A stretch of 64,000 nt of DNA from Moraxella catarrhalis (lineage in GTDB: Bacteria; Pseudomonadota; Gammaproteobacteria; Pseudomonadales; Moraxellaceae), in NCBI RefSeq assembly GCF_001656295.1, contig NZ_LXHE01000013.1, forward strand, positions 1 to 64,000. Direction: 5' to 3'. Below, one piece after another: positions 1 through 64,000 of the stretch. The position numbers and the translations under genes were made by a program. The first letter of the stretch is position 1. Each line of letters begins with the position of its first letter. The notes under the pieces were generated by a model. The model was not told where the DNA came from. It did no database searches and saw nothing but the letters and a program-made list of their open reading frames with translations.

Positions 1-882
1 CAAGCCATCAATGAAACCCACGCCAAAAGCCGAAAGCAATTTAAAAAAGCAAAATTAAACTGGCGAACCAACCGACCCAATGCCAAACACAAGAGCCTAG
101 GCTGGATACCCTTTAAAAAAGCTGCAATCAAACATATTGCCACCCACCAAACTGGTAAAAAGGGCTTAAAATCCACCTTGCAACTATCCCTAGCCAAAGG
201 ACAAAAACTAATCCTTGACCTATGGGATAGCTACAACCTATCACTATATCAAATCAACACCTGCCAAATCGTCCAAGATAGCCGTAACCGCTGGTATGCG
301 TGTATCACCGTCAAAGACTATCCTAAAACACAATGTGGAGCAGGTAGTGTTGGCATTGCCTTAGGTTTAAAAGACAGTGGTTTAAAAGACAGTGCCACCA
401 CCTCAAACGGTGATAAACTACAAATCAAACAAACACTCAAATACGCCAAAGACTTAGCCATTGCCCAAAGAGCCAAAAACAAACAACGTGTCAAAGCAAT
501 TCATGCCAAAATTAAAAACACAAGGTTAGACTTAATCCATAAATTCACCACAGGACTGATCAAGCAAAATGCACTGATTGTTGTTGGTGATGTTAAATCC
601 AATCAATTTAACAGCAAAAAAGGCAAACTGGCTAAAAGCGTCTATGATGCTGGTTGGTTTGAATTAAAGCGACAACTGGACTATAAATGCAAGTATGCAG
701 GTTGCCGTTTAGAAATCGTAAATGAACGATACACTACCCAAACTTGCTCATGTTGCCGTCAAATTGACAACAGCAGTCCGAAAGGTAGAGCAGGTTTGGC
801 AATAAGAGAATGGACTTGTGCAAAGTGTAGTACATGGCATGATAGAGATATTAATGCCGCTAAGAACATTCTTGCGGCCTAG
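1..882 (+). CDS. tnpB: IS200/IS605-family TnpB (OrfB), 5' end outside window, RuvC-I Asp replaced
   Basis: RNA-guided nuclease encoded by IS200/IS605-type elements. The frame is open from base 1, so the protein starts before the window; 293 residues are visible and a full TnpB has roughly 370-400. The TTG at 178 is internal, not a start. C-terminal features are clear: TQTCSCC and WTCAKC form a zinc ribbon, followed by HDRDINAAKNIL, which carries the RuvC-III Asp. In RuvC-I the expected GIDLGLKD reads GIALGLKD: the codon at 358-360 is gcc (Ala). Just after it a 15-bp unit is tandemly duplicated (364-393), giving GLKDSGLKDS. The RuvC-II region reads VVGDVKSN with no Glu; members of this subfamily often have GNV there and a Glu in a VNE motif before the zinc ribbon, which is present here. 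Family assignment is certain; loss of nuclease activity is inferred. Confidence 0.9.
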   Translation, partial: QAINETHAKSRKQFKKAKLNWRTNRPNAKHKSLGWIPFKKAAIKHIATHQTGKKGLKSTLQLSLAKGQKLILDLWDSYNLSLYQINTCQIVQDSRNRWYACITVKDYPKTQCGAGSVGIALGLKDSGLKDSATTSNGDKLQIKQTLKYAKDLAIAQRAKNKQRVKAIHAKIKNTRLDLIHKFTTGLIKQNALIVVGDVKSNQFNSKKGKLAKSVYDAGWFELKRQLDYKCKYAGCRLEIVNERYTTQTCSCCRQIDNSSPKGRAGLAIREWTCAKCSTWHDRDINAAKNILAA

Positions 883-945
883 CTTGACCGTCTGGGAGCA
901 GGAATCCCCGAACGATAGGGAGGGGAGGAAGTCAAAAACTAACCA
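883..945 (+). ncRNA. Putative omegaRNA 3' part / IS right end downstream of tnpB
   Basis: Directly after the tnpB stop comes a GC-rich non-coding stretch with an imperfect inverted repeat (tcccc at 907-911, gggga further on) ending in aagtcaa. In IS200/IS605-type elements the right end carries a subterminal hairpin, and the same DNA encodes the scaffold of the guide (omegaRNA), whose guide is the flanking sequence. The boundary is an estimate; no copy of the left end or of tnpA is inside the window. Confidence 0.45.
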
Positions 946-1015
946 CAAAGCCCATTAAGCCTTGGTGTTGGGCGGCTGTTATCTGATTTTTAAAATTCAC
1001 CAAATAGGTGCTATC

Positions 1016-2332
1016 GTGAGCTTATTTCAAAACTTCTTGATCATTTTGGTGCTGATTTTGACATCGAGTTTTTTCTCGATTTCTGAAATCGCCTTGGCAG
1101 GCTCAAGAAAAATCAAACTCAAATTATTGGCAGAATCAGGCGATGATCGCGCTGATAAAGTACTAGCTTTGCAAGAAAATTCGGCTGATTTTTTTGCCAC
1201 TTCTCAAATCGGGCTCAATGCCGTTGCCATCTTGGGCGGTTCGGTCGGCGAAAGCGCGCTACGCCCTTATTTTGCTGAGTGGCTTGGCTTGGTATATCAA
1301 GGGATTTGGCTTGATACCATCGCTTTTTTTTCGTCTTTTGTTTTGGTAACACTGCTATTTATTTTATATGCTGACCTGATTCCCAAACGCATTGCAATGA
1401 TTAATCCTGAGCGAGTGGCTTTGGTGGTCATCAATCCGATTTTATGGACAATTCGTGTGGTCAAGCCTTTGGCATGGATCATCAATACCATCGCAGATGT
1501 GACTTTTCGGCTTTTTAAATTTGATACGGCTCGTGATGACAGCATTACCTTTGATGATATTTCTGCCATTGTTGATGCTGGGGCAGAGGCTGGCGTTCTG
1601 ATGGAACAAGAACAACATTTTATCGAAAATGTGTTTGAGCTTGAAGAACGCACCGTACCATCATCGATGACGGCTCGTGAGGATGTGGTGTATTTTGCAC
1701 TCAGTGAAAGCGAGGAGAGCATTCGTCAAAAGATTGCCGATTATCCTTATTCTAAATTTTTGGTCTGTAATGAACATATTGACCAAGTCATCGGTTATGT
1801 CGATACCAAGGATATTTTGGTACGAATTTTAAGCGAACAGCCAATTTTTCAGCTGAATGAATCTACCATTCGTAATGTACTGATTATTCCAGATACACTC
1901 ACTTTATCTGAGCTTTTGGATAAATTTCGTGCCAGTAATGAAAAAATGGCGGTAGTCATTAATGAATATGCATTGGTCGTTGGGCTGATTACACTATCAG
2001 ATATTATGATGACTGTCATGGGTGATTGGGCAGCTGCTGAGCCTGAAGACTTACAAATCATTCGCCGTGATGAAAATTCATGGCTGATTGATGGGATTAC
2101 GCCGATCGATGATGTTAAACATGCCCTTGATATTAATGAGTTTCCCGATTGGGATCATTATGAGACTTTGGCGGGTTTTATCATGTATCGCCTGCGTAAG
2201 ATTCCACGCCCTGCAGATTGGGTGGAGCATGAAGGCTTTAAATTTGAAGTGGTGGATATTGACCATTATAAAATCGATCAGCTCTTGGTCACGCGCCTAG
2301 AACAACAGACCGAGGGGTCTGAAGAAAGCTAA
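1016..2332 (+). CDS. paeA: CNNM/CBS/CorC-domain transporter, PaeA (YtfL)-like
   Basis: Inner-membrane protein of the HlyC/CorC (DUF21) family. The N-terminus FFSISEIALAGSRKIKL followed by QIGLNAVAILGG matches the pattern of E. coli YtfL/PaeA, described as a putrescine and cadaverine exporter. Order: DUF21/CNNM membrane domain about residues 1-180, a CBS pair about 200-320, and a C-terminal CorC_HlyC domain about 340-425. I chose the GTG at 1016, 438 aa, close to the 447 aa of YtfL; an upstream TTG at 962 would add 18 residues lying in the IS flank. The gene follows the IS right end by about 70 bp, so its own promoter may be close to or displaced by the insertion. Exact substrate is inferred from the family. 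Confidence 0.85.
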   Translation: MSLFQNFLIILVLILTSSFFSISEIALAGSRKIKLKLLAESGDDRADKVLALQENSADFFATSQIGLNAVAILGGSVGESALRPYFAEWLGLVYQGIWLDTIAFFSSFVLVTLLFILYADLIPKRIAMINPERVALVVINPILWTIRVVKPLAWIINTIADVTFRLFKFDTARDDSITFDDISAIVDAGAEAGVLMEQEQHFIENVFELEERTVPSSMTAREDVVYFALSESEESIRQKIADYPYSKFLVCNEHIDQVIGYVDTKDILVRILSEQPIFQLNESTIRNVLIIPDTLTLSELLDKFRASNEKMAVVINEYALVVGLITLSDIMMTVMGDWAAAEPEDLQIIRRDENSWLIDGITPIDDVKHALDINEFPDWDHYETLAGFIMYRLRKIPRPADWVEHEGFKFEVVDIDHYKIDQLLVTRLEQQTEGSEES

Positions 2333-2392
2333 AAGGCGCTTTGAATCAGATGTTTGCCATTAGAATATAAAAATTAAAAATAAGGAACTGAT

Positions 2393-3472
2393 ATGGCATC
2401 AAATGCACGATTTGGTTTGCCCATTTGGTCAATGCTGTTGCCATTGGTGGCTTGGGGATTGTTTTTTGTTGGGATTAAGTCAAATATATGGCTGCAGATT
2501 TTGGGCGGCATATTCTTAATTGGCAGCGTGTTATCGGCAGTTTATCATGCTGAAGTGGTGGCGCATAAGGTTGGTGAGCCTTTTGGCACCATCATTTTGG
2601 CATTGGCGATTACCATCATCGAAGTGGCGCTGATTATCTCATTGATGGTCTCAGGCGGGGATAATGCAGCGTATTTACCTCGTGATACGGTTTTTGCAGC
2701 AATTATGTTGATTTTAAATGGGATCCTTGGGATGTCGCTGATGATTGGCGGACTAAAACATCGAGAACAATTTTTTGGGCAAAAATCTGCCAGTACCGCA
2801 CTCATCACCTTGGTGTCGATTTTGGTGATGACGCTGATTATGCCAAATTTTACCACTTCCACCACGCAAGGCACTTATTCATCAGCACAACTTATTTTTG
2901 TGGCGCTGGCATCTTTGGTCTTGTATGGTTCATTCATCATGGTTCAGACAGTGCGTCATCGTGATTATTTTTTGGCAGCTGATGATGATTTGGATCATCA
3001 TGCCGAGCCGCCGAGCGCTCAAGTGACCGCGGCAAGCTTTGTGTTTTTGTTGATCTGTTTGGGCATCGTTGTGATGCTTGCCAAAAGCCTAAGCCCTAGC
3101 ATTGAAGCTGCGGTGGTGGCGATGGGCGCACCAGCAGCACTGGTGGGTGTGATTATCGCTGCGGTGGTGCTGTTGCCAGAAGGCTTGGCGGCTTTGAATG
3201 CCGCGCGCCGCAACCGTTTTCAGACCAGCCTAAACCTAGCGCTGGGGTCAGCCTTAGCAAGCATTGGTCTGACCATTCCTGCGGTGACGATCGTGTGTCT
3301 GATGTATGACATTCCGCTGGTGCTGGGCTTGGATGGCAAATCCATGGTGCTGCTTGGTTTGTCCACCTTTATTGTCATGCTGTCGCTCAATCAAGGGCGC
3401 ACCAATATCTTGTATGGCATCGTGCTATTGGTCAATTTGGCAGCGTATATCTTTACTATCATCGTGCCTTGA
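2393..3472 (+). CDS. chaA: Calcium/proton (sodium/proton) antiporter ChaA
   Basis: Member of the CaCA superfamily, exchanging Ca2+ or Na+/K+ for protons at the inner membrane. The 359 aa protein (E. coli ChaA is 366 aa) is almost entirely hydrophobic with about 11 predicted membrane segments. The two alpha-repeats with acidic transport residues are visible: GEPFGTIILALAITIIEVAL near residue 62 and LLPEGLAALNAARRNRFQ near residue 260, followed by LALGSALASIGLTIPAV. The ATG at 2393 is preceded by aaggaa. It lies 60 bp after paeA on the same strand, so the two may be co-transcribed, making a small ion/polyamine homeostasis unit. Confidence 0.92.
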   Translation: MASNARFGLPIWSMLLPLVAWGLFFVGIKSNIWLQILGGIFLIGSVLSAVYHAEVVAHKVGEPFGTIILALAITIIEVALIISLMVSGGDNAAYLPRDTVFAAIMLILNGILGMSLMIGGLKHREQFFGQKSASTALITLVSILVMTLIMPNFTTSTTQGTYSSAQLIFVALASLVLYGSFIMVQTVRHRDYFLAADDDLDHHAEPPSAQVTAASFVFLLICLGIVVMLAKSLSPSIEAAVVAMGAPAALVGVIIAAVVLLPEGLAALNAARRNRFQTSLNLALGSALASIGLTIPAVTIVCLMYDIPLVLGLDGKSMVLLGLSTFIVMLSLNQGRTNILYGIVLLVNLAAYIFTIIVP

Positions 3473-3604
3473 TCGTTCGTGCTTAAGCTTAGTAATCTTT
3501 TTACAAAAAATAATACTCAGCGCTGATTTGTCTTGCATTCTAAAAATTATAATTTATAATAACTGCTAATATGTTCATTACTATTTATAATTAAAGGAAT
3601 TGCC

Positions 3605-4528
3605 GTGAGCACGACATTACGACAGCTAAGAGCCTTTGTGCTTGTCGCTGAACAAAATAGCTTCACCAAGGCAGCAGAGACGCTTTGCTTGACTCAGTCG
3701 GCGCTGTCTGGACTGATTAAGGAGCTTGAGCAGAATTTGGGCGTCAAGCTGTTCGACCGCACGACGCGCAAATTACATCTGTCTGATGCTGGTGTTCGGC
3801 TGCTGCCGCAGGCTCGGCGCGTGCTCAATGAGATGTCGGTCTTAAACGAAAAAGTCAGTAATCTGAAGTCGCTGCACCAAGGGCATGTGCGCCTAGCGGT
3901 CTCGCAGCAGCTATCCGCCAGTGCGATGCCAAAGTTTGTGGCGAAGTTTTGTGACATTCATCCTAATATCCAAGTGACGCTCACCGACTGCTCGGTCGAT
4001 GATGTGGTGGATCATATCGAAAATTTAGAAGCGGATTTGGGCGTTGCGCCTGAGCGTGCGTATTCTGATGATTTAGAAGCGGTTGTGTTGTTTTCTTCGC
4101 CATTTTATTTGGTGCTGCCTGCTACTCACCCATTTGCTAAAAAAGACGTTTTGCGCTGGACGGATTTATTAAATGAACGCTTGATCACGCTCAATGGTCC
4201 TTTTATCAAAAGCCTACAAAATGAGCTGCCTGCCCAAATTTCAAGCCGTATTTTTAATCCTGATTTTGAAGTTAATTTTTTATCGACAGCGCTTGGCATG
4301 ACGCGTATGGGGCTTGGTGTGACCTTGTGTCTGTTATACGCCGCTGAGTGGGTCGAACAAAATGGCTTGGTGATGCGACCGATCGCCGATCCTGTGGTTG
4401 AGCGAAAATTTTTATTATACATCCATAAAAACCGCTCTTTGTCACCTGCGGCATTGGCATTTAAGGAGTTTTTGGAGCAAAATGCGCACGAGTTTTTGGT
4501 CAGCCACTCAAAAGCAGCCGGCATCTGA
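3605..4528 (+). CDS. LysR-family transcriptional regulator
   Basis: Typical LysR-type regulator of 307 aa. The winged helix-turn-helix occupies about residues 4-62 (LRQLRAFVLVAEQNSFTKAA, then QSALSGLIKELEQNLGVKLF) and the periplasmic-binding-protein-like effector domain about residues 90-295. The start is GTG at 3605 with aaagga 7 bp upstream. The upstream gap is 132 bp. Unlike many LysR genes it is not divergent from a target: chaA precedes it and the aminotransferase gene follows on the same strand after 141 bp, so autoregulation or control of the downstream gene is possible but unproven. The ligand cannot be told from sequence. Confidence 0.9.
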   Translation: MSTTLRQLRAFVLVAEQNSFTKAAETLCLTQSALSGLIKELEQNLGVKLFDRTTRKLHLSDAGVRLLPQARRVLNEMSVLNEKVSNLKSLHQGHVRLAVSQQLSASAMPKFVAKFCDIHPNIQVTLTDCSVDDVVDHIENLEADLGVAPERAYSDDLEAVVLFSSPFYLVLPATHPFAKKDVLRWTDLLNERLITLNGPFIKSLQNELPAQISSRIFNPDFEVNFLSTALGMTRMGLGVTLCLLYAAEWVEQNGLVMRPIADPVVERKFLLYIHKNRSLSPAALAFKEFLEQNAHEFLVSHSKAAGI

Positions 4529-4669
4529 TCAGGCGCAAGCATTTGATTGGCAACCTTAAACGGTCTTAAAGGGTTTAAAAAACTTTTACCAAATTTTCAT
4601 CCAAAATGTATTGGATTTGCGTTATACTAACTGTGTTTTGATCAACTTGACAATGAAAAGGATAAGCCC

Positions 4670-5866
4670 ATGTTTGAACATGTGACCCCCTATGCAGGCG
4701 ACCCGATTTTGGGTTTGATGGATAAATATGCCCAAGACCCACGCGCTGACATCAAAGTCAATCTTGGCGTGGGCGTGTACTATACCGAAGATGGCAAATT
4801 GCCTGTGCTTGAGTGCGTGAAGACCGCCGAATCTCAAATCGTCAATCCGCCACGTCCCCGTGGATACCTGCCGATGGATGGTTTACCTGGTTATCGTCAG
4901 GCGTGCCAAGACTTGTTATTTGGTAAAAACCACCCAGCAGTTGTCGAAGGTCGTGTGGCGACCATCGCAACCTTGGGTGGTTCTGGCGCGCTCAAAGTTG
5001 GCGCTGACTTTATCCACGAGTGGTTCCCTGATGCCAAGTGCTATGTGTCGGATCCAACTTGGGCAAACCACATCGGTATCTTTGAAGGTGCGGGCATCGA
5101 AGTGGCAAAATATCCTTACTATGATCCTGCCACGATCGGTGTAAAATTTGATGAGCTGTGCGAGTTTTTCAAGACTTTGAATGAAAATGATGTGGTGCTA
5201 CTTCACCCATGCTGCCACAACCCAACTGGCGTGGATTTGACCCGCTCTCAGTGGGATATGTTATTACAAATTGTCAAAGATCAAAAGCTGATCCCATTCA
5301 TGGATATTGCTTATCAAGGCTTTGGCGATGATATGGATGAGGATGCGTACGCCATCCGCCGTGCGGTAGAGATGGGCTTGACGGTGTTTGTGTCGAATTC
5401 ATTCTCAAAAAATTTATCTTTATATGGTGAGCGTGTGGGTGGTTTATCTGTCGTTGCACCAACCAAACAAGAAGCCGATGTGGTGCTGGGTCAATTAAAA
5501 TTCACTGTTCGCCGTATCTACTCAAGCCCACCTGCGTATGGTAATTATATCGTGGATACCGTGATGAATGATGATGGGCTATTTAGACTGTGGGTGGGTG
5601 AGGTGTATGAGATGCGTGATCGCATCCGCGAAATGCGCGAAAAGCTTCAGGCTGCCTTGAGTGCTAAGCTGCCAGAGCGTGATTTTAGCTACTTCACCAA
5701 ACAGCGCGGTATGTTCAGCTTCACTGGTCTGACCAAAGAGCAAGTGATTCGTCTGCGTGAAGAATTTGCGGTATATATGGTTGAAAATGGTCGTATGTGT
5801 GTGGCAGGTCTGAATAATGCCAATGTAGAGTACGTCGCCAATGCCATGGCAGAAGTGCTGAGATAA
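4670..5866 (+). CDS. tyrB: Aromatic/aspartate amino acid aminotransferase
   Basis: PLP-dependent class I aminotransferase (fold type I, AspC/TyrB group), 398 aa as expected. It transfers amino groups between aromatic or acidic amino acids and 2-oxoglutarate in the cytoplasm. Visible signatures are KVNLGVGVYY near the N-terminus, HPCCHNPTGVD (cofactor-site Asn), FMDIAYQGFG and the Schiff-base lysine in NSFSKNLSLYGERVGG; the C-terminal RPxR-type region reads GRMCVAGLN. The ATG at 4670 has aaaagga upstream, and a TATACT hexamer at 4623-4628 may be the -10 box, though no convincing -35 is present. Whether it prefers aromatic acids or aspartate cannot be settled by motif reading, so tyrB is a probable symbol. 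Confidence 0.85.
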   Translation: MFEHVTPYAGDPILGLMDKYAQDPRADIKVNLGVGVYYTEDGKLPVLECVKTAESQIVNPPRPRGYLPMDGLPGYRQACQDLLFGKNHPAVVEGRVATIATLGGSGALKVGADFIHEWFPDAKCYVSDPTWANHIGIFEGAGIEVAKYPYYDPATIGVKFDELCEFFKTLNENDVVLLHPCCHNPTGVDLTRSQWDMLLQIVKDQKLIPFMDIAYQGFGDDMDEDAYAIRRAVEMGLTVFVSNSFSKNLSLYGERVGGLSVVAPTKQEADVVLGQLKFTVRRIYSSPPAYGNYIVDTVMNDDGLFRLWVGEVYEMRDRIREMREKLQAALSAKLPERDFSYFTKQRGMFSFTGLTKEQVIRLREEFAVYMVENGRMCVAGLNNANVEYVANAMAEVLR

Positions 5867-5880
5867 TTTGCATCATCTAA

Positions 5881-5909
5881 AAACACCAAATCACAAAGAT
5901 TTGGTGTTT
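5881..5909 (+). terminator. Intrinsic terminator-like hairpin after tyrB
   Basis: Perfect 12-bp inverted repeat (5881-5892 with 5898-5909), loop acaaa, arms ending in a TTT run. It sits 14 bp after the aminotransferase stop. The U-tract on the plus strand is short, so efficiency is uncertain. Confidence 0.7.
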
Positions 5910-5939
5910 ATTAGTCTAGTTTATGTGTGGATAATAAAC

Positions 5940-5955
5940 TGTTCCACGTGAAACG
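5940..5955. other. parS: parS-like ParB (Spo0J) binding site
   Basis: The 16-mer TGTTCCACGTGAAACG differs only in its last base from the B. subtilis parS sequence TGTTCCACGTGAAACA. It is a near-perfect palindrome around CACGTG and resembles the parS sites of Pseudomonas. It lies in non-coding DNA between two hairpins, between the convergent tyrB and pepA genes, exactly the kind of neutral position expected for a centromere-like site. In most bacteria parS sites cluster near oriC. I saw no second copy in the window. ParB binding itself is inferred. Confidence 0.85.
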
Positions 5956-5975
5956 ATCAAACTATACATAAAGAT

Positions 5976-6001
5976 AAAACGCTGCCCATCGGCAGCGTTT
6001 T
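5976..6001 (-). terminator. Intrinsic terminator after pepA
   Basis: Perfect 11-bp stem (5976-5986 with 5991-6001) with loop catc and A/T-rich arms, giving a U-run after the stem when read on the minus strand. It lies 18 bp beyond the pepA stop. Confidence 0.8.
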
Positions 6002-6019
6002 ACACGTTTGCAAATATTC

Positions 6020-7531
6020 TTAGGCTTGGCTGCGCAGATACTGAGTCAGTAGGGCGACAGGGCGACCTGAAGCACTGGCGGTGCTGCCACTTTTCCAAGC
6101 GGTACCAGCAATATCAAGGTGCGCCCATGCTTGACCTTCTTTGATAAATCTTTTTAAGAAACAGGCTGCAGTCACAGAGCCTGCTTCACGCCCCCCGATA
6201 TTTTGAACATCGGCGACTTTTGAATTCAGCTGCTCATTATACGTCTCATCCAAAGGCATGTGCCACACCAAATCCCCGGTGTATTCACTGGCTGCTTCTA
6301 AGGCAAATAAAGTATCTTCATCATTACTATACATGCCTGAGCGGACACTGCCAAGCGCAATCACACAAGCACCTGTCAATGTGGCAGTGTCAATGATGAC
6401 GCGCGCATCATAATGCTCTTGGACATAGCATAGTGCATCACACAGCACCAAACGCCCTTCGGCATCGGTATTTAAGATTTCAACAGTCGTACCATTCATG
6501 GCAGTCACGACATCACCAGGGCGAGAAGCACGTGCCGATGGCATATTTTCGGCGCAAGCAAGCACCGCCACCAAATCAATCTCAAGTCCAGCTTCGGCAA
6601 CCGCACGAACCGTGCCTAAGATGGATGCTGCACCGCCCATATCAAATTTCATCTCTTCCATGCCAGCAGCAGGTTTCAAAGAGATGCCGCCACTGTCAAA
6701 GGTCAAGCCCTTGCCAACCAAAGCAAACGGACGCTCAAGCTTGGATTTCTTGCCGCTTTTGCTGGATTTGCCATAATATTCGATGACGGCGAGTTTTCCT
6801 TCTGCATCTGAGCCTTGTGATACGGCGAGAAAACATCCCATACCAAGCTTTTGCATGTCTTTTTCGCCAAGTACGCTGACTGAGATGGTGTCTTCGTAAT
6901 CTTTGGCGAGCTGCTTTGCTTTTTGGGCAAGTTCGCTTGGATTTAGCAAATTTGGCGCTTCATTGGCAACATCACGCGCGGTAGTCATACCAGCCGCTGT
7001 TGCCTTGGCGAAGGTTAAGGCATTGTCATAGTCATCTTGAGCATCTTTATTGCTGATGATGATCACTTCTTCGAGCAAATCGGCATCTTTTGGCTTGGCT
7101 TTATGATGCTCAAAACGATATCCTGCACCAATCAATGCGGTAACAAATTGAGTAAAGTGAATTTGGCAAATGGTATCGCCCCATAAAATTGCCGCAGCTG
7201 GGGTATTTTTGATGGCTGTATAGACAGCTTGAGCAGCTTTGGCGATATTGTCAGCCAATTTATCTAATTTACCAATACCAACCACAGTCACCACAGGAAA
7301 ATCTTTGGCATGGATGGCATAATCAGTCACGCTATCGCCCATACCGCCCTTAAAATGACTTTGTTTGATCAAATCAGCGGCGCGCGATAGATATTCTGCA
7401 TCGCCCAAATTGCCCAAAATTTGACCTTGATCATCAGCAAATACTACGATGGTGGGCAGGGATTTATTTTTTGTGGCTTTTTTGAGCGACAGTGCGTCTT
7501 TGACACTGATATGAAATGTGTGTGCTGGCAT
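6020..7531 (-). CDS. pepA: Leucyl aminopeptidase (M17), PepA
   Basis: Cytosol aminopeptidase that removes N-terminal residues from peptides using two divalent metals. The 503 aa length matches the family. The C-terminal catalytic domain is clear: GKGLTFDSGGISLKP (metal and catalytic lysine region), KFDMGGAAS, and the M17 signature NTDAEGRLVLCDAL, then DTATLTGACVIALG. In E. coli PepA also binds DNA in Xer recombination and carAB control; the sequence cannot show whether that holds here. ATG at 7531 is preceded by aaggaaaa. It is divergent from lptF-lptG across a 272-bp gap, an arrangement common in gammaproteobacteria. Confidence 0.96.
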   Translation of the reverse strand: MPAHTFHISVKDALSLKKATKNKSLPTIVVFADDQGQILGNLGDAEYLSRAADLIKQSHFKGGMGDSVTDYAIHAKDFPVVTVVGIGKLDKLADNIAKAAQAVYTAIKNTPAAAILWGDTICQIHFTQFVTALIGAGYRFEHHKAKPKDADLLEEVIIISNKDAQDDYDNALTFAKATAAGMTTARDVANEAPNLLNPSELAQKAKQLAKDYEDTISVSVLGEKDMQKLGMGCFLAVSQGSDAEGKLAVIEYYGKSSKSGKKSKLERPFALVGKGLTFDSGGISLKPAAGMEEMKFDMGGAASILGTVRAVAEAGLEIDLVAVLACAENMPSARASRPGDVVTAMNGTTVEILNTDAEGRLVLCDALCYVQEHYDARVIIDTATLTGACVIALGSVRSGMYSNDEDTLFALEAASEYTGDLVWHMPLDETYNEQLNSKVADVQNIGGREAGSVTAACFLKRFIKEGQAWAHLDIAGTAWKSGSTASASGRPVALLTQYLRSQA

Positions 7532-7614
7532 ATCTTTTCCTTATTATATTGAGTGAATGAGTGAAGCTAACTGTAAGGTGATCCAAGCACCATATCAGCT
7601 CCCAAACTTAGTGT

Positions 7615-7642
7615 AGCATAAATGAAGGCATGAAAAAATCAA
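7615..7642 (-). promoter_or_regulatory. Candidate sigma-70 promoter for pepA
   Basis: Minus strand reads TTGATT, 16 bp, TATGCT (plus-strand 7637-7642 and 7615-7620). It points at pepA with a leader of about 75 nt. The hexamers match consensus only partly, so this is a candidate. Confidence 0.4.
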
Positions 7643-7803
7643 ATTTGCTTTATCTGATCAAATTGTGATTAAATCCAAGCAGTCACCTAAGCTTCGCTGC
7701 TGCAAAACTTGGCAACAAAATAAACCTAGCAAACCGCTTAAAACCGCCATGAATTTTTGCTATTATAAGCTATTTGCCACTTAATTTTTGGAAATCAAGC
7801 TTT

Positions 7804-8952
7804 GTGATTTTACGTCGCTATATCACCACACAAGTCGCTTCAACCACTGCCTTGGTTTTGGGTTTTTTGGTGATCATGCTGCTTGGTGGTCGTCTGATTC
7901 GCTATTTTGGGATGGCGGCAGAAGGTGGGCTCAATGTCGGCGTACTGTTTCGTCTGATTGGCTATAATTTGCCCTATTTTCTTGAGCTGATTTTACCGTT
8001 GTCTTTTTTTATTGGTTTGATGTTGGTGTTCGGGCGGCTGTATGCAGATCATGAAATGGCGGTGATGAATGCCAGTGGTATCAGCCGAGGGCGAGTGGCG
8101 CGCCTACTCATTCCGCTGGTGGCGGTGCTGATGTGTGTTGAGGGCTGGGTTTCTATGGTGGCTAAGCCTTGGGGTGTGGAGCGTGCTACCAATATTTGGC
8201 AAGAGCAGTCGGTGGCTCAGGTGTTTGACTTGATTCGCCCCCAAGAATTCATCAGTAGTGGCGATTATCACCTGTATGTGGGTGAGATGGGTGCCAATCG
8301 TGAATTTTTAAAAGATGTCATCATCATTCAGATGAATCCTGCCCAAACAAATAGTGCTAAGCCAAGCCAGACCGCTCAAAGAGATTCCATCATTTTTGCC
8401 AAATCTGCCACACATGTTGAGAATGCCAATGGGCAAATTCAGCTAGACTTGCAACAAGGTCGACGCTATGAAGTGGATCCGACCAGCCGCCAGTACAGTC
8501 AAATTGGCTTTGAGCGCTATCGCATTACCTTATCGGCAGAGCGCCCCGAAGGCACCAATCACATGCGCATCGAAGGCGTGAGTACTGCTGAGCTTTTATC
8601 AATCATTCAAGGGCGCTCCAAGCGTGATAATCCGCAAGAAGCATATGCCGAGCTCGGTTATCGTCTGAGCATGCCTTGGCTGATCTTATTGGCGATCTTA
8701 TTGGCGACCCCTTTATCTTATGTGCGACCGCGTCAAGGCAGATGGTACAAATTAGTGCCAGCGATTTTGATTTATGTTGCAGGCGTGCTTGTGGTGATTT
8801 CTTTAAAAGATACCATCATCAAAGGCAAATTACCACCAGTGATCTATGCGGCTGCTCTGCTGATGATGATGGCGGTTGCGATGTATCTGAATTATCATGG
8901 GCGAGTGATGGCGCGTCTTCGTCTTGAGCGTCAAGGTGGAGATGTGGCATGA
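7804..8952 (+). CDS. lptF: LPS export ABC transporter permease LptF
   Basis: One of the two inner-membrane permease subunits of the LptB2FGC machine that extracts lipopolysaccharide from the inner membrane. The protein begins ILRRYITTQVASTTALVLGF like other LptF proteins, followed by GGRLIRYFGMAAEGG, three N-terminal membrane segments, a periplasmic beta-jellyroll (about residues 125-270) and three C-terminal membrane segments. GTG at 7804 (382 aa) aligns with the family N-terminus; a TTG at 7774 would add 10 residues. The stop overlaps the lptG start by 4 bp (ATGA), so the two are translationally coupled. A 12-bp direct repeat at 8682-8705 encodes LILLAILLAT in a membrane segment. Confidence 0.92.
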   Translation: MILRRYITTQVASTTALVLGFLVIMLLGGRLIRYFGMAAEGGLNVGVLFRLIGYNLPYFLELILPLSFFIGLMLVFGRLYADHEMAVMNASGISRGRVARLLIPLVAVLMCVEGWVSMVAKPWGVERATNIWQEQSVAQVFDLIRPQEFISSGDYHLYVGEMGANREFLKDVIIIQMNPAQTNSAKPSQTAQRDSIIFAKSATHVENANGQIQLDLQQGRRYEVDPTSRQYSQIGFERYRITLSAERPEGTNHMRIEGVSTAELLSIIQGRSKRDNPQEAYAELGYRLSMPWLILLAILLATPLSYVRPRQGRWYKLVPAILIYVAGVLVVISLKDTIIKGKLPPVIYAAALLMMMAVAMYLNYHGRVMARLRLERQGGDVA

Positions 8953-10058
8953 AATCGTGGATTTTACCAAAATATGTCATCCGCTCGGCACTACTTGCTA
9001 TGACAGGCGCTGTGGTGGGCTTATGGCTTTTACAGATGATATTTGCCTATTTGGCTGAACTTGATAATATCAGTGAGACCTATACGCTGACTGATGCGCT
9101 GCTGTTCATTTTATATCGCTCACCTTATTTTTTGGTGCAATTTATCCCCACTGGCGCGCTCTTGGGTGCGGTCATTGGGCTTGGGCTGCTTGCCAATCAC
9201 AGCGAACTGATCGTGATGCGAGCTGCAGGCATGAGTATCTATCGCGTCATCAGCTGGGCGATGCTACCTGCGGTCATTTTTGTTGTGATCTCACTGGGCG
9301 TGAATCAATTTGTGCTGCCTGCCGCCAACCAGCACGCTGCCGCCATCCGAGCAGATACCATGTATGATAAGCTTATCACCATTAATGGCTATTGGTCGGT
9401 GAATAATGATGGCGGTAATCAAGATGTGGTGTATATCAGTTATGCTGATAATGAAGGCAGGCTTGGGGAAGTTAAGCGCTATCAGCTCAAAGACGGTCAG
9501 CTGATCGCTGCACTTAAGGCACAGACAGGCGTATATTTGCCACAGTCTGATGATGTGATAAATGCACAAAAAGCCCGCTATACTTGGCAGTTATCAGGCA
9601 TTGATGAGATTAGTATCGGCACATCACAAGTGCAACAAGCACACAGTGAAGGCAAAATACTGACCTTACCGATTGCACCGACGGATGTGTATTTATTGAC
9701 CAAAGAGCCTGAAGATCTATCGCTCAGCGATTTGTATGCGCACAGGCAGCTCATGACCCACCAAGGCACACGCTCACTGCGTCATGAATTGGCATTTTGG
9801 CAAAAGCTACTTTCGCCTTTTGCGGTGCTGTCACTGGTGTTGGTGGCATCATCCTTTGTCTTTGGTTCGCTACGCTCCCAAGGCTTGGGACTGCGAGTGG
9901 TCTTGGCACTTTTGACGGGACTTTTGTTCAGTTATTTGACCGATTTGGCGGGTTTTGTGGCTTTGGCGACTGGGCTATCGCCACTGTTGATGGCGCTGGT
10001 GCCGATTGTGCTATCGGCTGTGGCGGGCATCTATCTACTTAATCGTAAATCAAGCTAA
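8949..10058 (+). CDS. lptG: LPS export ABC transporter permease LptG
   Basis: Partner of LptF in the lipopolysaccharide exporter. Length 369 aa is normal. It has the same plan: N-terminal membrane segments (LLAMTGAVVGLWLLQMIFAY, then SPYFLVQFIPTGALLGAVIG), the conserved coupling region SELIVMRAAGMSIYRV that contacts LptB, a periplasmic jellyroll about residues 130-265, and three C-terminal membrane segments ending AVAGIYLLNRK. The start ATG lies inside the lptF stop. No obvious terminator is seen before the convergent DUF1615 gene, which ends 85 bp further on. Confidence 0.94.
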   Translation: MKSWILPKYVIRSALLAMTGAVVGLWLLQMIFAYLAELDNISETYTLTDALLFILYRSPYFLVQFIPTGALLGAVIGLGLLANHSELIVMRAAGMSIYRVISWAMLPAVIFVVISLGVNQFVLPAANQHAAAIRADTMYDKLITINGYWSVNNDGGNQDVVYISYADNEGRLGEVKRYQLKDGQLIAALKAQTGVYLPQSDDVINAQKARYTWQLSGIDEISIGTSQVQQAHSEGKILTLPIAPTDVYLLTKEPEDLSLSDLYAHRQLMTHQGTRSLRHELAFWQKLLSPFAVLSLVLVASSFVFGSLRSQGLGLRVVLALLTGLLFSYLTDLAGFVALATGLSPLLMALVPIVLSAVAGIYLLNRKSS

Positions 10059-10142
10059 GCTGCTCACAGGGCATGAATAAAGATCTTTAAAAAGTCATTA
10101 TCAGCACAAAAGCTTAAACCAAATCTTGAAAACAGCCAAGCT

Positions 10143-11303
10143 TTAGCCTAAGCGGTGGCGCTTGGCGGTGGTCATGCAGGTCTGATAACGCTTATCAACG
10201 CGCGTGGCAAACCAGTTGGTATCAAAGTTTTGGCTAAGCTTAGGTCCTGAAATCACGACCTTAGGCATGATGGCATAAGCAGGCGCGCGCCCAAATTTAT
10301 CGGTAAACATCTCATCGACCGCACGATAAGTCGCCGTCTGTTCAAAGGCGCTTGTTTTTTCTTTTTTAAAGTCAGCGCGGATTTGGCGAGCGCTCACAGG
10401 CTTGGCAGCATTGGCAAGCAAGCGAATGGTAGCCGCTTCTGTATCAGAGATTTTGCTCAGTGGGCTGCCATCTTTATACAGCAGTAAATCTCCATCAATC
10501 GCTAAGGTATCGCCGCTCAAAGTGGCGATCCGCTGCTGAAAGGCGGCATTTCGGCTTGAATACACCCCTGAATTATAATCAGCAAAGCGATACAAGGGCT
10601 TATCATACTCCGCGCGATACATCATCAGCCGATGTATGCCATAGTATAAGCCGCCGTAGCGCGTGTACAGATCGGCGCGCAGATCACGATCGCTCATGCT
10701 CGCACGGCGATGCGCTCGCGCGTAGTCGATGTGCACTTGCATAGAGCCCAAAGTGGTCACAGGATTGATGCGCTCATCAATGCCTTGACCTGACAGCCTG
10801 GTGATGTTAGTCAAGGGCGAGACTTTATAAGTTTTGGCAAAATAATCAAAAATCTCTCGGTACAGCTCATCGAGCTGCTTTTCGGTTTTGACGGCTTTGA
10901 TTTGTTTGATAAAATTATTTTCAGGTGTCGGGCGCGTCTCAAGCATAGTGCGAAACACGCTCGCCATATTTTTGCCAAGCTTGTCTTCTAGCTTATCATC
11001 AATCGCTTTTAGAGCGGCATTGCCTAGATTGGGCACGCTTGGGTCGGCATGAAAATTGGATTCTTGGTCGATCACAGCGATGGCGGTGCAGATATTTTGG
11101 GTGGTCTTGGGTAAGGACAATTCATCAAAAATATCGCTAATATCAGCTGCCCATAGCTTGGCGTTATTGACACGCTTGGGGATTAATTTGGTGATTTGGG
11201 CATCGCTGAGCGTAGGCTTGTCTGTGATGGTCTGCTTGACTGCATCACAGCCTGACAAAACCACGGCACACAATAAAATACTAGTAGGATACATTTTACG
11301 CAT
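10143..11303 (-). CDS. DUF1615-family lipoprotein, possible peptidoglycan lytic enzyme
   Basis: Predicted lipoprotein of 386 aa: signal peptide MYPTSILLCAVVLSGC with lipobox LSGC, so anchored in the envelope. The rest matches the DUF1615 family by memory of its conserved blocks: CTAIAVIDQESNFHADPSVP and, later, VTTLGSMQVHID. A Glu in a QESxF..DP context followed by a GSMQV motif resembles the ES...GxMQ signature of goose-type/SLT lysozyme-like enzymes, so a lytic transglycosylase role is a reasonable inference, not shown. Translation could start at the ATG at 11303 or two codons later. It is convergent with lptG and lies head to head with a small plus-strand ORF. Confidence 0.75.
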   Translation of the reverse strand: MRKMYPTSILLCAVVLSGCDAVKQTITDKPTLSDAQITKLIPKRVNNAKLWAADISDIFDELSLPKTTQNICTAIAVIDQESNFHADPSVPNLGNAALKAIDDKLEDKLGKNMASVFRTMLETRPTPENNFIKQIKAVKTEKQLDELYREIFDYFAKTYKVSPLTNITRLSGQGIDERINPVTTLGSMQVHIDYARAHRRASMSDRDLRADLYTRYGGLYYGIHRLMMYRAEYDKPLYRFADYNSGVYSSRNAAFQQRIATLSGDTLAIDGDLLLYKDGSPLSKISDTEAATIRLLANAAKPVSARQIRADFKKEKTSAFEQTATYRAVDEMFTDKFGRAPAYAIMPKVVISGPKLSQNFDTNWFATRVDKRYQTCMTTAKRHRLG

Positions 11304-11356
11304 CTGATCTACATTCCAAACGATTTACTCAAGAAACCATAAAGACGGTGAGGCGG

Positions 11357-11521
11357 ATGATGCTCAAAAAGGCAACATCGCTAAAGGCAGCTTATAGTAA
11401 TTCTACAGCTGATTTTCGTCAAGCGCTGACACAAAAATACACCATCGCGCAAGAAGTTTGCGCCAATTTTGATAAAAACGACTTTGGCGCATACGTTCAA
11501 GCAATGCTTAAGGCAATTTAG
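11357..11521 (+). CDS. Small hypothetical ORF (54 aa)
   Basis: Small open frame in the 214-bp gap between the DUF1615 gene and tesB. It starts ATGATG at 11357 preceded by ggtgaggcgg, a good Shine-Dalgarno, and ends TAG at 11519-11521, overlapping the tesB stop by four bases. The product begins MMLKKATSLKAAYSNSTADF and ends FGAYVQAMLKAI; it is soluble, basic at the N-terminus and probably helical. I do not recognise a family. The ribosome binding site and normal codon use argue for a real gene; the short length argues for caution. Confidence 0.4.
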   Translation: MMLKKATSLKAAYSNSTADFRQALTQKYTIAQEVCANFDKNDFGAYVQAMLKAI

Positions 11522-12480
11522 CTATTAGTAAAGATGCTTGGATCATCATGCAGGCGCATCAAGCCTTCTTGCTGAGCTGAAGCGATGAGCTTACCATCTT
11601 GCCAAAATTGACCGTGATTAAGTCCTTTGGCGTGACTGGTGGTGTCGCTCCACATGTCATAAAGTAAATATTCGGTGATATCAAACGGGCGATGAAAGTG
11701 CATGGAGTGATCGATACTTGCCATCTGTAAGCCGCGCGTCATAAAGCTCAAACCATGGCTCATCAGACCCGTCCCTGCCAAATAATAATCGGACACAAAC
11801 GCAAGCAGAGCTTGATGAATGGCAACTGGCTGCTCGCCGATGTCATTAACGCGCACCCAACTGGCTTGGCGCGGGCGCTGAGGCTCAGGTGCCACTGGAT
11901 CTCTGGGCATGATGGGGCGAATCTCAACATGACGCGGACGCATATAGCGTGCTCTGAGCGGCTCTGGGATCTTGTGCAGATATTGAGTTTTTAGTTCTTG
12001 TTCGGTTTTGACACTGGTTGGCGGCGGATATTCGGGCATGGACTCTTGATAATCTAGCCCACCTTCCATTGGCGAGAATGAAGCAATCATCGAAAAAATC
12101 ACCTGCTCACTGGTGGTGTCTTTGCCATCTTTGTCGGTGGTTGGCACATATTGCACCGCGATGACTTCACGGGCTGATAGGCTGCGACCATCACGCAGGC
12201 GGCGCACCTGATAGACGATTGGTAGGCGAATATCACCGCCGCGCAAAAAATATCCATGCAGGCTATGACAAGGCTTATCAATGGTCAATGTATTGGCAGC
12301 AGCCATCAGGGCTTGGGCGAGCACTTGCCCACCAAAAACCCTAGGTCCGACATAGTCATAGCTAGGTCCTTCATAGACATTGTCGGCAATTTCTTTGAGT
12401 TTTAGTGTATCTAATAAATCTGCGATATCGGCATGCGCCGCTTCAGGCGGCAAGGCATAACGGTCAAGAGAGTATTTCAT
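11518..12480 (-). CDS. tesB: Acyl-CoA thioesterase II TesB
   Basis: Double-hotdog thioesterase that hydrolyses medium and long-chain acyl-CoA to free fatty acid and CoA in the cytoplasm. Family blocks are GPRVFGGQVLAQALMAA, HSLHGYFLRGGD, LRDGRSLSAREVIAVQ in the first hotdog and ALLAFVSDYYLAGTGL plus SIDHSMHFHRPFD in the second. I start at the ATG at 12480 (MKYSLDRYALPPEA, 320 aa) because it fits the family N-terminus; an in-frame ATG at 12522 would add 14 residues with no family match. Slightly longer than E. coli TesB (286 aa) because of an insert with PMPRDPVAPEPQRPR-like composition. Confidence 0.9.
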   Translation of the reverse strand: MKYSLDRYALPPEAAHADIADLLDTLKLKEIADNVYEGPSYDYVGPRVFGGQVLAQALMAAANTLTIDKPCHSLHGYFLRGGDIRLPIVYQVRRLRDGRSLSAREVIAVQYVPTTDKDGKDTTSEQVIFSMIASFSPMEGGLDYQESMPEYPPPTSVKTEQELKTQYLHKIPEPLRARYMRPRHVEIRPIMPRDPVAPEPQRPRQASWVRVNDIGEQPVAIHQALLAFVSDYYLAGTGLMSHGLSFMTRGLQMASIDHSMHFHRPFDITEYLLYDMWSDTTSHAKGLNHGQFWQDGKLIASAQQEGLMRLHDDPSIFTNS

Positions 12481-12700
12481 AATCCGCTCAAAACATAGTC
12501 GTAAAGCGATGCTAAGACACAAATAGCTTGGCTAATCACATGGCCAATCATCCAGGTTATCAAGCTAAACCCAAAAGGCTGCATCGCCTTTGATATAAAT
12601 GTGAAAATGCTAAAATTATACCACTTTTTTTATCAATTTTTTAGGCAAAAAACCCAAACAATGATAAAATAAAAATTCACTTCTTTGTATTGATGGATTT

Positions 12701-15274
12701 ATGCGAAAACTTGTAAATTTGCTCAAGAAAGCCAGCAGCCAACCCGAACAAAGCTCGACAGCCCACCCACAAAAAGACAGCCCTGCCCGCTTACCAAGCC
12801 CATATCGCCGGGCTTCAGCCAAAGGATTGTCGCTTGCAGTCAAGCCGACCTTGATCGGCGAAGTGCCAACGCTTGATGATGCCGTGCCCACCTTTTATGT
12901 GATCCGCGCTTATTCACGCTCGAACAGTTTGTTGGTTGGGATGCAGACAGATGCGCTTGGCTTACCTTCGGCGCTTGCAGAAGTCGATACCAAAGACATC
13001 CACGAAACCTCAGCGATGATTTTTTTAAAGGATCGTCGCACAGAGTCTGCCAATGGACATGTGCCACGCCTTGAAAGGCTGATTCAAGCATGCCTTGAAA
13101 ATCCTGAACTAAAAATCAATCTTGTGCCTGTCACGATCCTATGGGGACGCGCGCCGGACAAAGAAGAGTCGTTATTTCGCTTGCTGATGGCAGATGAATG
13201 GGAGTCGCCTTCTAAAGCCAAGCAGCTATTTAATATCGGCGTGATGGGACGAGATACCTTTGTGCGTTTTTCAGAGCCTAAGGATCTACAAGTGTTGATC
13301 AACGAAGCTAAAGCCCAGTCACCAGATCGCATCACGCCAACCATCACCGCGCGCCTTCAGGGTTATTTAGACAAGCAGCGCACCAGTATCGTCGGACCTG
13401 ATTTGTCTGATAAGCGTAATGTGGCAGGCGCGATCTTATCATCGCCTGAAGTGATGCGTGCTATTGAAAAACAAGCAGCAGAAACTGGCAAGCCCATCGC
13501 CGCCGTCAAAGCCGAAGCCCAAGGCTATCTGAGCGAGATTGCAAGCAATTATTCTCATTCAGTGGTGCGCTTTTTTGATCATTTTTTAACTTGGCTGTGG
13601 ACGCGGCTGTATGACGGCGTTGAGGTGCGCCACTTCGAGCGCGTGCGTGCGCTTGCCCCAGATTATCAGATCGTTTATGTGCCGTGCCATCGCAGCCATG
13701 TGGATTATCTGCTGCTGTCTTATGTGATTTATAAGCGAGGGTTGCGCATTCCGCATGTGGCAGCCGGTGAGAATTTAAACATTCCAGTGCTTGGCGATCT
13801 GTTAAGAAGCGGTGGGGGGTTTTTTATGCGCCGCAGCTTCAAGGGCAATGCGCTTTATAGTACCGTCTTTAAAGAATATGTACACAGCCTCATGCAGCGT
13901 CAGGCTCCGATTGAGTATTTCATCGAAGGGGGGCGCTCACGCACAGGTCGCCTGCTACCGCCTAAGCTTGGTATGCTTGCGATGACAGTGAACAGCTATT
14001 TGCGTGAGCCTGCCAAGCCGGTCGCGTTCATCCCAACTTATATCAGCTATGAGCGCATTATGGAAGGCGCCACATATGTCGGTGAACTCAAAGGCAAACC
14101 CAAAGAAAGCGAAAATTTATTAGGTCTACTAAAAACCGCACGTAAGATTGAGCGTATCTTTGGGACAGTGCATTTGGCGTTTGGCGATCCTTTGTATTTG
14201 ACCGATTTCATGGCGAAATTTAACGTCAATCCTACCGACGCCAGTGATGACAATGTCAAAAACACGCACGCCATGGTCCAAAACTTAGGCGTCAAGGTGA
14301 TGCAAAACATCAATAAAGCCGCCGTGGTCAATCCTGTCTCGCTGCTTGCGCTTGCGCTCCTATCAACGCCAAACGCCGCGCTTGATGAAGCGCAATGCCT
14401 TGAGCAGATCCGCCTGTATCAGCACATCGCCCAAGCGCTGCCATACGATGCGGACACTCATGTGACTGATATGACGCCAAGGCAGATTTTGGACTATGGC
14501 GTGCAGCTAAAGCTCATCGAGCGCACCCCGCATATCTTGGGCGACATGATCCGTGTGGCGGATAAGCAAGCGCCGCTTTTGTCTTATTTTAGAAATAATA
14601 TTTTGCATGTGTTTATCATTGCAAGCTTTTTGGCGGCGCTTGTCCAAAGAAATGGTCGAATTCATCGTGATAGACTTGATGGGATCACCGAGCTTTTGTA
14701 TCCATTTTTGCAAAGCGAGCTGTTCTTAAAAATGGCGCTTAGAAATATCGCCGATCATGTGCATCAGGTACTCAATCTGCTGATCGAACAAGGTGTGATC
14801 GTGGACTTGGGGCAAGGTGTGGTCGGTAGCCCTGAGGGCAATTCTCAAGCCTATCAAAAGCTCATCGTGCTGGCAAGCCCCGCGCAGCAAAGTCTTGAGC
14901 GTTATTTTATGGCGCTGACACTGCTGTCTAAGCAAGGCTCAGAGCGCCTGACGACCGAGCAAGTGGTCAATCTGTGCTATGTCGTCGGTCAGCGGGTGTC
15001 AGTGCTGCACGCTGACGACTTGCCAGATATGTTTGATAAGGCATTATTTACAAGTTTTATTGATACTTTGGTGCGTGTCGGTTATGTCAGCATCGATACA
15101 GACACAAACCTATTATCCTTTGATGAGCGCATTGATCGCATTGCAGAGTTTGCAAAATTTGTGCTCCAGCCAGATGTGATGCAGGTGCTGACACATACCG
15201 CAAGCCTTTCTGATGATGAGCTTAGCCTAGCCATGGCAAGCATGGAGAAAAAAAGGAAGTTTGGGCGGGGGTAG
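12701..15274 (+). CDS. plsB: Glycerol-3-phosphate 1-O-acyltransferase PlsB
   Basis: Membrane-associated enzyme that acylates glycerol-3-phosphate, the first step of phospholipid synthesis. Length 857 aa fits PlsB (E. coli 807). The four acyltransferase motifs are visible: VPCHRSHVDYLLLSY (HX4D catalytic pair) about residue 325, GGFFMRRSF about 368, YFIEGGRSRTGRLLPPK about 405, and PVAFIPTYISYE about 435. The N-terminus is rich in Ser, Pro and basic residues. ATG at 12701 follows tgatgga. It is divergent from tesB across about 220 bp, so fatty-acyl-CoA use and hydrolysis genes share an intergenic control region. Confidence 0.96.
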   Translation: MRKLVNLLKKASSQPEQSSTAHPQKDSPARLPSPYRRASAKGLSLAVKPTLIGEVPTLDDAVPTFYVIRAYSRSNSLLVGMQTDALGLPSALAEVDTKDIHETSAMIFLKDRRTESANGHVPRLERLIQACLENPELKINLVPVTILWGRAPDKEESLFRLLMADEWESPSKAKQLFNIGVMGRDTFVRFSEPKDLQVLINEAKAQSPDRITPTITARLQGYLDKQRTSIVGPDLSDKRNVAGAILSSPEVMRAIEKQAAETGKPIAAVKAEAQGYLSEIASNYSHSVVRFFDHFLTWLWTRLYDGVEVRHFERVRALAPDYQIVYVPCHRSHVDYLLLSYVIYKRGLRIPHVAAGENLNIPVLGDLLRSGGGFFMRRSFKGNALYSTVFKEYVHSLMQRQAPIEYFIEGGRSRTGRLLPPKLGMLAMTVNSYLREPAKPVAFIPTYISYERIMEGATYVGELKGKPKESENLLGLLKTARKIERIFGTVHLAFGDPLYLTDFMAKFNVNPTDASDDNVKNTHAMVQNLGVKVMQNINKAAVVNPVSLLALALLSTPNAALDEAQCLEQIRLYQHIAQALPYDADTHVTDMTPRQILDYGVQLKLIERTPHILGDMIRVADKQAPLLSYFRNNILHVFIIASFLAALVQRNGRIHRDRLDGITELLYPFLQSELFLKMALRNIADHVHQVLNLLIEQGVIVDLGQGVVGSPEGNSQAYQKLIVLASPAQQSLERYFMALTLLSKQGSERLTTEQVVNLCYVVGQRVSVLHADDLPDMFDKALFTSFIDTLVRVGYVSIDTDTNLLSFDERIDRIAEFAKFVLQPDVMQVLTHTASLSDDELSLAMASMEKKRKFGRG

Positions 15275-15511
15275 AATAGTAGTGGCAGCATAATTTTATT
15301 TAATTTATTAAATTCAAGAGAGTAGCCATGAATAAATCTTAAGCAGATATTAACAAATATCAATACCTGCTTATCCACATTTTGTCTTAACTTTTGTATA
15401 TTAACAAGTGGATGAACTATCACTTGGACCGGCGGCTTATGCTCAGGTGATTGGCTAGTGCCTAAACTTATTTTATTTTGAAATTTTAACCAATTCGTTA
15501 GATTTAATATT

Positions 15512-16381
15512 ATGATGAACACCCCCACCCACGCCATTATCCCCACCGCAGGCTTTGGGACGCGTATGCTGCCTTTATCTAAGGCGGTGCCCAAAGAGCT
15601 TTTACCCTTAGGGGACAAGCCTGCCATTCATTATGTCGTCACAGAAGCGGTGCGTGCTGGCATCAAAAACATCGTGCTGGTCAACCACGCCCAAAAGTCC
15701 GCCATTGAAAACTACTTTGACATCAACGCTGAGCTTGACAGTCAGCTACGCCAAAAAGGCAAAGACGGTTTGGCAGACAGCCTAAACTTTTTGCCTGAGG
15801 ATGTGCGTGTGGTGAGTGTACGCCAAGGCAGACCATTGGGGCTGGGTCATGCGGTGCTACAAGGGCGTGCGGTGGTGGGCGATAATCCCTTTGCCGTGCT
15901 GCTGCCTGATGTCGTGTTAGACCCATTTACCACGGATTTTGGGGCGGATAATTTGGCGTATATGATGACACAATTTGCCCAAACGGGCCGCAGTCAGATT
16001 TTGGTTGACCCTGTGGCGGACAGCGATGTGCATAAATACGGCATCGCACGGCTCAGTGATAAATTAAGCGTCCAAAAATCAAGTACCAATCAATCATTTG
16101 ATGTGCTGGGTTTTGTAGAAAAACCCAGTCTGGATGTGGCACCGTCCAATTTGGCGGTGGTGGGGCGGTATGTGTTTAGTCCTGAGATTTTTGAGTATTT
16201 GGCCAAAACCAAGCCAAGCGTGGGTGGTGAGATTCAGCTGACCGATGCCATTGACGCACTCATCAGCCAGCAGGGCATGGATGTGGTTACGATGAAAGGT
16301 CCAAGCTTTGATGCTGGCGATATGACGACCTATGTACAGGCATTTGCTTATTTTGCCAGTCAAATGGGCAAGTCGTTTTAA
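15512..16381 (+). CDS. galU: UTP-glucose-1-phosphate uridylyltransferase GalU
   Basis: Makes UDP-glucose from UTP and glucose-1-phosphate, feeding lipooligosaccharide and capsule synthesis. The nucleotide-binding start PTAGFGTRMLPLSKAVPKEL is followed by KPAIHYVVTEAVRAGI, LGLGHAVLQGRAVVGDNPF and GFVEKPS; 289 aa is normal. Either of two tandem ATGs (15512, 15515) may be used; there is no strong ribosome binding site. It opens a run of same-strand genes galU-pgi-(UGD homologue)-galE with gaps of 31, 3 and 19 bp, so an operon for hexose-phosphate and UDP-sugar metabolism is likely. The 237 bp upstream contain no gene. Confidence 0.95.
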   Translation: MMNTPTHAIIPTAGFGTRMLPLSKAVPKELLPLGDKPAIHYVVTEAVRAGIKNIVLVNHAQKSAIENYFDINAELDSQLRQKGKDGLADSLNFLPEDVRVVSVRQGRPLGLGHAVLQGRAVVGDNPFAVLLPDVVLDPFTTDFGADNLAYMMTQFAQTGRSQILVDPVADSDVHKYGIARLSDKLSVQKSSTNQSFDVLGFVEKPSLDVAPSNLAVVGRYVFSPEIFEYLAKTKPSVGGEIQLTDAIDALISQQGMDVVTMKGPSFDAGDMTTYVQAFAYFASQMGKSF

Positions 16382-16412
16382 TTTTTATCAAACCATAAAA
16401 TGAGGACGGCTG

Positions 16413-18032
16413 ATGACGACTTGGCATGATTTACAGGCACTGGCACGCACACCGATCGAGTTGCAGCAGCGATTTGCTGACGATGAGACACGCGGTCAAA
16501 GGCTATCTGCTTTTGCTTGCGATATTTATATGGATTTTAGCAAGCAGGCGATCGATGATGAAATTTTGGCAAAGCTCATTCAGCTTGCCGATACATTTAA
16601 TTTATCCCAAAAAATCAGTGATCTTATCAGTGGCGAAAAGGTCAATGACACCGAGCAAAGGGCAGCGCTTCATACCGCGCTTCGACTACCTAAAGGCGAG
16701 ACGCTCGTCGTCGATGGCGTCGATGTAGGGCAGCAGGTGCATAACAGCCTAGATAAATGCGAGGTGTTGGTCAATCGCATTCGTAGCGGCGTGTGGCGTG
16801 GCTACTCGGGCAAGGCGATACGCGATGTGGTTAATATCGGTGTGGGCGGTTCGGATTTGGGTCCTTTGATGGCATCCACAGCGCTGTCTGAGTGGGCGGA
16901 TACGGATATTTGCGTTCACTTTGTGTCTAATATGGACGGCACGCAGTTAGATAGCCTATTAAAAGTACTCAATCCGCAGACGACTTTATTTATCATCTCG
17001 TCTAAGTCTTTTGGGACGATAGACACTTTATCCAATGCCAAAACTGCCTTAAGCTGGCTGCTGGCTGCTCATGATCATAAGCCGACGATTTTACGCCGTC
17101 ATTTTATTGGCATCTCCACGCGACCTGATAAGATGAGCGACTGGGGCATCCATCCCGATAATCAGCTGCTTTTGTGGGACTGGGTTGGCGGCAGATTTAG
17201 TATGTGGTCAGTGATTGGGCTTGCGATCGCAGTGCGTATCGGTATGGCTAACTTTCGGTCACTATTGGCAGGCGCACATGAGATGGATCGGCATTTTGCT
17301 AAGGCCGATTTTTCAAAAAATTTACCAGTGCTCATGGGGCTGATTGGGGTGTGGAATGCCACTTTTTTAGGCATTAATGCACATACCGTACTGCCTTATG
17401 ATGGCAGACTTGAGTATTTTCCCAATTATTTGACGCAGCTTGAGATGGAGTCTAACGGCAAATCGGTCAAACGATGCGGCGAGTCGGTGGACTATGGCAC
17501 TTGCCCGATTTTGTGGGGTGATATCGGCTCAAATGCACAGCACGCATTTTATCAGCTTTTGCATCAGGGTACGCAGCGGGTATCTTGTGATTTTATCACG
17601 CCGATTCGCCGCTATAATGATGCACAAGTGGCAAATGCTTACTTGGCTGATCAGCACAAATTATCTTTGGCAAACTGTCTGGCGCAGTCGCAAGTGCTTG
17701 CTTTTGGCAATGCCGCGTTGCCTTCTAGTATGATAAATAGTACCGATGATTTTGCTAAATTTAAAGAATATCGGGGCAATCAGCCCTCAACCACGATGTT
17801 ATTAAGCGATCTGAACCCCAAGACTTTGGGTGCTTTGATTGCCTTATATGAGCATAAAGTCTATGTGATGAGTGTGCTTTGGCAAATTAATCCCTTTGAT
17901 CAATGGGGCGTTGAAGTCGGTAAGGTCATGGCAAACCGTGTCTATGATGAGCTATCAAACGTGCATGATGCAGATCAATTTGACAGCTCTACCAATACGC
18001 TTTTGTCTGTCATTAAGCGCGCTCAAGGATAA
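16413..18032 (+). CDS. pgi: Glucose-6-phosphate isomerase Pgi
   Basis: Interconverts glucose-6-phosphate and fructose-6-phosphate. Length 539 aa is typical. Signatures in order: GVGGSDLGPLMAS, FVSNMDGTQ, ISSKSFGTIDTLSNA (phosphate loop), GGRFSMWSVIGL, LTQLEMESNGKSVKR with the catalytic Glu, LLHQGTQRVSCDFI with the catalytic His, and INPFDQWGVEVGK with the catalytic Lys. ATG at 16413 follows gagg. In organisms of this family that lack a full glycolysis, Pgi works mainly in gluconeogenesis, supplying glucose-6-phosphate for GalU via phosphoglucomutase; its place next to galU and galE fits that. Confidence 0.97.
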   Translation: MTTWHDLQALARTPIELQQRFADDETRGQRLSAFACDIYMDFSKQAIDDEILAKLIQLADTFNLSQKISDLISGEKVNDTEQRAALHTALRLPKGETLVVDGVDVGQQVHNSLDKCEVLVNRIRSGVWRGYSGKAIRDVVNIGVGGSDLGPLMASTALSEWADTDICVHFVSNMDGTQLDSLLKVLNPQTTLFIISSKSFGTIDTLSNAKTALSWLLAAHDHKPTILRRHFIGISTRPDKMSDWGIHPDNQLLLWDWVGGRFSMWSVIGLAIAVRIGMANFRSLLAGAHEMDRHFAKADFSKNLPVLMGLIGVWNATFLGINAHTVLPYDGRLEYFPNYLTQLEMESNGKSVKRCGESVDYGTCPILWGDIGSNAQHAFYQLLHQGTQRVSCDFITPIRRYNDAQVANAYLADQHKLSLANCLAQSQVLAFGNAALPSSMINSTDDFAKFKEYRGNQPSTTMLLSDLNPKTLGALIALYEHKVYVMSVLWQINPFDQWGVEVGKVMANRVYDELSNVHDADQFDSSTNTLLSVIKRAQG

Positions 18033-18035
18033 TTT

Positions 18036-19301
18036 ATGAAACATATCTACGTGATCGGTCATCAGCACGAAGCCATCAATGCTTGCTTGTGGTTGGCAAG
18101 TTTGGATTATGAAGTTCGTTTGCTTGCAGATGAGCAAGATATCCAAGCGACACTTGAGCATTATCAATTTGACCATCAAATGTCAGCGCTGTGGCAACTG
18201 TACCTTGCCCAACATAAAATCATCATTAGCGATAGTCAAATACAGGCATTTTTAGCATCTGTACAGGCCAAGCTTTTGTGGCTGTTTTTGGATGATGTCG
18301 GTGAATATCTGATTGATCAAGTCGTCAATGCAGTGGACAGTCCGCACAGTCAAGTGATCTTAAGCGGTGTGCGCTCAATTGGTAATATTGGGGCACTGGC
18401 ACAGCGAATTAAGTCATCTTGGGTGTATTATTTGCCCATCAGCTTTATGAAAGATGGGGCGAATTTTAATGCGTTTTATCATTCAGATTTGGTCATGATT
18501 GGCGAAAAAACCAAGGACAGTGTGGCGCATTGTGAGGTGTTATTAAGACTCAAGCAGCACGCCCAAAACTGCCAAATCGCTGATATCGTCACGATAGAAT
18601 TTGCCCGAAGTACTATGATGGCGATGCTTGCAACTCGCCTGTCCTTTATGAATGAAATGGCAAGACTGGCTGATAAGCAAGGGGTCAATATCAAGTCAGT
18701 TGAGCGAATCATCGCCCAAGATAGCCGTATCGGTCCTGCGTATCTGTCAGCAGGGTGGGGTTTTGGCGGTAAAACACTACCGCATGAGCTTGAGCTTTTG
18801 ATGGATAAGTTTAAACAAAATCGTGTCGATACCTCGCTCATCAGCGCCGTCAATCACATTAATGACGACCAAAAAGAGCTGATTTTTCGCAAGTTTTGGC
18901 GATATTTTAATGGCTTTATTGAGCAAAAGGCAGTGATGATTTGGGGTACTGGCTATCGCAAGGGTGCCTCTCGCATGACTCATTCTGCCATTCATCCACT
19001 GCTGAAGCTTTTGTGGTCTTATGGGATTCATACTCGTGTTTTTACGCGTAACACCGCCTTTGAGATGCAGTCGATTTATGGCGGGCATCCGATGTTGACT
19101 TTGACCCATGATCCATATCAGGATCTATCAAAGGTGGATGCGCTGTTTATTGTCAACTGGTCTTTGCTGACTCAGCCAGACGTTCATACGCTCAATCAGG
19201 TGAATATTCCGATTTTTGATGCCAAAAATATTTTGGACGATGACAGTGTTGTGGCGCTCACAGTGCCCTATTATGGCATCGGACGAGAAAAACGAGAGTA
19301 G
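18036..19301 (+). CDS. UDP-glucose/GDP-mannose dehydrogenase homologue with degenerate active site
   Basis: Length (421 aa) and layout match UDP-glucose dehydrogenase: N-terminal Rossmann domain, middle helical domain, C-terminal domain with VMIWGTGYRKGASRMTHSA. Key residues are changed. The dinucleotide loop reads VIGHQHEA instead of GxGxxG. The catalytic cysteine motif GFGGSCFPKD reads GFGGKTLPHE, with Thr at residue 247 in the Cys position. The Lys/Asn helix before LATRLSFMNE has Arg 191 and Met in place of the usual Lys and Asn. The frame is intact and coupled to pgi (3 bp gap), so it is likely expressed. I infer a pseudoenzyme with a structural or regulatory role, or a different chemistry; oxidation of UDP-glucose by the usual mechanism is unlikely. 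Confidence 0.75.
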   Translation: MKHIYVIGHQHEAINACLWLASLDYEVRLLADEQDIQATLEHYQFDHQMSALWQLYLAQHKIIISDSQIQAFLASVQAKLLWLFLDDVGEYLIDQVVNAVDSPHSQVILSGVRSIGNIGALAQRIKSSWVYYLPISFMKDGANFNAFYHSDLVMIGEKTKDSVAHCEVLLRLKQHAQNCQIADIVTIEFARSTMMAMLATRLSFMNEMARLADKQGVNIKSVERIIAQDSRIGPAYLSAGWGFGGKTLPHELELLMDKFKQNRVDTSLISAVNHINDDQKELIFRKFWRYFNGFIEQKAVMIWGTGYRKGASRMTHSAIHPLLKLLWSYGIHTRVFTRNTAFEMQSIYGGHPMLTLTHDPYQDLSKVDALFIVNWSLLTQPDVHTLNQVNIPIFDAKNILDDDSVVALTVPYYGIGREKRE

Positions 19302-19320
19302 TTCATTACAGGGGGGTGCC

Positions 19321-20370
19321 ATGCAAAATCACACAGTTAAAAAAATTTTAGTCACCGGCGGGGCGGGTTATATCGGCTCGCACACGCTGATTGAGCTGGT
19401 TAAATCAGGCTTTGAGCCAGTGGTGTATGACAATTTATCCAATTCAAGCCCTGTGGCGATTGAGCGGGTGGAGCAGATTGTCGGTCAAGCAATCACCTTT
19501 ATTCAGGGCGATGTGTTGGATAAAGACCACCTAAGCCAAGTCTTTACTGAGCATGAGTTTTTTGGGGTGATACATTTTGCTGGTTTAAAGGCGGTGGGCG
19601 AAAGCGTGGCAAAGCCTTTAAAATACTACCAAAATAACGTGGCAGGCACGCTCAATCTTTTGGAAGTGATGACGGCATTTGGGGTCAAAAACTTCATCTT
19701 TTCATCGTCCGCCACCGTGTATGGCACGCCTGAGATGTTGCCGATTGTGGAGACTGCCAGGCGCTCTTGCACCAACCCTTATGGGCAGTCCAAGCTTATG
19801 GTGGAGTATGTTTTGGAAGACTTGGCAAAGTCAGAAAACGTGCCGTCATGGAACATTATTAGTTTGCGTTATTTTAATCCTATTGGCGCGGATGTGTCAG
19901 GCTTGATTGGCGAAGACCCAAGCGATATTCCGAATAATTTGATGCCTTATATCTCACAAGTGGCGGTGGGCAAACTTGAAACATTGTCAGTCTTTGGGGA
20001 TGATTATGACACGCCAGACGGTACGGGGGTGCGTGATTATATTCATGTGGTGGATTTGGCAAAAGGTCATGTCAAGGCACTAGAATATATTGCCAAGCAA
20101 GCGTCTGCTTTCGGCTTTGAGCCGATAAATTTGGGCACAGGGCAGGGCACCAGTGTGTTGGAGCTGGTTCGTGCCTTTGTCAGTACCACCGGTCAACAGG
20201 TGCCTTATGTGATTGCGCCAAGACGAGCTGGGGACATTGCGATGTGTTATGCCAGTGCCGATAAAGCCAAAGCTGTGCTTAATTGGGCGGCTGAGTTGGA
20301 CATTGAACGTATGTGCGTGGATACATGGCGATGGCAGTCAAGCAATCCTGAGGGGTATCGCAAATCATAA
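19321..20370 (+). CDS. galE: UDP-glucose 4-epimerase GalE
   Basis: Short-chain dehydrogenase-type epimerase interconverting UDP-glucose and UDP-galactose, needed for galactose in lipooligosaccharide. Shows GGAGYIGSHTLIEL NAD loop, HFAGLKAVGESV, FSSSATVYG, the YGQSK catalytic Tyr/Lys pair at NPYGQSKLMVEYVL, RYFNPIGAD and GTGVRDYIHVVDLA. I chose the ATG at 19321 (349 aa) with aggggggt upstream; the frame stays open back into the preceding gene but that extension has no family match. It ends the galU-pgi-UGD-galE operon. The catalytic Ser and Tyr are present, unlike the decayed neighbour. Confidence 0.96.
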   Translation: MQNHTVKKILVTGGAGYIGSHTLIELVKSGFEPVVYDNLSNSSPVAIERVEQIVGQAITFIQGDVLDKDHLSQVFTEHEFFGVIHFAGLKAVGESVAKPLKYYQNNVAGTLNLLEVMTAFGVKNFIFSSSATVYGTPEMLPIVETARRSCTNPYGQSKLMVEYVLEDLAKSENVPSWNIISLRYFNPIGADVSGLIGEDPSDIPNNLMPYISQVAVGKLETLSVFGDDYDTPDGTGVRDYIHVVDLAKGHVKALEYIAKQASAFGFEPINLGTGQGTSVLELVRAFVSTTGQQVPYVIAPRRAGDIAMCYASADKAKAVLNWAAELDIERMCVDTWRWQSSNPEGYRKS

Positions 20371-20402
20371 CCAATAAGCCACCATAAAGATGGTTTATTG
20401 GT
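20370..20402. terminator. Bidirectional hairpin between galE and M48 peptidase gene
   Basis: 12-bp stem (20370-20381 with 20391-20402, one G-U pair) with a 9-nt loop. It overlaps the last base of galE and the stop codon of the convergent peptidase gene, so it probably ends both transcripts. U-tracts are weak on both sides. Confidence 0.5.
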
Positions 20403-21411
20403 ATTGATAAACTTGCTCAATTCGCTTGTCTGTTTTGGGGTGAGTGGACAATAATGACCAGTGTCCATGCCCATTGCCTTGCTCTTGTTTCATTTTTTCA
20501 AAAAAATCAGCAAGATGTATCGCAGGGACATTCAGGCGTTTTAGCTCATTAATGGCGAATCTGTCGGCTTGCAGTTCTGCTTTTTGTGAATAGTCGGCGG
20601 CAGTCAGTAGGGCAGGCAAGATCAGCAGCATGTCAGACGTATCGCCTGTGATGACCACGATGAGCACGCTTATCCCTAGACTGTTGATGGCTTGTTCTAG
20701 GCTGTGGCGATGTACCAAATGCCCTTGTTCATGAGCCAGTACGGCTAGGATTTGGTTATCATCGTCCGTCAGGTGAATGAGCTCGTCGGTAATGATGATG
20801 GTGTTATTGGGTATGGCAAGGGCGTTTGCACCGACATCGCCACCGCCTCGTACGATGATTTTGGCTTTTGGGTTGCCATCTAGCTTATCATACAAAGCGA
20901 CGATGTCATCTTGGCGAGATTTGGGCAAGGTGCTGGGCGTGGTCATGTCCATCACATAACTTTCGGCTTGGTCGCCCACCGCCATCATGATATCTGCAGG
21001 CAGTCTTTGAGCGATGTGATGTGCCGCTAGGGGGATGGCAAATTTAAACATGCCAAATACCAACACGCACATGATGACCACGCTTGTGCCAATCCATACC
21101 CAGCGGCTCTCCATGTGAGCGATTTTGGCAAACAAAGACTGCTTTTCAAGCGTCAGCCATTCAGGCACACCATGGACGAATTCTATCCTAGACCCATCTT
21201 TCATCATCAATGCATGGGGCGAACCGCCTACCGCAGGCAGGTATTCGCCATCGTCGCTACAATAACGCAGCTCATGACCGCCGTAGCTTACGGTGAAGCC
21301 GTCTGTCTTGCCCTGATGAGACAGGGGCATGATTTCAGCTGTGTGAGCGGTGCTGATTTTGCCATCAAAATAGCGAACTTTTATCGGTATTGCCATCATT
21401 GTGATTACCAT
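20395..21411 (-). CDS. M48-family membrane metallopeptidase
   Basis: Zinc peptidase of the M48 (HtpX/Oma1/BepA-like) group, 338 aa. The HEXXH zinc motif is HEQGH in LAVLAHEQGHLVHRHSLEQ about residue 245, and the third ligand Glu lies in KAELQADRFA. One strong membrane segment about residues 108-128 (WVWIGTSVVIMCVLVFGMFK) separates a roughly 100-residue N-terminal region from the peptidase domain. Its start overlaps the end of the upstream DUF898 gene by 7 bp, so the two are coupled; pairing of a YjgN-type membrane protein with an M48 peptidase suggests a joint membrane quality-control role, which is inference. Confidence 0.88.
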   Translation of the reverse strand: MVITMMAIPIKVRYFDGKISTAHTAEIMPLSHQGKTDGFTVSYGGHELRYCSDDGEYLPAVGGSPHALMMKDGSRIEFVHGVPEWLTLEKQSLFAKIAHMESRWVWIGTSVVIMCVLVFGMFKFAIPLAAHHIAQRLPADIMMAVGDQAESYVMDMTTPSTLPKSRQDDIVALYDKLDGNPKAKIIVRGGGDVGANALAIPNNTIIITDELIHLTDDDNQILAVLAHEQGHLVHRHSLEQAINSLGISVLIVVITGDTSDMLLILPALLTAADYSQKAELQADRFAINELKRLNVPAIHLADFFEKMKQEQGNGHGHWSLLSTHPKTDKRIEQVYQYQ

Positions 21412-22478
21412 GAAATGTCAAAATCAAACACATCGCCAATTTCTTCTCCAAGCGGTGAGACATTGTCTGGGCTAGGCGTGGTCATCTGTGTAAAGTCGTC
21501 ATAAGCAATCAAGCGAAGTGTGTGGGTTTTATAACGGTGAATGCGTACTGCTGCCCAAGGATGAAGCAGCCCAAGGCTAACGATGATGGCGATGTAGTTG
21601 GTCAGTTGGATGAGTGCAAATTTTAAGGGGCTAAAATCTATCAGCTCAAATTTGTTATTCCCCAAGGTCAGATGACGCCAAATTGCCTGATGGACATAGC
21701 CTTGCATGAGTGGCACTATCAGCAGCATAAAGAGGTAGAACGCCCCAACCACCACTAAAAAAGCAGAGCCCATGACCACATCGTTGTCTTGACTAACTGT
21801 GCCTGCCCCCGCAAAAAACACCCCGCCCACGATGACAATGATAAGTAGCAACAATATCGGCAGCAGCGTCGCTTTATAAAAATCCCAAATGCTGGCATGA
21901 AACCCAAAATTTAATTGCCCAAAATAGGTGTTGTCAAATTGATAGCGTTTGAACAGCCACCATACCAAAGGCGCAAGCAGACCGCCGCTGATGGGAATGA
22001 GTATGACACCAGCAAGTAAAATCAGATACGCCGAGCCTAGCGAGCCTTCAAAGGCAAAGCGAACATTGTTGTACTGGCTGTTTCTTGCCCGAAATCGCAT
22101 GGTAGAACGCACAATCCAAGGCATGACCACAAAGATAATCAAAGAGCCCATCGCTGCGATTTCAGGCGAAAACTGCCCAAACACAGTAATCACCAAATAA
22201 ATGCCAAGGGCGATGAGACGCCCAACCAAGATACGCTTAGGATTTGCAGTAAAATCAAACACTTGCCCATTAATCTGTGTATGACCATAAAAATAACGAA
22301 GCCTGCGTACTTTTGCCCAAGGTGAATAAAACCCAAGCGTGATGATGGTCAGCACCAAATTGACAATCCAAATTTTAAAATACCCCATGCCCGTACCATG
22401 AAAATAAAAATCATGCACGTCAGGTGCTTGCTGATAAGAGTGATGAGGATTAAGTGGTGGGGGCGTGGTGTGAGTCAT
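21405..22478 (-). CDS. yjgN: YjgN-family (DUF898) inner-membrane protein
   Basis: Polytopic inner-membrane protein of unknown function. The N-terminus is Pro/His rich and cytoplasmic, then FYFHGTGMGYFKIWIVNLVL begins the DUF898 repeat, which recurs in the second half as FGQLNFGFHASIWDFYKATL; the motif LGFYSPWAKVRRLRYFYGHT is typical. About eight membrane segments. I start at the ATG at 22478 (MTHTTPPPLN, 357 aa); an in-frame ATG at 22523 adds 15 hydrophobic residues without a ribosome binding site. It is first in a two-gene unit with the M48 peptidase. Confidence 0.85.
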   Translation of the reverse strand: MTHTTPPPLNPHHSYQQAPDVHDFYFHGTGMGYFKIWIVNLVLTIITLGFYSPWAKVRRLRYFYGHTQINGQVFDFTANPKRILVGRLIALGIYLVITVFGQFSPEIAAMGSLIIFVVMPWIVRSTMRFRARNSQYNNVRFAFEGSLGSAYLILLAGVILIPISGGLLAPLVWWLFKRYQFDNTYFGQLNFGFHASIWDFYKATLLPILLLLIIVIVGGVFFAGAGTVSQDNDVVMGSAFLVVVGAFYLFMLLIVPLMQGYVHQAIWRHLTLGNNKFELIDFSPLKFALIQLTNYIAIIVSLGLLHPWAAVRIHRYKTHTLRLIAYDDFTQMTTPSPDNVSPLGEEIGDVFDFDISW

Positions 22479-22845
22479 GATACAAATGATTTTTAAAATG
22501 ATAATATTTCGCCATTGTATCAAAAATGTAGTAAAAATAAAATATTCTTTATCTTGGTAAGGGTTATATTGTTATACGGTTGATCGCATTGACTTAGAAT
22601 ATTTGGGATGATTGACCTAGATCATCTTGATGAAGTATATTTAAAAGTTGAATTTATCGTCTTTTGATGGTTTAAAATATCATTGATATATTAAAAATTT
22701 TGTTGGTGATATAAAAAAGCCAACCTTGCTAAAGGCGATCTCTTTAGCAAGGAAGCTTGATTAACAATAAGATGATTTAACACTAAAGCTCAAGTGTAGG
22801 TGAGTAATTAGGTATCATACTCAATCGCTACTTGAGCTGGTTTAA
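22479..22845. other. AT-rich intergenic region between glmS and yjgN
   Basis: 367 bp with no supportable gene. It holds the glmS terminator hairpin (22724-22752) and presumably the yjgN promoter. A short palindrome atatca-t-tgatat lies near 22678. No riboswitch or repeat is recognised. Confidence 0.6.
22724..22752 (-). terminator. Intrinsic terminator of glmS
   Basis: Perfect 11-bp stem (22724-22734 with 22742-22752), loop gcgatct. On the minus strand it is followed within a few bases by a TTTTTT run. It lies about 95 bp after the glmS stop. Confidence 0.75.
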
Positions 22846-24684
22846 TCACTCAACTGTCACGGATTTGGCAAGGTTTCTTGGCTTATCAACATCCGTGCCA
22901 CGTACAAGCGCCACATGATAAGACAGCAGCTGCACAGCGATCGTATGCACAATCGGCGATAAAATGCCGATATGACGCGGCGTGCGAATCACGTGGATGC
23001 CTTCGCTTGCGGTGTAATCGCTGTCTAAATCTGACAATACGAACAGCTCGCCGCCACGAGCAGAGACCTCTTGCATATTGGCTTTGACTTTATCAAGTAG
23101 TCCATCATTGGGTGATATGACGACGACGGGCATGTTTTCATCAACCAGTGCCAAAGGACCGTGCTTGAGCTCCCCAGCAGGATAAGCCTCAGCGTGGATA
23201 TAGGTGAGTTCTTTTAATTTTAATGCACCTTCAAGGGCAATCGGATAATGAATACCACGACCCAAAAATAAGGCACTGGGTTTATTGGCAAAGCTTTGTG
23301 CCCATGACGCAAGCTGCGGCTCTAGATTTAGGGCATGTTGGATACTGCCTGGCAGTAGACGCAAATCTTCGGCGTAGTTTTGCGCTTGTGATTCATTGAT
23401 ATGACCGCGCATGATACCCAAGGTTACCGCAAGACCAAATAACACCACCAACTGCGTGGTAAATGCCTTGGTGGATGCCACACCGATCTCAGCACCGGCA
23501 CGAGTGAAGATGGCAAGCGTGCTTGCGCGCGGCAGGGCAGATTCCATCACATTGCAGATCGATAAGCTGTAGCGATGACCTTGTGCCATGGCATATTTGA
23601 GCGCTTCCATGGTATCCAGCGTCTCTCCTGACTGACTGATGGTGATAATCAGCTCATTGGGATCTGCGATCACATCACGGTAGCGGTATTCACTTGCGAT
23701 CTCGACATCGCAACGAATCTTGGCAATACTTTCAAGATAATGTTTGCCAGTGAGTGCTGCATAATATGATGTGCCGCACGCCAAAATTTTGATGCTTTGG
23801 ATTTTGGCAAAAATTTCAGGCGCGTCTTTACCGAAGTTATCAGCAATAAATCCACCTTCTAAGAAAATCTCAGCGGTATCAGAAACTGCGCGTGGCTGCT
23901 CGTTAATTTCTTTTTGCATGAAGTGGCTGTATGGACCAAGCTCAAGCGACGCCAAAGACATCTCTGAAGTCTTGATGGTACGGTCAGCTTCATTGCCGTC
24001 TTTGTCAAGCAGCTTTTGGATGCCGTCGGCGTGGAGTAGAGCGATGTCGCCATCTTCTAGATACGTCACACGGCGTGTAAAGGCAATGACTGCTGAGACA
24101 TCAGATGCGATGAATACTTCATCATCACCGAATGCCACTAATAATGGACAGCCCATGCGTGCAACCACCATCTGATCTGGTGCATCATTGGCGATCACGG
24201 CGATGGCATAAGCGCCATGAAAGCGTGAACACGCTGTTTGCACCGCTCGATACAGATCGCCGCCATTGGTGGTGTATTCTTGATGGATGCTATGAGCGAT
24301 CACTTCGGTATCGGTTTGGGATTCAAATTCATAGCCTAAGCCTTCAAGACGACTGCGCTCTGACTCAAAATTTTCAATGATGCCATTATGCACCACTGAG
24401 ATCAGCCCTGCAGAGATATGCGGATGCGCATTGGGTTCAGTCACACCGCCATGTGTCGCCCAGCGCGTGTGACCGATGCCAGTCAGACCATAAATTTCTT
24501 TTTTCTTGGCGGCTTCTTCCATGAGTGCCACCCGCCCCACACGGCGTACGCGGCGAATGCCTTCATCTGTCTGCACAGCGATGCCTGATGAGTCATAGCC
24601 GCGATACTCTAGGCGTTTAAGCCCGTCTGTCAAAAAATCTACCACATTGTGATGCGTACGAATGGCACCAACGATACCGCACAT
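22846..24684 (-). CDS. glmS: Glutamine-fructose-6-phosphate aminotransferase GlmS
   Basis: Makes glucosamine-6-phosphate from fructose-6-phosphate and glutamine, the entry to UDP-GlcNAc for peptidoglycan and lipid A. 612 aa as expected. The N-terminal glutaminase starts MCGIVGA with the catalytic Cys as residue 2, with GHTRWATHG and HNGIIEN. Two SIS domains follow ([29 protein letters not shown]), and the protein ends with the conserved [15 protein letters not shown] at 24684 has aaggaa upstream. A glmS ribozyme is not expected outside Gram-positives and none is seen in the 249-bp leader shared with hslO. Confidence 0.97.
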
Positions 24685-24933
24685 AAGCTGTTCCTTAGTA
24701 TCAAATTAAAAATTAGCAATCAATGACGCTGCCATGCCCCAAATCGTTAGGCAAAACAGTAGATGAAAATTGTCATCAATCTGATAAATTATAGCACATC
24801 AGATGGGGTTAAGATGTTGATTGTTGATAAATAATCTGGCGGATATTCTGGATCAATGGTTTGGGCGATGCGGCAATTGCAAATGATCAATTGATCCCCA
24901 TATTAGCCTAAATACACCAAAAACGGACATAAT

Positions 24934-25842
24934 ATGACAGCCCAAACTTTGAACGACTACCGCCAACGGTTTTTTATTGATGACTCGGTGGTGCGTGGCG
25001 ATGTGGTGAAGCTCACCGACGCTTATCAGACAGTCATCGCCCAAAAAGAGTATCCTACTGCTATCAAAGCACTGCTTGGCGAGATGATTGTTTCGGCAAG
25101 CTTACTGATCAGCACGCTAAAGATAGACGGCAAATTATCCATTCAGCTACAAAGCTCTGATCCGAACGCTCGCCTTAGTTGGGCGATGGCGGAGTGTGAT
25201 CACACTGGCGCTGTGCGAGGCTTAGCCGGCTTTGATGCCACAGGTGATCATGATGCAGTGTGGCAGCACCTGACAACCAGTGATGAAGCATTCGGTGAGC
25301 TTGGCAAAGGCGTGCTCTTCATCAGCATCCATCCTGAAAAAGGCGAGGCGTATCAAGGCATTGTTGAGCGAGTCAGTGATAATTTGGGGGAATGTTTGGC
25401 GCATTACCAAAAGCAGTCTGCCCAAATCCCAACCATCATTAAGCTTGCCACCAATGATACGACCGCAGGCGGTGTTTTGGTGCAGCTGCTGCCCCAAAGC
25501 GATGCTGACAAAGAGGCTGACCCTGATTTGTGGGATCGCTTGACGGCGCTCACCGATACGCTAAAGGCGGATGAGATCACCGATTTGGATGCCAACGAAA
25601 TTTTGTATCGGCTGTATCATGAAGAAGAAGTGGTGTTGCCAAGTCTTGCGCCGCTGCATTTTGCATGTACTTGCTCAAGCGAAAAAAGCGAAGGCGCTAT
25701 CTTGCAGCTGGGCTATGACGAAGCCAAACAGGCAGTGGCGGCACATGGCGGAGAGCTGACGCTTGACTGCGGTTTTTGTGGTAGGACGTATCGATTTGAT
25801 GATCAAGCGGTGGATCGCTTATTTGCCGATACTCAAGCTTAA
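24934..25842 (+). CDS. hslO: Redox-regulated chaperone Hsp33
   Basis: Holdase chaperone switched on by oxidation in the cytoplasm. The 302 aa protein has the family N-terminus (RFFIDDSVVRGDVVKL, then LLGEMIVSASLL) and the C-terminal zinc centre CTC...CGFC (ACTCSSEKSEG and LDCGFCGRTYRF), whose four cysteines bind zinc when reduced and form disulfides on activation. All four are present, so redox control should be intact. It stands alone between divergent glmS and convergent pgpA and is followed by a strong terminator. Confidence 0.95.
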   Translation: MTAQTLNDYRQRFFIDDSVVRGDVVKLTDAYQTVIAQKEYPTAIKALLGEMIVSASLLISTLKIDGKLSIQLQSSDPNARLSWAMAECDHTGAVRGLAGFDATGDHDAVWQHLTTSDEAFGELGKGVLFISIHPEKGEAYQGIVERVSDNLGECLAHYQKQSAQIPTIIKLATNDTTAGGVLVQLLPQSDADKEADPDLWDRLTALTDTLKADEITDLDANEILYRLYHEEEVVLPSLAPLHFACTCSSEKSEGAILQLGYDEAKQAVAAHGGELTLDCGFCGRTYRFDDQAVDRLFADTQA

Positions 25843-25863
25843 GTGCTCAACTTTCAAAGATCC

Positions 25864-25900
25864 TAAACCGACACCCACAAATTGCGTGGGTGTCGGTTTA
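25864..25900. terminator. Bidirectional terminator between hslO and pgpA
   Basis: Perfect 15-bp stem (25864-25878 with 25886-25900) with a 7-nt loop. It lies 22 bp after hslO and overlaps the pgpA stop codon. Arms end in AAA/TTT, giving modest U-runs on both strands. Confidence 0.8.
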
Positions 25901-26473
25901 TAAAATAAAGCTATAAATCACAATCACCGTGATGATCCCTGCCATCACGCCTGCCAAAATATCATCCAGCATGATACCAAAGCCGCCAGACACTTGCTTA
26001 TCTGCCCAAGAAATCGGAAAAGGCTTGATAACATCAAACAGGCGAAACAACACAAATCCAAGCCCAAACATCCAAGCCATCAGTGAGGTATCACCATATA
26101 AATCCTTTAATAAGTCTATGTGATGCAGCACAAATACGGTCGGCAAAAGTGTCAGCCATATGCCTACCCATTCATCCCACACAATGTGTGGATCGTCATG
26201 CACATTCATCAGCTTGGAAGTTGTCTCACAAATATAATGCCCAAGCAGCAAGCCTAATGCGGTAGCCAGTACCAGCGCCCAAGCCCCAACTGACAGCAGT
26301 AGCAGGGCGACCACCAAGCCGCCAACAGTGCCCCATGTGCCAGGCGCACGCTGCGGCAGTCCAGAACCAAGACCAATGCCAAGCCAGTAGATCAATTTTT
26401 CTTGGCTGTTTGCGCTTGGCGGGCAGGGCGGGCAGGGATTGGCTTGATGGATATCGGGCTTTTGCTGTGTCAT
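25898..26473 (-). CDS. pgpA: Phosphatidylglycerophosphatase A
   Basis: Removes phosphate from phosphatidylglycerophosphate to give phosphatidylglycerol at the inner membrane. The 191 aa protein carries the family blocks APGTWGTVGGL, DPHIVWDEWVGIWLTLL and LDDILAGVMAGI, with acidic residues presumed to bind Mg2+. About four membrane segments. A Pro/Cys-rich N-terminal tail of about 25 residues (NPCPPCPPSA) is unusual and precedes the conserved domain, so a later start is possible, but no better in-frame ATG exists. It follows thiL by 49 bp; nusB-thiL-pgpA is a widespread gammaproteobacterial order. Confidence 0.93.
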   Translation of the reverse strand: MTQQKPDIHQANPCPPCPPSANSQEKLIYWLGIGLGSGLPQRAPGTWGTVGGLVVALLLLSVGAWALVLATALGLLLGHYICETTSKLMNVHDDPHIVWDEWVGIWLTLLPTVFVLHHIDLLKDLYGDTSLMAWMFGLGFVLFRLFDVIKPFPISWADKQVSGGFGIMLDDILAGVMAGIITVIVIYSFIL

Positions 26474-26522
26474 GAGTGTAGTTATTTAATGAGTTGATAT
26501 GAGTGATTGACTGCTAATTGAT

Positions 26523-27461
26523 CTAAAAATGCTGCCAACCTTTGATGGGGATTTCGACCGGCTCATCATGATGCATCAAGGTTAGACCTTGAGCGTCAAT
26601 AATCTTACCAATCGGATAAATCGCCAAGTCAGGAAAATCTGCTTGAAATGCCATAAAACGATCAGGCGATAGGGTAAAGCACAGCTGATAATCATCGCCG
26701 CCATTTAATATATGCTGCCATTTTGACTGATTGGGCAACTCATGTAAGAGCGCATCAGTGGGAATTTGATCCAAATCCAGCCTTGCACCCACGCCGCTGG
26801 CACTCAGAATGTGCCCAAGATCTTGCCCAAGCCCATCTGAGATATCTATCATCGCCGAGGCATAGCCACGCAGCGCCTGCCCAAGAAGCACTTGCGGTGT
26901 CGGATAGTCAAGCGCTGATCGTAAGGGCGTATCATTACCTTTTAAAATGTCTGACAAAGCAAAACTTGCCAAGCCAATCTTACCGCTAACGCAGATGAGA
27001 TCGCCGGATTTTGCCCCTTGTCTTCTGATCGCCTGACCTTGGGGGATAAATCCAAGCGCCGTCACCGTCAACGTCAAAATATCACTGCCAGTGGTGTCAC
27101 CGCCAATCAGCTCTACCCCAAATGGCTGACATGCTGCTTTGATGCCTTGAGCAAAGTCGTGACAAAATGCATCATTAGCAAGATGATCTGGCAAAGAGAT
27201 GCCCATCAAAATCGCATAAGGCGTTGCCCCCATTGCTGCAAGATCGGATAAATTGACCGCTACCGATTTATAGCCAATGGCGTGGGGCGAGGTCATGTGC
27301 GGAAAATGCCTGCCTGCCACCAAAGTATCCAAACAGCTGACCAATTCATTACCTTTGGGGGGTTGGCTGATGGCACAATCATCACCAATGCCTAAGATGG
27401 TATTGGCGTGGGGCGGTGTGGCGCTGCCAAAATGACGATAGATTAAGGAAAATTCAGACAT
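26523..27461 (-). CDS. thiL: Thiamine-monophosphate kinase ThiL
   Basis: Phosphorylates thiamine monophosphate to thiamine pyrophosphate in the cytoplasm. Family length (312 aa) and blocks are seen: GIGDDCAI near the N-terminus (ATP/metal), SLDTLVAGRHF region, AVNLSDLAAMGATP, GGDTTGSD, and IDISDGLGQDLGHI and NGGDDYQL near the C-terminus. It starts 6 bp after the nusB stop, so it is translated from the same mRNA, with taaggaaaa before the ATG. Confidence 0.96.
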   Translation of the reverse strand: MSEFSLIYRHFGSATPPHANTILGIGDDCAISQPPKGNELVSCLDTLVAGRHFPHMTSPHAIGYKSVAVNLSDLAAMGATPYAILMGISLPDHLANDAFCHDFAQGIKAACQPFGVELIGGDTTGSDILTLTVTALGFIPQGQAIRRQGAKSGDLICVSGKIGLASFALSDILKGNDTPLRSALDYPTPQVLLGQALRGYASAMIDISDGLGQDLGHILSASGVGARLDLDQIPTDALLHELPNQSKWQHILNGGDDYQLCFTLSPDRFMAFQADFPDLAIYPIGKIIDAQGLTLMHHDEPVEIPIKGWQHF

Positions 27462-27467
27462 TTTGAG

Positions 27468-28010
27468 CTATTGGGTGTCTGCTAATGCTGAGCTTTTACC
27501 CTTGTTGGCATTGACTTCTAAACTGCGCGCTTGTTTGGCGTATTTATCCAACACCGCATTAATCAGCTTATGAGCATCGGTTGCGCCAAAATGCGTGTTC
27601 AGCTGCATCGCTTCATCAAGGACGACTTTATAAGGAATGTGTAGGCTGTGTTTAAGCTCATAAGCGCCGATCAATAAGATTGCTTGTTCGACAGTGTCCA
27701 GCGATCCAAAATCACGGTCAAGATGGCTTGAGATATCAGCAATCAATTCATCCACAAGCTCAGGAATGCGGCGCATCATTTCATGATAATAGCCCAAATG
27801 CACCGTGTGCATGGCATTGTCAGCGCGAGTGCGTGCCACGATGGCGTGCGGCTCATTACCGCCGGCAAGCGCACGATCGATTTTGTTTAGGCGATAGTCT
27901 GTCGTGAGCCACTCATACAGACCTTGAAGGGCAAATCTGCGTGCCTTACGTACAGCAGTGTGAGAGGTTTTGTAGCCTTGTTCGGCAAGAAGAATGTCAT
28001 GATCGGTCAT
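27468..28010 (-). CDS. nusB: Transcription antitermination factor NusB
   Basis: All-helical RNA-binding factor that works with NusE (S10) on boxA in rRNA antitermination. Visible blocks are [36 protein letters not shown] and [20 protein letters not shown] start at the ATG at 28010 (180 aa), which has taggaac upstream; a TTG at 28040 would add 10 residues. A tail of about 20 residues beyond the domain end is not conserved. First gene of nusB-thiL-pgpA; the usual partner ribH lies upstream but is separated by 187 bp and a terminator. Confidence 0.94.
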
Positions 28011-28116
28011 AATGTTCCTAGCTTTAGAGTACTTTGGCAAAGATAGTCATATCATAAAATAAAACTTGCCAAAGTCCAAGATGAATTGATTGTTAAATAG
28101 TATTGGAAAAATCCAA

Positions 28117-28139
28117 AAGCACACCGCATAAGTGTGCTT
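28117..28139 (-). terminator. Terminator after ribH
   Basis: 8-bp stem AAGCACAC/GTGTGCTT (28117-28124 with 28132-28139). On the minus strand it runs into TTTGGATTTTTCC. It separates ribH from nusB, which are adjacent without a break in many relatives. Confidence 0.6.
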
Positions 28140-28197
28140 CAGTGGTCAGCTAAATAGTGAATGCCATAAACGCTCAATCAGTCATGGCGTTTGATGA

Positions 28198-28692
28198 TCA
28201 TAGTGCTTTTAGCACGGAGACCATCTCAAGCGCAGTCATCGCTGCTTCATAGCCTTTATTACCTGCTTTTGTACCGGCGCGCTCAATGGTTTGCTCGATG
28301 TTTTCGGTGGTCAAGATGCCATTAATCACAGGGATATTGTGATGTAGCGCCACATGACTTAAGCCCTTAGCAGACTCACTGGCGACGATGTCAAAATGGG
28401 GCGTCGCACCGCGGATGATGGCACCGAGCACCACGATGGCGTCATATTTTTCAGACAGCGCCAAACGCTTGGCGACCAATGGTAGCTCAAAGGCGCCAGG
28501 CACACGCACCACATCAATGTTCTCGCCGGCGACGCCGTGGCGCACCAAGGCGTCTAGTGCGCCTTCAACCAAGCTTTCAACCAAAAAGCCATTAAAGCGA
28601 CCGACAGCGATGCCGATACGTACTTTTTTATTACTGTCTAATGCGCCTTCGATATGGGTGATGGCGGCTTTTTGTGCGGTATAAGTTGTCAT
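28198..28692 (-). CDS. ribH: 6,7-dimethyl-8-ribityllumazine synthase RibH
   Basis: Penultimate step of riboflavin synthesis, forming an icosahedral or decameric capsid-like complex. 164 aa, with [50 protein letters not shown] (substrate loop) and [23 protein letters not shown] at 28692 follows aaggg. Other riboflavin genes (ribB, ribD, ribE) are not in the window. Confidence 0.97.
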
Positions 28693-28805
28693 AAGATGCC
28701 CTTAAATAAACGGTGTATTTTGCTTGTTATTCCGCCTATTTTACCACAATTTACCCAAAAATTTGCCCAGTTTATAAAATACTTCGTGATCACTATACGG
28801 TCGGC

Positions 28806-29579
28806 TTAAATTGGGCGGATAGGAATGCCTTGGGCTGCCATATATGCTTTGGCTTCTTGAATGGCATAATCACCAAAGTGAAAAATGCTCGCTGCGAGCA
28901 CCGCATCGGCTTTGCCTTTTAGGACACCGTCGGCTAAGTGCTGTAAATTACCCACGCCACCTGAGGCGATGACAGGGATATTGACCAAATCACTGATGGT
29001 GCGTGTCAATAACAAATCATAGCCTTGGCGCGTCCCATCGCCGTCCATGCTCGTCACCAACAGCTCGCCTGCACCGCGCTCGGTCATCTGCACCGCCCAC
29101 TCGATGGCGTCGATGCCTGTGGCTTTGCGTCCGCCGTGCGTAAAAATCTCAAAACCAATACTGCCATCAGCTTTGGTAACGCGTTTGGCGTCAATCGACA
29201 CCACGATGCACTGACTGCCAAACCGTGCGGCGGCATCATTGACCAAGTCAGGATTGGTGATGGCGGCAGAGTTGATACCAACCTTATCGGCGCCTGCATT
29301 GAGTAGATTGCGGATGTCTTCGATCTTACGCACCCCACCGCCGACCGTCAGTGGAATAAAAATTGAGCGAGCGATTTTTTCGACCATATCATAGGTGGTA
29401 TCTCTGCCATCTGAGGTCGCTGTGATGTCCAAAAAAGTAATCTCATCGGCGCCTTGGTCATTGTAGCGCTTAGAGACTTCAACAGGGTCGCCTGCGTCTT
29501 TGATGTCCACAAAATTCACGCCTTTGACGACGCGACCATTTTCGACATCTAGGCAGGGGATGAGGCGTTTGGCTAACAT
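28806..29579 (-). CDS. hisF: Imidazole glycerol phosphate synthase subunit HisF
   Basis: Cyclase subunit of the HisFH complex in histidine synthesis, a TIM barrel of 257 aa. Shows the N-terminal catalytic Asp in [17 protein letters not shown], the phosphate site [13 protein letters not shown], and the second catalytic Asp in [16 protein letters not shown], then [16 protein letters not shown] at 29579 has aaaggat upstream. It stands alone; his genes appear scattered (hisG is at 62.6 kb). Confidence 0.97.
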
Positions 29580-29779
29580 GAGTATCCTTTACTGTAAGCT
29601 AAGCAAGATGCCAAGCATTATAGCAAGTTTTACCAAAGTTTTGTGCATGATTTGGGCGCACCAAGCTTGTCAAAGATCGAAAAATGCCGTCATCATTCTT
29701 TAATAAAATGAGAAAAATTTTATCGCAATTGCCTTAAAATCCATTACAATACAGTTTTTATTTTGCGTTAGGATTGCTC

Positions 29780-30781
29780 ATGTCTGTCTATACTCACTTA
29801 TCCGATGATGAATTTTTTGCTTTTTGTGGTCTGTTTGGGGTCAAATTTCGCCGCGCCATTCCGATTGTCCAAGGCATCAAAAACTCAAATTGGTTCATCC
29901 AAACTGACAGTGATGAAGGCGATGAGTTTAGCTATGTGTTCACCCTGTACGAAGAGCGCGTCCCTGATGATATCATCAAGATGGCGACCATCATGCACAC
30001 GCTCAAGGATAGACTGCCCATCGCAGCCCCGCTCATCAAGATGACCGCCAAGGGCAATCACATCGGCGAAGACTGCGTGATGCGCTATGAAAATAAAGCC
30101 ATCTTAATCGTCCCAAAGCTGTCAGGCAGCCATCCGACGCTGACAGACGCCGCCATGTGTTATGAGATGGGCAAGGCTTTAGCCACTTTGCACGACACCT
30201 TGACAACCTTACAGCCGAGCGAAGACTACGGCGTGCCGCTGTATGACTGGGCGCGTGTCAAGGCGCGCGAGACGGCATTTATGCCAACCGATGAAGCCAA
30301 ACTCATGCATGACATTTGGGAAGCGCACGCAAATCTGCCCCAAGAGTTGCCCAAAGGCTTATGCCATTTGGATTTATTTGCCGATAATACGCTGTGGGAT
30401 TTTTCAGGGGATGTCGCCAAATTGACAGGGCTTTTGGACTTTACCGAAGTCTCCACCGAGTATTATTTGATGGACATTGCCATCACGATCAACGATTTTT
30501 GTACCACATGGGGCACTGCTAATGATGGCGAGAGCGTGAATTTTGATACCCAAAAAATGACCGCCTTTATCGAAGGCTATCAAAGCGTGCGTGCTTTGAC
30601 CTCAGCAGAAAAAGATGCCTTGCCTGTCATGTTGGCTTATAGCGCGACGATTTTTTGGCTTTTGCGCCTTAATGTCATTCACTATAACCGAGAGCAAGGG
30701 CGCACAGGCGATGACATCATGGTCAAAAATCCTGATCTGATGAAGCGCTTGGCGGCGTATCACTGGGGCAGGGTGGCTTGA
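29780..30781 (+). CDS. thrB: Homoserine kinase ThrB (APH-fold type)
   Basis: Phosphorylates homoserine in threonine synthesis. This is the type related to choline/aminoglycoside kinases found in Pseudomonas and Moraxellaceae, not the GHMP type of E. coli. Family blocks: YTHLSDDEFFAFCGLFGV at the start, IVQGIKNSNWFI, the catalytic loop GLCHLDLFADNTLW (HxDxxxxN) and the metal-binding GLLDFTEVS. The ATG at 29780 is preceded by tagga at the right spacing; a TTG two codons earlier is less likely. 333 aa. Divergent from hisF. Confidence 0.9.
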   Translation: MSVYTHLSDDEFFAFCGLFGVKFRRAIPIVQGIKNSNWFIQTDSDEGDEFSYVFTLYEERVPDDIIKMATIMHTLKDRLPIAAPLIKMTAKGNHIGEDCVMRYENKAILIVPKLSGSHPTLTDAAMCYEMGKALATLHDTLTTLQPSEDYGVPLYDWARVKARETAFMPTDEAKLMHDIWEAHANLPQELPKGLCHLDLFADNTLWDFSGDVAKLTGLLDFTEVSTEYYLMDIAITINDFCTTWGTANDGESVNFDTQKMTAFIEGYQSVRALTSAEKDALPVMLAYSATIFWLLRLNVIHYNREQGRTGDDIMVKNPDLMKRLAAYHWGRVA

Positions 30782-30827
30782 TTATAAGTAGGCAAGGATG
30801 GCGGCAGTGGTGATGGATAACTAAAAG

Positions 30828-31729
30828 ATGTTTGCACCCATTATTAACAGTCTGATACCACTTAGCTTGTGCATTGCGACAGGCTATCTGATGAATACGC
30901 GCAAGTTTTTGAGTCTAAAAACTTGGCAGCAGTTAGATAAGCTGAATTATTATGTGCTCTTTCCTACGCTGCTATTTTTAAATCTTGCAACTGCGCAGAT
31001 GGATTTGGCTCAATTTTCGCTGGCGATTACAGTGGTGCTCTCGGTGCTGCTTGGGGTGAGTGCTGCTATTTTTATCGCTTATGTGGTGTTTAAAATTCAC
31101 AGCGATCATATTGGCGTCTATATTCAAAGCGCCATTCGTTTTAATACTTATGTGGGTTTGGCGCTGGTGGCATCACTATTTGATGAGCTTAGGATGGTGC
31201 TATTTTCGCTCATCATTGCGCTGTTTATTCCACTGATTAATGTCATCTCAGTGATTTCGCTCACGCTCAAACAAGGCTTTGATGTGCGTGTGCTGATGAT
31301 GAATTTGCTCAAAAATCCATTGATTATCGCTTGTATATTGGCGATGGCTTTTAATGTCTCGCCGCTCAATTTGGTGGTGGGGATTGAGCAGTTTTTGCGT
31401 CAATTGGCATCGGCAAGCTTGCCTTTGGGGCTTTTGTGCATTGGGGCGGCGCTTCAGTTTAGATTAAATGCAGGCGAATTTAGCATCATTGTGGCAAATA
31501 GCCTGATTCGCTTGATTGGTGTGCCACTGCTTGCGTATGGGCTTTGGTGGGGCTTGATGGGATTGATCGGCAAATTATCACGCTGTTTTTTGCGCTACCC
31601 ACCGCACCGACGGCGTATTCACTGACCCAAGCTTTGGGCGGTAATCACTTGCTGATGGCCAACATCATCAGTATGCAGACGCTGCTTGCGATGCTAAGCT
31701 TGCCTGTGATTTTGTGGCTTGTGCTATAA
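30828..31729 (+). pseudogene. AEC-family auxin-efflux-type permease, frameshifted
   Basis: Ten-segment carrier of the AEC family (malonate/auxin efflux type). The first frame runs from 30828 to 31625 and reads as a normal AEC protein up to LLAYGLWWGLM, then ends in the basic nonsense tail RCFLRYPPHRRRIH. The expected continuation (LFFALPTAPTAYSLTQALGG, then MQTLLAMLSLPVILWLVL) is present in another frame and ends at 31729. The break lies around 31540-31560, near tggtgggg, and fits loss of one base. Joined, the two parts give about 300 aa, the normal length. Either a recent inactivation or a sequencing error in the short G run. Confidence 0.8.
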
Positions 31730-31768
31730 TGCCGACTTATTTTATCATCGATTTATGAAGAGATTCTC

Positions 31769-32653
31769 ATGTGTCAACTGCTTGGAATGAACTGTAATAC
31801 GCCCACTGACATTGGCTTTAGCTTTGCAGGATTTAGAAAGCGCGGCGGACTTACCGACCATCACGAAGATGGCTTTGGGATTGCGTTTTTTGAGCGGACG
31901 GCGTCAGGCGATATTGGACTTCGTCAGTTTCATGATGATAAGCCAAGCCATTTATCGCCTGTGGCGGATTTGGTGAATCATTATCCCATTGAAGCGATGA
32001 ATGTGATTGCCCATATTCGCAAGGCAACCACAGGCGGTCATGGGCTTGCCAATATTCATCCATTTGTACGTGAAGTTTGGGGCGAGCAGTGGGCATTTGC
32101 CCATAATGGGCAGATGAGCGATGGCTTTATTCGTCGTACCCAAAGGCTTATGAATAATGGCAATGCAGAGCACTATGCGCCTGTCGGCACCACAGACAGC
32201 GAGCTTGCATTTTGTTATCTCTTAAACCGCCTAAAAGCAACCTTTAAAACCCGCCCAACTGATGAGATGTTGTTTGCGTTTTTGACGGCGCAGTGCCGAT
32301 ATTTGGCGGCAAATGGGCTGTTTAACTGCCTGATTTCTAATGGCAATTGGCAATTGGCGTATGCAGGCAGCTTGCTATTTTATTTGACACGCAAAGCGCC
32401 ATTTGGCGAAGCTAAGCTGTCAGATGGTGAGATGACGGTGAATTTTAGCGATGTGACCACCGATAAGGACAAAGTGACGATTTTAGTGACCATTCCTCTC
32501 ACTGATAATGAAAAATGGCAGCAGATGGCGGTGGATGAGTGTCTGGTTTTTCAAGATGGTGAAGTGGTTTTCAAAGACACCCCAAGCAAAAAAACTTATC
32601 TAAGCATTGAAGAAGGTGTGGCGCTCGCGCGCAGTGTGGGAGCCAGTGTGTGA
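31769..32653 (+). CDS. yafJ: Class II glutamine amidotransferase, YafJ-like
   Basis: Ntn-hydrolase-type glutaminase domain of 294 aa. The mature protein begins with Cys after Met (MCQLLGMNCN), followed by the YafJ-type blocks GLTDHHEDGFGIAFFE, VIAHIRKATTGG (substrate Arg region), FVREVWGEQWAFAHNGQM and TTDSELAFCYLLNRL. No synthase domain is fused, so the acceptor of ammonia is unknown; E. coli YafJ is likewise uncharacterised in this sense. Its stop overlaps the GTG start of the DUF3025 gene by 4 bp, implying coupled translation. Confidence 0.88.
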   Translation: MCQLLGMNCNTPTDIGFSFAGFRKRGGLTDHHEDGFGIAFFERTASGDIGLRQFHDDKPSHLSPVADLVNHYPIEAMNVIAHIRKATTGGHGLANIHPFVREVWGEQWAFAHNGQMSDGFIRRTQRLMNNGNAEHYAPVGTTDSELAFCYLLNRLKATFKTRPTDEMLFAFLTAQCRYLAANGLFNCLISNGNWQLAYAGSLLFYLTRKAPFGEAKLSDGEMTVNFSDVTTDKDKVTILVTIPLTDNEKWQQMAVDECLVFQDGEVVFKDTPSKKTYLSIEEGVALARSVGASV

Positions 32654-33540
32654 AAGACGCCCAAGACATTGCTCAAGCTGATTCGGGTTTTTGGCAAAGT
32701 TTTCAACAAATCAACCAAGCAGCGCCCCATCTTGCGCCTTATCGTGAGATCCATACAGCATTTGCCAAGAGTTATCAAGGCGGTCATCTGTCGGCATGGC
32801 TCAACGAGTATTTTTCTTCAAACGGCATTGTGCCATATTTGCATGGCACAAATACGCCGCTTCAATTCACCGCTCAAGACGATCTGCCACACGGCACGGC
32901 GTACGAAGCATATATCCACCAGACCACCAAAATCCCCACGCGTGATAATCTGCATGACTGGTTTGGGGCGTGTGTATGGTCGGTATTTGCCAAGTCAAAG
33001 GCGCTACTTAATGCCAAGCACATCGCCTATGATGACGATCAAAACAGTGGCAATGGTCGTAGCCGTGTGCGTGATACCATCACCGTTTTTGATGAAAATG
33101 GTGCCATCGTGGTGGTGAGCCAAGATGCCATCGGCGCGCAGATTGGCAGTGCTTTGGCGGCATTTGATTGGCAAAACTGCTTGGTCAAGACGCGCCAATA
33201 TTGGGATCATCTGGCATCGAAAGATACGCATGCCAAAGTGTTCATCTTTGGGCATGCGCTGCTTGAACAGCTGATATCGCCTTATAAATCTTTATGTGCT
33301 CACACGCTCATCTTACATGTGCCGCAGGCGTTTTTTGGGCTATCGCAGCTTGAGCAGTTAAATCATATTGACGAGATGCTTTGTGAACAACTCAATGACT
33401 TTTTGGTGGCAGGTGTGACCCCAAGGCAGCTACACCCTTTACCCATCTTAGGTGTGCCGCATTTTTGGGATAATGCCGATCCAGGTTTTTATCAAGATGC
33501 CTTTGTTTTTCGTACAGGGCGCAAAAACTCTAAGCGCTGA
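32650..33540 (+). CDS. DUF3025 family protein
   Basis: Cytoplasmic-looking protein of 296 aa without membrane segments or signal peptide. I recognise the DUF3025 pattern from YEAYIHQTTKIPTRDNLHDWFGACVWSVFAKSKALLNA and the block RSRVRDTITVFDENGAIVV. Histidines and acidic residues (HDWFGA, FGHALLEQLISPYKSL) are conserved in what I recall of the family, but function is unknown. Start is GTG at 32650 inside the yafJ stop codon. The coupling to an amidotransferase is the best functional hint. Confidence 0.75.
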   Translation: MKDAQDIAQADSGFWQSFQQINQAAPHLAPYREIHTAFAKSYQGGHLSAWLNEYFSSNGIVPYLHGTNTPLQFTAQDDLPHGTAYEAYIHQTTKIPTRDNLHDWFGACVWSVFAKSKALLNAKHIAYDDDQNSGNGRSRVRDTITVFDENGAIVVVSQDAIGAQIGSALAAFDWQNCLVKTRQYWDHLASKDTHAKVFIFGHALLEQLISPYKSLCAHTLILHVPQAFFGLSQLEQLNHIDEMLCEQLNDFLVAGVTPRQLHPLPILGVPHFWDNADPGFYQDAFVFRTGRKNSKR

Positions 33541-33579
33541 CGAGCATCTGGTTCATAAGTTAGGCAATGTGGGCACCGA

Positions 33580-34260
33580 TCACCAAGTGCTGCCCACGCG
33601 CATCAGCACTCGCACAAAGTCAGTTGATGGCGGCGCCAGATAAATCAGCGCCAAGATGGTCATATACAAGCACGCATAGCCCACAGGTTTTTTCATTTCA
33701 AAAAATTTAAAGGCGGTGCCTGAGGATTTTTTGAGCTTTAAGCCGTAAATATTGACGCTATAAATTTCATCCAAGATCAAATGAATCAGCGCGCCAATGA
33801 ACAGCACAGCGCCAAACAGCCAGCTGACAAATGCCGTCAATTTGAGCCCATAAAACGCCCCACAAACTACCATGAGCGCAAAGATAGCCATATAAGGCAC
33901 CGAATGCACCATGCCACGATGCACCGTCAAGCGGCTAAACGTCTCAAACAGCCCAAGACGCAACAGCAAAAATGCACCTGCCCACAAAATCAAAGAATCA
34001 ATCAAAAGCTTGTCGGCGTGATAGCGATTGGCATATAAAATGGTGATCAACGTTGAGATGACCAATGAGGCGATCAAAAAGCCTTGAGAGGCAGGCTTTG
34101 AGTGATCAAGATCAATGTCAGGCAGCAGGCTACCCAATGTCCCAACAGCCAGACAAAGCACGGCGGTCGTCAAGCCATATAGCTCAAAATAAAAACCAGC
34201 CGCTGCGATGATGGCGCTGCCAACAACCCCAGCGGTGAGATGTGTGTGAAAATTTGCCAT
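33580..34260 (-). CDS. ydjM: YdjM-family (DUF457) membrane-bound metal-dependent hydrolase
   Basis: Inner-membrane protein of 226 aa with about six membrane segments. Putative metal ligands sit in the family motifs: MANFHTHLTAG at the N-terminus, LLPDIDLDHS about residue 46, LTVHRGMVHSVPY about residue 113 and ALIHLILDEIYSV about residue 158. E. coli YdjM is LexA-regulated; no clear LexA box is visible before this copy. It is convergent with the DUF3025 gene. Actual substrate unknown. Confidence 0.85.
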   Translation of the reverse strand: MANFHTHLTAGVVGSAIIAAAGFYFELYGLTTAVLCLAVGTLGSLLPDIDLDHSKPASQGFLIASLVISTLITILYANRYHADKLLIDSLILWAGAFLLLRLGLFETFSRLTVHRGMVHSVPYMAIFALMVVCGAFYGLKLTAFVSWLFGAVLFIGALIHLILDEIYSVNIYGLKLKKSSGTAFKFFEMKKPVGYACLYMTILALIYLAPPSTDFVRVLMRVGSTW

Positions 34261-34318
34261 AGTTTAATATAAACAGTGCTTTAAGCAAAATTATAAAGCA
34301 AAAATAGATCAACAAAAA

Positions 34319-34343
34319 AGCCAGTCATGCGATCAGACTGGCT
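34319..34343 (-). terminator. Terminator of the tRNA-Ala/tRNA-Glu transcript
   Basis: 8-bp stem (34319-34326 with 34336-34343), 9-nt loop, followed on the minus strand by TTTTTT. It lies 27 bp after the tRNA-Glu 3' end. Confidence 0.8.
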
Positions 34344-34369
34344 ATTTGCTTCTTTTTCAAGAAAAAGAT

Positions 34370-34445
34370 TGGCATCCCATAGGGGATTCGAACCCCTGTT
34401 ACCGCCGTGAAAGGGCGGTGTCCTAGGCCTCTAGACGAATGGGAC
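34370..34445 (-). tRNA. tRNA-Glu (TTC)
   Basis: 76-nt cloverleaf on the minus strand with encoded CCA. Acceptor GTCCCAT pairs with ATGGGAT, anticodon loop CTTTCAC with anticodon TTC, T-loop GTTCGAATC. Transcribed after tRNA-Ala from the same promoter. Confidence 0.97.
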
Positions 34446-34542
34446 GCAAAGGGTTTTGCTTTTGCAAAATAGAATGTAAGAAAATGCCTAGGTGCTTACA
34501 TTCTTGTATTAACACTTTCTGATGTTCTTGACGTCAGAAATT

Positions 34543-34618
34543 TGGTGGAGCTAAGCGGAGTCGAACCGCTGACCCCTTGCATGCCATGCAAGTGCTCTAC
34601 CAACTGAGCTATAGCCCC
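34543..34618 (-). tRNA. tRNA-Ala (GGC)
   Basis: 76-nt cloverleaf on the minus strand with encoded CCA. Acceptor GGGGCTA pairs with TAGCTCC, D-loop AGCTCAGTTGGTAGAGC, anticodon loop ATGGCAT giving GGC. Spacer of 97 bp to tRNA-Glu. Confidence 0.97.
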
Positions 34619-34634
34619 GTGCTAATGACAGCGT

Positions 34635-34662
34635 ATTATACAGAATAAATTTTAGCCGTCAA
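34635..34662 (-). promoter_or_regulatory. Sigma-70 promoter of the tRNA-Ala/tRNA-Glu unit
   Basis: Minus strand TTGACG, 16-bp spacer, TATAAT (plus 34657-34662 and 34635-34640). The -10 ends 16 bp before the tRNA-Ala 5' end. The following gtc-rich bases may act as a discriminator. Confidence 0.8.
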
Positions 34663-34753
34663 GCATTTTTTTTGAAAAATTTTCAAAAAATATCGCCGCC
34701 TGTGCTGCGGCATAAAATCGGTCAAATCATTGCTACGGCACAGGCTTAAGCGT

Positions 34754-36334
<1,581 letters not shown>

Positions 36335-36550
36335 TCAAGCTTCATGGAATTGTCAAAAATATCGTCAAAACGGTGAGATATGCAACAAAAGCACACAAAA
36401 AACCTTGACAAACTTCCCAAAAGCCTTTGATTTACTGCTAAAATAGTAAGGTTATGTTCCCATCTGATGATATTTTGTTCGGTGACCAGATATCATGAGC
36501 AAATATTCTAATGCAGTTATCATTTTTGCTAAATAACCACAGTGAGCGCC

Positions 36551-37552
36551 ATGTCAAACACCCCTTCCACTTCTGCTGAATTTAGCCATACGACGGTTTT
36601 GTTACATGAAACGGTTGCGATGGTGCTTGGCGTCAAACGGTTGGAGGATTTGACTGCAAAAGTTTCAGGCGTGTATGTGGACGCAACGTTTGGGCGCGGT
36701 GGGCACAGTCGGCTTTTACTTGAATATTTGGCGCCTGAAGCTACCTTGGTGGTCTTTGATAAAGACCCGCAGGCGATCGCTGCCGCTGAAGCTTTGGCGG
36801 CTCAAGATGCGCGCATCAAAGTCGTGCATGACAGCTTTGCTAATTTAACAAACAATCTACAGGCGCTCGGTATCGATCAGGTCGATGGTCTGATGGCGGA
36901 TTTGGGCGTCTCAAGCCCGCAGCTGGACGATGGCGCGCGCGGATTTAGTTTTATGCGAGATGGCGCGGTGGATATGCGCATGGATACCACGCGAGGTGAG
37001 CCGGTATCTGAGTGGCTGCAGCGCGTCTCGGCAGATGAGCTGGCTGATGTGTTATATCAGTATGGCGAGGAGCGACATTCACGAAAAATCGCTCGGGCGA
37101 TCAAAGCGATGGAAAGTTATACGTCCACGCTACAATTGGCAGAAGTCATCAAACAGGCGCACCCTGCATGGCAAAAAGGCAAACATCCTGCTACCCAAAG
37201 TTTTCAAGCGATGCGCATTTTTATTAATAATGAGCTTGGGGATGTGGAAGCGTTTTTGGCGCAAAGCATCGGGGCTCTAAAAGCAGGTGGCATGCTTGCG
37301 GTGATCAGCTTTCATTCGCTTGAAGATCGTTTGATTAAGCAGTTTTTGCAGCGCCACAGCCGTGGGCAGTATGAAGAAGACGCACATTTGCCGATCATCC
37401 CTAAGCGTCCAAAATATTTTGGTAAGCCAAAGCGCGTCGGACCCAGCGATCAGGAGGTCAAAGCCAACCCAAGAGCTCGCAGCGCTTGGCTGCGCGGCGC
37501 TGAGCGTAGTGATGTCGCTTTGGCACAAGACAAAGTACAAGACGAAGATTGA
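36551..37552 (+). CDS. rsmH: 16S rRNA m4C1402 methyltransferase RsmH
   Basis: Methylates N4 of C1402 in 16S rRNA and opens the dcw cluster. Blocks: FSHTTVLLHETVAMV, VDATFGRGGHSRLLLEYL (SAM site), LMADLGVSSPQLDDGARGFSF, ATQSFQAMRIFINNELGDVE and VISFHSLEDRLIKQF. I chose the ATG at 36551 (333 aa); a GTG at 36542 is also possible. No mraZ precedes it. The 291-bp gap to divergent gltX carries an extended -10 like TGCTAAAAT at 36436-36444 and a TTGACA at 36405 at poor spacing, so the promoter is not settled. Confidence 0.96.
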   Translation: MSNTPSTSAEFSHTTVLLHETVAMVLGVKRLEDLTAKVSGVYVDATFGRGGHSRLLLEYLAPEATLVVFDKDPQAIAAAEALAAQDARIKVVHDSFANLTNNLQALGIDQVDGLMADLGVSSPQLDDGARGFSFMRDGAVDMRMDTTRGEPVSEWLQRVSADELADVLYQYGEERHSRKIARAIKAMESYTSTLQLAEVIKQAHPAWQKGKHPATQSFQAMRIFINNELGDVEAFLAQSIGALKAGGMLAVISFHSLEDRLIKQFLQRHSRGQYEEDAHLPIIPKRPKYFGKPKRVGPSDQEVKANPRARSAWLRGAERSDVALAQDKVQDED

Positions 37553-37582
37553 TACATTTTATTTTGACAGGCGGCGATTTTC

Positions 37583-37933
37583 ATGAGCAACACTCCTTTG
37601 ATAACAACACTCAACTCAAGCATGACTTGGGTTTTGCGTTTGGTGTTGGCGGTTTTGGTTGTGATGATTTTTGCAACCGCTTTGGGTATCGTCACCCAAA
37701 CCCAAGAGCGACATGAAACCTACATTGAATTACAAAAACGCAGTCGTGAATTAAATGAGCTAAAAATTGAAGAGCAAAGGTTGATGATTGAGCAGCAGAC
37801 CTTCAGTGCCACGCCGCAAGTCGCTCAGCGCGCCGTCAGTGAGCTTGGGATGTTTTTTCCGACCAATGAAAGCCGCCGCGTCATCACACCAGGCACTAAG
37901 CCTGACCCTGAGCCAAGCCAAGATAGCGAGTAA
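37583..37933 (+). CDS. ftsL: Cell division protein FtsL
   Basis: Small bitopic divisome protein of 116 aa that forms a complex with FtsB and FtsQ. One membrane segment about residues 15-36 (WVLRLVLAVLVVMIFATALG), then a periplasmic coiled coil about residues 40-80 with heptad Leu/Ile (ELQKRSRELNELKIEEQRL). The C-terminal tail is Pro/Asp rich. Place between rsmH and ftsI confirms the assignment, since the family is poorly conserved in sequence. Confidence 0.93.
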   Translation: MSNTPLITTLNSSMTWVLRLVLAVLVVMIFATALGIVTQTQERHETYIELQKRSRELNELKIEEQRLMIEQQTFSATPQVAQRAVSELGMFFPTNESRRVITPGTKPDPEPSQDSE

Positions 37934-37936
37934 AGC

Positions 37937-39895
37937 ATGACCAAACAAAGAAAAAATCCAAAAACTGGCTCAGCGACGGTGACAGCTCCTTTACGCCGTC
38001 CAAAGACTTCTGCCAAGACTTTTGGGATTTTGACCAAAAAACGCATCAAAAAATCTGGCGCTAATTTGGCTGGTGGCAAGCAGGATGCTTGGCGATATTT
38101 GATCATTGGGGGGCTGATGCTGTGCATCTTTGTGGCGATTTTTGCGCGCGCATTTTATTTGCAGATCATCAATCCGCAGTTTTTTATTGATAAAGGCGAT
38201 GAGCTGATCACAGGCAAACGCACCGAGCCTGCTTATCGCGGCGTGATCACAGATCGCGAGGGCGCGCCTTTGGCTGCCAACGCCCCACTGTATACGGTCT
38301 TTTTTGATCCTTATGCCTATGCTGAGGAATACTATCGCTTAGACAAAGAAATCAAAACCACCAAAAGCGACGCCGTCAAACAAAAAGCGCTTGAAAAGCT
38401 CAAAGAAATGGACTTGGTCAGACTGGCAGCAGCGGCAAATTACCCGCTTGAAAAACTCGAAGCAGCCGTCGGCATCGATCATACACTTGATACGTCTAAC
38501 AGCCAAAAAGTCAAAGACGCTTTGCCAAAAGGCGCAAGCTCACGCCGCTTAGTGCTATTAAACCGTGTCTCACCCGAAGTCGCCAAGTCTGTCACGGATT
38601 TGGGACTGTTCGCCATTGGTCGTGAGCAGTATTTTCAGCGCTATTATTTACAAGCCGAGCCGAACGCACAGCTTTTGGGCTATATGGCTCAGTCAAGTGA
38701 CAAAGCTCAAGGCGGCTATATTGGGCGCGCAGGCATCGAGGCCAAATATAACGAGCGCTTGGCAGGTAAAGATGGCGTGGTGCGGATTTTGCGCGGTACT
38801 GGCAGGCAGCCAATTCAAGAGATTGAGCAAATCGAACCGCTCATCGAAGGCGAAAACATTCGCCTAACGATTGACTCGCGCTTACAATATGTGCTTTATA
38901 AAGAGCTTGAGCAGGTTGGGCGCTTGCAGTCGGCGCGTTCAAGCTCAGGCATGGTGGTGGATGTCAAGACGGGCGAAGTGCTGGCGATGGGATCATGGCC
39001 ATCGTTTAATTCTAATAATTTGTCCGAACGCGATGGCGCTAACGAAAGAAACCGTCCTGTGTTTGATGTGTTTGAGCCAGGCTCGGTGATGAAGCCGTTC
39101 ACAGTGGCAGCCGCGCTTGAATCGGGCAAATACACCACCAATTCTGTCATCGATACCAGTCCAGGCAGCGTGTCGGTGGGCGGATATACGATCCGCGACG
39201 GCGGTAATTATGGCGTCATCACGCTAGATAAGCTGATCCAAAAATCCAGTAATGTTGCCTCAACAAAAATTGCGTTAAATCTACCGACTGACGCCATCGC
39301 TAATACACAGCTTAAATTTGGCTTTGGTAGTAAGACGGCACTGGATTTCCCTGCTGAGGCATCGGGACGAGTTAGCATTCCAAAAGAGCGTGAGCTGTCA
39401 CGCCGTGCAACACTAAGTTATGGCTATGGTCAGCAAGTCACATTAGCACAGTTGACCCAAGCTTATGCAGCACTTGGCAATCAGGGGCTGATGCAGCCGT
39501 TAAAACTTGTCAAAGATCAAACAATACCCAAACCCACTCAGGTTATTAGTGCAGGTCATGCCGAAGCCATTGTGCGTATGATGGAGCTTGTGACAGGACC
39601 AGGTGGCACAGGTCAAGCCGCCGCCATTAATGGCTATCGTGTGGCTGGTAAAACAGGTACCAGTCGGCGTACCAACCCACAAGGTGGTTATTATACCGAT
39701 CAGCATCGTGCGATCTTTGTGGGCTTGGCACCTGCGTCAGATCCGCGCTTTGCGGTGGCGATCTTGGTTGAAGATCCGCGCCGCCAATCGTATGCAGGAC
39801 AAGTATCAGCACCGGTATTCCACCAAGTGATGAAAGAGGCGCTACGCTTATATAATGTGCCTTATGATAAGCCGTTACGGGTTTCGGCGCCCTGA
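37937..39895 (+). CDS. ftsI: Septal peptidoglycan transpeptidase FtsI (PBP3)
   Basis: Class B penicillin-binding protein for septum synthesis, 652 aa. Cytoplasmic basic tail about 1-45, membrane segment about 52-75 (YLIIGGLMLCIFVAIFARAF), dimerisation domain starting RGVITDREGAPLAANAP, then the transpeptidase with SVMK (active Ser about residue 383), KSSNVAS (SxN) and KTGTSRR (KTG about residue 572). All catalytic motifs are intact. An insert of Lys/Glu-rich residues about 130-170 makes it longer than E. coli FtsI (588 aa). Starts 3 bp after ftsL. Confidence 0.97.
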   Translation: MTKQRKNPKTGSATVTAPLRRPKTSAKTFGILTKKRIKKSGANLAGGKQDAWRYLIIGGLMLCIFVAIFARAFYLQIINPQFFIDKGDELITGKRTEPAYRGVITDREGAPLAANAPLYTVFFDPYAYAEEYYRLDKEIKTTKSDAVKQKALEKLKEMDLVRLAAAANYPLEKLEAAVGIDHTLDTSNSQKVKDALPKGASSRRLVLLNRVSPEVAKSVTDLGLFAIGREQYFQRYYLQAEPNAQLLGYMAQSSDKAQGGYIGRAGIEAKYNERLAGKDGVVRILRGTGRQPIQEIEQIEPLIEGENIRLTIDSRLQYVLYKELEQVGRLQSARSSSGMVVDVKTGEVLAMGSWPSFNSNNLSERDGANERNRPVFDVFEPGSVMKPFTVAAALESGKYTTNSVIDTSPGSVSVGGYTIRDGGNYGVITLDKLIQKSSNVASTKIALNLPTDAIANTQLKFGFGSKTALDFPAEASGRVSIPKERELSRRATLSYGYGQQVTLAQLTQAYAALGNQGLMQPLKLVKDQTIPKPTQVISAGHAEAIVRMMELVTGPGGTGQAAAINGYRVAGKTGTSRRTNPQGGYYTDQHRAIFVGLAPASDPRFAVAILVEDPRRQSYAGQVSAPVFHQVMKEALRLYNVPYDKPLRVSAP

Positions 39896-39930
39896 ATTGA
39901 CCGACCCATTTAGCTGATTGAGGATATGTG

Positions 39931-41493
39931 ATGACGCCAATAAGTTTTCGTGAAGTGATCCAAAAAGCGGTTGCTACTCCCCATACCGTGACGGCGGAAC
40001 TGGGTTTGACGGCACTTGAGTCGTTATTTGCGCCCATTTTGGAGTGTCAATTTGACCAATTTTGCTTGGATAGTCGTAAGATTGGCGTAGATGATGGTTT
40101 TGTACTTTTAAAAAGTAGCAGTCAAGATGCTCAAACAAACCTAAATAATGCCAATCGTTATCTTATGTCGGTCAAAGACAGTGCGGCATTTGTCATCAGT
40201 GAGTTTGATTTGGCGGGGCTGGATTTAGATGACATACAAATTCCTATCATTAGTGTGCCAAATATTCGCACCTATTTGGGTGATTTGATTGCTGCTCACC
40301 TTCAGCTACATCATGCCGTGGCATTGCCCAAGATTATTGCGGTAACAGGCACCAATGGCAAAACCACGGTCAGTCAGCTGATCGCACAGCTTTGTCAAGC
40401 GTCTGGCATCAGCTCTGCTGTGATGGGGACGGCAGGTAATGGGCGACTGGGTCAACTGATGCAGTCCGCCAACACCACAGGCGATGTGCTATTGACACAT
40501 ACATTTATCCATCAAATGGCACAAGAAGGCGTACAAATGATTGCACTTGAGGCAAGCTCACATGGGCTTGATCAGTATCGCTTACAAGGCATACCAATTA
40601 TCGGTGCTGTTTATACCAATTTATCCCGAGATCATTTGGATTATCATGCTGATATGACGTCTTATCGTGATGCTAAAGCCAAGCTTTTTGATCAATCATT
40701 GTTCCCAACACTAAGATTTGGTGTGGTGAATTTAGACGATGAGTCTACTTTATTTGATTATGAGGCTGCAGATTTTCAGATGATTGGATATAGCCAACAA
40801 AAGCCAAACGCTGATTTTTATGCCAAAGCAGTACGCCCAAGCCTTGATTGTGTTGAGATTGAGGTACAAACACCCCAAGGTGAGATGACGGCTATAAGTC
40901 CTTTGCTTGGGCTATTTAATGTGGATAATTTGCTTGCCAGTATGGCAGCATTTACGGCTTTAAACCCTGCAAGGACAGCAGATTTGCCAAATTTGATTAC
41001 TCAATTACAAGGCGCAAGAGGGCGTATGCAGCGCGCGTCATCTCAGACGGGTGCTTTTATTGTTGATTATGCACACACGCCCGACGCACTCAAGCAGGTC
41101 TTATCAAGCCTGCGTCGCCACTGTACAGGCCGGCTGATTGCAGTCTTTGGGTGCGGCGGTGATCGCGATCGAGGCAAGCGTCCGCAGATGACCCAGGCAG
41201 GTTTGGCGTATGCAGATCAAGTGATTTTGACTGCTGATAATCCGCGTTCTGAATCGCCATCTGCCATCTTAGCAGATATGCAAAAAGGGCTGTCTTGTGA
41301 GGATCATTATAAAATCATCATCGAGCCTGATCGAAAAAATGCCATCGAATTGGCGGTTAAAACCGCAGGCAAAACTGATATCGTTGTGATTGCAGGTAAG
41401 GGGCATGAAACTTATCAAGAAATCCAAGGCGTGCGTTATGATTTTGATGATTTGGCAGTATTGGGCGAGTTTTTACAAAAATATCAAAAATAA
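39931..41493 (+). CDS. murE: UDP-MurNAc-tripeptide (meso-DAP) ligase MurE
   Basis: ATP-dependent ligase adding meso-diaminopimelate to UDP-MurNAc-L-Ala-D-Glu. Shows the P-loop VTGTNGKTTVSQLI about residue 135, LEASSHGLDQYRL, DYAHTPDAL, FGCGGDRDRGKR and the DNPR motif in TADNPRSESP, which selects diaminopimelate over lysine. The ATG at 39931 (520 aa) has gagga upstream; a GTG just before it is possible. Follows ftsI by 35 bp. Confidence 0.97.
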   Translation: MTPISFREVIQKAVATPHTVTAELGLTALESLFAPILECQFDQFCLDSRKIGVDDGFVLLKSSSQDAQTNLNNANRYLMSVKDSAAFVISEFDLAGLDLDDIQIPIISVPNIRTYLGDLIAAHLQLHHAVALPKIIAVTGTNGKTTVSQLIAQLCQASGISSAVMGTAGNGRLGQLMQSANTTGDVLLTHTFIHQMAQEGVQMIALEASSHGLDQYRLQGIPIIGAVYTNLSRDHLDYHADMTSYRDAKAKLFDQSLFPTLRFGVVNLDDESTLFDYEAADFQMIGYSQQKPNADFYAKAVRPSLDCVEIEVQTPQGEMTAISPLLGLFNVDNLLASMAAFTALNPARTADLPNLITQLQGARGRMQRASSQTGAFIVDYAHTPDALKQVLSSLRRHCTGRLIAVFGCGGDRDRGKRPQMTQAGLAYADQVILTADNPRSESPSAILADMQKGLSCEDHYKIIIEPDRKNAIELAVKTAGKTDIVVIAGKGHETYQEIQGVRYDFDDLAVLGEFLQKYQK

Positions 41494-41514
41494 AAAGTGA
41501 TAAAAGGCGATCGC

Positions 41515-42999
41515 ATGACAAATTCAAGTGTGTATGTTTGGCACCAAGATAACCTAAAACAAGCCACACAGGGGCAGTGGCATCACAATGATAAGGCTGA
41601 GATTTACGCCCATCGTATTGTGACTGATACACGCCAAATCCAAGCAGGCGATGTGTTTTTGGCGATCAAAGGCGAGCGATTTGATGCGCATGATTTTATA
41701 AAAAATGCGTATCAGCAAGGTGCATCTGCAGCGATTGTTGAGCGTGTTGTTAAATGTGATATGCCGCAGCTTTTGGTGGCAGATACTAAGCTTGCTTTGG
41801 GGGATTTGGGCAGGTTTCGGCGAGAGGCGCACCCTGATTTGACGGTCATTGCCTTGACCGGCTCAAGCGGTAAGACGACGACCAAAGAGATGATTGGTGC
41901 TATTTTAAGCCAAATTGCACCGACGCTCATCACTCGTGGTAATTTAAATAATGATCTTGGCGTGCCGATGATGTTGCTTGAGCTGACTGATGAGCATCGT
42001 TTTTTGGTGATAGAGCTTGGGGCAAATCATTTGGGTGAGATTGCCTATACAGCGTCAATGGTGCGTCCTGATGTGGCATTGATATTAAATATCGGTACAG
42101 CGCACTTGGGCGAGTTTGGTGGGCGGGCTAATATTGCGTGTGCTAAATCAGAGATTTATTCGGCACTGACGAGTCAGGGTGTGGCAATTTTACCTTTTTC
42201 AGATGACTTTTATCCAGAGCTTTTAAAACAAGCGTCTAAATTTACAAAGCTGCATTTATCATTTGGTGAGCGTGCCGTGCCGATTGAGCAAGCGGGGCTT
42301 GAAGTGACGGATCAAGCTATGCTTAAAGCCGAAGGGATCAGCTCGGTGCTGATGATGGGGGATTTATTTGCTGATGATATCGAAACTTTTGCCACGCACA
42401 GCACATTTACTCTAAATACCAATATTGATATTGATCAAATTGACAGCTTGCCTGTTCATTTACCGTTCATTGGTGAGCATAATGTGGCGAATGCGTTGGC
42501 GGCAGCTTCGGCGACTTTTGCACTGGGCGTACCACTTGAACAAATCGCCAAAGGGCTTCTGCGTGCGACACCCCCAAAGGGTCGTTTGATGCGTCTGTCA
42601 ATGGATGGATATCACATTATTGATGATACTTATAATGCCAACCCAACTTCCATGCTCGCTGCAGCAAAAGTGCTTGAAGCTGAATTGGACACTAAGATAT
42701 TGGTGCTTGGTGATATCTTTGAGCTGGGAGATGCGGCAGATGATGAGCATACCAAACTGGGGCATCGGTTGGCTTTACTTGAGATTGATCATGTATTGAC
42801 TTTGGGTAATCACATGGCACATACTGCCACTGCCATCAATGAACAAAAATCCATTGCCAGACATTATACAGATAAGCCAAGTCTTTTAAAGGATTTGCGT
42901 CAATTATTATCACATGGTTCTGCCACCGTGTTATTTAAAGGGTCTCGTGGCATGGCAATGGAGAGCCTGATTGCTGATTTGACCGCTTGTAACCATTAA
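41515..42999 (+). CDS. murF: UDP-MurNAc-pentapeptide synthetase MurF
   Basis: Adds D-Ala-D-Ala to the muramyl tripeptide. Shows DTRQIQAGDVFLAIKGERFD near the N-terminus, P-loop ALTGSSGKTTTKEMI, ELGANHLGEI, IGEHNVANALAA and DDTYNANPTSM. The ATG at 41515 (494 aa) has aaaggcg upstream; a GTG at 41497 would add six residues. Directly downstream of murE, upstream of mraY. Confidence 0.96.
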   Translation: MTNSSVYVWHQDNLKQATQGQWHHNDKAEIYAHRIVTDTRQIQAGDVFLAIKGERFDAHDFIKNAYQQGASAAIVERVVKCDMPQLLVADTKLALGDLGRFRREAHPDLTVIALTGSSGKTTTKEMIGAILSQIAPTLITRGNLNNDLGVPMMLLELTDEHRFLVIELGANHLGEIAYTASMVRPDVALILNIGTAHLGEFGGRANIACAKSEIYSALTSQGVAILPFSDDFYPELLKQASKFTKLHLSFGERAVPIEQAGLEVTDQAMLKAEGISSVLMMGDLFADDIETFATHSTFTLNTNIDIDQIDSLPVHLPFIGEHNVANALAAASATFALGVPLEQIAKGLLRATPPKGRLMRLSMDGYHIIDDTYNANPTSMLAAAKVLEAELDTKILVLGDIFELGDAADDEHTKLGHRLALLEIDHVLTLGNHMAHTATAINEQKSIARHYTDKPSLLKDLRQLLSHGSATVLFKGSRGMAMESLIADLTACNH

Positions 43000-43016
43000 C
43001 AAATTAAGGATGCTTC

Positions 43017-44114
43017 ATGTTGTATTGGCTATTACAGCAAACAGACATTGCCATCGGTTCATTGACTTTGCGGGCACTGCTTGCGGTGATTACATCGCTG
43101 CTTATTGTTATCATTGGTGGTAAGCCTGTGATTCATTATCTGCGTACCTTAAAATACGGTCAAGCCGTGCGTGATGATGGACCAAAAACTCACCTTGCCA
43201 AACAAGGCACGCCTACGATGGGCGGGGTGCTGATTTTGGTGGCGATTGGTATTGCTACCTTGGCATGGGCGGATTTAGGCAATCCTTATGTTTGGATTTT
43301 AATGGTGGTCATGGTCATTTTTGGTGCAGTTGGCTGGGCAGATGATTGGCTAAAAATCAAGCACAAAAACCCCCAAGGACTGATTGCTCGCAAAAAATAT
43401 TTTTGGCTATCGGTCGGCTCGCTATTTGCTGGCTGTTCCATGTATTACATCGCCACACAGCAAGATACCAATACCATGATCGCCATGCAAGACATGCTAA
43501 TCCCACTGTTTAAAGACATTGTGATTCCGTTTTCAGCGATTCCATTGGGTTTGGGATTTATTATTGCGACTTATTTTGTGTTGGCAGGCTCATCTAATGC
43601 GGTGAACCTGACAGATGGTTTGGATGGATTGGTGATTTTACCCGTAGTTTTGGTCGCAGCAGGCTTGGGCGTTTTTGCTTATATTTCTGGCTCGCCACAT
43701 TTTGCTGATTATATGCATGTACCTTATATTGCTTATAATGCTGAGGTTACCATTGTATGTGCTGCCATGATTGGTGCAGGCTTGGGCTTTCTTTGGTATA
43801 ATGCGGCACCTGCTGATGTATTTATGGGCGATGTAGGTGCATTGAGTCTTGGGGGTATGCTTGGTACCATTGCTGTGATGACTCGCCAAGAGTTGGCATT
43901 TGCGATCATGGGCGGTATCTTTGTGGCTGAAGCAGTATCGGTGATTTTACAGGTTGGTTCTTATCGTCTGCGTAAACAACGCATTTTTTTGATGGCACCT
44001 TTACATCATCATTTTGAAGAGCTTGGACTCAAAGAAACCAAAGTAGTCGCGCGTTTTTATATTGTGTGTATTATTTTGGTGGTGCTTGGACTGATGACCT
44101 TAAAATTACGCTAA
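43017..44114 (+). CDS. mraY: Phospho-MurNAc-pentapeptide transferase MraY
   Basis: Ten-segment inner-membrane enzyme that makes lipid I from UDP-MurNAc-pentapeptide and undecaprenyl phosphate. Shows [17 protein letters not shown], the aspartates in [21 protein letters not shown] and the HHHFEELG motif ([11 protein letters not shown]). 365 aa. ATG preceded by aagga. This is the last dcw gene here; murD, ftsW, murG, murC, ddl, ftsQAZ are absent, so the cluster is split in this genome. Confidence 0.97.
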
Positions 44115-44307
44115 ATTTGCCATCAATTCACCGATGAGCCTTGTGTCCTTTTGGTGAGTGCGCTAAGGTGATTTTAATGGCAGATTGGTTGATAAAATTT
44201 TAAAAACTTTTAGGGAAATTGACCAAGTTGGGCTATAATAGCAGGTTCGTTTGGGTGTATTTGCTCATCGACTGTCTGAACTTTAAAGCTTTATAGGGAT
44301 AACGACT

Positions 44308-45060
44308 ATGAATGTACAAAGATGCGTCATCGGCAATTGGAAATTAAACCCAGCAACCAAGTCGGCGGCACATGAGCTGGCACAGGGCTTGAGCGGTATA
44401 GCTTGTGATGCGGTCAGGGTTGGCTGTACACCAAGTTTTACCCATGTATCGACTGTGGCAGATGTCTTGGCAGGTACGCCAATTTGGGTGGGTGCTCAAG
44501 ATATTTGTGCGTATACCCAAAGTACGGGGGCGTATACGGGCGATGTGTCTGCTGAGCAGCTGAGTGATTTGGGCGTAGGCTTTGTCATTATTGGGCATTC
44601 TGAGCGTCGCAACTATTATCGTGAAGATCACAGCTTATTGGTTGAGAAAATGAAGCACGCATTTGCTGCAGATTTGAGCGTTGTGTTTTGTATTGGTGAG
44701 ACCAAAGAGCAATATCAAGCCAATCAGACCTTATCAGTACTTGATGATCAGTTATCAGTATTACAAACCTTTCGTGTGCCACGGGGCAAGCTTATCATTG
44801 CTTATGAACCTATTTGGGCGATTGGCACAGGTCTGACACCCACCACTCAAGAAGTCATCGCAACTCATGCACATATTAAGTCAGTCTTAGCATCGTATCA
44901 CTTTGAAGGCGTCAGTGTGCTTTATGGTGGCTCGGTGAATGAGCAAAATGCTGCTGAATTTGCTCAAGCTGAAGGTGTTGATGGGGCATTGGTCGGAGGT
45001 GCTTCTTTAAAATTAGATACCTTTACACAGATTATTGCTGCATTTGAGTCAGCATCGTAG
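44308..45060 (+). CDS. tpiA: Triosephosphate isomerase TpiA
   Basis: TIM barrel of 250 aa interconverting dihydroxyacetone phosphate and glyceraldehyde-3-phosphate. Catalytic Lys in GNWKLNP, His in IGHSERRNYYRED, Glu in AYEPIWAIGTGLTP, phosphate loop LYGGSVNEQNA and VGGASL. The 193-bp gap after mraY contains a TATAAT at 44234-44239, perhaps the -10 box, without a well-spaced -35. tpiA-secG-tRNA-Leu is a common gammaproteobacterial arrangement. Confidence 0.97.
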   Translation: MNVQRCVIGNWKLNPATKSAAHELAQGLSGIACDAVRVGCTPSFTHVSTVADVLAGTPIWVGAQDICAYTQSTGAYTGDVSAEQLSDLGVGFVIIGHSERRNYYREDHSLLVEKMKHAFAADLSVVFCIGETKEQYQANQTLSVLDDQLSVLQTFRVPRGKLIIAYEPIWAIGTGLTPTTQEVIATHAHIKSVLASYHFEGVSVLYGGSVNEQNAAEFAQAEGVDGALVGGASLKLDTFTQIIAAFESAS

Positions 45061-45098
45061 CTTGTTTTATTTTTGCATACCATACGATTGGGAAATTT

Positions 45099-45398
45099 AT
45101 GCTTACAATTCTTTTAGCCATTCATATTATTATTGCCATTGTCATGGTGGGTTTTATTTTGATTCAACATGGTAAAGGTGCCGATGCAGGTGCATCTTTT
45201 GGCTCAGGTGCAGCAGGTACAGTTTTTGGTGCGGCAGGGTCGGCAAACTTTCTAACACGCACAACCGCAGTGCTTGCGACAATCTTTTTTGCAACAAGCC
45301 TTGCACTGGCTCACTTCGCCCAAAAACAAGCCGAAGATCAGTTACGCTTGGATGTGCCAGCCGTTGTCAGCGAGACACCGAATACCCCCGCCAACTAA
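45099..45398 (+). CDS. secG: Protein translocase subunit SecG
   Basis: Small subunit of the SecYEG channel, 99 aa, two membrane segments (ILLAIHIIIAIVMVGFILI and TAVLATIFFATSLALAHFA) joined by the conserved loop GKGADAGASFGSGAAGTVFG, then a short hydrophilic tail. Located 39 bp after tpiA, likely co-transcribed. Confidence 0.95.
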   Translation: MLTILLAIHIIIAIVMVGFILIQHGKGADAGASFGSGAAGTVFGAAGSANFLTRTTAVLATIFFATSLALAHFAQKQAEDQLRLDVPAVVSETPNTPAN

Positions 45399-45458
45399 GT
45401 AATGATTTTGCTTGCAATTGACAGATTTTTTGGGTAGAATACTCCGATATTTTATTTT

Positions 45459-45543
45459 GCGATCGTGGTGGAATTGGTAGACACGCTATCTTGAGGGGGT
45501 AGTGCTTCACGGCGTGAGGGTTCAAGTCCCTCCGATCGCACCA
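45459..45543 (+). tRNA. tRNA-Leu (GAG)
   Basis: 85-nt type II tRNA with encoded CCA. Acceptor GCGATCG pairs with CGATCGC; anticodon stem CTATC/GGTAG with loop TTGAGGG gives anticodon GAG; long variable arm; T-loop GTTCAAGTC. Lies 60 bp after secG, as leuU does in E. coli. Confidence 0.97.
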
Positions 45544-45672
45544 AATTCAATTTCTGGCTTATCTTTAGGGATTTTTTGCTTGAATTAGGCATCAATCACT
45601 GCCGATAGATATAAATAACTCATAGACTTGACTGGTAGCCAGATTACTTAGCTAAAAATTTTTAAAAATCGC

Positions 45673-45700
45673 TTGACATTAAAAAAATATTCTATATAAT
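45673..45700 (+). promoter_or_regulatory. Consensus sigma-70 promoter for tRNA-fMet/rimP-nusA-infB
   Basis: TTGACA (45673-45678), 16-bp spacer, TATAAT (45695-45700): both hexamers are perfect. The initiator tRNA begins 17 bp after the -10 box. Confidence 0.9.
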
Positions 45701-45716
45701 AGGTATTCTAAATTGA

Positions 45717-45793
<77 letters not shown>

Positions 45794-45877
45794 TTTTTTA
45801 AAATCCTAAGCGTTGCCAAATTGCAATCTTAGGTAGCTTAATATATTAAATTAAGCTGTCGGCTGGTATTATGATTG

Positions 45878-45908
45878 CCCACCAACCTTGTGTTATGTGG
45901 GTTTTTTT
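45878..45908 (+). terminator. Terminator/attenuator between tRNA-fMet and rimP
   Basis: CCCAC (45878-45882) pairs with GTGGG (45897-45901), followed by TTTTTTT. It could end the tRNA transcript or attenuate read-through into rimP-nusA-infB, which is autoregulated through NusA in E. coli. The stem is only 5 bp. Confidence 0.45.
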
Positions 45909-46045
45909 GTATCTAAAACAAATTCATCACTAAAATAACGCTTATCACTCATGATGGGTTATACGATGTTATAATAGTGCTTTATAGACTGTTGTGATAA
46001 GTACCGCCGTTTTGTAAATATTATTTTAGGAATTATCATTCAATC

Positions 46046-46543
46046 ATGAAACCATCAAGCAAAATTGCTGAGCTGACCGAATTGATTGCCCCTGCGGTGG
46101 CTGCCTGCGGTGTTGATTTGTGGGGCATTGAATTTATGCCTCAAGGTCGTAAATCATTACTGCGTATTTATATTGAATCACTGCCCGAAAATCGAGCGGC
46201 AGGCGAGCATGTGACCATTGAGGATTGTTCAGCGGTTAATCATCAGGTTTCTGGTGTCTTAGATGTTCACGATCCAATTGCGGGCGAATATGTCCTAGAG
46301 GTGTCAAGTCCGGGTTTTGATCGTCCTTTATTTACGCGTGAGCAGGTAGCGGCATATGTGGGCGAGATAATTAATCTACGTCTGATTCATGCCATTGGTA
46401 GCGGTGATACAAAACGCCGCAAAGTAGTGGGCCGCTTGATGAATGTGGGCGAAGACACTATGACAGTTGTCACCGAAGATAAGCTTGAATTTAATATTGC
46501 ATTTGATAGCGTGGATAAAGCACATTTGGTGTACGAAGACTGA
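46046..46543 (+). CDS. rimP: Ribosome maturation factor RimP
   Basis: Assembly factor for the 30S subunit, 165 aa. The N-terminal domain shows [23 protein letters not shown] and [14 protein letters not shown], followed by [15 protein letters not shown], and the C-terminal SH3-like domain begins near GEIINLRL. First protein gene of the metY-rimP-nusA-infB group, with a 78-bp gap (non-coding) to nusA. Confidence 0.96.
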
Positions 46544-46642
46544 TTTATTTGGTCTTGTGCCTGTCATATGAGATTGCATGGTGAAATGGTGCAATCATTG
46601 CATAAAAATTAATCAATATCAATGAACCCAAAGGATCTACAG

Positions 46643-48124
46643 ATGAGTCGTGAAATTTTGACTGTGGTTGAGACCGTCAGTAACGAAAAAGGACTAAATC
46701 CTGAAGATATTTTTGAGGCGATTGAGCAAGCGCTTGTCGTCTCAACCAAGAAAAAAGTCTATACCGAGCAGCCTGAAGTTGCCATCCGTGTACATATTGA
46801 TCGCAAAACGGGCAATTATGATACATTTCGTTATTGGACAGTGGTTGCTGATGAAGATCATGAGATGCCAGCGTGTCAGCTTGCGATCAGTGATTTGGAC
46901 GAAAACGAATGGCAAATTGGCGATGTCAAAGAAGAACAAATTGAGTCGATTGAATTTGGTCGTATCGCTGCCACGCAAGCCAAACAAGTGATCATCCAAA
47001 AAATCCGTGAAGCTGAAAGAGCTTTGGTGGCTGATGCGTTTGAGTCGCGTATTGGTGATTTAATCAGTGGCGAAATTAAAAAACAAAGCCGTGATGCTTA
47101 TATTGTGGATTTGGGTGAAGGTGGTGAAGGTTATTTGGCAAAAGATCAGACATTGCCGCGTGAGACATTGCGTGTTAAAAGCCGAGTTTCTGCCATCTTA
47201 TCTCAGGTCAATCGTGATGGTCGTAGCCCACAGCTGATGCTTTCACGCACTAATAATGAGATGCTGATTGCTTTGATGAATAAAGAAGTGCCAGAGATTA
47301 GTGAGCAGATTATTGAGATTCGTGATGTGGCTCGCTTACCTGGTTTACGCGCTAAAATTTCGGTAAAAACCAATGATCACCGTATTGATCCTGTGGGTGC
47401 GTGTATTGGTATGCGTGGTACGCGTATTCAAGCAGTACAACAGGAGCTAGATGGTGAACGCATTGATGTGATTGTTTGGAATGAAGATCCAGCACAATAT
47501 ATCATCAGTGCGCTTGAGCCTGCTGATGTCAGTGGTCTTGTGCTTGATGAAGATGCCAAAACTGCTGAAGTGATTTTTGCGACCAATGATCAATTAGCAC
47601 GTGCTATTGGCTCTCAAGGTCAAAATGTTCGCTTGGCTTCTGAACTGACTGGCTATAAGCTGAACATGATTTTGGAGTCTGAATACAGCGAACGCCAAGC
47701 TTCTGAAAATCAAGCAGTGATTGACCTGTTTTATGAGCGCTTGGAGCTTGATCACGATTTGGCGGAAGTGTTGGCGGAAGTGGGTTTTGCCGACATCGAA
47801 ACCGTGGCATACGCACCAGTAGAAGAGTTCTATGACATTGATGGCTTGGATGATGAAACCATCGCCGCCATCCAAGAGCGCGCCAAAGAAGTGATCATCA
47901 GTGATGAGATTGCCAAACAGCAAAATATCAAAGAACCAAGCGCAGAACTTTTGGCTTTAGAAGACATGACGCCTGCGATTGCTTATAAATTGGCCGAGCG
48001 CGATATCATTACGCTGGATGATTTGGCAGAGCAAGCCATTTTTGATATCGAAGATATCGAAGGCTTGGATAGCCAAAGCGCTGGTAAATTCATTATGGCA
48101 GCGCGCCAATCATGGTTCGAGTAA
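46643..48124 (+). CDS. nusA: Transcription termination/antitermination factor NusA
   Basis: RNA polymerase-binding factor for pausing, termination and antitermination. Domains in order: N-terminal RNAP-binding (1-125), S1 (GEIKKQSRDAYIVDLGEGGEGYL region), KH1 and KH2 (GACIGMRGTRIQAVQQELDGE and AIGSQGQNVRLASELTGY), then two acidic C-terminal repeats with helix-hairpin-helix character. I start at the ATG at 46643 (MSREILTVVETVSNEKG, 493 aa; E. coli 495), preceded by aaagga; an ATG at 46622 would add 7 residues. Confidence 0.97.
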   Translation: MSREILTVVETVSNEKGLNPEDIFEAIEQALVVSTKKKVYTEQPEVAIRVHIDRKTGNYDTFRYWTVVADEDHEMPACQLAISDLDENEWQIGDVKEEQIESIEFGRIAATQAKQVIIQKIREAERALVADAFESRIGDLISGEIKKQSRDAYIVDLGEGGEGYLAKDQTLPRETLRVKSRVSAILSQVNRDGRSPQLMLSRTNNEMLIALMNKEVPEISEQIIEIRDVARLPGLRAKISVKTNDHRIDPVGACIGMRGTRIQAVQQELDGERIDVIVWNEDPAQYIISALEPADVSGLVLDEDAKTAEVIFATNDQLARAIGSQGQNVRLASELTGYKLNMILESEYSERQASENQAVIDLFYERLELDHDLAEVLAEVGFADIETVAYAPVEEFYDIDGLDDETIAAIQERAKEVIISDEIAKQQNIKEPSAELLALEDMTPAIAYKLAERDIITLDDLAEQAIFDIEDIEGLDSQSAGKFIMAARQSWFE

Positions 48125-48182
48125 TCATGGGCGCAGCAGTCGTAGGCGCACAGCAATGAGCGTGCAGCCATTAAAATAATTT

Positions 48183-48260
48183 TGCCAAGCCTAAAGGTTT
48201 GGCAGACAATACACAAAGTGGGCAATGTTTGGCAGCGATGCCAAGCCCACTTGCCAAACC
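48183..48260 (+). promoter_or_regulatory. Multi-hairpin RNA element between nusA and infB
   Basis: Two hairpins and an alternative partner. Hairpin A: TGCCAAGCC (48183-48191) with GGTTTGGCA (48196-48204), one G-U pair, loop taaa. Hairpin B: 48216-48223 with 48245-48252, then 48229-48234 with 48239-48244 around a GCGA tetraloop. GCCAAACC at 48253-48260 can pair with 48196-48203, competing with hairpin A. No T-run follows, so a plain terminator is unlikely; a processing or translational control site for infB is inferred. Confidence 0.5.
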
Positions 48261-48280
48261 AAAACAACTAGGTGATATGA

Positions 48281-51019
48281 ATGGCAAAAACAGTTAAACA
48301 ACTTGCACAAATTTCAAACACAACAACTGAAACCATCCTAAAACAGCTTGCTGATGCTGGTCTACCAAGTCGCGGTGAAGACGATCTTGTCACCGATACC
48401 GAGCAAGATAAATTAGTGGCTTTTTTAAAGCAAAGCCACGGCGAGCAGCCAAAATCTCGCATCAGCCTAAAATCTAAAACCACTTCAACCGCTCAAGTCA
48501 CAGGAACGTCAGGCAAAGCAAAAACGGTCAATGTCGTGCGCACAAAAAAAGTAGTCTACGAAAAACCAGATCCTGCTAAGATCGAAGCAGAAATCGCCGC
48601 TCAAGCCAAGGCTGCCGAAGAAGCACGCCTAAAAGCCGCTGAAGAAAAACAAGCCGCCGAGCGTAGCAAGCAAGAAGCCGCCGAGCGTCAAGCAGCAACT
48701 TTGGCTGCGATGCGTGCAAGCAGCGAGCCTGCAAAAAATAGTGAAGCTAACGCCACAGTCGTCATCAAAAAGGTGAAAAAGCCAGAAGATGCCAAGCCTG
48801 CTGACAAAGTAGAAAAAACCGAGAAGAAAAAGACCATCAAGCCAGTTAAGCAAGAATCTGCCGCTGATAAAAAAGCGCGCGAAGCACGTGAGGCTGAAGA
48901 AGAGCGCTTGCGTCAGATGGAGGCAGAAACACGCCGTAAGGCTGCTGAAGAAGCCCAAAAACGCACGCTAGAGCAGATGAAACAAATGGCATCTCGCTAT
49001 AGCGAGACTGATGATGGTGCTACTGCCGCCATTGTTCGCACCAAAGATGATGCGCCGCTGGCTGATGGCTTGGTGGGCGCTGCTCTAGAAGAATCATTTG
49101 AAAAAGAGCGCCGCGAAATCAAACGAGGCGCGGCAGGTACTGCTGGCAGAGGCGCCAAAAAAGGTCGCAAAGGTCAGCAAGAAGAGCGTGAAATCAAAAC
49201 TCGCTCAAAAGGTTTGAAATCGTCTCAAGCCAATAAGCATAAGTTTGAGATGCCTGTTGAAAAAATTGTCCATAATGTCGAGGTAGGCGAGAGTATCGTT
49301 TTGTCTGATTTGGCTCAAAAAATGGCAGTCAAAGTGCGTGAAGTCATCAAATCATTGATGAAAATGGGCGAGATGGTACGTGAGTCTGACACTATCGATC
49401 AGATGACAGCCGCACTGGTGATTGAGGAATTTGGACATAATTTCATTCCAGTCAGCGATACCCAGCTTGAAGATGATTTGCAAGTGGCGGTTGATGAAAA
49501 ATCAGGTAATGTACAAACACGCCCACCTGTGGTAACTATCATGGGTCATGTTGACCATGGTAAGACGTCGCTATTGGATAAAATTCGTGCCACCAAGGTT
49601 GCCAGCGGTGAAGCGGGCGGCATTACGCAGCATATCGGTGCGTATCATGTCACTACAGACCGCGGCGTTATTACTTTCTTGGATACGCCAGGTCACGCCG
49701 CCTTTACTGCCATGCGTTCGCGCGGTGCACAGGCGACAGATATCGTGGTGCTAGTCGTTGCGGCAGATGATGGCATGATGCCACAAACTGAAGAAGCCAT
49801 TGACCATGCGCGTGCGGCAGGTACGCCCCTGATTGTTGCGATTAACAAGATGGATAAAGATACCGCCGATCCTGACCGTGTGATCAATGAGCTATCAGTC
49901 AAAGAAGTGATCCCAGAAGAGTGGGGCGGCGATACACCTATGGTCAAAGTCTCTGCCAAATCAGGCATGGGCATTGATGAGCTCTTAGAAGTCATCAGCA
50001 TCCAAGCTGAGCTGATGGAGCTTGAAGCGCCAGTTGATGGTGCGGCCCAAGGTGTGGTCATCGAGTCACGCTTGGATAAAGGACGAGGTGCTGTGGCAAG
50101 CTTGTTGGTCAAGCGCGGTACGCTCAATCAAGGTGATTTGGTTTTGGCGGGCGAATACTATGGTAAGGTTCGTGCCATGACCGATGAAAATGGTCAGCGC
50201 ATCAAGACCGCAGGCCCTTCGATTCCTGTTGAGATTTTGGGTCTACCAGAAGCACCCGCAGCAGGCAGTGAATTTTTAGTGGTATCTGATGAGAAAAAAG
50301 CCCGTGAAGTTGCTGATTTTCGGGCAGCACGGGAGCGTGAACGCACGCTTGATCGTCAAAATAAAATGCGACTTGATACCTTATTTGAAAGCATGGGATC
50401 GGCAGAAGTTGCAACTTTAAATATCATCTTAAAAACAGATGTCCGTGGTTCATTAGAAGCGTTATTAAATGCATTAGATGAGCTTTCAACTGATGAAGTT
50501 AAAGTGCGTGTGATTAGCTCAGGCGTTGGTGCGATTACCGAATCTGATGTTATCTTGGCAGAATCAAGTGAAGCGGTATTGCTTGGCTTTAATGTCCGTG
50601 CTGATAATGCAGGTAAACGCAAGGCAGATGAAGCGGGCATAGATATTCGTTATTATAGCGTTATCTACGGTCTTATTGATGATGTCAAAGCGGCAATGAG
50701 TGGCATGCTTGCACCAGAGCATCGTGAGCAGATTTTAGGTATCGCCGAGGTTCGTGATGTCTTTCGCTCAAGTAAATTTGGTGCAGCAGCAGGCTGTATG
50801 GTTCAAGAAGGTACCATTTATCGCAATAAGCCAATCCGAGTCTTGCGTGATGATAAAGTCATCTTTACAGGCCATTTGCAATCTTTGCGTCGCTACAAAG
50901 ACGATGTCAATGAGGTAAAAGCAGGTATGGAATGTGGTCTTGCGGTCAAGGGCTATGAGGTTGCCGTGGGTGATAAGATTGAGGTCTTTGAGATCCATGA
51001 AGTGAAACGAGAGCTATAA
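48281..51019 (+). CDS. infB: Translation initiation factor IF-2
   Basis: GTPase that brings fMet-tRNA to the ribosome. 912 aa: N-terminal IF2_N helix bundle ([20 protein letters not shown]), a long Ala/Lys/Glu-rich charged linker about residues 75-250, a second IF2_N region about 325-380, then the G domain with [14 protein letters not shown] (about residue 420), [16 protein letters not shown] and NKMDK, followed by domains II-IV. ATG at 48281 has aggtga upstream. The internal in-frame ATGs may give shorter IF2 forms as in E. coli, not testable here. It is followed by a strong bidirectional terminator rather than by rbfA. Confidence 0.97.
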
Positions 51020-51162
51020 TTGTGATGATGGCGTTTGGGTGTATTGTTTAAAATCATGCAAATGATACGCCCAAAAGTTAGCATTTAGTCACTCCATTTA
51101 ATTATTGATTTGATTTAATAAATTTTAATTGAATTTTTAATAAATTATTGGTCTGATAGTTC

Positions 51163-51194
51163 AAAAAGATTGGTGTTAATGCACCAATCTTTTT
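51163..51194. terminator. Bidirectional terminator between infB and DUF2382 gene
   Basis: Perfect 13-bp stem (51163-51175 with 51182-51194), loop ttaatg, arms ending in AAAAA/TTTTT so that a U-run follows on both strands. It ends the infB transcript before rbfA. Confidence 0.88.
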
Positions 51195-51265
51195 TATTGA
51201 TAGAATCTATGATATACCGCTGCATGCACGAAACAAACTTTTATCTGATAAATCTACCAAATGAA

Positions 51266-51772
51266 TTATTTGGTATAATCTAGGTCATCATTTTGAATCA
51301 CTAAATTTTCACCTTCTTGTATATCCAGCACTTCTTTTTGTAGTTTGGTGGTAAAAACATGCTCACGCTGAATGGTTTGGGTGTTTAGGTGAATATCTTC
51401 AATGGCGTGAGCTGTTTTTGTGACTGTCGCAGTCTCACAATACAACAACATCTCAATTGGTGTATCTGGTGTTAATGAACACACCTGACCGTTGATGGTA
51501 ATTTTAGCGTGTGTGGCTTTTGTGTTGTCAATAATATTGACCAAGTCATCATCATTTGATGGTCTTTCGTGACCTGCCAAAGAAGTATCATCTTGTTGAT
51601 AGGTGATGACAAGATGCTCTTCAGTTAAGGTGATGGGAATATTAACGGTGCGTGTGTGTATCTTTTTGGATAAAATCACCTTACCTGTATTAACACGCTG
51701 TTTTTGAACTTCAGCCCTTTCTTCCAAAAGCTCTAAGGTTTGAGTATCATCAATTGTATGTGGTGTTTTCAT
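51266..51772 (-). CDS. DUF2382-domain protein (short paralogue)
   Basis: 168 aa acidic soluble protein consisting of DUF2382-type repeats. The start of the repeat, QTLELLEERAEVQKQRVNTGKVILSKKIHTR, closely parallels NTLELLEERLTVNKDRIVAGIVSLGKHVVTE in the neighbouring gene, so the two are paralogues. A second unit appears around AHAIEDIHLNTQTIQREHV. Unlike its neighbour it lacks the PRC-barrel. Proteins of this family are linked to stress responses in some bacteria; the function is not established. A terminator separates it from the upstream gene, so it probably has its own promoter in the 180-bp gap. Confidence 0.78.
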   Translation of the reverse strand: MKTPHTIDDTQTLELLEERAEVQKQRVNTGKVILSKKIHTRTVNIPITLTEEHLVITYQQDDTSLAGHERPSNDDDLVNIIDNTKATHAKITINGQVCSLTPDTPIEMLLYCETATVTKTAHAIEDIHLNTQTIQREHVFTTKLQKEVLDIQEGENLVIQNDDLDYTK

Positions 51773-51872
51773 TATATTATTTCCTTAAAATTTTTAGGTC
51801 TTTAAAAATTTCTTTGAGATTTGGTTTGGATTAACCAAAGCCAGCTTTTAAGTATTGATTAAATTTAAAAAA

Positions 51873-51893
51873 AGCCAGAGCATTGCCCTGACT
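51873..51893 (-). terminator. Terminator after the PRC-barrel/DUF2382 gene
   Basis: 9-bp imperfect stem (51873-51881 with 51885-51893), loop att, followed on the minus strand by TTTTTTT. It lies about 60 bp after the stop. Confidence 0.65.
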
Positions 51894-51952
51894 TTTTGGA
51901 TGTTTGACTGATGCGATTTACTCATTCAAGTCAAAGTTTGGGTTGGGTCAGA

Positions 51953-52801
51953 TTATAGACCACGAGCACGGCGTACTTCATCAGCGGTAATGCCTTCATA
52001 GTTGACCACATTGCCATTTTTATCAACCACATTGCCTAAATCATCAACATTAAGCTCTTCACGCTGAATGGTTTCTAAAATGGTCTCTGTGCGAGTTTCT
52101 GAAGTTTTGCCTAAGGTGACCTCTTCGGTGACATAAGTTTGTTTGGTCACATTGGCTCGCTCAGCTTCTAGCTCAACGCTGATGGTGTCTGCACCCGAAT
52201 CATTAATACGGCGATCTGTTGGGCGATCTACAGCGGTACGCTCAATGTGAGCATGCTCTTCTTCTAAATCCACCTCAACACGGCGTTCTTCGGTAACCAC
52301 ATGCTTACCAAGGCTAACAATGCCTGCTACGATACGATCTTTATTGACTGTTAAGCGTTCTTCTAACAGCTCTAGCGTATTTGGAGCATGATAATGGCTT
52401 TCATCTAACTCAAGACGGCTTTCTGCAGGCAGTGTCTCTGCTGCATAAAATTCACGGTCTTTATTATATTGTTCTTCATAGGTATAGCTATAATTTTGAT
52501 CATAGCCTTCCATTGCTTCTACTTGCTCTTTGGTCAGACTGTCAAAATATACCTCATCGCCAACAATGCGAGACAATCCTGCTGGAACCAAAACCTCTTT
52601 TGAGAAGAACCAACCACCAGCATCAACCACTAGGTAGCGAATCTTACCTGTGTCTACCTCAACCAATACATCTTGTACTTTACCAAGTTTTTCTTGACCG
52701 ATGCCATAAGCAGTTTTGCCGATTGGGTTATAATAGTCATCTCCCAATACTTCACGGTTGGTGGCTTCAATGTCATACAATCGTACTAACTTACTCATCA
52801 T
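51953..52801 (-). CDS. PRC-barrel and DUF2382 domain protein
   Basis: 282 aa soluble acidic protein. The N-terminal PRC-barrel spans about residues 20-95 (KLGKVQDVLVEVDTGKIRYLVVDAGGWFFSKEVLVP), followed by a linker with many Tyr/Glu and a C-terminal DUF2382 domain with three repeat units (LELLEERLTVNKDRIVAG, VELEAERANVTKQTYV, LETIQREELNVDD). I start at the ATG at 52801, which has gggag upstream; an in-frame ATG at 52840 is less likely. Members of this architecture are widespread in Acinetobacter and Deinococcus-type genomes and are often called stress or photosystem-reaction-centre-like proteins by name only. Confidence 0.83.
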   Translation of the reverse strand: MMSKLVRLYDIEATNREVLGDDYYNPIGKTAYGIGQEKLGKVQDVLVEVDTGKIRYLVVDAGGWFFSKEVLVPAGLSRIVGDEVYFDSLTKEQVEAMEGYDQNYSYTYEEQYNKDREFYAAETLPAESRLELDESHYHAPNTLELLEERLTVNKDRIVAGIVSLGKHVVTEERRVEVDLEEEHAHIERTAVDRPTDRRINDSGADTISVELEAERANVTKQTYVTEEVTLGKTSETRTETILETIQREELNVDDLGNVVDKNGNVVNYEGITADEVRRARGL

Positions 52802-53356
52802 ACTTCTCCCTTTGTTTTGTTGATCTGATTGATGGCTCAATCAGGATTTTTAATCTTTTTATATACCGCTTAAATTTAAGATACAAATTTAAACTATCGA
52901 GGTAACCTAATATCATCAAAACGATAAAATGATTTATCTATTTATCTGTTAGCTACTTCTTGATGTCTAGCGATACTTTTAGTATAAAGAATTTAAAATT
53001 TTGTACTAAGCGTTTTTTGTCAATAATTATTATGGTTCAATTAACTATTTATAAACCAAAGTAACCCAATGTAACTTTAAGTAAATTTCATGATTTTTTG
53101 AAAATTGTGTTGATTATCGGTGACTGTGGGCAAGCTGATTGGTGGAATTCACTGTTTTATCATGCCTTTGATTTTAAAATCAGTGCTACTTTTAACGAGT
53201 ATGTTTAATAAGTAAGATAATCAAATATAAAAGCAGATAATAGGATAAATCAGCACAAATGCAATTCATTGGTTTTATTAAAAAAATGGGCTATACTACT
53301 ATCATGAAATTTAAATTTTTAACAATATTTTAATAACATATCTATTTAGAGGACTT
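52802..53356. other. AT-rich intergenic region upstream of rbfA
   Basis: 555 bp between divergent genes with no supportable coding frame. It contains a promoter candidate for rbfA (53269-53297), a palindrome tgattttaaaatca near 53169, and the promoter of the PRC-barrel gene at an unknown place. A tiny frame MKFKFLTIF at 53304 is too short to call. Confidence 0.6.
53269..53297 (+). promoter_or_regulatory. Candidate sigma-70 promoter for rbfA-truB
   Basis: TTGGTT, 17-bp spacer, TATACT. The leader to rbfA would be about 50 nt. Needed because infB is closed by a terminator and two opposite-strand genes intervene. Confidence 0.5.
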
Positions 53357-53779
53357 ATGAATCAACGATTACAGCGACTTGCTGACCAAATTCAGCGTAC
53401 TTTAGCCATTTTAATCCGAGATGAGATTAATGACCCACGCCTGACAGGATTTGTGACCATTTCTGGTGTGAAGGTTAGCCCTGATTTGGGCTATGCTGAT
53501 GTTTATGTAACCATTTTAGAGCCAAGTCAAGATGGTGGTATGAATAGTGAGGCACATGCTCAAAGCTTAAAAGTACTTAATACTGCTGCTGGATTTTTGC
53601 GAACTGAGCTGGCACGCACTATGAAAACACGCACCACACCACGCTTAAGATTTCATTATGATGAGGTGACCGCTCATGGTAATCGCATGATGAGCTTGGT
53701 TGGTCAAGCCATGCAAAAAACCCAAGAAAGTGAAAAAAACTATTTGGATGAAGAGCATCAGTTGGATGATGATAAATAA
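53357..53779 (+). CDS. rbfA: Ribosome-binding factor A
   Basis: 30S maturation and cold-adaptation factor, KH-type fold, 140 aa. Shows NQRLQRLADQIQRTLAILI, NDPRLTGFVTISGVKVSPDL, ADVYVTIL and the C-terminal TTPRLRFHYDEV. The stop codon shares its last A with the truB ATG (TAATG), so translation is coupled. Acidic C-terminal tail of about 20 residues. Confidence 0.96.
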   Translation: MNQRLQRLADQIQRTLAILIRDEINDPRLTGFVTISGVKVSPDLGYADVYVTILEPSQDGGMNSEAHAQSLKVLNTAAGFLRTELARTMKTRTTPRLRFHYDEVTAHGNRMMSLVGQAMQKTQESEKNYLDEEHQLDDDK

Positions 53780-54714
53780 TGATGAATCAATCGACCAAAA
53801 AAGTGGTGATTTCAGGCATTTTATTATTAGATAAGCCTGCTGATATCAGCTCGCACAGTGCTTTGGCAAAAGCTAAGTATTTATATCAATCCGAGTTGCA
53901 TGATTCTAAAAAAGCAGGTCATACAGGCACGCTTGACCCTATGGCAACAGGACTTTTGCCGATATGTTTTGGTGAGGCAACCAAATTTGCACAGTATGGG
54001 CTTAATGCAGATAAAAGTTATGTCGCACTGTTAAGCTTAGGCGTGAAAACAGATACTGCTGATAGATATGGTCAGGTGATACAACGCACTGATGTACCAA
54101 GCTTTAATCAGCAAACACTTAATGGGATTGCCAATGCTTTAATGGGCAAACAAATGCAAGTGCCGCCTATGTATTCCGCCTTAAAAAAAGATGGTAAAAA
54201 ACTGTATGAATATGCACGATTAGGCGAGGTGGTCGAGCGTGATGCCAGACCTATTATCATACATGATTTGACACTCACAAAACTGGATAATACCACAATT
54301 AAACTGATTGTCTCTTGCTCAAAGGGGACTTATGTGCGTGTGCTGGGCGAAAGTGTGGCAGAGCATTTGGACTGTGTGGGGCATTTAACGGATTTGCGTC
54401 GCACGGCCACAAGCGGTTTTGATGTGGCTGATGCGGTCGGTCTTGATGTGTTAAGCCAGTTATCATTGCCTGATAAAATCAATCGACTATTACCTGTGGA
54501 TGCTTTGATGACGCATATACCCATTTTAAGCATTGATGGTTTGGAAGCTGAGCGACTAAAAATGGGGCAACGATTAAATGTCAAAGACCGTCTAGATAGT
54601 TTGCTTGGGTTTGATGATGTGTTGCTGGTGCGACTGTATGCCCAAGATGTATTTATTGGGCTGGCAGAAGTATCCAAAAGCGGACGATTACAGCCTAAAA
54701 AATTGGTCGCATAA
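53779..54714 (+). CDS. truB: tRNA pseudouridine-55 synthase TruB
   Basis: Makes pseudouridine 55 in the T-loop of tRNAs. Catalytic Asp in KAGHTGTLDPMATGLLP about residue 52; further blocks QVPPMYSALKKDGKKLYEYAR and CSKGTYVRVLGESVAEHL. 311 aa. A second ATG directly follows the first. Overlaps rbfA by one base. No obvious terminator before the outer-membrane protein gene. Confidence 0.96.
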   Translation: MMNQSTKKVVISGILLLDKPADISSHSALAKAKYLYQSELHDSKKAGHTGTLDPMATGLLPICFGEATKFAQYGLNADKSYVALLSLGVKTDTADRYGQVIQRTDVPSFNQQTLNGIANALMGKQMQVPPMYSALKKDGKKLYEYARLGEVVERDARPIIIHDLTLTKLDNTTIKLIVSCSKGTYVRVLGESVAEHLDCVGHLTDLRRTATSGFDVADAVGLDVLSQLSLPDKINRLLPVDALMTHIPILSIDGLEAERLKMGQRLNVKDRLDSLLGFDDVLLVRLYAQDVFIGLAEVSKSGRLQPKKLVA

Positions 54715-54815
54715 TCAGTCATTACGCATCAGTTTTTGGTATGGTGAACGGTTTAAAGATTTCGCTACTTTGGCAAAATTTTTGTAACATTGTGACTGTT
54801 TTATGACAATACGCA

Positions 54816-54845
54816 TTGACACATGTACTATTTAAATCGTATAAT
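54816..54845 (+). promoter_or_regulatory. Consensus sigma-70 promoter of the outer-membrane protein gene
   Basis: TTGACA, 18-bp spacer, TATAAT, both perfect. The -10 ends 44 bp before the start codon. The strength suggests an abundant protein. Confidence 0.85.
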
Positions 54846-54889
54846 AACTTTGCTTAAATAAGCTTACTTTGTAATAAAAAGGTCAGATA

Positions 54890-55525
54890 ATGAAAAAATT
54901 AATTTTAGCAACAGTTTTGGCAGGTCTTTCAACTGCCGCTGCAGCCAATGTTTTGGTTAATAACGGTTATTATGTTCAGGGTGATGTCGGTTATTCTAAA
55001 CTGAACTTCAAATTTGATGACGAAAAGATCAAAGATGATGATGTCAGCTATACCGTGGCTGTGGGTAAAGATACAGGTATGGTTCGTTACGCTTTAGATT
55101 ATACTAATTTTGGTAAAATCAAAGGGTCTGGTACTGATGTTACGGAATTGCCTAATGGAGCTGTTAAGAAAGAAGTCTACTGGGGTGAACTAAAAGCACA
55201 TTCTTTGGGTTTGTCTGCTATCTATGATTCTGAGACAGTATCTGGATTCACACCTTATGTGGGCGGTCGCTTGGGAATTAATCAAGTAAAAGTTGAAGAC
55301 TCAGAGGTTGTTACAACAACAGCTCCGCTTAGCATTACTCAAGAAACCTATTACGATAGTGAAAAGAAAACCAAAGTTGGTTTTGGTGTTTTGGCTGGCG
55401 CACAGTACGCCATCAATCCGCAGCTTGCCGTTGATGCTGGCGTGGAATATAATTACTTGGGTAAATTTGAAGAAACTAAAGTTCATCAATATGGTGCAAA
55501 AGTAGGTCTTCGCTATAACTTCTAA
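54890..55525 (+). CDS. Small outer-membrane beta-barrel protein
   Basis: 211 aa with signal peptide MKKLILATVLAGLSTAAAA (cleavage probably before NVLVNN). The mature part alternates polar and hydrophobic residues (YYVQGDVGYSKLNFKF, VRYALDYTNFG, YVGGRLGINQVKVED, GFGVLAGAQYAINPQLAVDAGVEY) as in an eight-strand barrel, and ends GLRYNF with the C-terminal Phe recognised by the Bam machine. Similar in plan to Opa/OmpA-N-terminal and opacity family porins. I cannot name the protein. It has its own strong promoter and a terminator, so it is a monocistronic insertion between truB and rpsO, which are adjacent in E. coli. Confidence 0.82.
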   Translation: MKKLILATVLAGLSTAAAANVLVNNGYYVQGDVGYSKLNFKFDDEKIKDDDVSYTVAVGKDTGMVRYALDYTNFGKIKGSGTDVTELPNGAVKKEVYWGELKAHSLGLSAIYDSETVSGFTPYVGGRLGINQVKVEDSEVVTTTAPLSITQETYYDSEKKTKVGFGVLAGAQYAINPQLAVDAGVEYNYLGKFEETKVHQYGAKVGLRYNF

Positions 55526-55557
55526 GCAAAATCGTTGATTTTAAACTTACTTAAACC

Positions 55558-55591
55558 AAACCCGCCGGCACTCCACACCGACGGGTTTTTT
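55558..55591 (+). terminator. Terminator of the outer-membrane protein gene
   Basis: GC-rich stem AAACCCGCCGG with CCGACGGGTTT (one mismatch), followed by TTTTTT. Lies 32 bp after the stop. Confidence 0.85.
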
Positions 55592-55620
55592 GTAAAAAGT
55601 GATAAAAATCAGTAAAACAG

Positions 55621-55649
55621 CTGACAGCGGTTTAAAAAACTGTTATAAT
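55621..55649 (+). promoter_or_regulatory. Promoter of rpsO with extended -10
   Basis: CTGACA, 17-bp spacer, TATAAT (55644-55649), preceded by TGT so the -10 is of the extended type. The leader is about 80 nt. Confidence 0.78.
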
Positions 55650-55673
55650 TTATTTTTAGATGCCAAATGGCGT

Positions 55674-55720
55674 AGGTAAGCTTTAGCAATGCGATGCTTG
55701 CCTGAATTTATTTGCATTGC
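55674..55720 (+). promoter_or_regulatory. Predicted pseudoknot in the rpsO mRNA leader
   Basis: Helix 1: AGGTAAGC (55674-55681) with GCTTGCCT (55696-55703), one G-U pair. Its loop contains GCAATGC (55686-55692), which is perfectly complementary to GCATTGC (55714-55720), forming an H-type pseudoknot that ends five bases before the Shine-Dalgarno AAGGA (55726-55730). In E. coli, S15 represses its own mRNA by binding a pseudoknot at the ribosome binding site; the same logic is inferred here. Confidence 0.6.
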
Positions 55721-55737
55721 TTAGTAAGGAATGAATG

Positions 55738-56004
55738 ATGTTAACTAATAAAGATCGTGAAGCGGTAATTGCAAAATATCAGCGTGGCGAGAATGATACT
55801 GGTAGCCCAGAGGTGCAAGTGGCTTTATTGACCGCTCGTATTAATGACTTGCAAGATCACTTCAAAGCACACAAAGCCGACCATCACAGCCGCCGTGGTC
55901 TAATCCGTATGGTAAACCAACGCCGTAAGCTATTGGACTACCTAAAAGGTAAAGATTTGAACCGCTATACTGACTTAATCGGTTCATTGGGTCTACGCCG
56001 TTAA
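55738..56004 (+). CDS. rpsO: 30S ribosomal protein S15
   Basis: Primary 16S rRNA-binding protein of the platform. Shows [47 protein letters not shown] and the end LGLRR. The ATG at 55738 (88 aa) lies 7 bases after AAGGA; the ATG at 55735 is one codon earlier and also possible. Followed by pnp as in E. coli. Confidence 0.97.
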
Positions 56005-56047
56005 TTTGTCCTTGTGGCATTGGGTTTTTAACCTGTATACGATACCG

Positions 56048-56077
56048 AAAACGGCGTGCTTTTGCGTGCCGTTTTTT
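56048..56077 (+). terminator. Terminator between rpsO and pnp
   Basis: AAAACGGC (56048-56055) with GCCGTTTT (56068-56075), 12-nt loop, followed by TTTATT. Likely a partial terminator that allows read-through into pnp, as in E. coli. Confidence 0.7.
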
Positions 56078-56138
56078 ATTAATTATTTGTTTATTCATTA
56101 TTTAAATCATCAATCGCATTGAGCATGAATTTAGAACT

Positions 56139-56172
56139 CTAAGGCATGACATGAAACGATGTTATGCCTTAG
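56139..56172 (+). promoter_or_regulatory. Long hairpin in the pnp leader, candidate RNase III site
   Basis: 14-bp stem CTAAGGCATGACAT (56139-56152) with ATGTTATGCCTTAG (56159-56172), one G-U pair, loop gaaacg. It ends 48 bp before the pnp start and has no T-run, so it is not a terminator. In E. coli a hairpin at this position is cut by RNase III and lets PNPase repress its own mRNA. Confidence 0.6.
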
Positions 56173-56220
56173 GGCTTTAGATTATGCCAATCAATGCCTA
56201 TTATATAAAAGGATCAATTT

Positions 56221-58308
56221 ATGTTTAATCCCATTCGTCAAGAATTTCAATATGGCAACCAACAAGTTGTTTTAGAAACAGGTCGCATTGCTCGCCAAGC
56301 CAATAGTGTGCTTGTGCATATGGGCGGGGTGTCTGTCTTGGTTGCTGTGGTCGTGCGTCCTGAAGCCATTGCTGGTCAAAACTTTTTTCCTTTGACGGTG
56401 AATTATCAAGAAAAAATGTACGCTTCGGGAAAAATCCCAGGCGGTTATGGCAAGCGTGAAGGTCGTGCGTCAGAGTTTGAGACGCTGACTTCTCGCTTGA
56501 TTGATCGCCCAATCCGTCCGCTATTTCCAGAGGGTTACTTTAACGAAATTCAGGTAACAGCAACAGTCATTTCATCAGATAAAACCCAAGATGCTGACAT
56601 TGCAGCGATGATTGGGGCATCAGCAGCGTTAGCAATTTCACCAGCACCATTTAATGGTCCTATCGGTGCTGCTCGTGTTGGCTTTATCAATGGTGAGTAT
56701 GTACTCAACCCAACTTTGGCTGAGATGAAGCAAAGTGATTTGGATTTGGTCGTGGCAGGTACCAAATCAGCGGTACTGATGGTTGAGTCTGAAGCTAAAG
56801 AGCTGTCAGAAGACCAAATGCTGGGGGCGGTGCTTTATGGGCATGGTCAGCAGCAGGTGGTGATTGATAATATCAATACATTCGCCCAAGCGGTAGGTAA
56901 TGCCAAGCAAGAATTTGTCGCCCCTGCCATCAATGAAGAGCTAAACACCCAATTAAAAGAGCAGTTCACCGCTAAGGTCAGTGAAGCCTACACGATTACC
57001 GTCAAACAAGACCGCTACGCACGCTTAGATGAGCTTGCCGCAGAAGCTTTGGCACTGGCAGGCGATGAGACAAGCGATGACTATGCCGACAAGGTTGCCC
57101 AAATCAAAGAGCTGTTTGAAACCCTAAAATATCGTACCGTGCGTGATAATATCTTATCAGGCAAGCCTCGTATTGACGGACGAGACCTAGAAACCGTGCG
57201 TGCCTTGGATATTCAAGTGGGCGTGTTGCCTTATACACACGGCTCGGCACTATTTACTCGTGGTGAAACTCAAGCGTTGGTTGTAACCACTTTGGGTACA
57301 ACACGGGATGTGAACCTTGTGGATACGCTGGCAGGCACGAAGCAAGACCATTTTATGCTACACTATAATTTCCCACATTATTCAGTGGGTGAGACAGGTC
57401 GTGAAGGTGCACCAAAACGCCGTGAAATTGGACATGGTCGCTTAGCACGCCGTGGCGTTCAGGCTATGCTTCCAGCCGCTGAACGCTTCCCATATACCAT
57501 TCGTGTGGTCTCTGAAATCACCGAGTCAAATGGTTCATCATCTATGGCGTCTGTCTGCGGTGCGTCGTTATCTTTGATGGATGCAGGCGTACCCCTAAAA
57601 GCCCCTGTTGCAGGCATCGCCATGGGACTGGTCAAAGAAGGTGAGCGTTTTGCTGTGCTGTCGGACATTTTGGGTGATGAAGACCACTTAGGCGATATGG
57701 ACTTTAAAGTTGCAGGTTCGGTAAATGGTATCACAGCTCTACAAATGGATATTAAGATTGAAGGCATTACCGCCGATATTATGGAACAAGCCCTAAAACA
57801 AGCACACGCAGGTCGTATCCATATCCTAAACGCCATGAATGAGGTCATCGCAACCTCTCGTACTGAGATTAACGCTCATGCACCAAATTATGCCACCATC
57901 ACTATCAATCCTGAAAAAATCCGTGATGTGATTGGTAAAGGTGGTGCGACCATTCGTCAGCTGACTGAGGATACAGGTGCAACCATTGATATTGATGATA
58001 ACGGCACAATTCGTATTTTTGGTACAGATAAAGCATCAACGCGTGCTGCCATTACTCAAATTGAGGCGATTACCGCTGAGGTTGAAGTGGGTACGGTGTA
58101 CGAAGGTACGGTTGCTCGCATTGTTGATTTTGGGGCGTTTGTTACCATTTTACCAGGCACAGATGGTCTGGTACACATCAGCCAAATCTCTGATGAGCGT
58201 GTGGAGAATGTGAGCGATTATCTAAAAGAAGGTCAAACTGTCAAGGTTCAAGTTCAAGACATTGATAATCGTGGTCGTATTAAATTAACCATGAAAGGTG
58301 TTGAATAA
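56221..58308 (+). CDS. pnp: Polynucleotide phosphorylase
   Basis: 3'-5' phosphorolytic exoribonuclease, trimer, part of the degradosome in relatives. 695 aa: two RNase PH domains ([47 protein letters not shown] with the phosphate and active-site residues; then [21 protein letters not shown]), a KH domain with [11 protein letters not shown], and a C-terminal S1 domain ([20 protein letters not shown]). Shorter than E. coli Pnp (711 aa) at the C-terminus. ATG preceded by aaagga. Confidence 0.98.
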
Positions 58309-58335
58309 TAAGTAACCTTAGCATCATATGGCTTT

Positions 58336-58361
58336 AAAAACCGCTCTTTTGAGCGGTTTTT
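58336..58361. terminator. Terminator after pnp, likely bidirectional
   Basis: Perfect 11-bp stem AAAAACCGCTC with GAGCGGTTTTT, loop tttt, followed by TT. Lies 27 bp after pnp and 71 bp after the end of convergent rlmH. Confidence 0.9.
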
Positions 58362-58431
58362 TAATGATTTTGGTTAAAGATGGTAAGTACCCAAGCTTGA
58401 GTAATCTAAATCACTTGAACAGCTAATCATT

Positions 58432-58914
58432 CTACCCACCACGATGATAAGGGTGATGATTAATCAGACTCATCGCACGATACAACTGCTCTATGACAAT
58501 GATACGCACCAACGGATGCGGCAAAGTCAGCTCCGATAATGACCATTTAAAATCTGCTGCTTGCAATATCTCAGGCGAAACGCCATCAGCACCACCAATC
58601 ACCAAGGCAATGTCTGCACCATCTTGCATCGCCACACTCAGCTTATCACTAAAATGCTCAGTAGACAGCATTTTACCCTTAACTTCAAGCAGCCATAATC
58701 GCTCTTTTGGATGTTTGGCATTTAAAATTGTCGTCGCTTCGATGGCTTTATATTTATCAATCTCGGCAGGTGAGGGGGTTTTGCCTCGTTTGGCGGGAGG
58801 TAATTCCACCATCTCAACACTAATCATGGGCTGAATGCGTTTGAGGTATTCTTCAAAGCCTTGTTGTACCCAATTTGGCATTTTATGCCCAATACTTAAA
58901 ATTCGTAATTTCAT
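58432..58914 (-). CDS. rlmH: 23S rRNA pseudouridine-1915 N3-methyltransferase RlmH
   Basis: SPOUT-fold methyltransferase acting on helix 69 of 23S rRNA in assembled ribosomes. Shows MKLRILSIGHKMPNWVQQGF, ALVIGGADGVSPEIL (SAM knot), LSELTLPHPLVRIIVIEQLYRA and HHPYHRGG at the end. The true start is the ATG at 58914 (160 aa), with aggaag upstream; the TTG before it is unlikely. Confidence 0.96.
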   Translation of the reverse strand: MKLRILSIGHKMPNWVQQGFEEYLKRIQPMISVEMVELPPAKRGKTPSPAEIDKYKAIEATTILNAKHPKERLWLLEVKGKMLSTEHFSDKLSVAMQDGADIALVIGGADGVSPEILQAADFKWSLSELTLPHPLVRIIVIEQLYRAMSLINHHPYHRGG

Positions 58915-59088
58915 CAAAGCTTCCTATGGTTTTGATACCATTTTACTTAAAATTTGCCAAAATTTCATCGCAAAATAACATAACTGATGGCGAAAATGAC
59001 AAAATTTTGTTATTCTAAGCAATTTACCAGCAAATTTATCAAGCAGCTCAAGCATAGCCTTGGGTCATAAAAATACATGGAGTAAACG

Positions 59089-59559
59089 ATGATAACAAAT
59101 ACAGCAGTGTCACACAGCCCACAGTACGATGATTCTGAATTTGAATATGCAGGATTTTGGATACGATTTGCGGCATGTATTGTCGATAATTTAATTATTA
59201 TGATTATATTTGCACCGTATTGGTTTTATAATTATCAGCAGATGGCGGCTATGCCCGTTGACCAGATGCCGCTTTATAGTGCTGGGGATGCCATCCTACA
59301 CTTGGTGATTGGGGCGGCGGTTGTTTGGTTTTGGGTAAAAAAAGGTGCAACACCAGGTAAAATGCTCTTTGGGCTGCAAGTCCGTGATGCCAAAACAGGG
59401 CAATTTATCAGTGTGCCAAGGGCATTATTGCGATATTTTAGTTATCTGATTTCATACTTAATTCTTTGTTTGGGATTTATTTGGGCTGGTTTTGATAAGA
59501 AAAAACAAGGCTGGCATGATAAAATTGCCAAAACTGTTGTGGTAAAACGCATTCGCTAA
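59089..59559 (+). CDS. RDD-family membrane protein
   Basis: 156 aa inner-membrane protein with the RDD signature at the start (YAGFWIRFAACIVDNLIIMI, with R and D in the first segment) and GATPGKMLFGLQVRDAKTG before the second half; three to four membrane segments. Function unknown; some RDD proteins are Na+(K+)/H+ antiporters. The stop overlaps the yraN start by one base (TAATG), so they are coupled. Confidence 0.85.
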   Translation: MITNTAVSHSPQYDDSEFEYAGFWIRFAACIVDNLIIMIIFAPYWFYNYQQMAAMPVDQMPLYSAGDAILHLVIGAAVVWFWVKKGATPGKMLFGLQVRDAKTGQFISVPRALLRYFSYLISYLILCLGFIWAGFDKKKQGWHDKIAKTVVVKRIR

Positions 59560-59972
59560 TGAATCGCCAGTTAAAAAATAAAACCATCAAACGCAAGCAG
59601 GGCGATGTGTTTGAACAGTTGGCGGTAGATAAACTTAAACAAGCAGGCTATGAAATTATTGTAACCAACTTTACCGCCCCATTTGTTGGTGAGATTGATA
59701 TTATCGCCAGACAGGCTTTGGAGCAATCGCACCGTTTGGTGCAGCCAAGATTTTGTACGGTATTTGTTGAAGTGCGTAGCCGAACAAGTTCTGTGTATGG
59801 TACAGCACTTGAGAGTGTCACCTCAAAAAAGCAGGCAAAAATCTACCAAACAGCAGAACGATTTTTAATCAATTATCCCAAATATATTGATGATGTATAC
59901 CGTTTTGATGTCATGGTTTTTGATTTGGCTGATGGATTGATTGAACATGAATGGATAACAAATGCGTTTTGA
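59559..59972 (+). CDS. yraN: UPF0102 protein YraN
   Basis: 137 aa protein with an endonuclease-like fold. Motifs: KQGDVFEQLAVDKLKQAGYEII, NFTAPFVGEIDIIARQ (GEIDII, the nuclease-type acidic pair) and TVFVEVRSRTSSVYG. The loop between these has an insert (LEQSHRLVQPRF) relative to E. coli YraN. Function unknown. It sits just before the dolP-like gene, matching the E. coli yraN-diaA-dolP neighbourhood without diaA. Confidence 0.88.
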   Translation: MNRQLKNKTIKRKQGDVFEQLAVDKLKQAGYEIIVTNFTAPFVGEIDIIARQALEQSHRLVQPRFCTVFVEVRSRTSSVYGTALESVTSKKQAKIYQTAERFLINYPKYIDDVYRFDVMVFDLADGLIEHEWITNAF

Positions 59973-60066
59973 TTGGCTAAATGGTCGTGAACTAAAATCA
60001 ACTAAAATCAATCAAGCAATCCGTAACTTTACGACAAGATACATCCCAGTAATATGGAAACATAGC

Positions 60067-60840
60067 ATGATGAAAAAATTATTAATCGTTTTGACGAGCA
60101 TGGCAATGATTGGCTTGACAGCATGTGCCAGCAATGGCACGCAAAGTGTCGGCGCTGATGCAATGGGTCGCACCATTCCTGAGCGTATCAGTGACAGTAG
60201 CATTGAGCTTACTGCACGCCGTAATCTTGCAACCATTCCGGGCGTCAGTCCAAATGCAGTGCGTATTGATATTGCCAGTTTTCGCCGAGAAGTTTTATTG
60301 ACTGGCGAAGTACCCAGTGAACAGATTAAGATTGAAGTTGGGCGTACGATTGACTCGATGAGAGATGTCGAAAAAGTCTTTAATTATTTGACTGTCGTTG
60401 AGACACCAAAAAGCCAAAGCCATACTTTGCATGAAAATTATTTACGCTCAAAAATCAATACCCGCTTACTAACCAACCGCCATCTTAAATCATCACAATA
60501 TAAGGTTATTGTTCGTGACCGTACTGCGTATGTGCTGGGTTATTTGACATCCGAGCAGCAAGGTCATATCTTAGAAGCCATTCAAGCGACACCTGGTATG
60601 GAGGCTGCGGTAACTTTGACGACTTTGGTGAGTGTTCAGGAATTGGAAAATTATACCGATCATAAAGTGAGTACTAAGGTGAGTACCGAAGCGTATACCA
60701 ACGATGATGGCTATGATGCCGTGGTGGCAAAGCCTGATACACAAGAAGATAGTGGCTATATATTGCAAGAAATTTATACGCCCAATGCCAGTAATGTAGC
60801 TCCAGCCAATACAGCACCTGTATTTGAGATCTACCAATAG
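60067..60840 (+). CDS. dolP: BON-domain outer-membrane lipoprotein, DolP-like
   Basis: 257 aa from the ATG at 60067; signal peptide MMKKLLIVLTSMAMIGLTAC with lipobox LTAC. Two BON domains follow (ELTARRNLATIPGVSPNAVR ... REVLLTGEVPSEQIKIE, and KINTRLLTNRHLKSSQYKV ... RTAYVLGYLTSEQQGHILEA). E. coli DolP (YraP) binds anionic phospholipid and supports outer-membrane integrity at the septum. The C-terminal extension of about 60 residues (DHKVSTKVSTEAYTNDDG onwards) is Asp/Thr/Pro-rich and absent from E. coli DolP. A frame extending back to 59962 is open but overlaps yraN. Confidence 0.88.
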   Translation: MMKKLLIVLTSMAMIGLTACASNGTQSVGADAMGRTIPERISDSSIELTARRNLATIPGVSPNAVRIDIASFRREVLLTGEVPSEQIKIEVGRTIDSMRDVEKVFNYLTVVETPKSQSHTLHENYLRSKINTRLLTNRHLKSSQYKVIVRDRTAYVLGYLTSEQQGHILEAIQATPGMEAAVTLTTLVSVQELENYTDHKVSTKVSTEAYTNDDGYDAVVAKPDTQEDSGYILQEIYTPNASNVAPANTAPVFEIYQ

Positions 60841-60973
60841 CGATTTGTACCATCATCTATCATGGTAATTTGGTGGCATATTTGGCAGCGTTTGATGATA
60901 AATGTTGCCAGATTTGATATAATAATGTAATTATTTTGGGTGGATTAACCGCCCTATGGCAACGAGAAAACCT

Positions 60974-61216
60974 ATGAATGCACAAGCTTTAATTGAGCTA
61001 CTTCGCCCACATTTTGCCGATGCCCACATTGATGCGGTGAATGAAGGTAATAAATTTGAATTGTTGATTGTTGATGATGCCTTTGAGGGCAAGCGTTTGG
61101 TTGCGCGTCAGCAGATGGTTTATACACTTGTTAATCAATATATCCAAAACGGTGCAATGCACGCTTTGACGATTCATGCGCTTACGCCTGCAGAATACGC
61201 CGCCAAAAAAGCTTAA
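60974..61216 (+). CDS. ibaG: BolA-family protein IbaG
   Basis: 80 aa BolA-like protein that works with monothiol glutaredoxin in iron-sulfur handling. Shows LRPHFADAHIDAVNEGNKFELLIV, FEGKRLVARQQMVYTLVNQY and ALTIHALTPAEYA. I prefer the ATG at 60974, which matches the family N-terminus; an ATG at 60956 would add 6 residues. It stands 15 bp before murA, as in E. coli and most gammaproteobacteria. Confidence 0.93.
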   Translation: MNAQALIELLRPHFADAHIDAVNEGNKFELLIVDDAFEGKRLVARQQMVYTLVNQYIQNGAMHALTIHALTPAEYAAKKA

Positions 61217-61231
61217 GCTTAGGGATAAGTT

Positions 61232-62494
61232 ATGGATAAGTTTAAAATCACAGGTGCAAGTCGTATCGTTGGTGAGGTCACCATTTCAGGTTCAAAAAAT
61301 GCCGCGCTGCCACTGTTGGCAGCAATGTTGCTACCCAATGGTGAAACGGTGCTTCATAATGTGCCGACACTCAAAGATACAGCCACTTTGATTGAGCTGA
61401 TTGCAGGCACTGGCGTAAAAATCTATAAAGAAGGTAATATGGTCACAGCAGATGCCAGCGTCGTGACAGATTACTATGCACCTTATGAGTTGGTGCGTAC
61501 GATGCGTGCATCGATTTTGGTGTTAGGTCCATTGCTTGCACGCTTTGGTGAAGCGGAAGTCAGTTTACCAGGTGGCTGCTCCATTGGCTCACGACCTGTG
61601 GATCAGCATCTTAAGGCACTAGAAGCCATGGGTGCAACTATCGAAGTTGAAAATGGCTATGTTAAAGCTCGTGCACCGGCAGGTGGTCGCTTGATCGGCT
61701 GTGATTTTAGCTTTGATATGGTGACGGTCGGTGGTACCGAAAATATCATCATGGCAGCAACGCTTGCTTTGGGTACCACGCGCTTAGAAAATTGTGCCAC
61801 CGAGCCCGAAGTGGTAGATCTGGCAAATATGTTGGTTGCCATGGGGGCTAAAATCAGTGGTATCGGTACAACGACGATGGTTATTGAGGGCGTTGAGAGC
61901 TTGCATGGATGTGAATACAGCGTGATCGCAGATCGTATCGAAACAGGCTCTTATTTGGCGGGCGCACTCATGAGCCGCGGCGATGTCTTGGCGCTCAATA
62001 CATCGGCAGAGTTTTTACATCCTGTACTCAAAAAATTTGAAGCCATGGGTGCGACGATCACCACAGGGGATGACTGGATTCGTGCAGTGATGACCACGCG
62101 TCCAAAAGCGGTTGACATCCGCACTCAAGTACACCCAGGATTTCCAACCGATATGCAAGCACAGCTGATGGCGGTGTGCTGTTTGGCAGAAGGTACAAGC
62201 ACGATCATTGAAAACATCTTTGAAAATCGCTTCATGCACGTGCCAGAGCTTCAGCGTATGGGAGCAAATATCCGCATCGATGGTCATACTGCCGTCGTTG
62301 AAGGTGTCGAAAAGTTCATGCCAGCCCCTGTGATGGCAACCGATTTACGAGCATCCATGTCGCTTGTGATGGCGGCAGCGTGTGCTGAAGGTGAGAGTAT
62401 CATTGACCGCATTTATCATATCGATCGTGGTTATGATGATGTGGAAAATAAACTGCGTGGGTTGGGCGTTAATATTGAGCGTATCAAAGCCTAA
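61232..62494 (+). CDS. murA: UDP-N-acetylglucosamine enolpyruvyl transferase MurA
   Basis: First committed step of peptidoglycan synthesis; 420 aa. Shows [17 protein letters not shown] with the Lys-Asn pair, [16 protein letters not shown] carrying the Cys that fosfomycin attacks (about residue 116), and GMGA... like FEAMGATI repeats of the two-domain barrel. Cys is present, so fosfomycin target site is normal. ATG has aggga upstream. Confidence 0.97.
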
Positions 62495-62571
62495 AGCGGT
62501 TAAGACTTTGACGCCATTTTCACCAAATCACACCCAATCTTTTACTATCTAAACGGTGGCAGCGGCAACTG

Positions 62572-63228
62572 ATGACAACCATGACAGAAAATTTTTCAGG
62601 CTTAACCATTGCTCTATCAAAAGGGCGAATTTTGGACGAAACCTTGCCTTTGTTTGCTAAGGCAGGTATTGTACCGCTCGAAGACATTAATAAGTCTCGA
62701 AAGCTCATTTTTCCGACCACGCATCCCAATGTTCGTTTACTGATTTTGCGAGCTTCTGATGTGCCAACCTACGTAGAGCATGGGGCGGCGGACATCGGCG
62801 TCGCGGGCAAAGATGTCTTGATGGAATACGATGCGCAGATTTATGAGCTGCTTGACTTAGACATCGCCAAATGCCGTCTAATGACTGCAGGTGTCAAAGG
62901 CGCGGTGCTGCCCAATCGCCGCTTGCGTATCGCCACCAAATACACCAATGTAGCACGCAACTATTTTGCGTCTCGTGGTGAACAAGTAGACATCATCAAG
63001 CTGTATGGCTCTATGGAGCTTGCCCCTTTGGTGGGGCTTGGTGATTTGATTGTGGATGTTGTGGATACGGGAAATACCTTGCGCGCCAATGGGTTAGAGC
63101 CTTTGGAAACCATCTGTCAAGTGTCATCGCGCTTGATTGCGAATCCTGTCAGCCACAAGCGTAAATTGGTGCAGATTGAGCCAATTTTACAGATTTTGGA
63201 AAAAGCAGTCCTAGAACAAGGCGCTTAA
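62572..63228 (+). CDS. hisG: ATP phosphoribosyltransferase HisG, short form
   Basis: First step of histidine synthesis. 218 aa, the short HisG_S form that lacks the regulatory domain and needs HisZ as partner. Blocks: [88 protein letters not shown]. No hisZ, hisD or hisC is in the window. It follows murA by 77 bp, a combination also seen in Pseudomonas. Confidence 0.96.
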
Positions 63229-63233
63229 AGATC

Positions 63234-63614
63234 ATGGAGCACCTATTTGTTTATGGGACGCTCGCTCCTGGCAAATCTAATCATCACATCATGAGGCCGA
63301 TTTTGGGTACTTGGCAGCAGGCCGCGGTCAAGGGGGTGATGGATGAGATGGGTTTTGGTCTGACAGGCGGCTACCCTGCTTTGGTGTTTATAAATCAGAC
63401 AACACAAACGGTGCAAGGGTGGCTGTTTGGCTCTGATGACTTGCCTTTGCATTGGGAGAGATTGGATGCTTTTGAAGGGGCGGCGTATCAGCGTGAACGT
63501 ATCATGGCAACCACCCAGACAGGCGAGTGTGTCAGTGCCTATGTGTATGCTTTGCATCGCAAACTGTATCCCTTATTAGATGTATCATTTAAAGAAAATT
63601 GGGGCAATCAATGA
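63234..63614 (+). CDS. Gamma-glutamylcyclotransferase-like (AIG2/GGCT) protein
   Basis: 126 aa protein with the GGCT fold: HLFVYGTLAPGKSNHHIM at the N-terminus and WERLDAFEGAAYQRERIMATT carrying the catalytic Glu region, ending SAYVYALHR. Enzymes of this family cyclise gamma-glutamyl peptides to 5-oxoproline; the exact substrate is unknown. It begins 5 bp after hisG, and its stop overlaps the next start (ATGA). Confidence 0.82.
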   Translation: MEHLFVYGTLAPGKSNHHIMRPILGTWQQAAVKGVMDEMGFGLTGGYPALVFINQTTQTVQGWLFGSDDLPLHWERLDAFEGAAYQRERIMATTQTGECVSAYVYALHRKLYPLLDVSFKENWGNQ

Positions 63615-64000
63615 CAAGCAAACCACACAAACGCCTGTTTTTGACCGCATCTTTTGCTGATGTGGCGGTTGGTTTTGATAAATTTTTGCCTGATTGCCAA
63701 GGTAAAACCGTTGCCTTTATTCCCACCGCTTGCGATGTTGAAGAGTACACCAAATTTATGGACGATGACAGGCAGGCGTTTATGGATTTGGGCATGGTGG
63801 TTGATGAGCTGGATTTATCAGCGATGGATTTTGATACGCTTTGCCAAAAAATCACCGGCAGCGATTGTGTGTTTGTTGGTGGTGGTAACACCTTTTATTT
63901 ATTATCCATGCTCAAACACACAGGACTTGATAAACTTCTCATACAAGTCATCAATGACGGCAAGCCCTATGTCGGCACATCAGCAGGCAGTATCATTACC
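63611..64000 (+). CDS. Peptidase E-like (S51) protein, 3' end outside window
   Basis: First 130 codons of a peptidase S51/PepE-type class I amidotransferase-like protein. Begins MTSKPHKRLFLTASFADVAV, then VFVGGGNTFYLLSMLKHTGL and YVGTSAGSIIT, the nucleophile elbow with the putative catalytic Ser. PepE cleaves Asp-X dipeptides; other members act on different acyl substrates. Overlaps the preceding gene by 4 bp. Runs off the end of the window. Confidence 0.8.
   Translation, partial: MTSKPHKRLFLTASFADVAVGFDKFLPDCQGKTVAFIPTACDVEEYTKFMDDDRQAFMDLGMVVDELDLSAMDFDTLCQKITGSDCVFVGGGNTFYLLSMLKHTGLDKLLIQVINDGKPYVGTSAGSIIT

Follow-up and report, generated by a model that had tools for sequence, protein, structure and literature searches.

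A probable chromosomal parS site between tyrB and pepA in Moraxella, and a lead linking parS cores to ACGT depletion in the genus

Results

The window analysed here covers the initial 64 kb of contig C14 in a Moraxella draft genome (G000; 2.23 Mb, 26 contigs). Positions 5940–5955 very probably hold a true chromosomal parS site, one that ParB would bind and that belongs to the outer origin domain. The basis for this reading is the sequence match, the clustering of the whole set of sites at the origin, the keeping of the position in kin, and the presence of ParA-like and ParB genes. The initial annotation was right about the site, which is ordinary as a parS site. It adds an origin-domain parS for the genus Moraxella; among the open-access matches listed, none by title or abstract gives an account of chromosomal parS in this genus.

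The site and its neighbours

The site lies in a 153-bp gap (5867–6019, stop codon to stop codon) between a tyrB-like gene and pepA. The features of the region are:

4670..5866, + strand: tyrB-like aromatic amino acid transaminase, left neighbour (NF006719, 567.6 bits, cut-off 377)
5881..5909, + strand: hairpin 3' of the aminotransferase gene, 12-bp stem, 5-nt loop, weak T tail (sequence and fold)
5940..5955, no strand: probable parS site TGTTCCACGTGAAACG with intact CACGTG core (sequence; one of 9–11 genome sites; M. cuniculi counterpart)
5976..6001, − strand: terminator-like hairpin 3' of pepA (fold and terminator scan)
6020..7531, − strand: pepA, leucyl aminopeptidase, right neighbour, convergent (NF002074, 528.3 bits, cut-off 415)

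The sequence TGTTCCACGTGAAACG agrees at 15 of 16 letters with TGTTCCACGTGAAACA, the B. subtilis parS form quoted in the initial annotation. It is the single match to TGTTNCACGTGRAAC within the 64-kb window, and none of 100 shuffles contained a match. The earlier description of the 16-mer as parS-like is borne out by these comparisons, and its non-coding, convergent location by the gap itself. Its palindromic character holds for the inner CACGTG, which is perfect, but not for the full 16-mer, in which six of eight pairs form and the outermost and C5/A12 pairs fail. Two hairpins do flank the site as described; of the two, the terminator scan called the right one (5976–6001) but not the left one (5881–5909).

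parS sites cluster at the origin

Genome-wide, the pattern TGTTYCACRTGRAAC recovers 9 distinct sites and the 14-mer GTTYCAYRTGRAAC recovers 11, against 0.15 expected for the 14-mer from base composition (taken from the window) and none for the backward control. The 11 sites are distributed over contigs C20 (six), C7 (two), C23, C4 and C14 (one each). Those on C20 lie at 6.3–23.4 kb, within ~15 kb of dnaA, which occupies 8.7–10.0 kb of that contig. The genome-wide count suggested in the initial annotation thus gives clustering at dnaA, the opposite of an origin-unrelated scatter. Open reading frames are overlapped by 8 of the 10 own-genome sites examined and avoided by two. An intact CACGTG core is present at two of the 11 sites, the window site included, and the other nine carry CACATG/CATGTG. 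Two parS-like sites, C20:14759 and C20:14798, stand 39 bp apart in one reading frame; G013 and G003 also have pairs at this spacing.

Five relatives have their chromosome in a single contig, and in each of them every listed site falls within 69–201 kb of dnaA:

G004: 9 sites, all within 69 kb of dnaA (15-mer pattern)
G006: 11 sites, all within 201 kb of dnaA (14-mer pattern)
G010: 13 sites, all within 112 kb of dnaA (15-mer pattern)
G012: 15 sites, all within 138 kb of dnaA (15-mer pattern)
G013: 16 sites, all within 137 kb of dnaA (14-mer pattern)

Since C14 is not joined to C20, the distance of the window site from dnaA is inferred from these relatives. In G010 the tyrB–pepA junction is separated from dnaA by 56 kb, in G006 by 59 kb. 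From pepA to dnaA the distance is 44 kb (G013), 67 kb (G004) or 409 kb (G012), and the location therefore varies within the genus. According to PMC5098823, parS in P. aeruginosa must sit in a ~650-kb zone around oriC, by which measure a site at about 55–60 kb would be well placed.

GC skew on the + strand is positive in 14 of the window's 16 bins of 4 kb and close to zero in the remaining two. With the change of sign at dnaA on C20, this suggests an origin on the left side of the window. The evidence is mild, because the skew of C20 wavers about zero to the right of 30 kb. Placement in the origin domain, which the initial annotation had proposed, is supported by the six of 11 sites near dnaA, by the distances in relatives and by the junction in two of them. 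The accompanying comparison with dnaA and parAB held one surprise: the sites cluster at dnaA, but parB, unlike in other chromosomal parS systems, lies 0.68–0.91 Mb from dnaA in all five relatives, where parS stays at the origin.

Conservation among relatives

The 11 sites were projected through alignments of flanking DNA onto parts of G013, G003 and G021 mostly chosen around the sites of those genomes, and within these parts all 11 have a counterpart in one or more of the three genomes, no further than 90 bp from where the projection puts it. The tyrB–pepA gap of G003, judged to be Moraxella cuniculi DSM 21768 by an identical gap, carries GGTTTCATGTGAAACG, while the rest of that gap does not align with the window; the chance expectation of a site there is 2e-5. 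A search within 1.5 kb of pepA, allowing up to two mismatches, found a site only in G000 and G003 among 21 genomes. Seventeen named tyrB loci were examined with flanks of at most 4 kb, and M. cuniculi alone has a site; none was found in the five other tyrB–pepA gaps examined (L024/G014, L029, G010, G006 and L033/G009). G021 aligns at the locus and has no site there. The position of the window site is thus conserved in close kin only (M. cuniculi) and absent in more distant species.

In G013, tyrB and pepA are on opposite sides of dnaA, and the nearest site is 630 bp from the projected place; we are unsure whether it is the same site. The genes at 2384–5863 and at 6023–20367 of the window map to opposite sides of dnaA in that genome, the left ones inverted. 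On these alignments, an origin-spanning rearrangement appears to separate the window from G013, with a breakpoint at the parS-bearing gap.

ParB, the par locus and alternative readings of the site

The genome contains a single ParB-family (TIGR00180) match, with ParB_N, HTH_ParB and ParB_C domains, and a ParA-like frame (recognised by likeness, not by family search) directly upstream of it. For segregation in P. aeruginosa, a single one of the four oriC-nearest parS sites suffices, whichever it is (PMC4368675). The ParB of this genome, with its CTPase-type N-terminal, helix-turn-helix and dimerisation domains, would nucleate on the window site, close as a CTP clamp and then slide outwards. It would aid ParA, and SMC loading, in segregating the origin region, and spreading from a convergent gap would leave coding DNA largely undisturbed.

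A small gene (frames of 133–177 aa) lies between parA and parB in G000, G003 and G013 (own genome C18, L018:638-1171; L063:751-1152; L066, reverse strand). It carries a copy of the ParB N-terminal peptide (KKRGLGxxRGLDALL-like), then a middle that varies (in G013 it contains VEP repeats) and, near FWQFGL, a C-terminal motif that is conserved. The two copies tested gave no Pfam match. The product is possibly a ParA-activating peptide that acts on its own.

Near-palindromic sequences in intergenic DNA can act as operators, and the window site might accordingly bind another protein, either a ParB paralogue of the Noc type or a regulator acting on the neighbouring genes. We give this almost no credence, because the gap is convergent and so contains no gene start, and because overlap with reading frames at 8 of 10 examined sites and clustering at dnaA fit parS better than operators. 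A Noc-type site was rejected as well: its consensus TATTTCCCGGGAAATA has a CCCGGG core (PMC7383237), which is absent at the window site with its CACGTG, and the genome has one ParB-family match, with no second one to serve as a Noc paralogue. The same paper quotes TGTTTCACGTGAAACA as the consensus of chromosomal parS. A chance match, or a decayed and unbound remnant of parS, is also very unlikely when only 0.15 sites are expected genome-wide, when the window site keeps the CACGTG seen at so few own-genome sites, and when its counterpart stands inside an otherwise unalignable M. cuniculi gap. Such a reading would account for a gap site in just two of 21 genomes, and it draws on P. aeruginosa, where, as reported in PMC5098823, ParB in vivo is mostly on four of ten proposed sites, so that a good parS sequence may be unoccupied elsewhere too.

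As a functional chromosomal parS, the reading we prefer, the site belongs to a set that shares with the known system 15 of 16 letters of the B. subtilis form, the core, multiple copies and an origin cluster, and differs from it in the CACATG/CATGTG cores of 9 of 11 sites. The likeness extends to parS1–10 of P. aeruginosa, which are multiple, lie mostly in the ori domain and include variants off the perfect palindrome (PMC4368675, PMC5098823). There, an intact CACGTG core is reported as important for ParB, and parS5, with TACATG instead, binds worst (PMC4368675); unlike this, CACATG cores are the rule in eight Moraxella genomes depleted of ACGT. These genomes are described below.

Core type and ACGT depletion across Moraxella

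In general, parS is regarded as highly conserved among bacteria. We counted cores at TGTTYCACRTGRAAC sites in 21 readable Moraxella genomes, excluding G007, which gave no match to anything, dnaA and PepA included; the pattern is mildly biased towards CACGTG sites, for which a match on either strand is possible. The observed/expected ratio of ACGT is 0.01–0.29 in eight genomes (76.5–240 kb sampled) and 0.52–0.79 in 13 (31.5–97 kb sampled). CACATG/CATGTG cores are in the majority in all eight depleted genomes, where CACGTG makes up 9 of 69 sites, and CACGTG accounts for 67–94% of sites in 10 of the 13 undepleted ones. Two undepleted genomes, G018 and G020, are also mostly CACATG. The CACGTG/total counts are:

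Depleted genomes, TGTTYCACRTGRAAC: G000 2/9, G003 0/6, G004 2/9, G006 1/9, G009 0/5, G013 0/10, G016 2/9, G021 2/12
14-mer pattern: G000 2/11, G003 1/13, G006 1/11, G013 1/16
Remaining undepleted genomes: G015 2/4, G020 2/5, G018 0/3

ACGT depletion and core type correlate with a Spearman rho of 0.73 (p 1.6e-4, a value that ignores kinship). Among the other 15 four-letter palindromes the next strongest are CATG (0.52) and CGCG (−0.47), with p-values that likewise ignore kinship. A change in place is seen about +3.7 kb from dnaA, where G010 has TGTTTCACGTGGAACA and G004 and G006 have TGTTTCATGTGGAACA. Within sampled DNA, GTTYCANNTGRAAC has CG at its centre 9 times and CA/TG 68 times in depleted genomes, and in the others CG 55 times, CA/TG 14 times and TA once; no other letters occur there. 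The 9 intact cores kept among the 69 sites of depleted genomes compare with 10.1 expected if the core were as free to vary as any ACGT.

The mean ratio for ACGT is 0.11 in the eight genomes and 0.67 in the 13, and for its neighbour ATGT 0.88 and 0.86; the one-letter neighbours of ACGT show no depletion. ACGT is thus depleted relative to its sub-words while its neighbours are not, and with no excess of ATGT this looks like restriction-type avoidance and not deamination. Deamination of methyl-cytosine as the cause of the loss was rejected on the missing ATGT excess. Avoidance of the hexamer CACGTG itself was also rejected, as its counts reach the sub-word expectation in all seven genomes tested. 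No PF00145 (cytosine-5) methyltransferase was found to track the depletion, and the search gave no match in G000, G003, G006 and G021, four of the eight depleted genomes. In sampled DNA of the genus, GGCC, CCGG, GCGC, CGCG and GATC are among the most depleted palindromes in different species; such multiple depletion points to a past rich in restriction systems.

A change of ParB specificity was rejected as a simple cause of the core shift, the helix-turn-helix stretch MSHAMIADVVGKARATVSNLLRL being identical, among close species of one clade, in the CACATG species G004, G006 and G009 and in the CACGTG species G001, G010 and G014. In the other depleted clade (G000, G003 and G013) the stretch reads IASVVGKARTTVSNL(M/L)RL and contains a serine that is absent from the other 15 aligned genomes, which have aspartate, glutamate or glutamine. 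By this residue, ParB may still have contributed to the shift in that clade. The alignment leaves out G018, whose stretch reads MSHATIAQMVGKARTTISNLLRL, and G016 and G021, in which the search gave no ParB match.

On the PepA tree (21 rows) the depletion needs three changes and provides 2–3 independent contrasts, of which on average 1.7 are in the expected direction, 0.3 show no difference and none is opposite; the sign test is not significant. With 2–3 independent switches only, we regard the association between core type and ACGT as a lead. Another genus of the family, g3, perhaps Psychrobacter, has a CACGTG fraction of 0.27–0.70 in 10 genomes with undepleted ACGT (0.83–1.04), counted by merging two patterns that differ by one letter. 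Its sampled DNA has 29 CG and 42 CA core centres, and an eleventh g3 genome, G093, outside the ACGT comparison, has 10 CACGTG and one CACATG. The supposition that CACATG cores need ACGT depletion is therefore wrong; CACATG is tolerated more widely than ACGT is depleted, and depletion would at most extend this tolerance. In G056, G122, G276 and G348, from three further genera of the family, CACGTG sites are present and no CACATG 16-mer was found.

Tentatively, a pressure directed at ACGT (restriction, with the enzyme present or lost) may have turned the central CpG of most parS sites into CpA/TpG in place, in part of Moraxella, as the ParB of the family would tolerate exactly that. We think this possible but doubtful: the unchanged helix-turn-helix stretch in one of the two affected clades supports it, and it is weakened by the ParB residue that differs in the second clade and by G018 and G020, which are mostly CACATG without depletion. 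By title or abstract, nothing on point for parS and restriction avoidance appeared among the open-access matches listed, and an open-access search on ACGT methylation in Moraxella gave no papers. Were the ACGT pressure real, the window site would be a surviving intact-core, probably stronger, site. A genus in which the core tracks avoidance of a four-letter word would then serve as a natural experiment in parS recognition by ParB, bearing on whether restriction can remodel a centromere, and this side finding would matter more than the site. The other intact-core site of the genome, C20:18065, lies inside a reading frame and is matched by a CACGTG site in G003, G013 and G021 despite their ACGT depletion.
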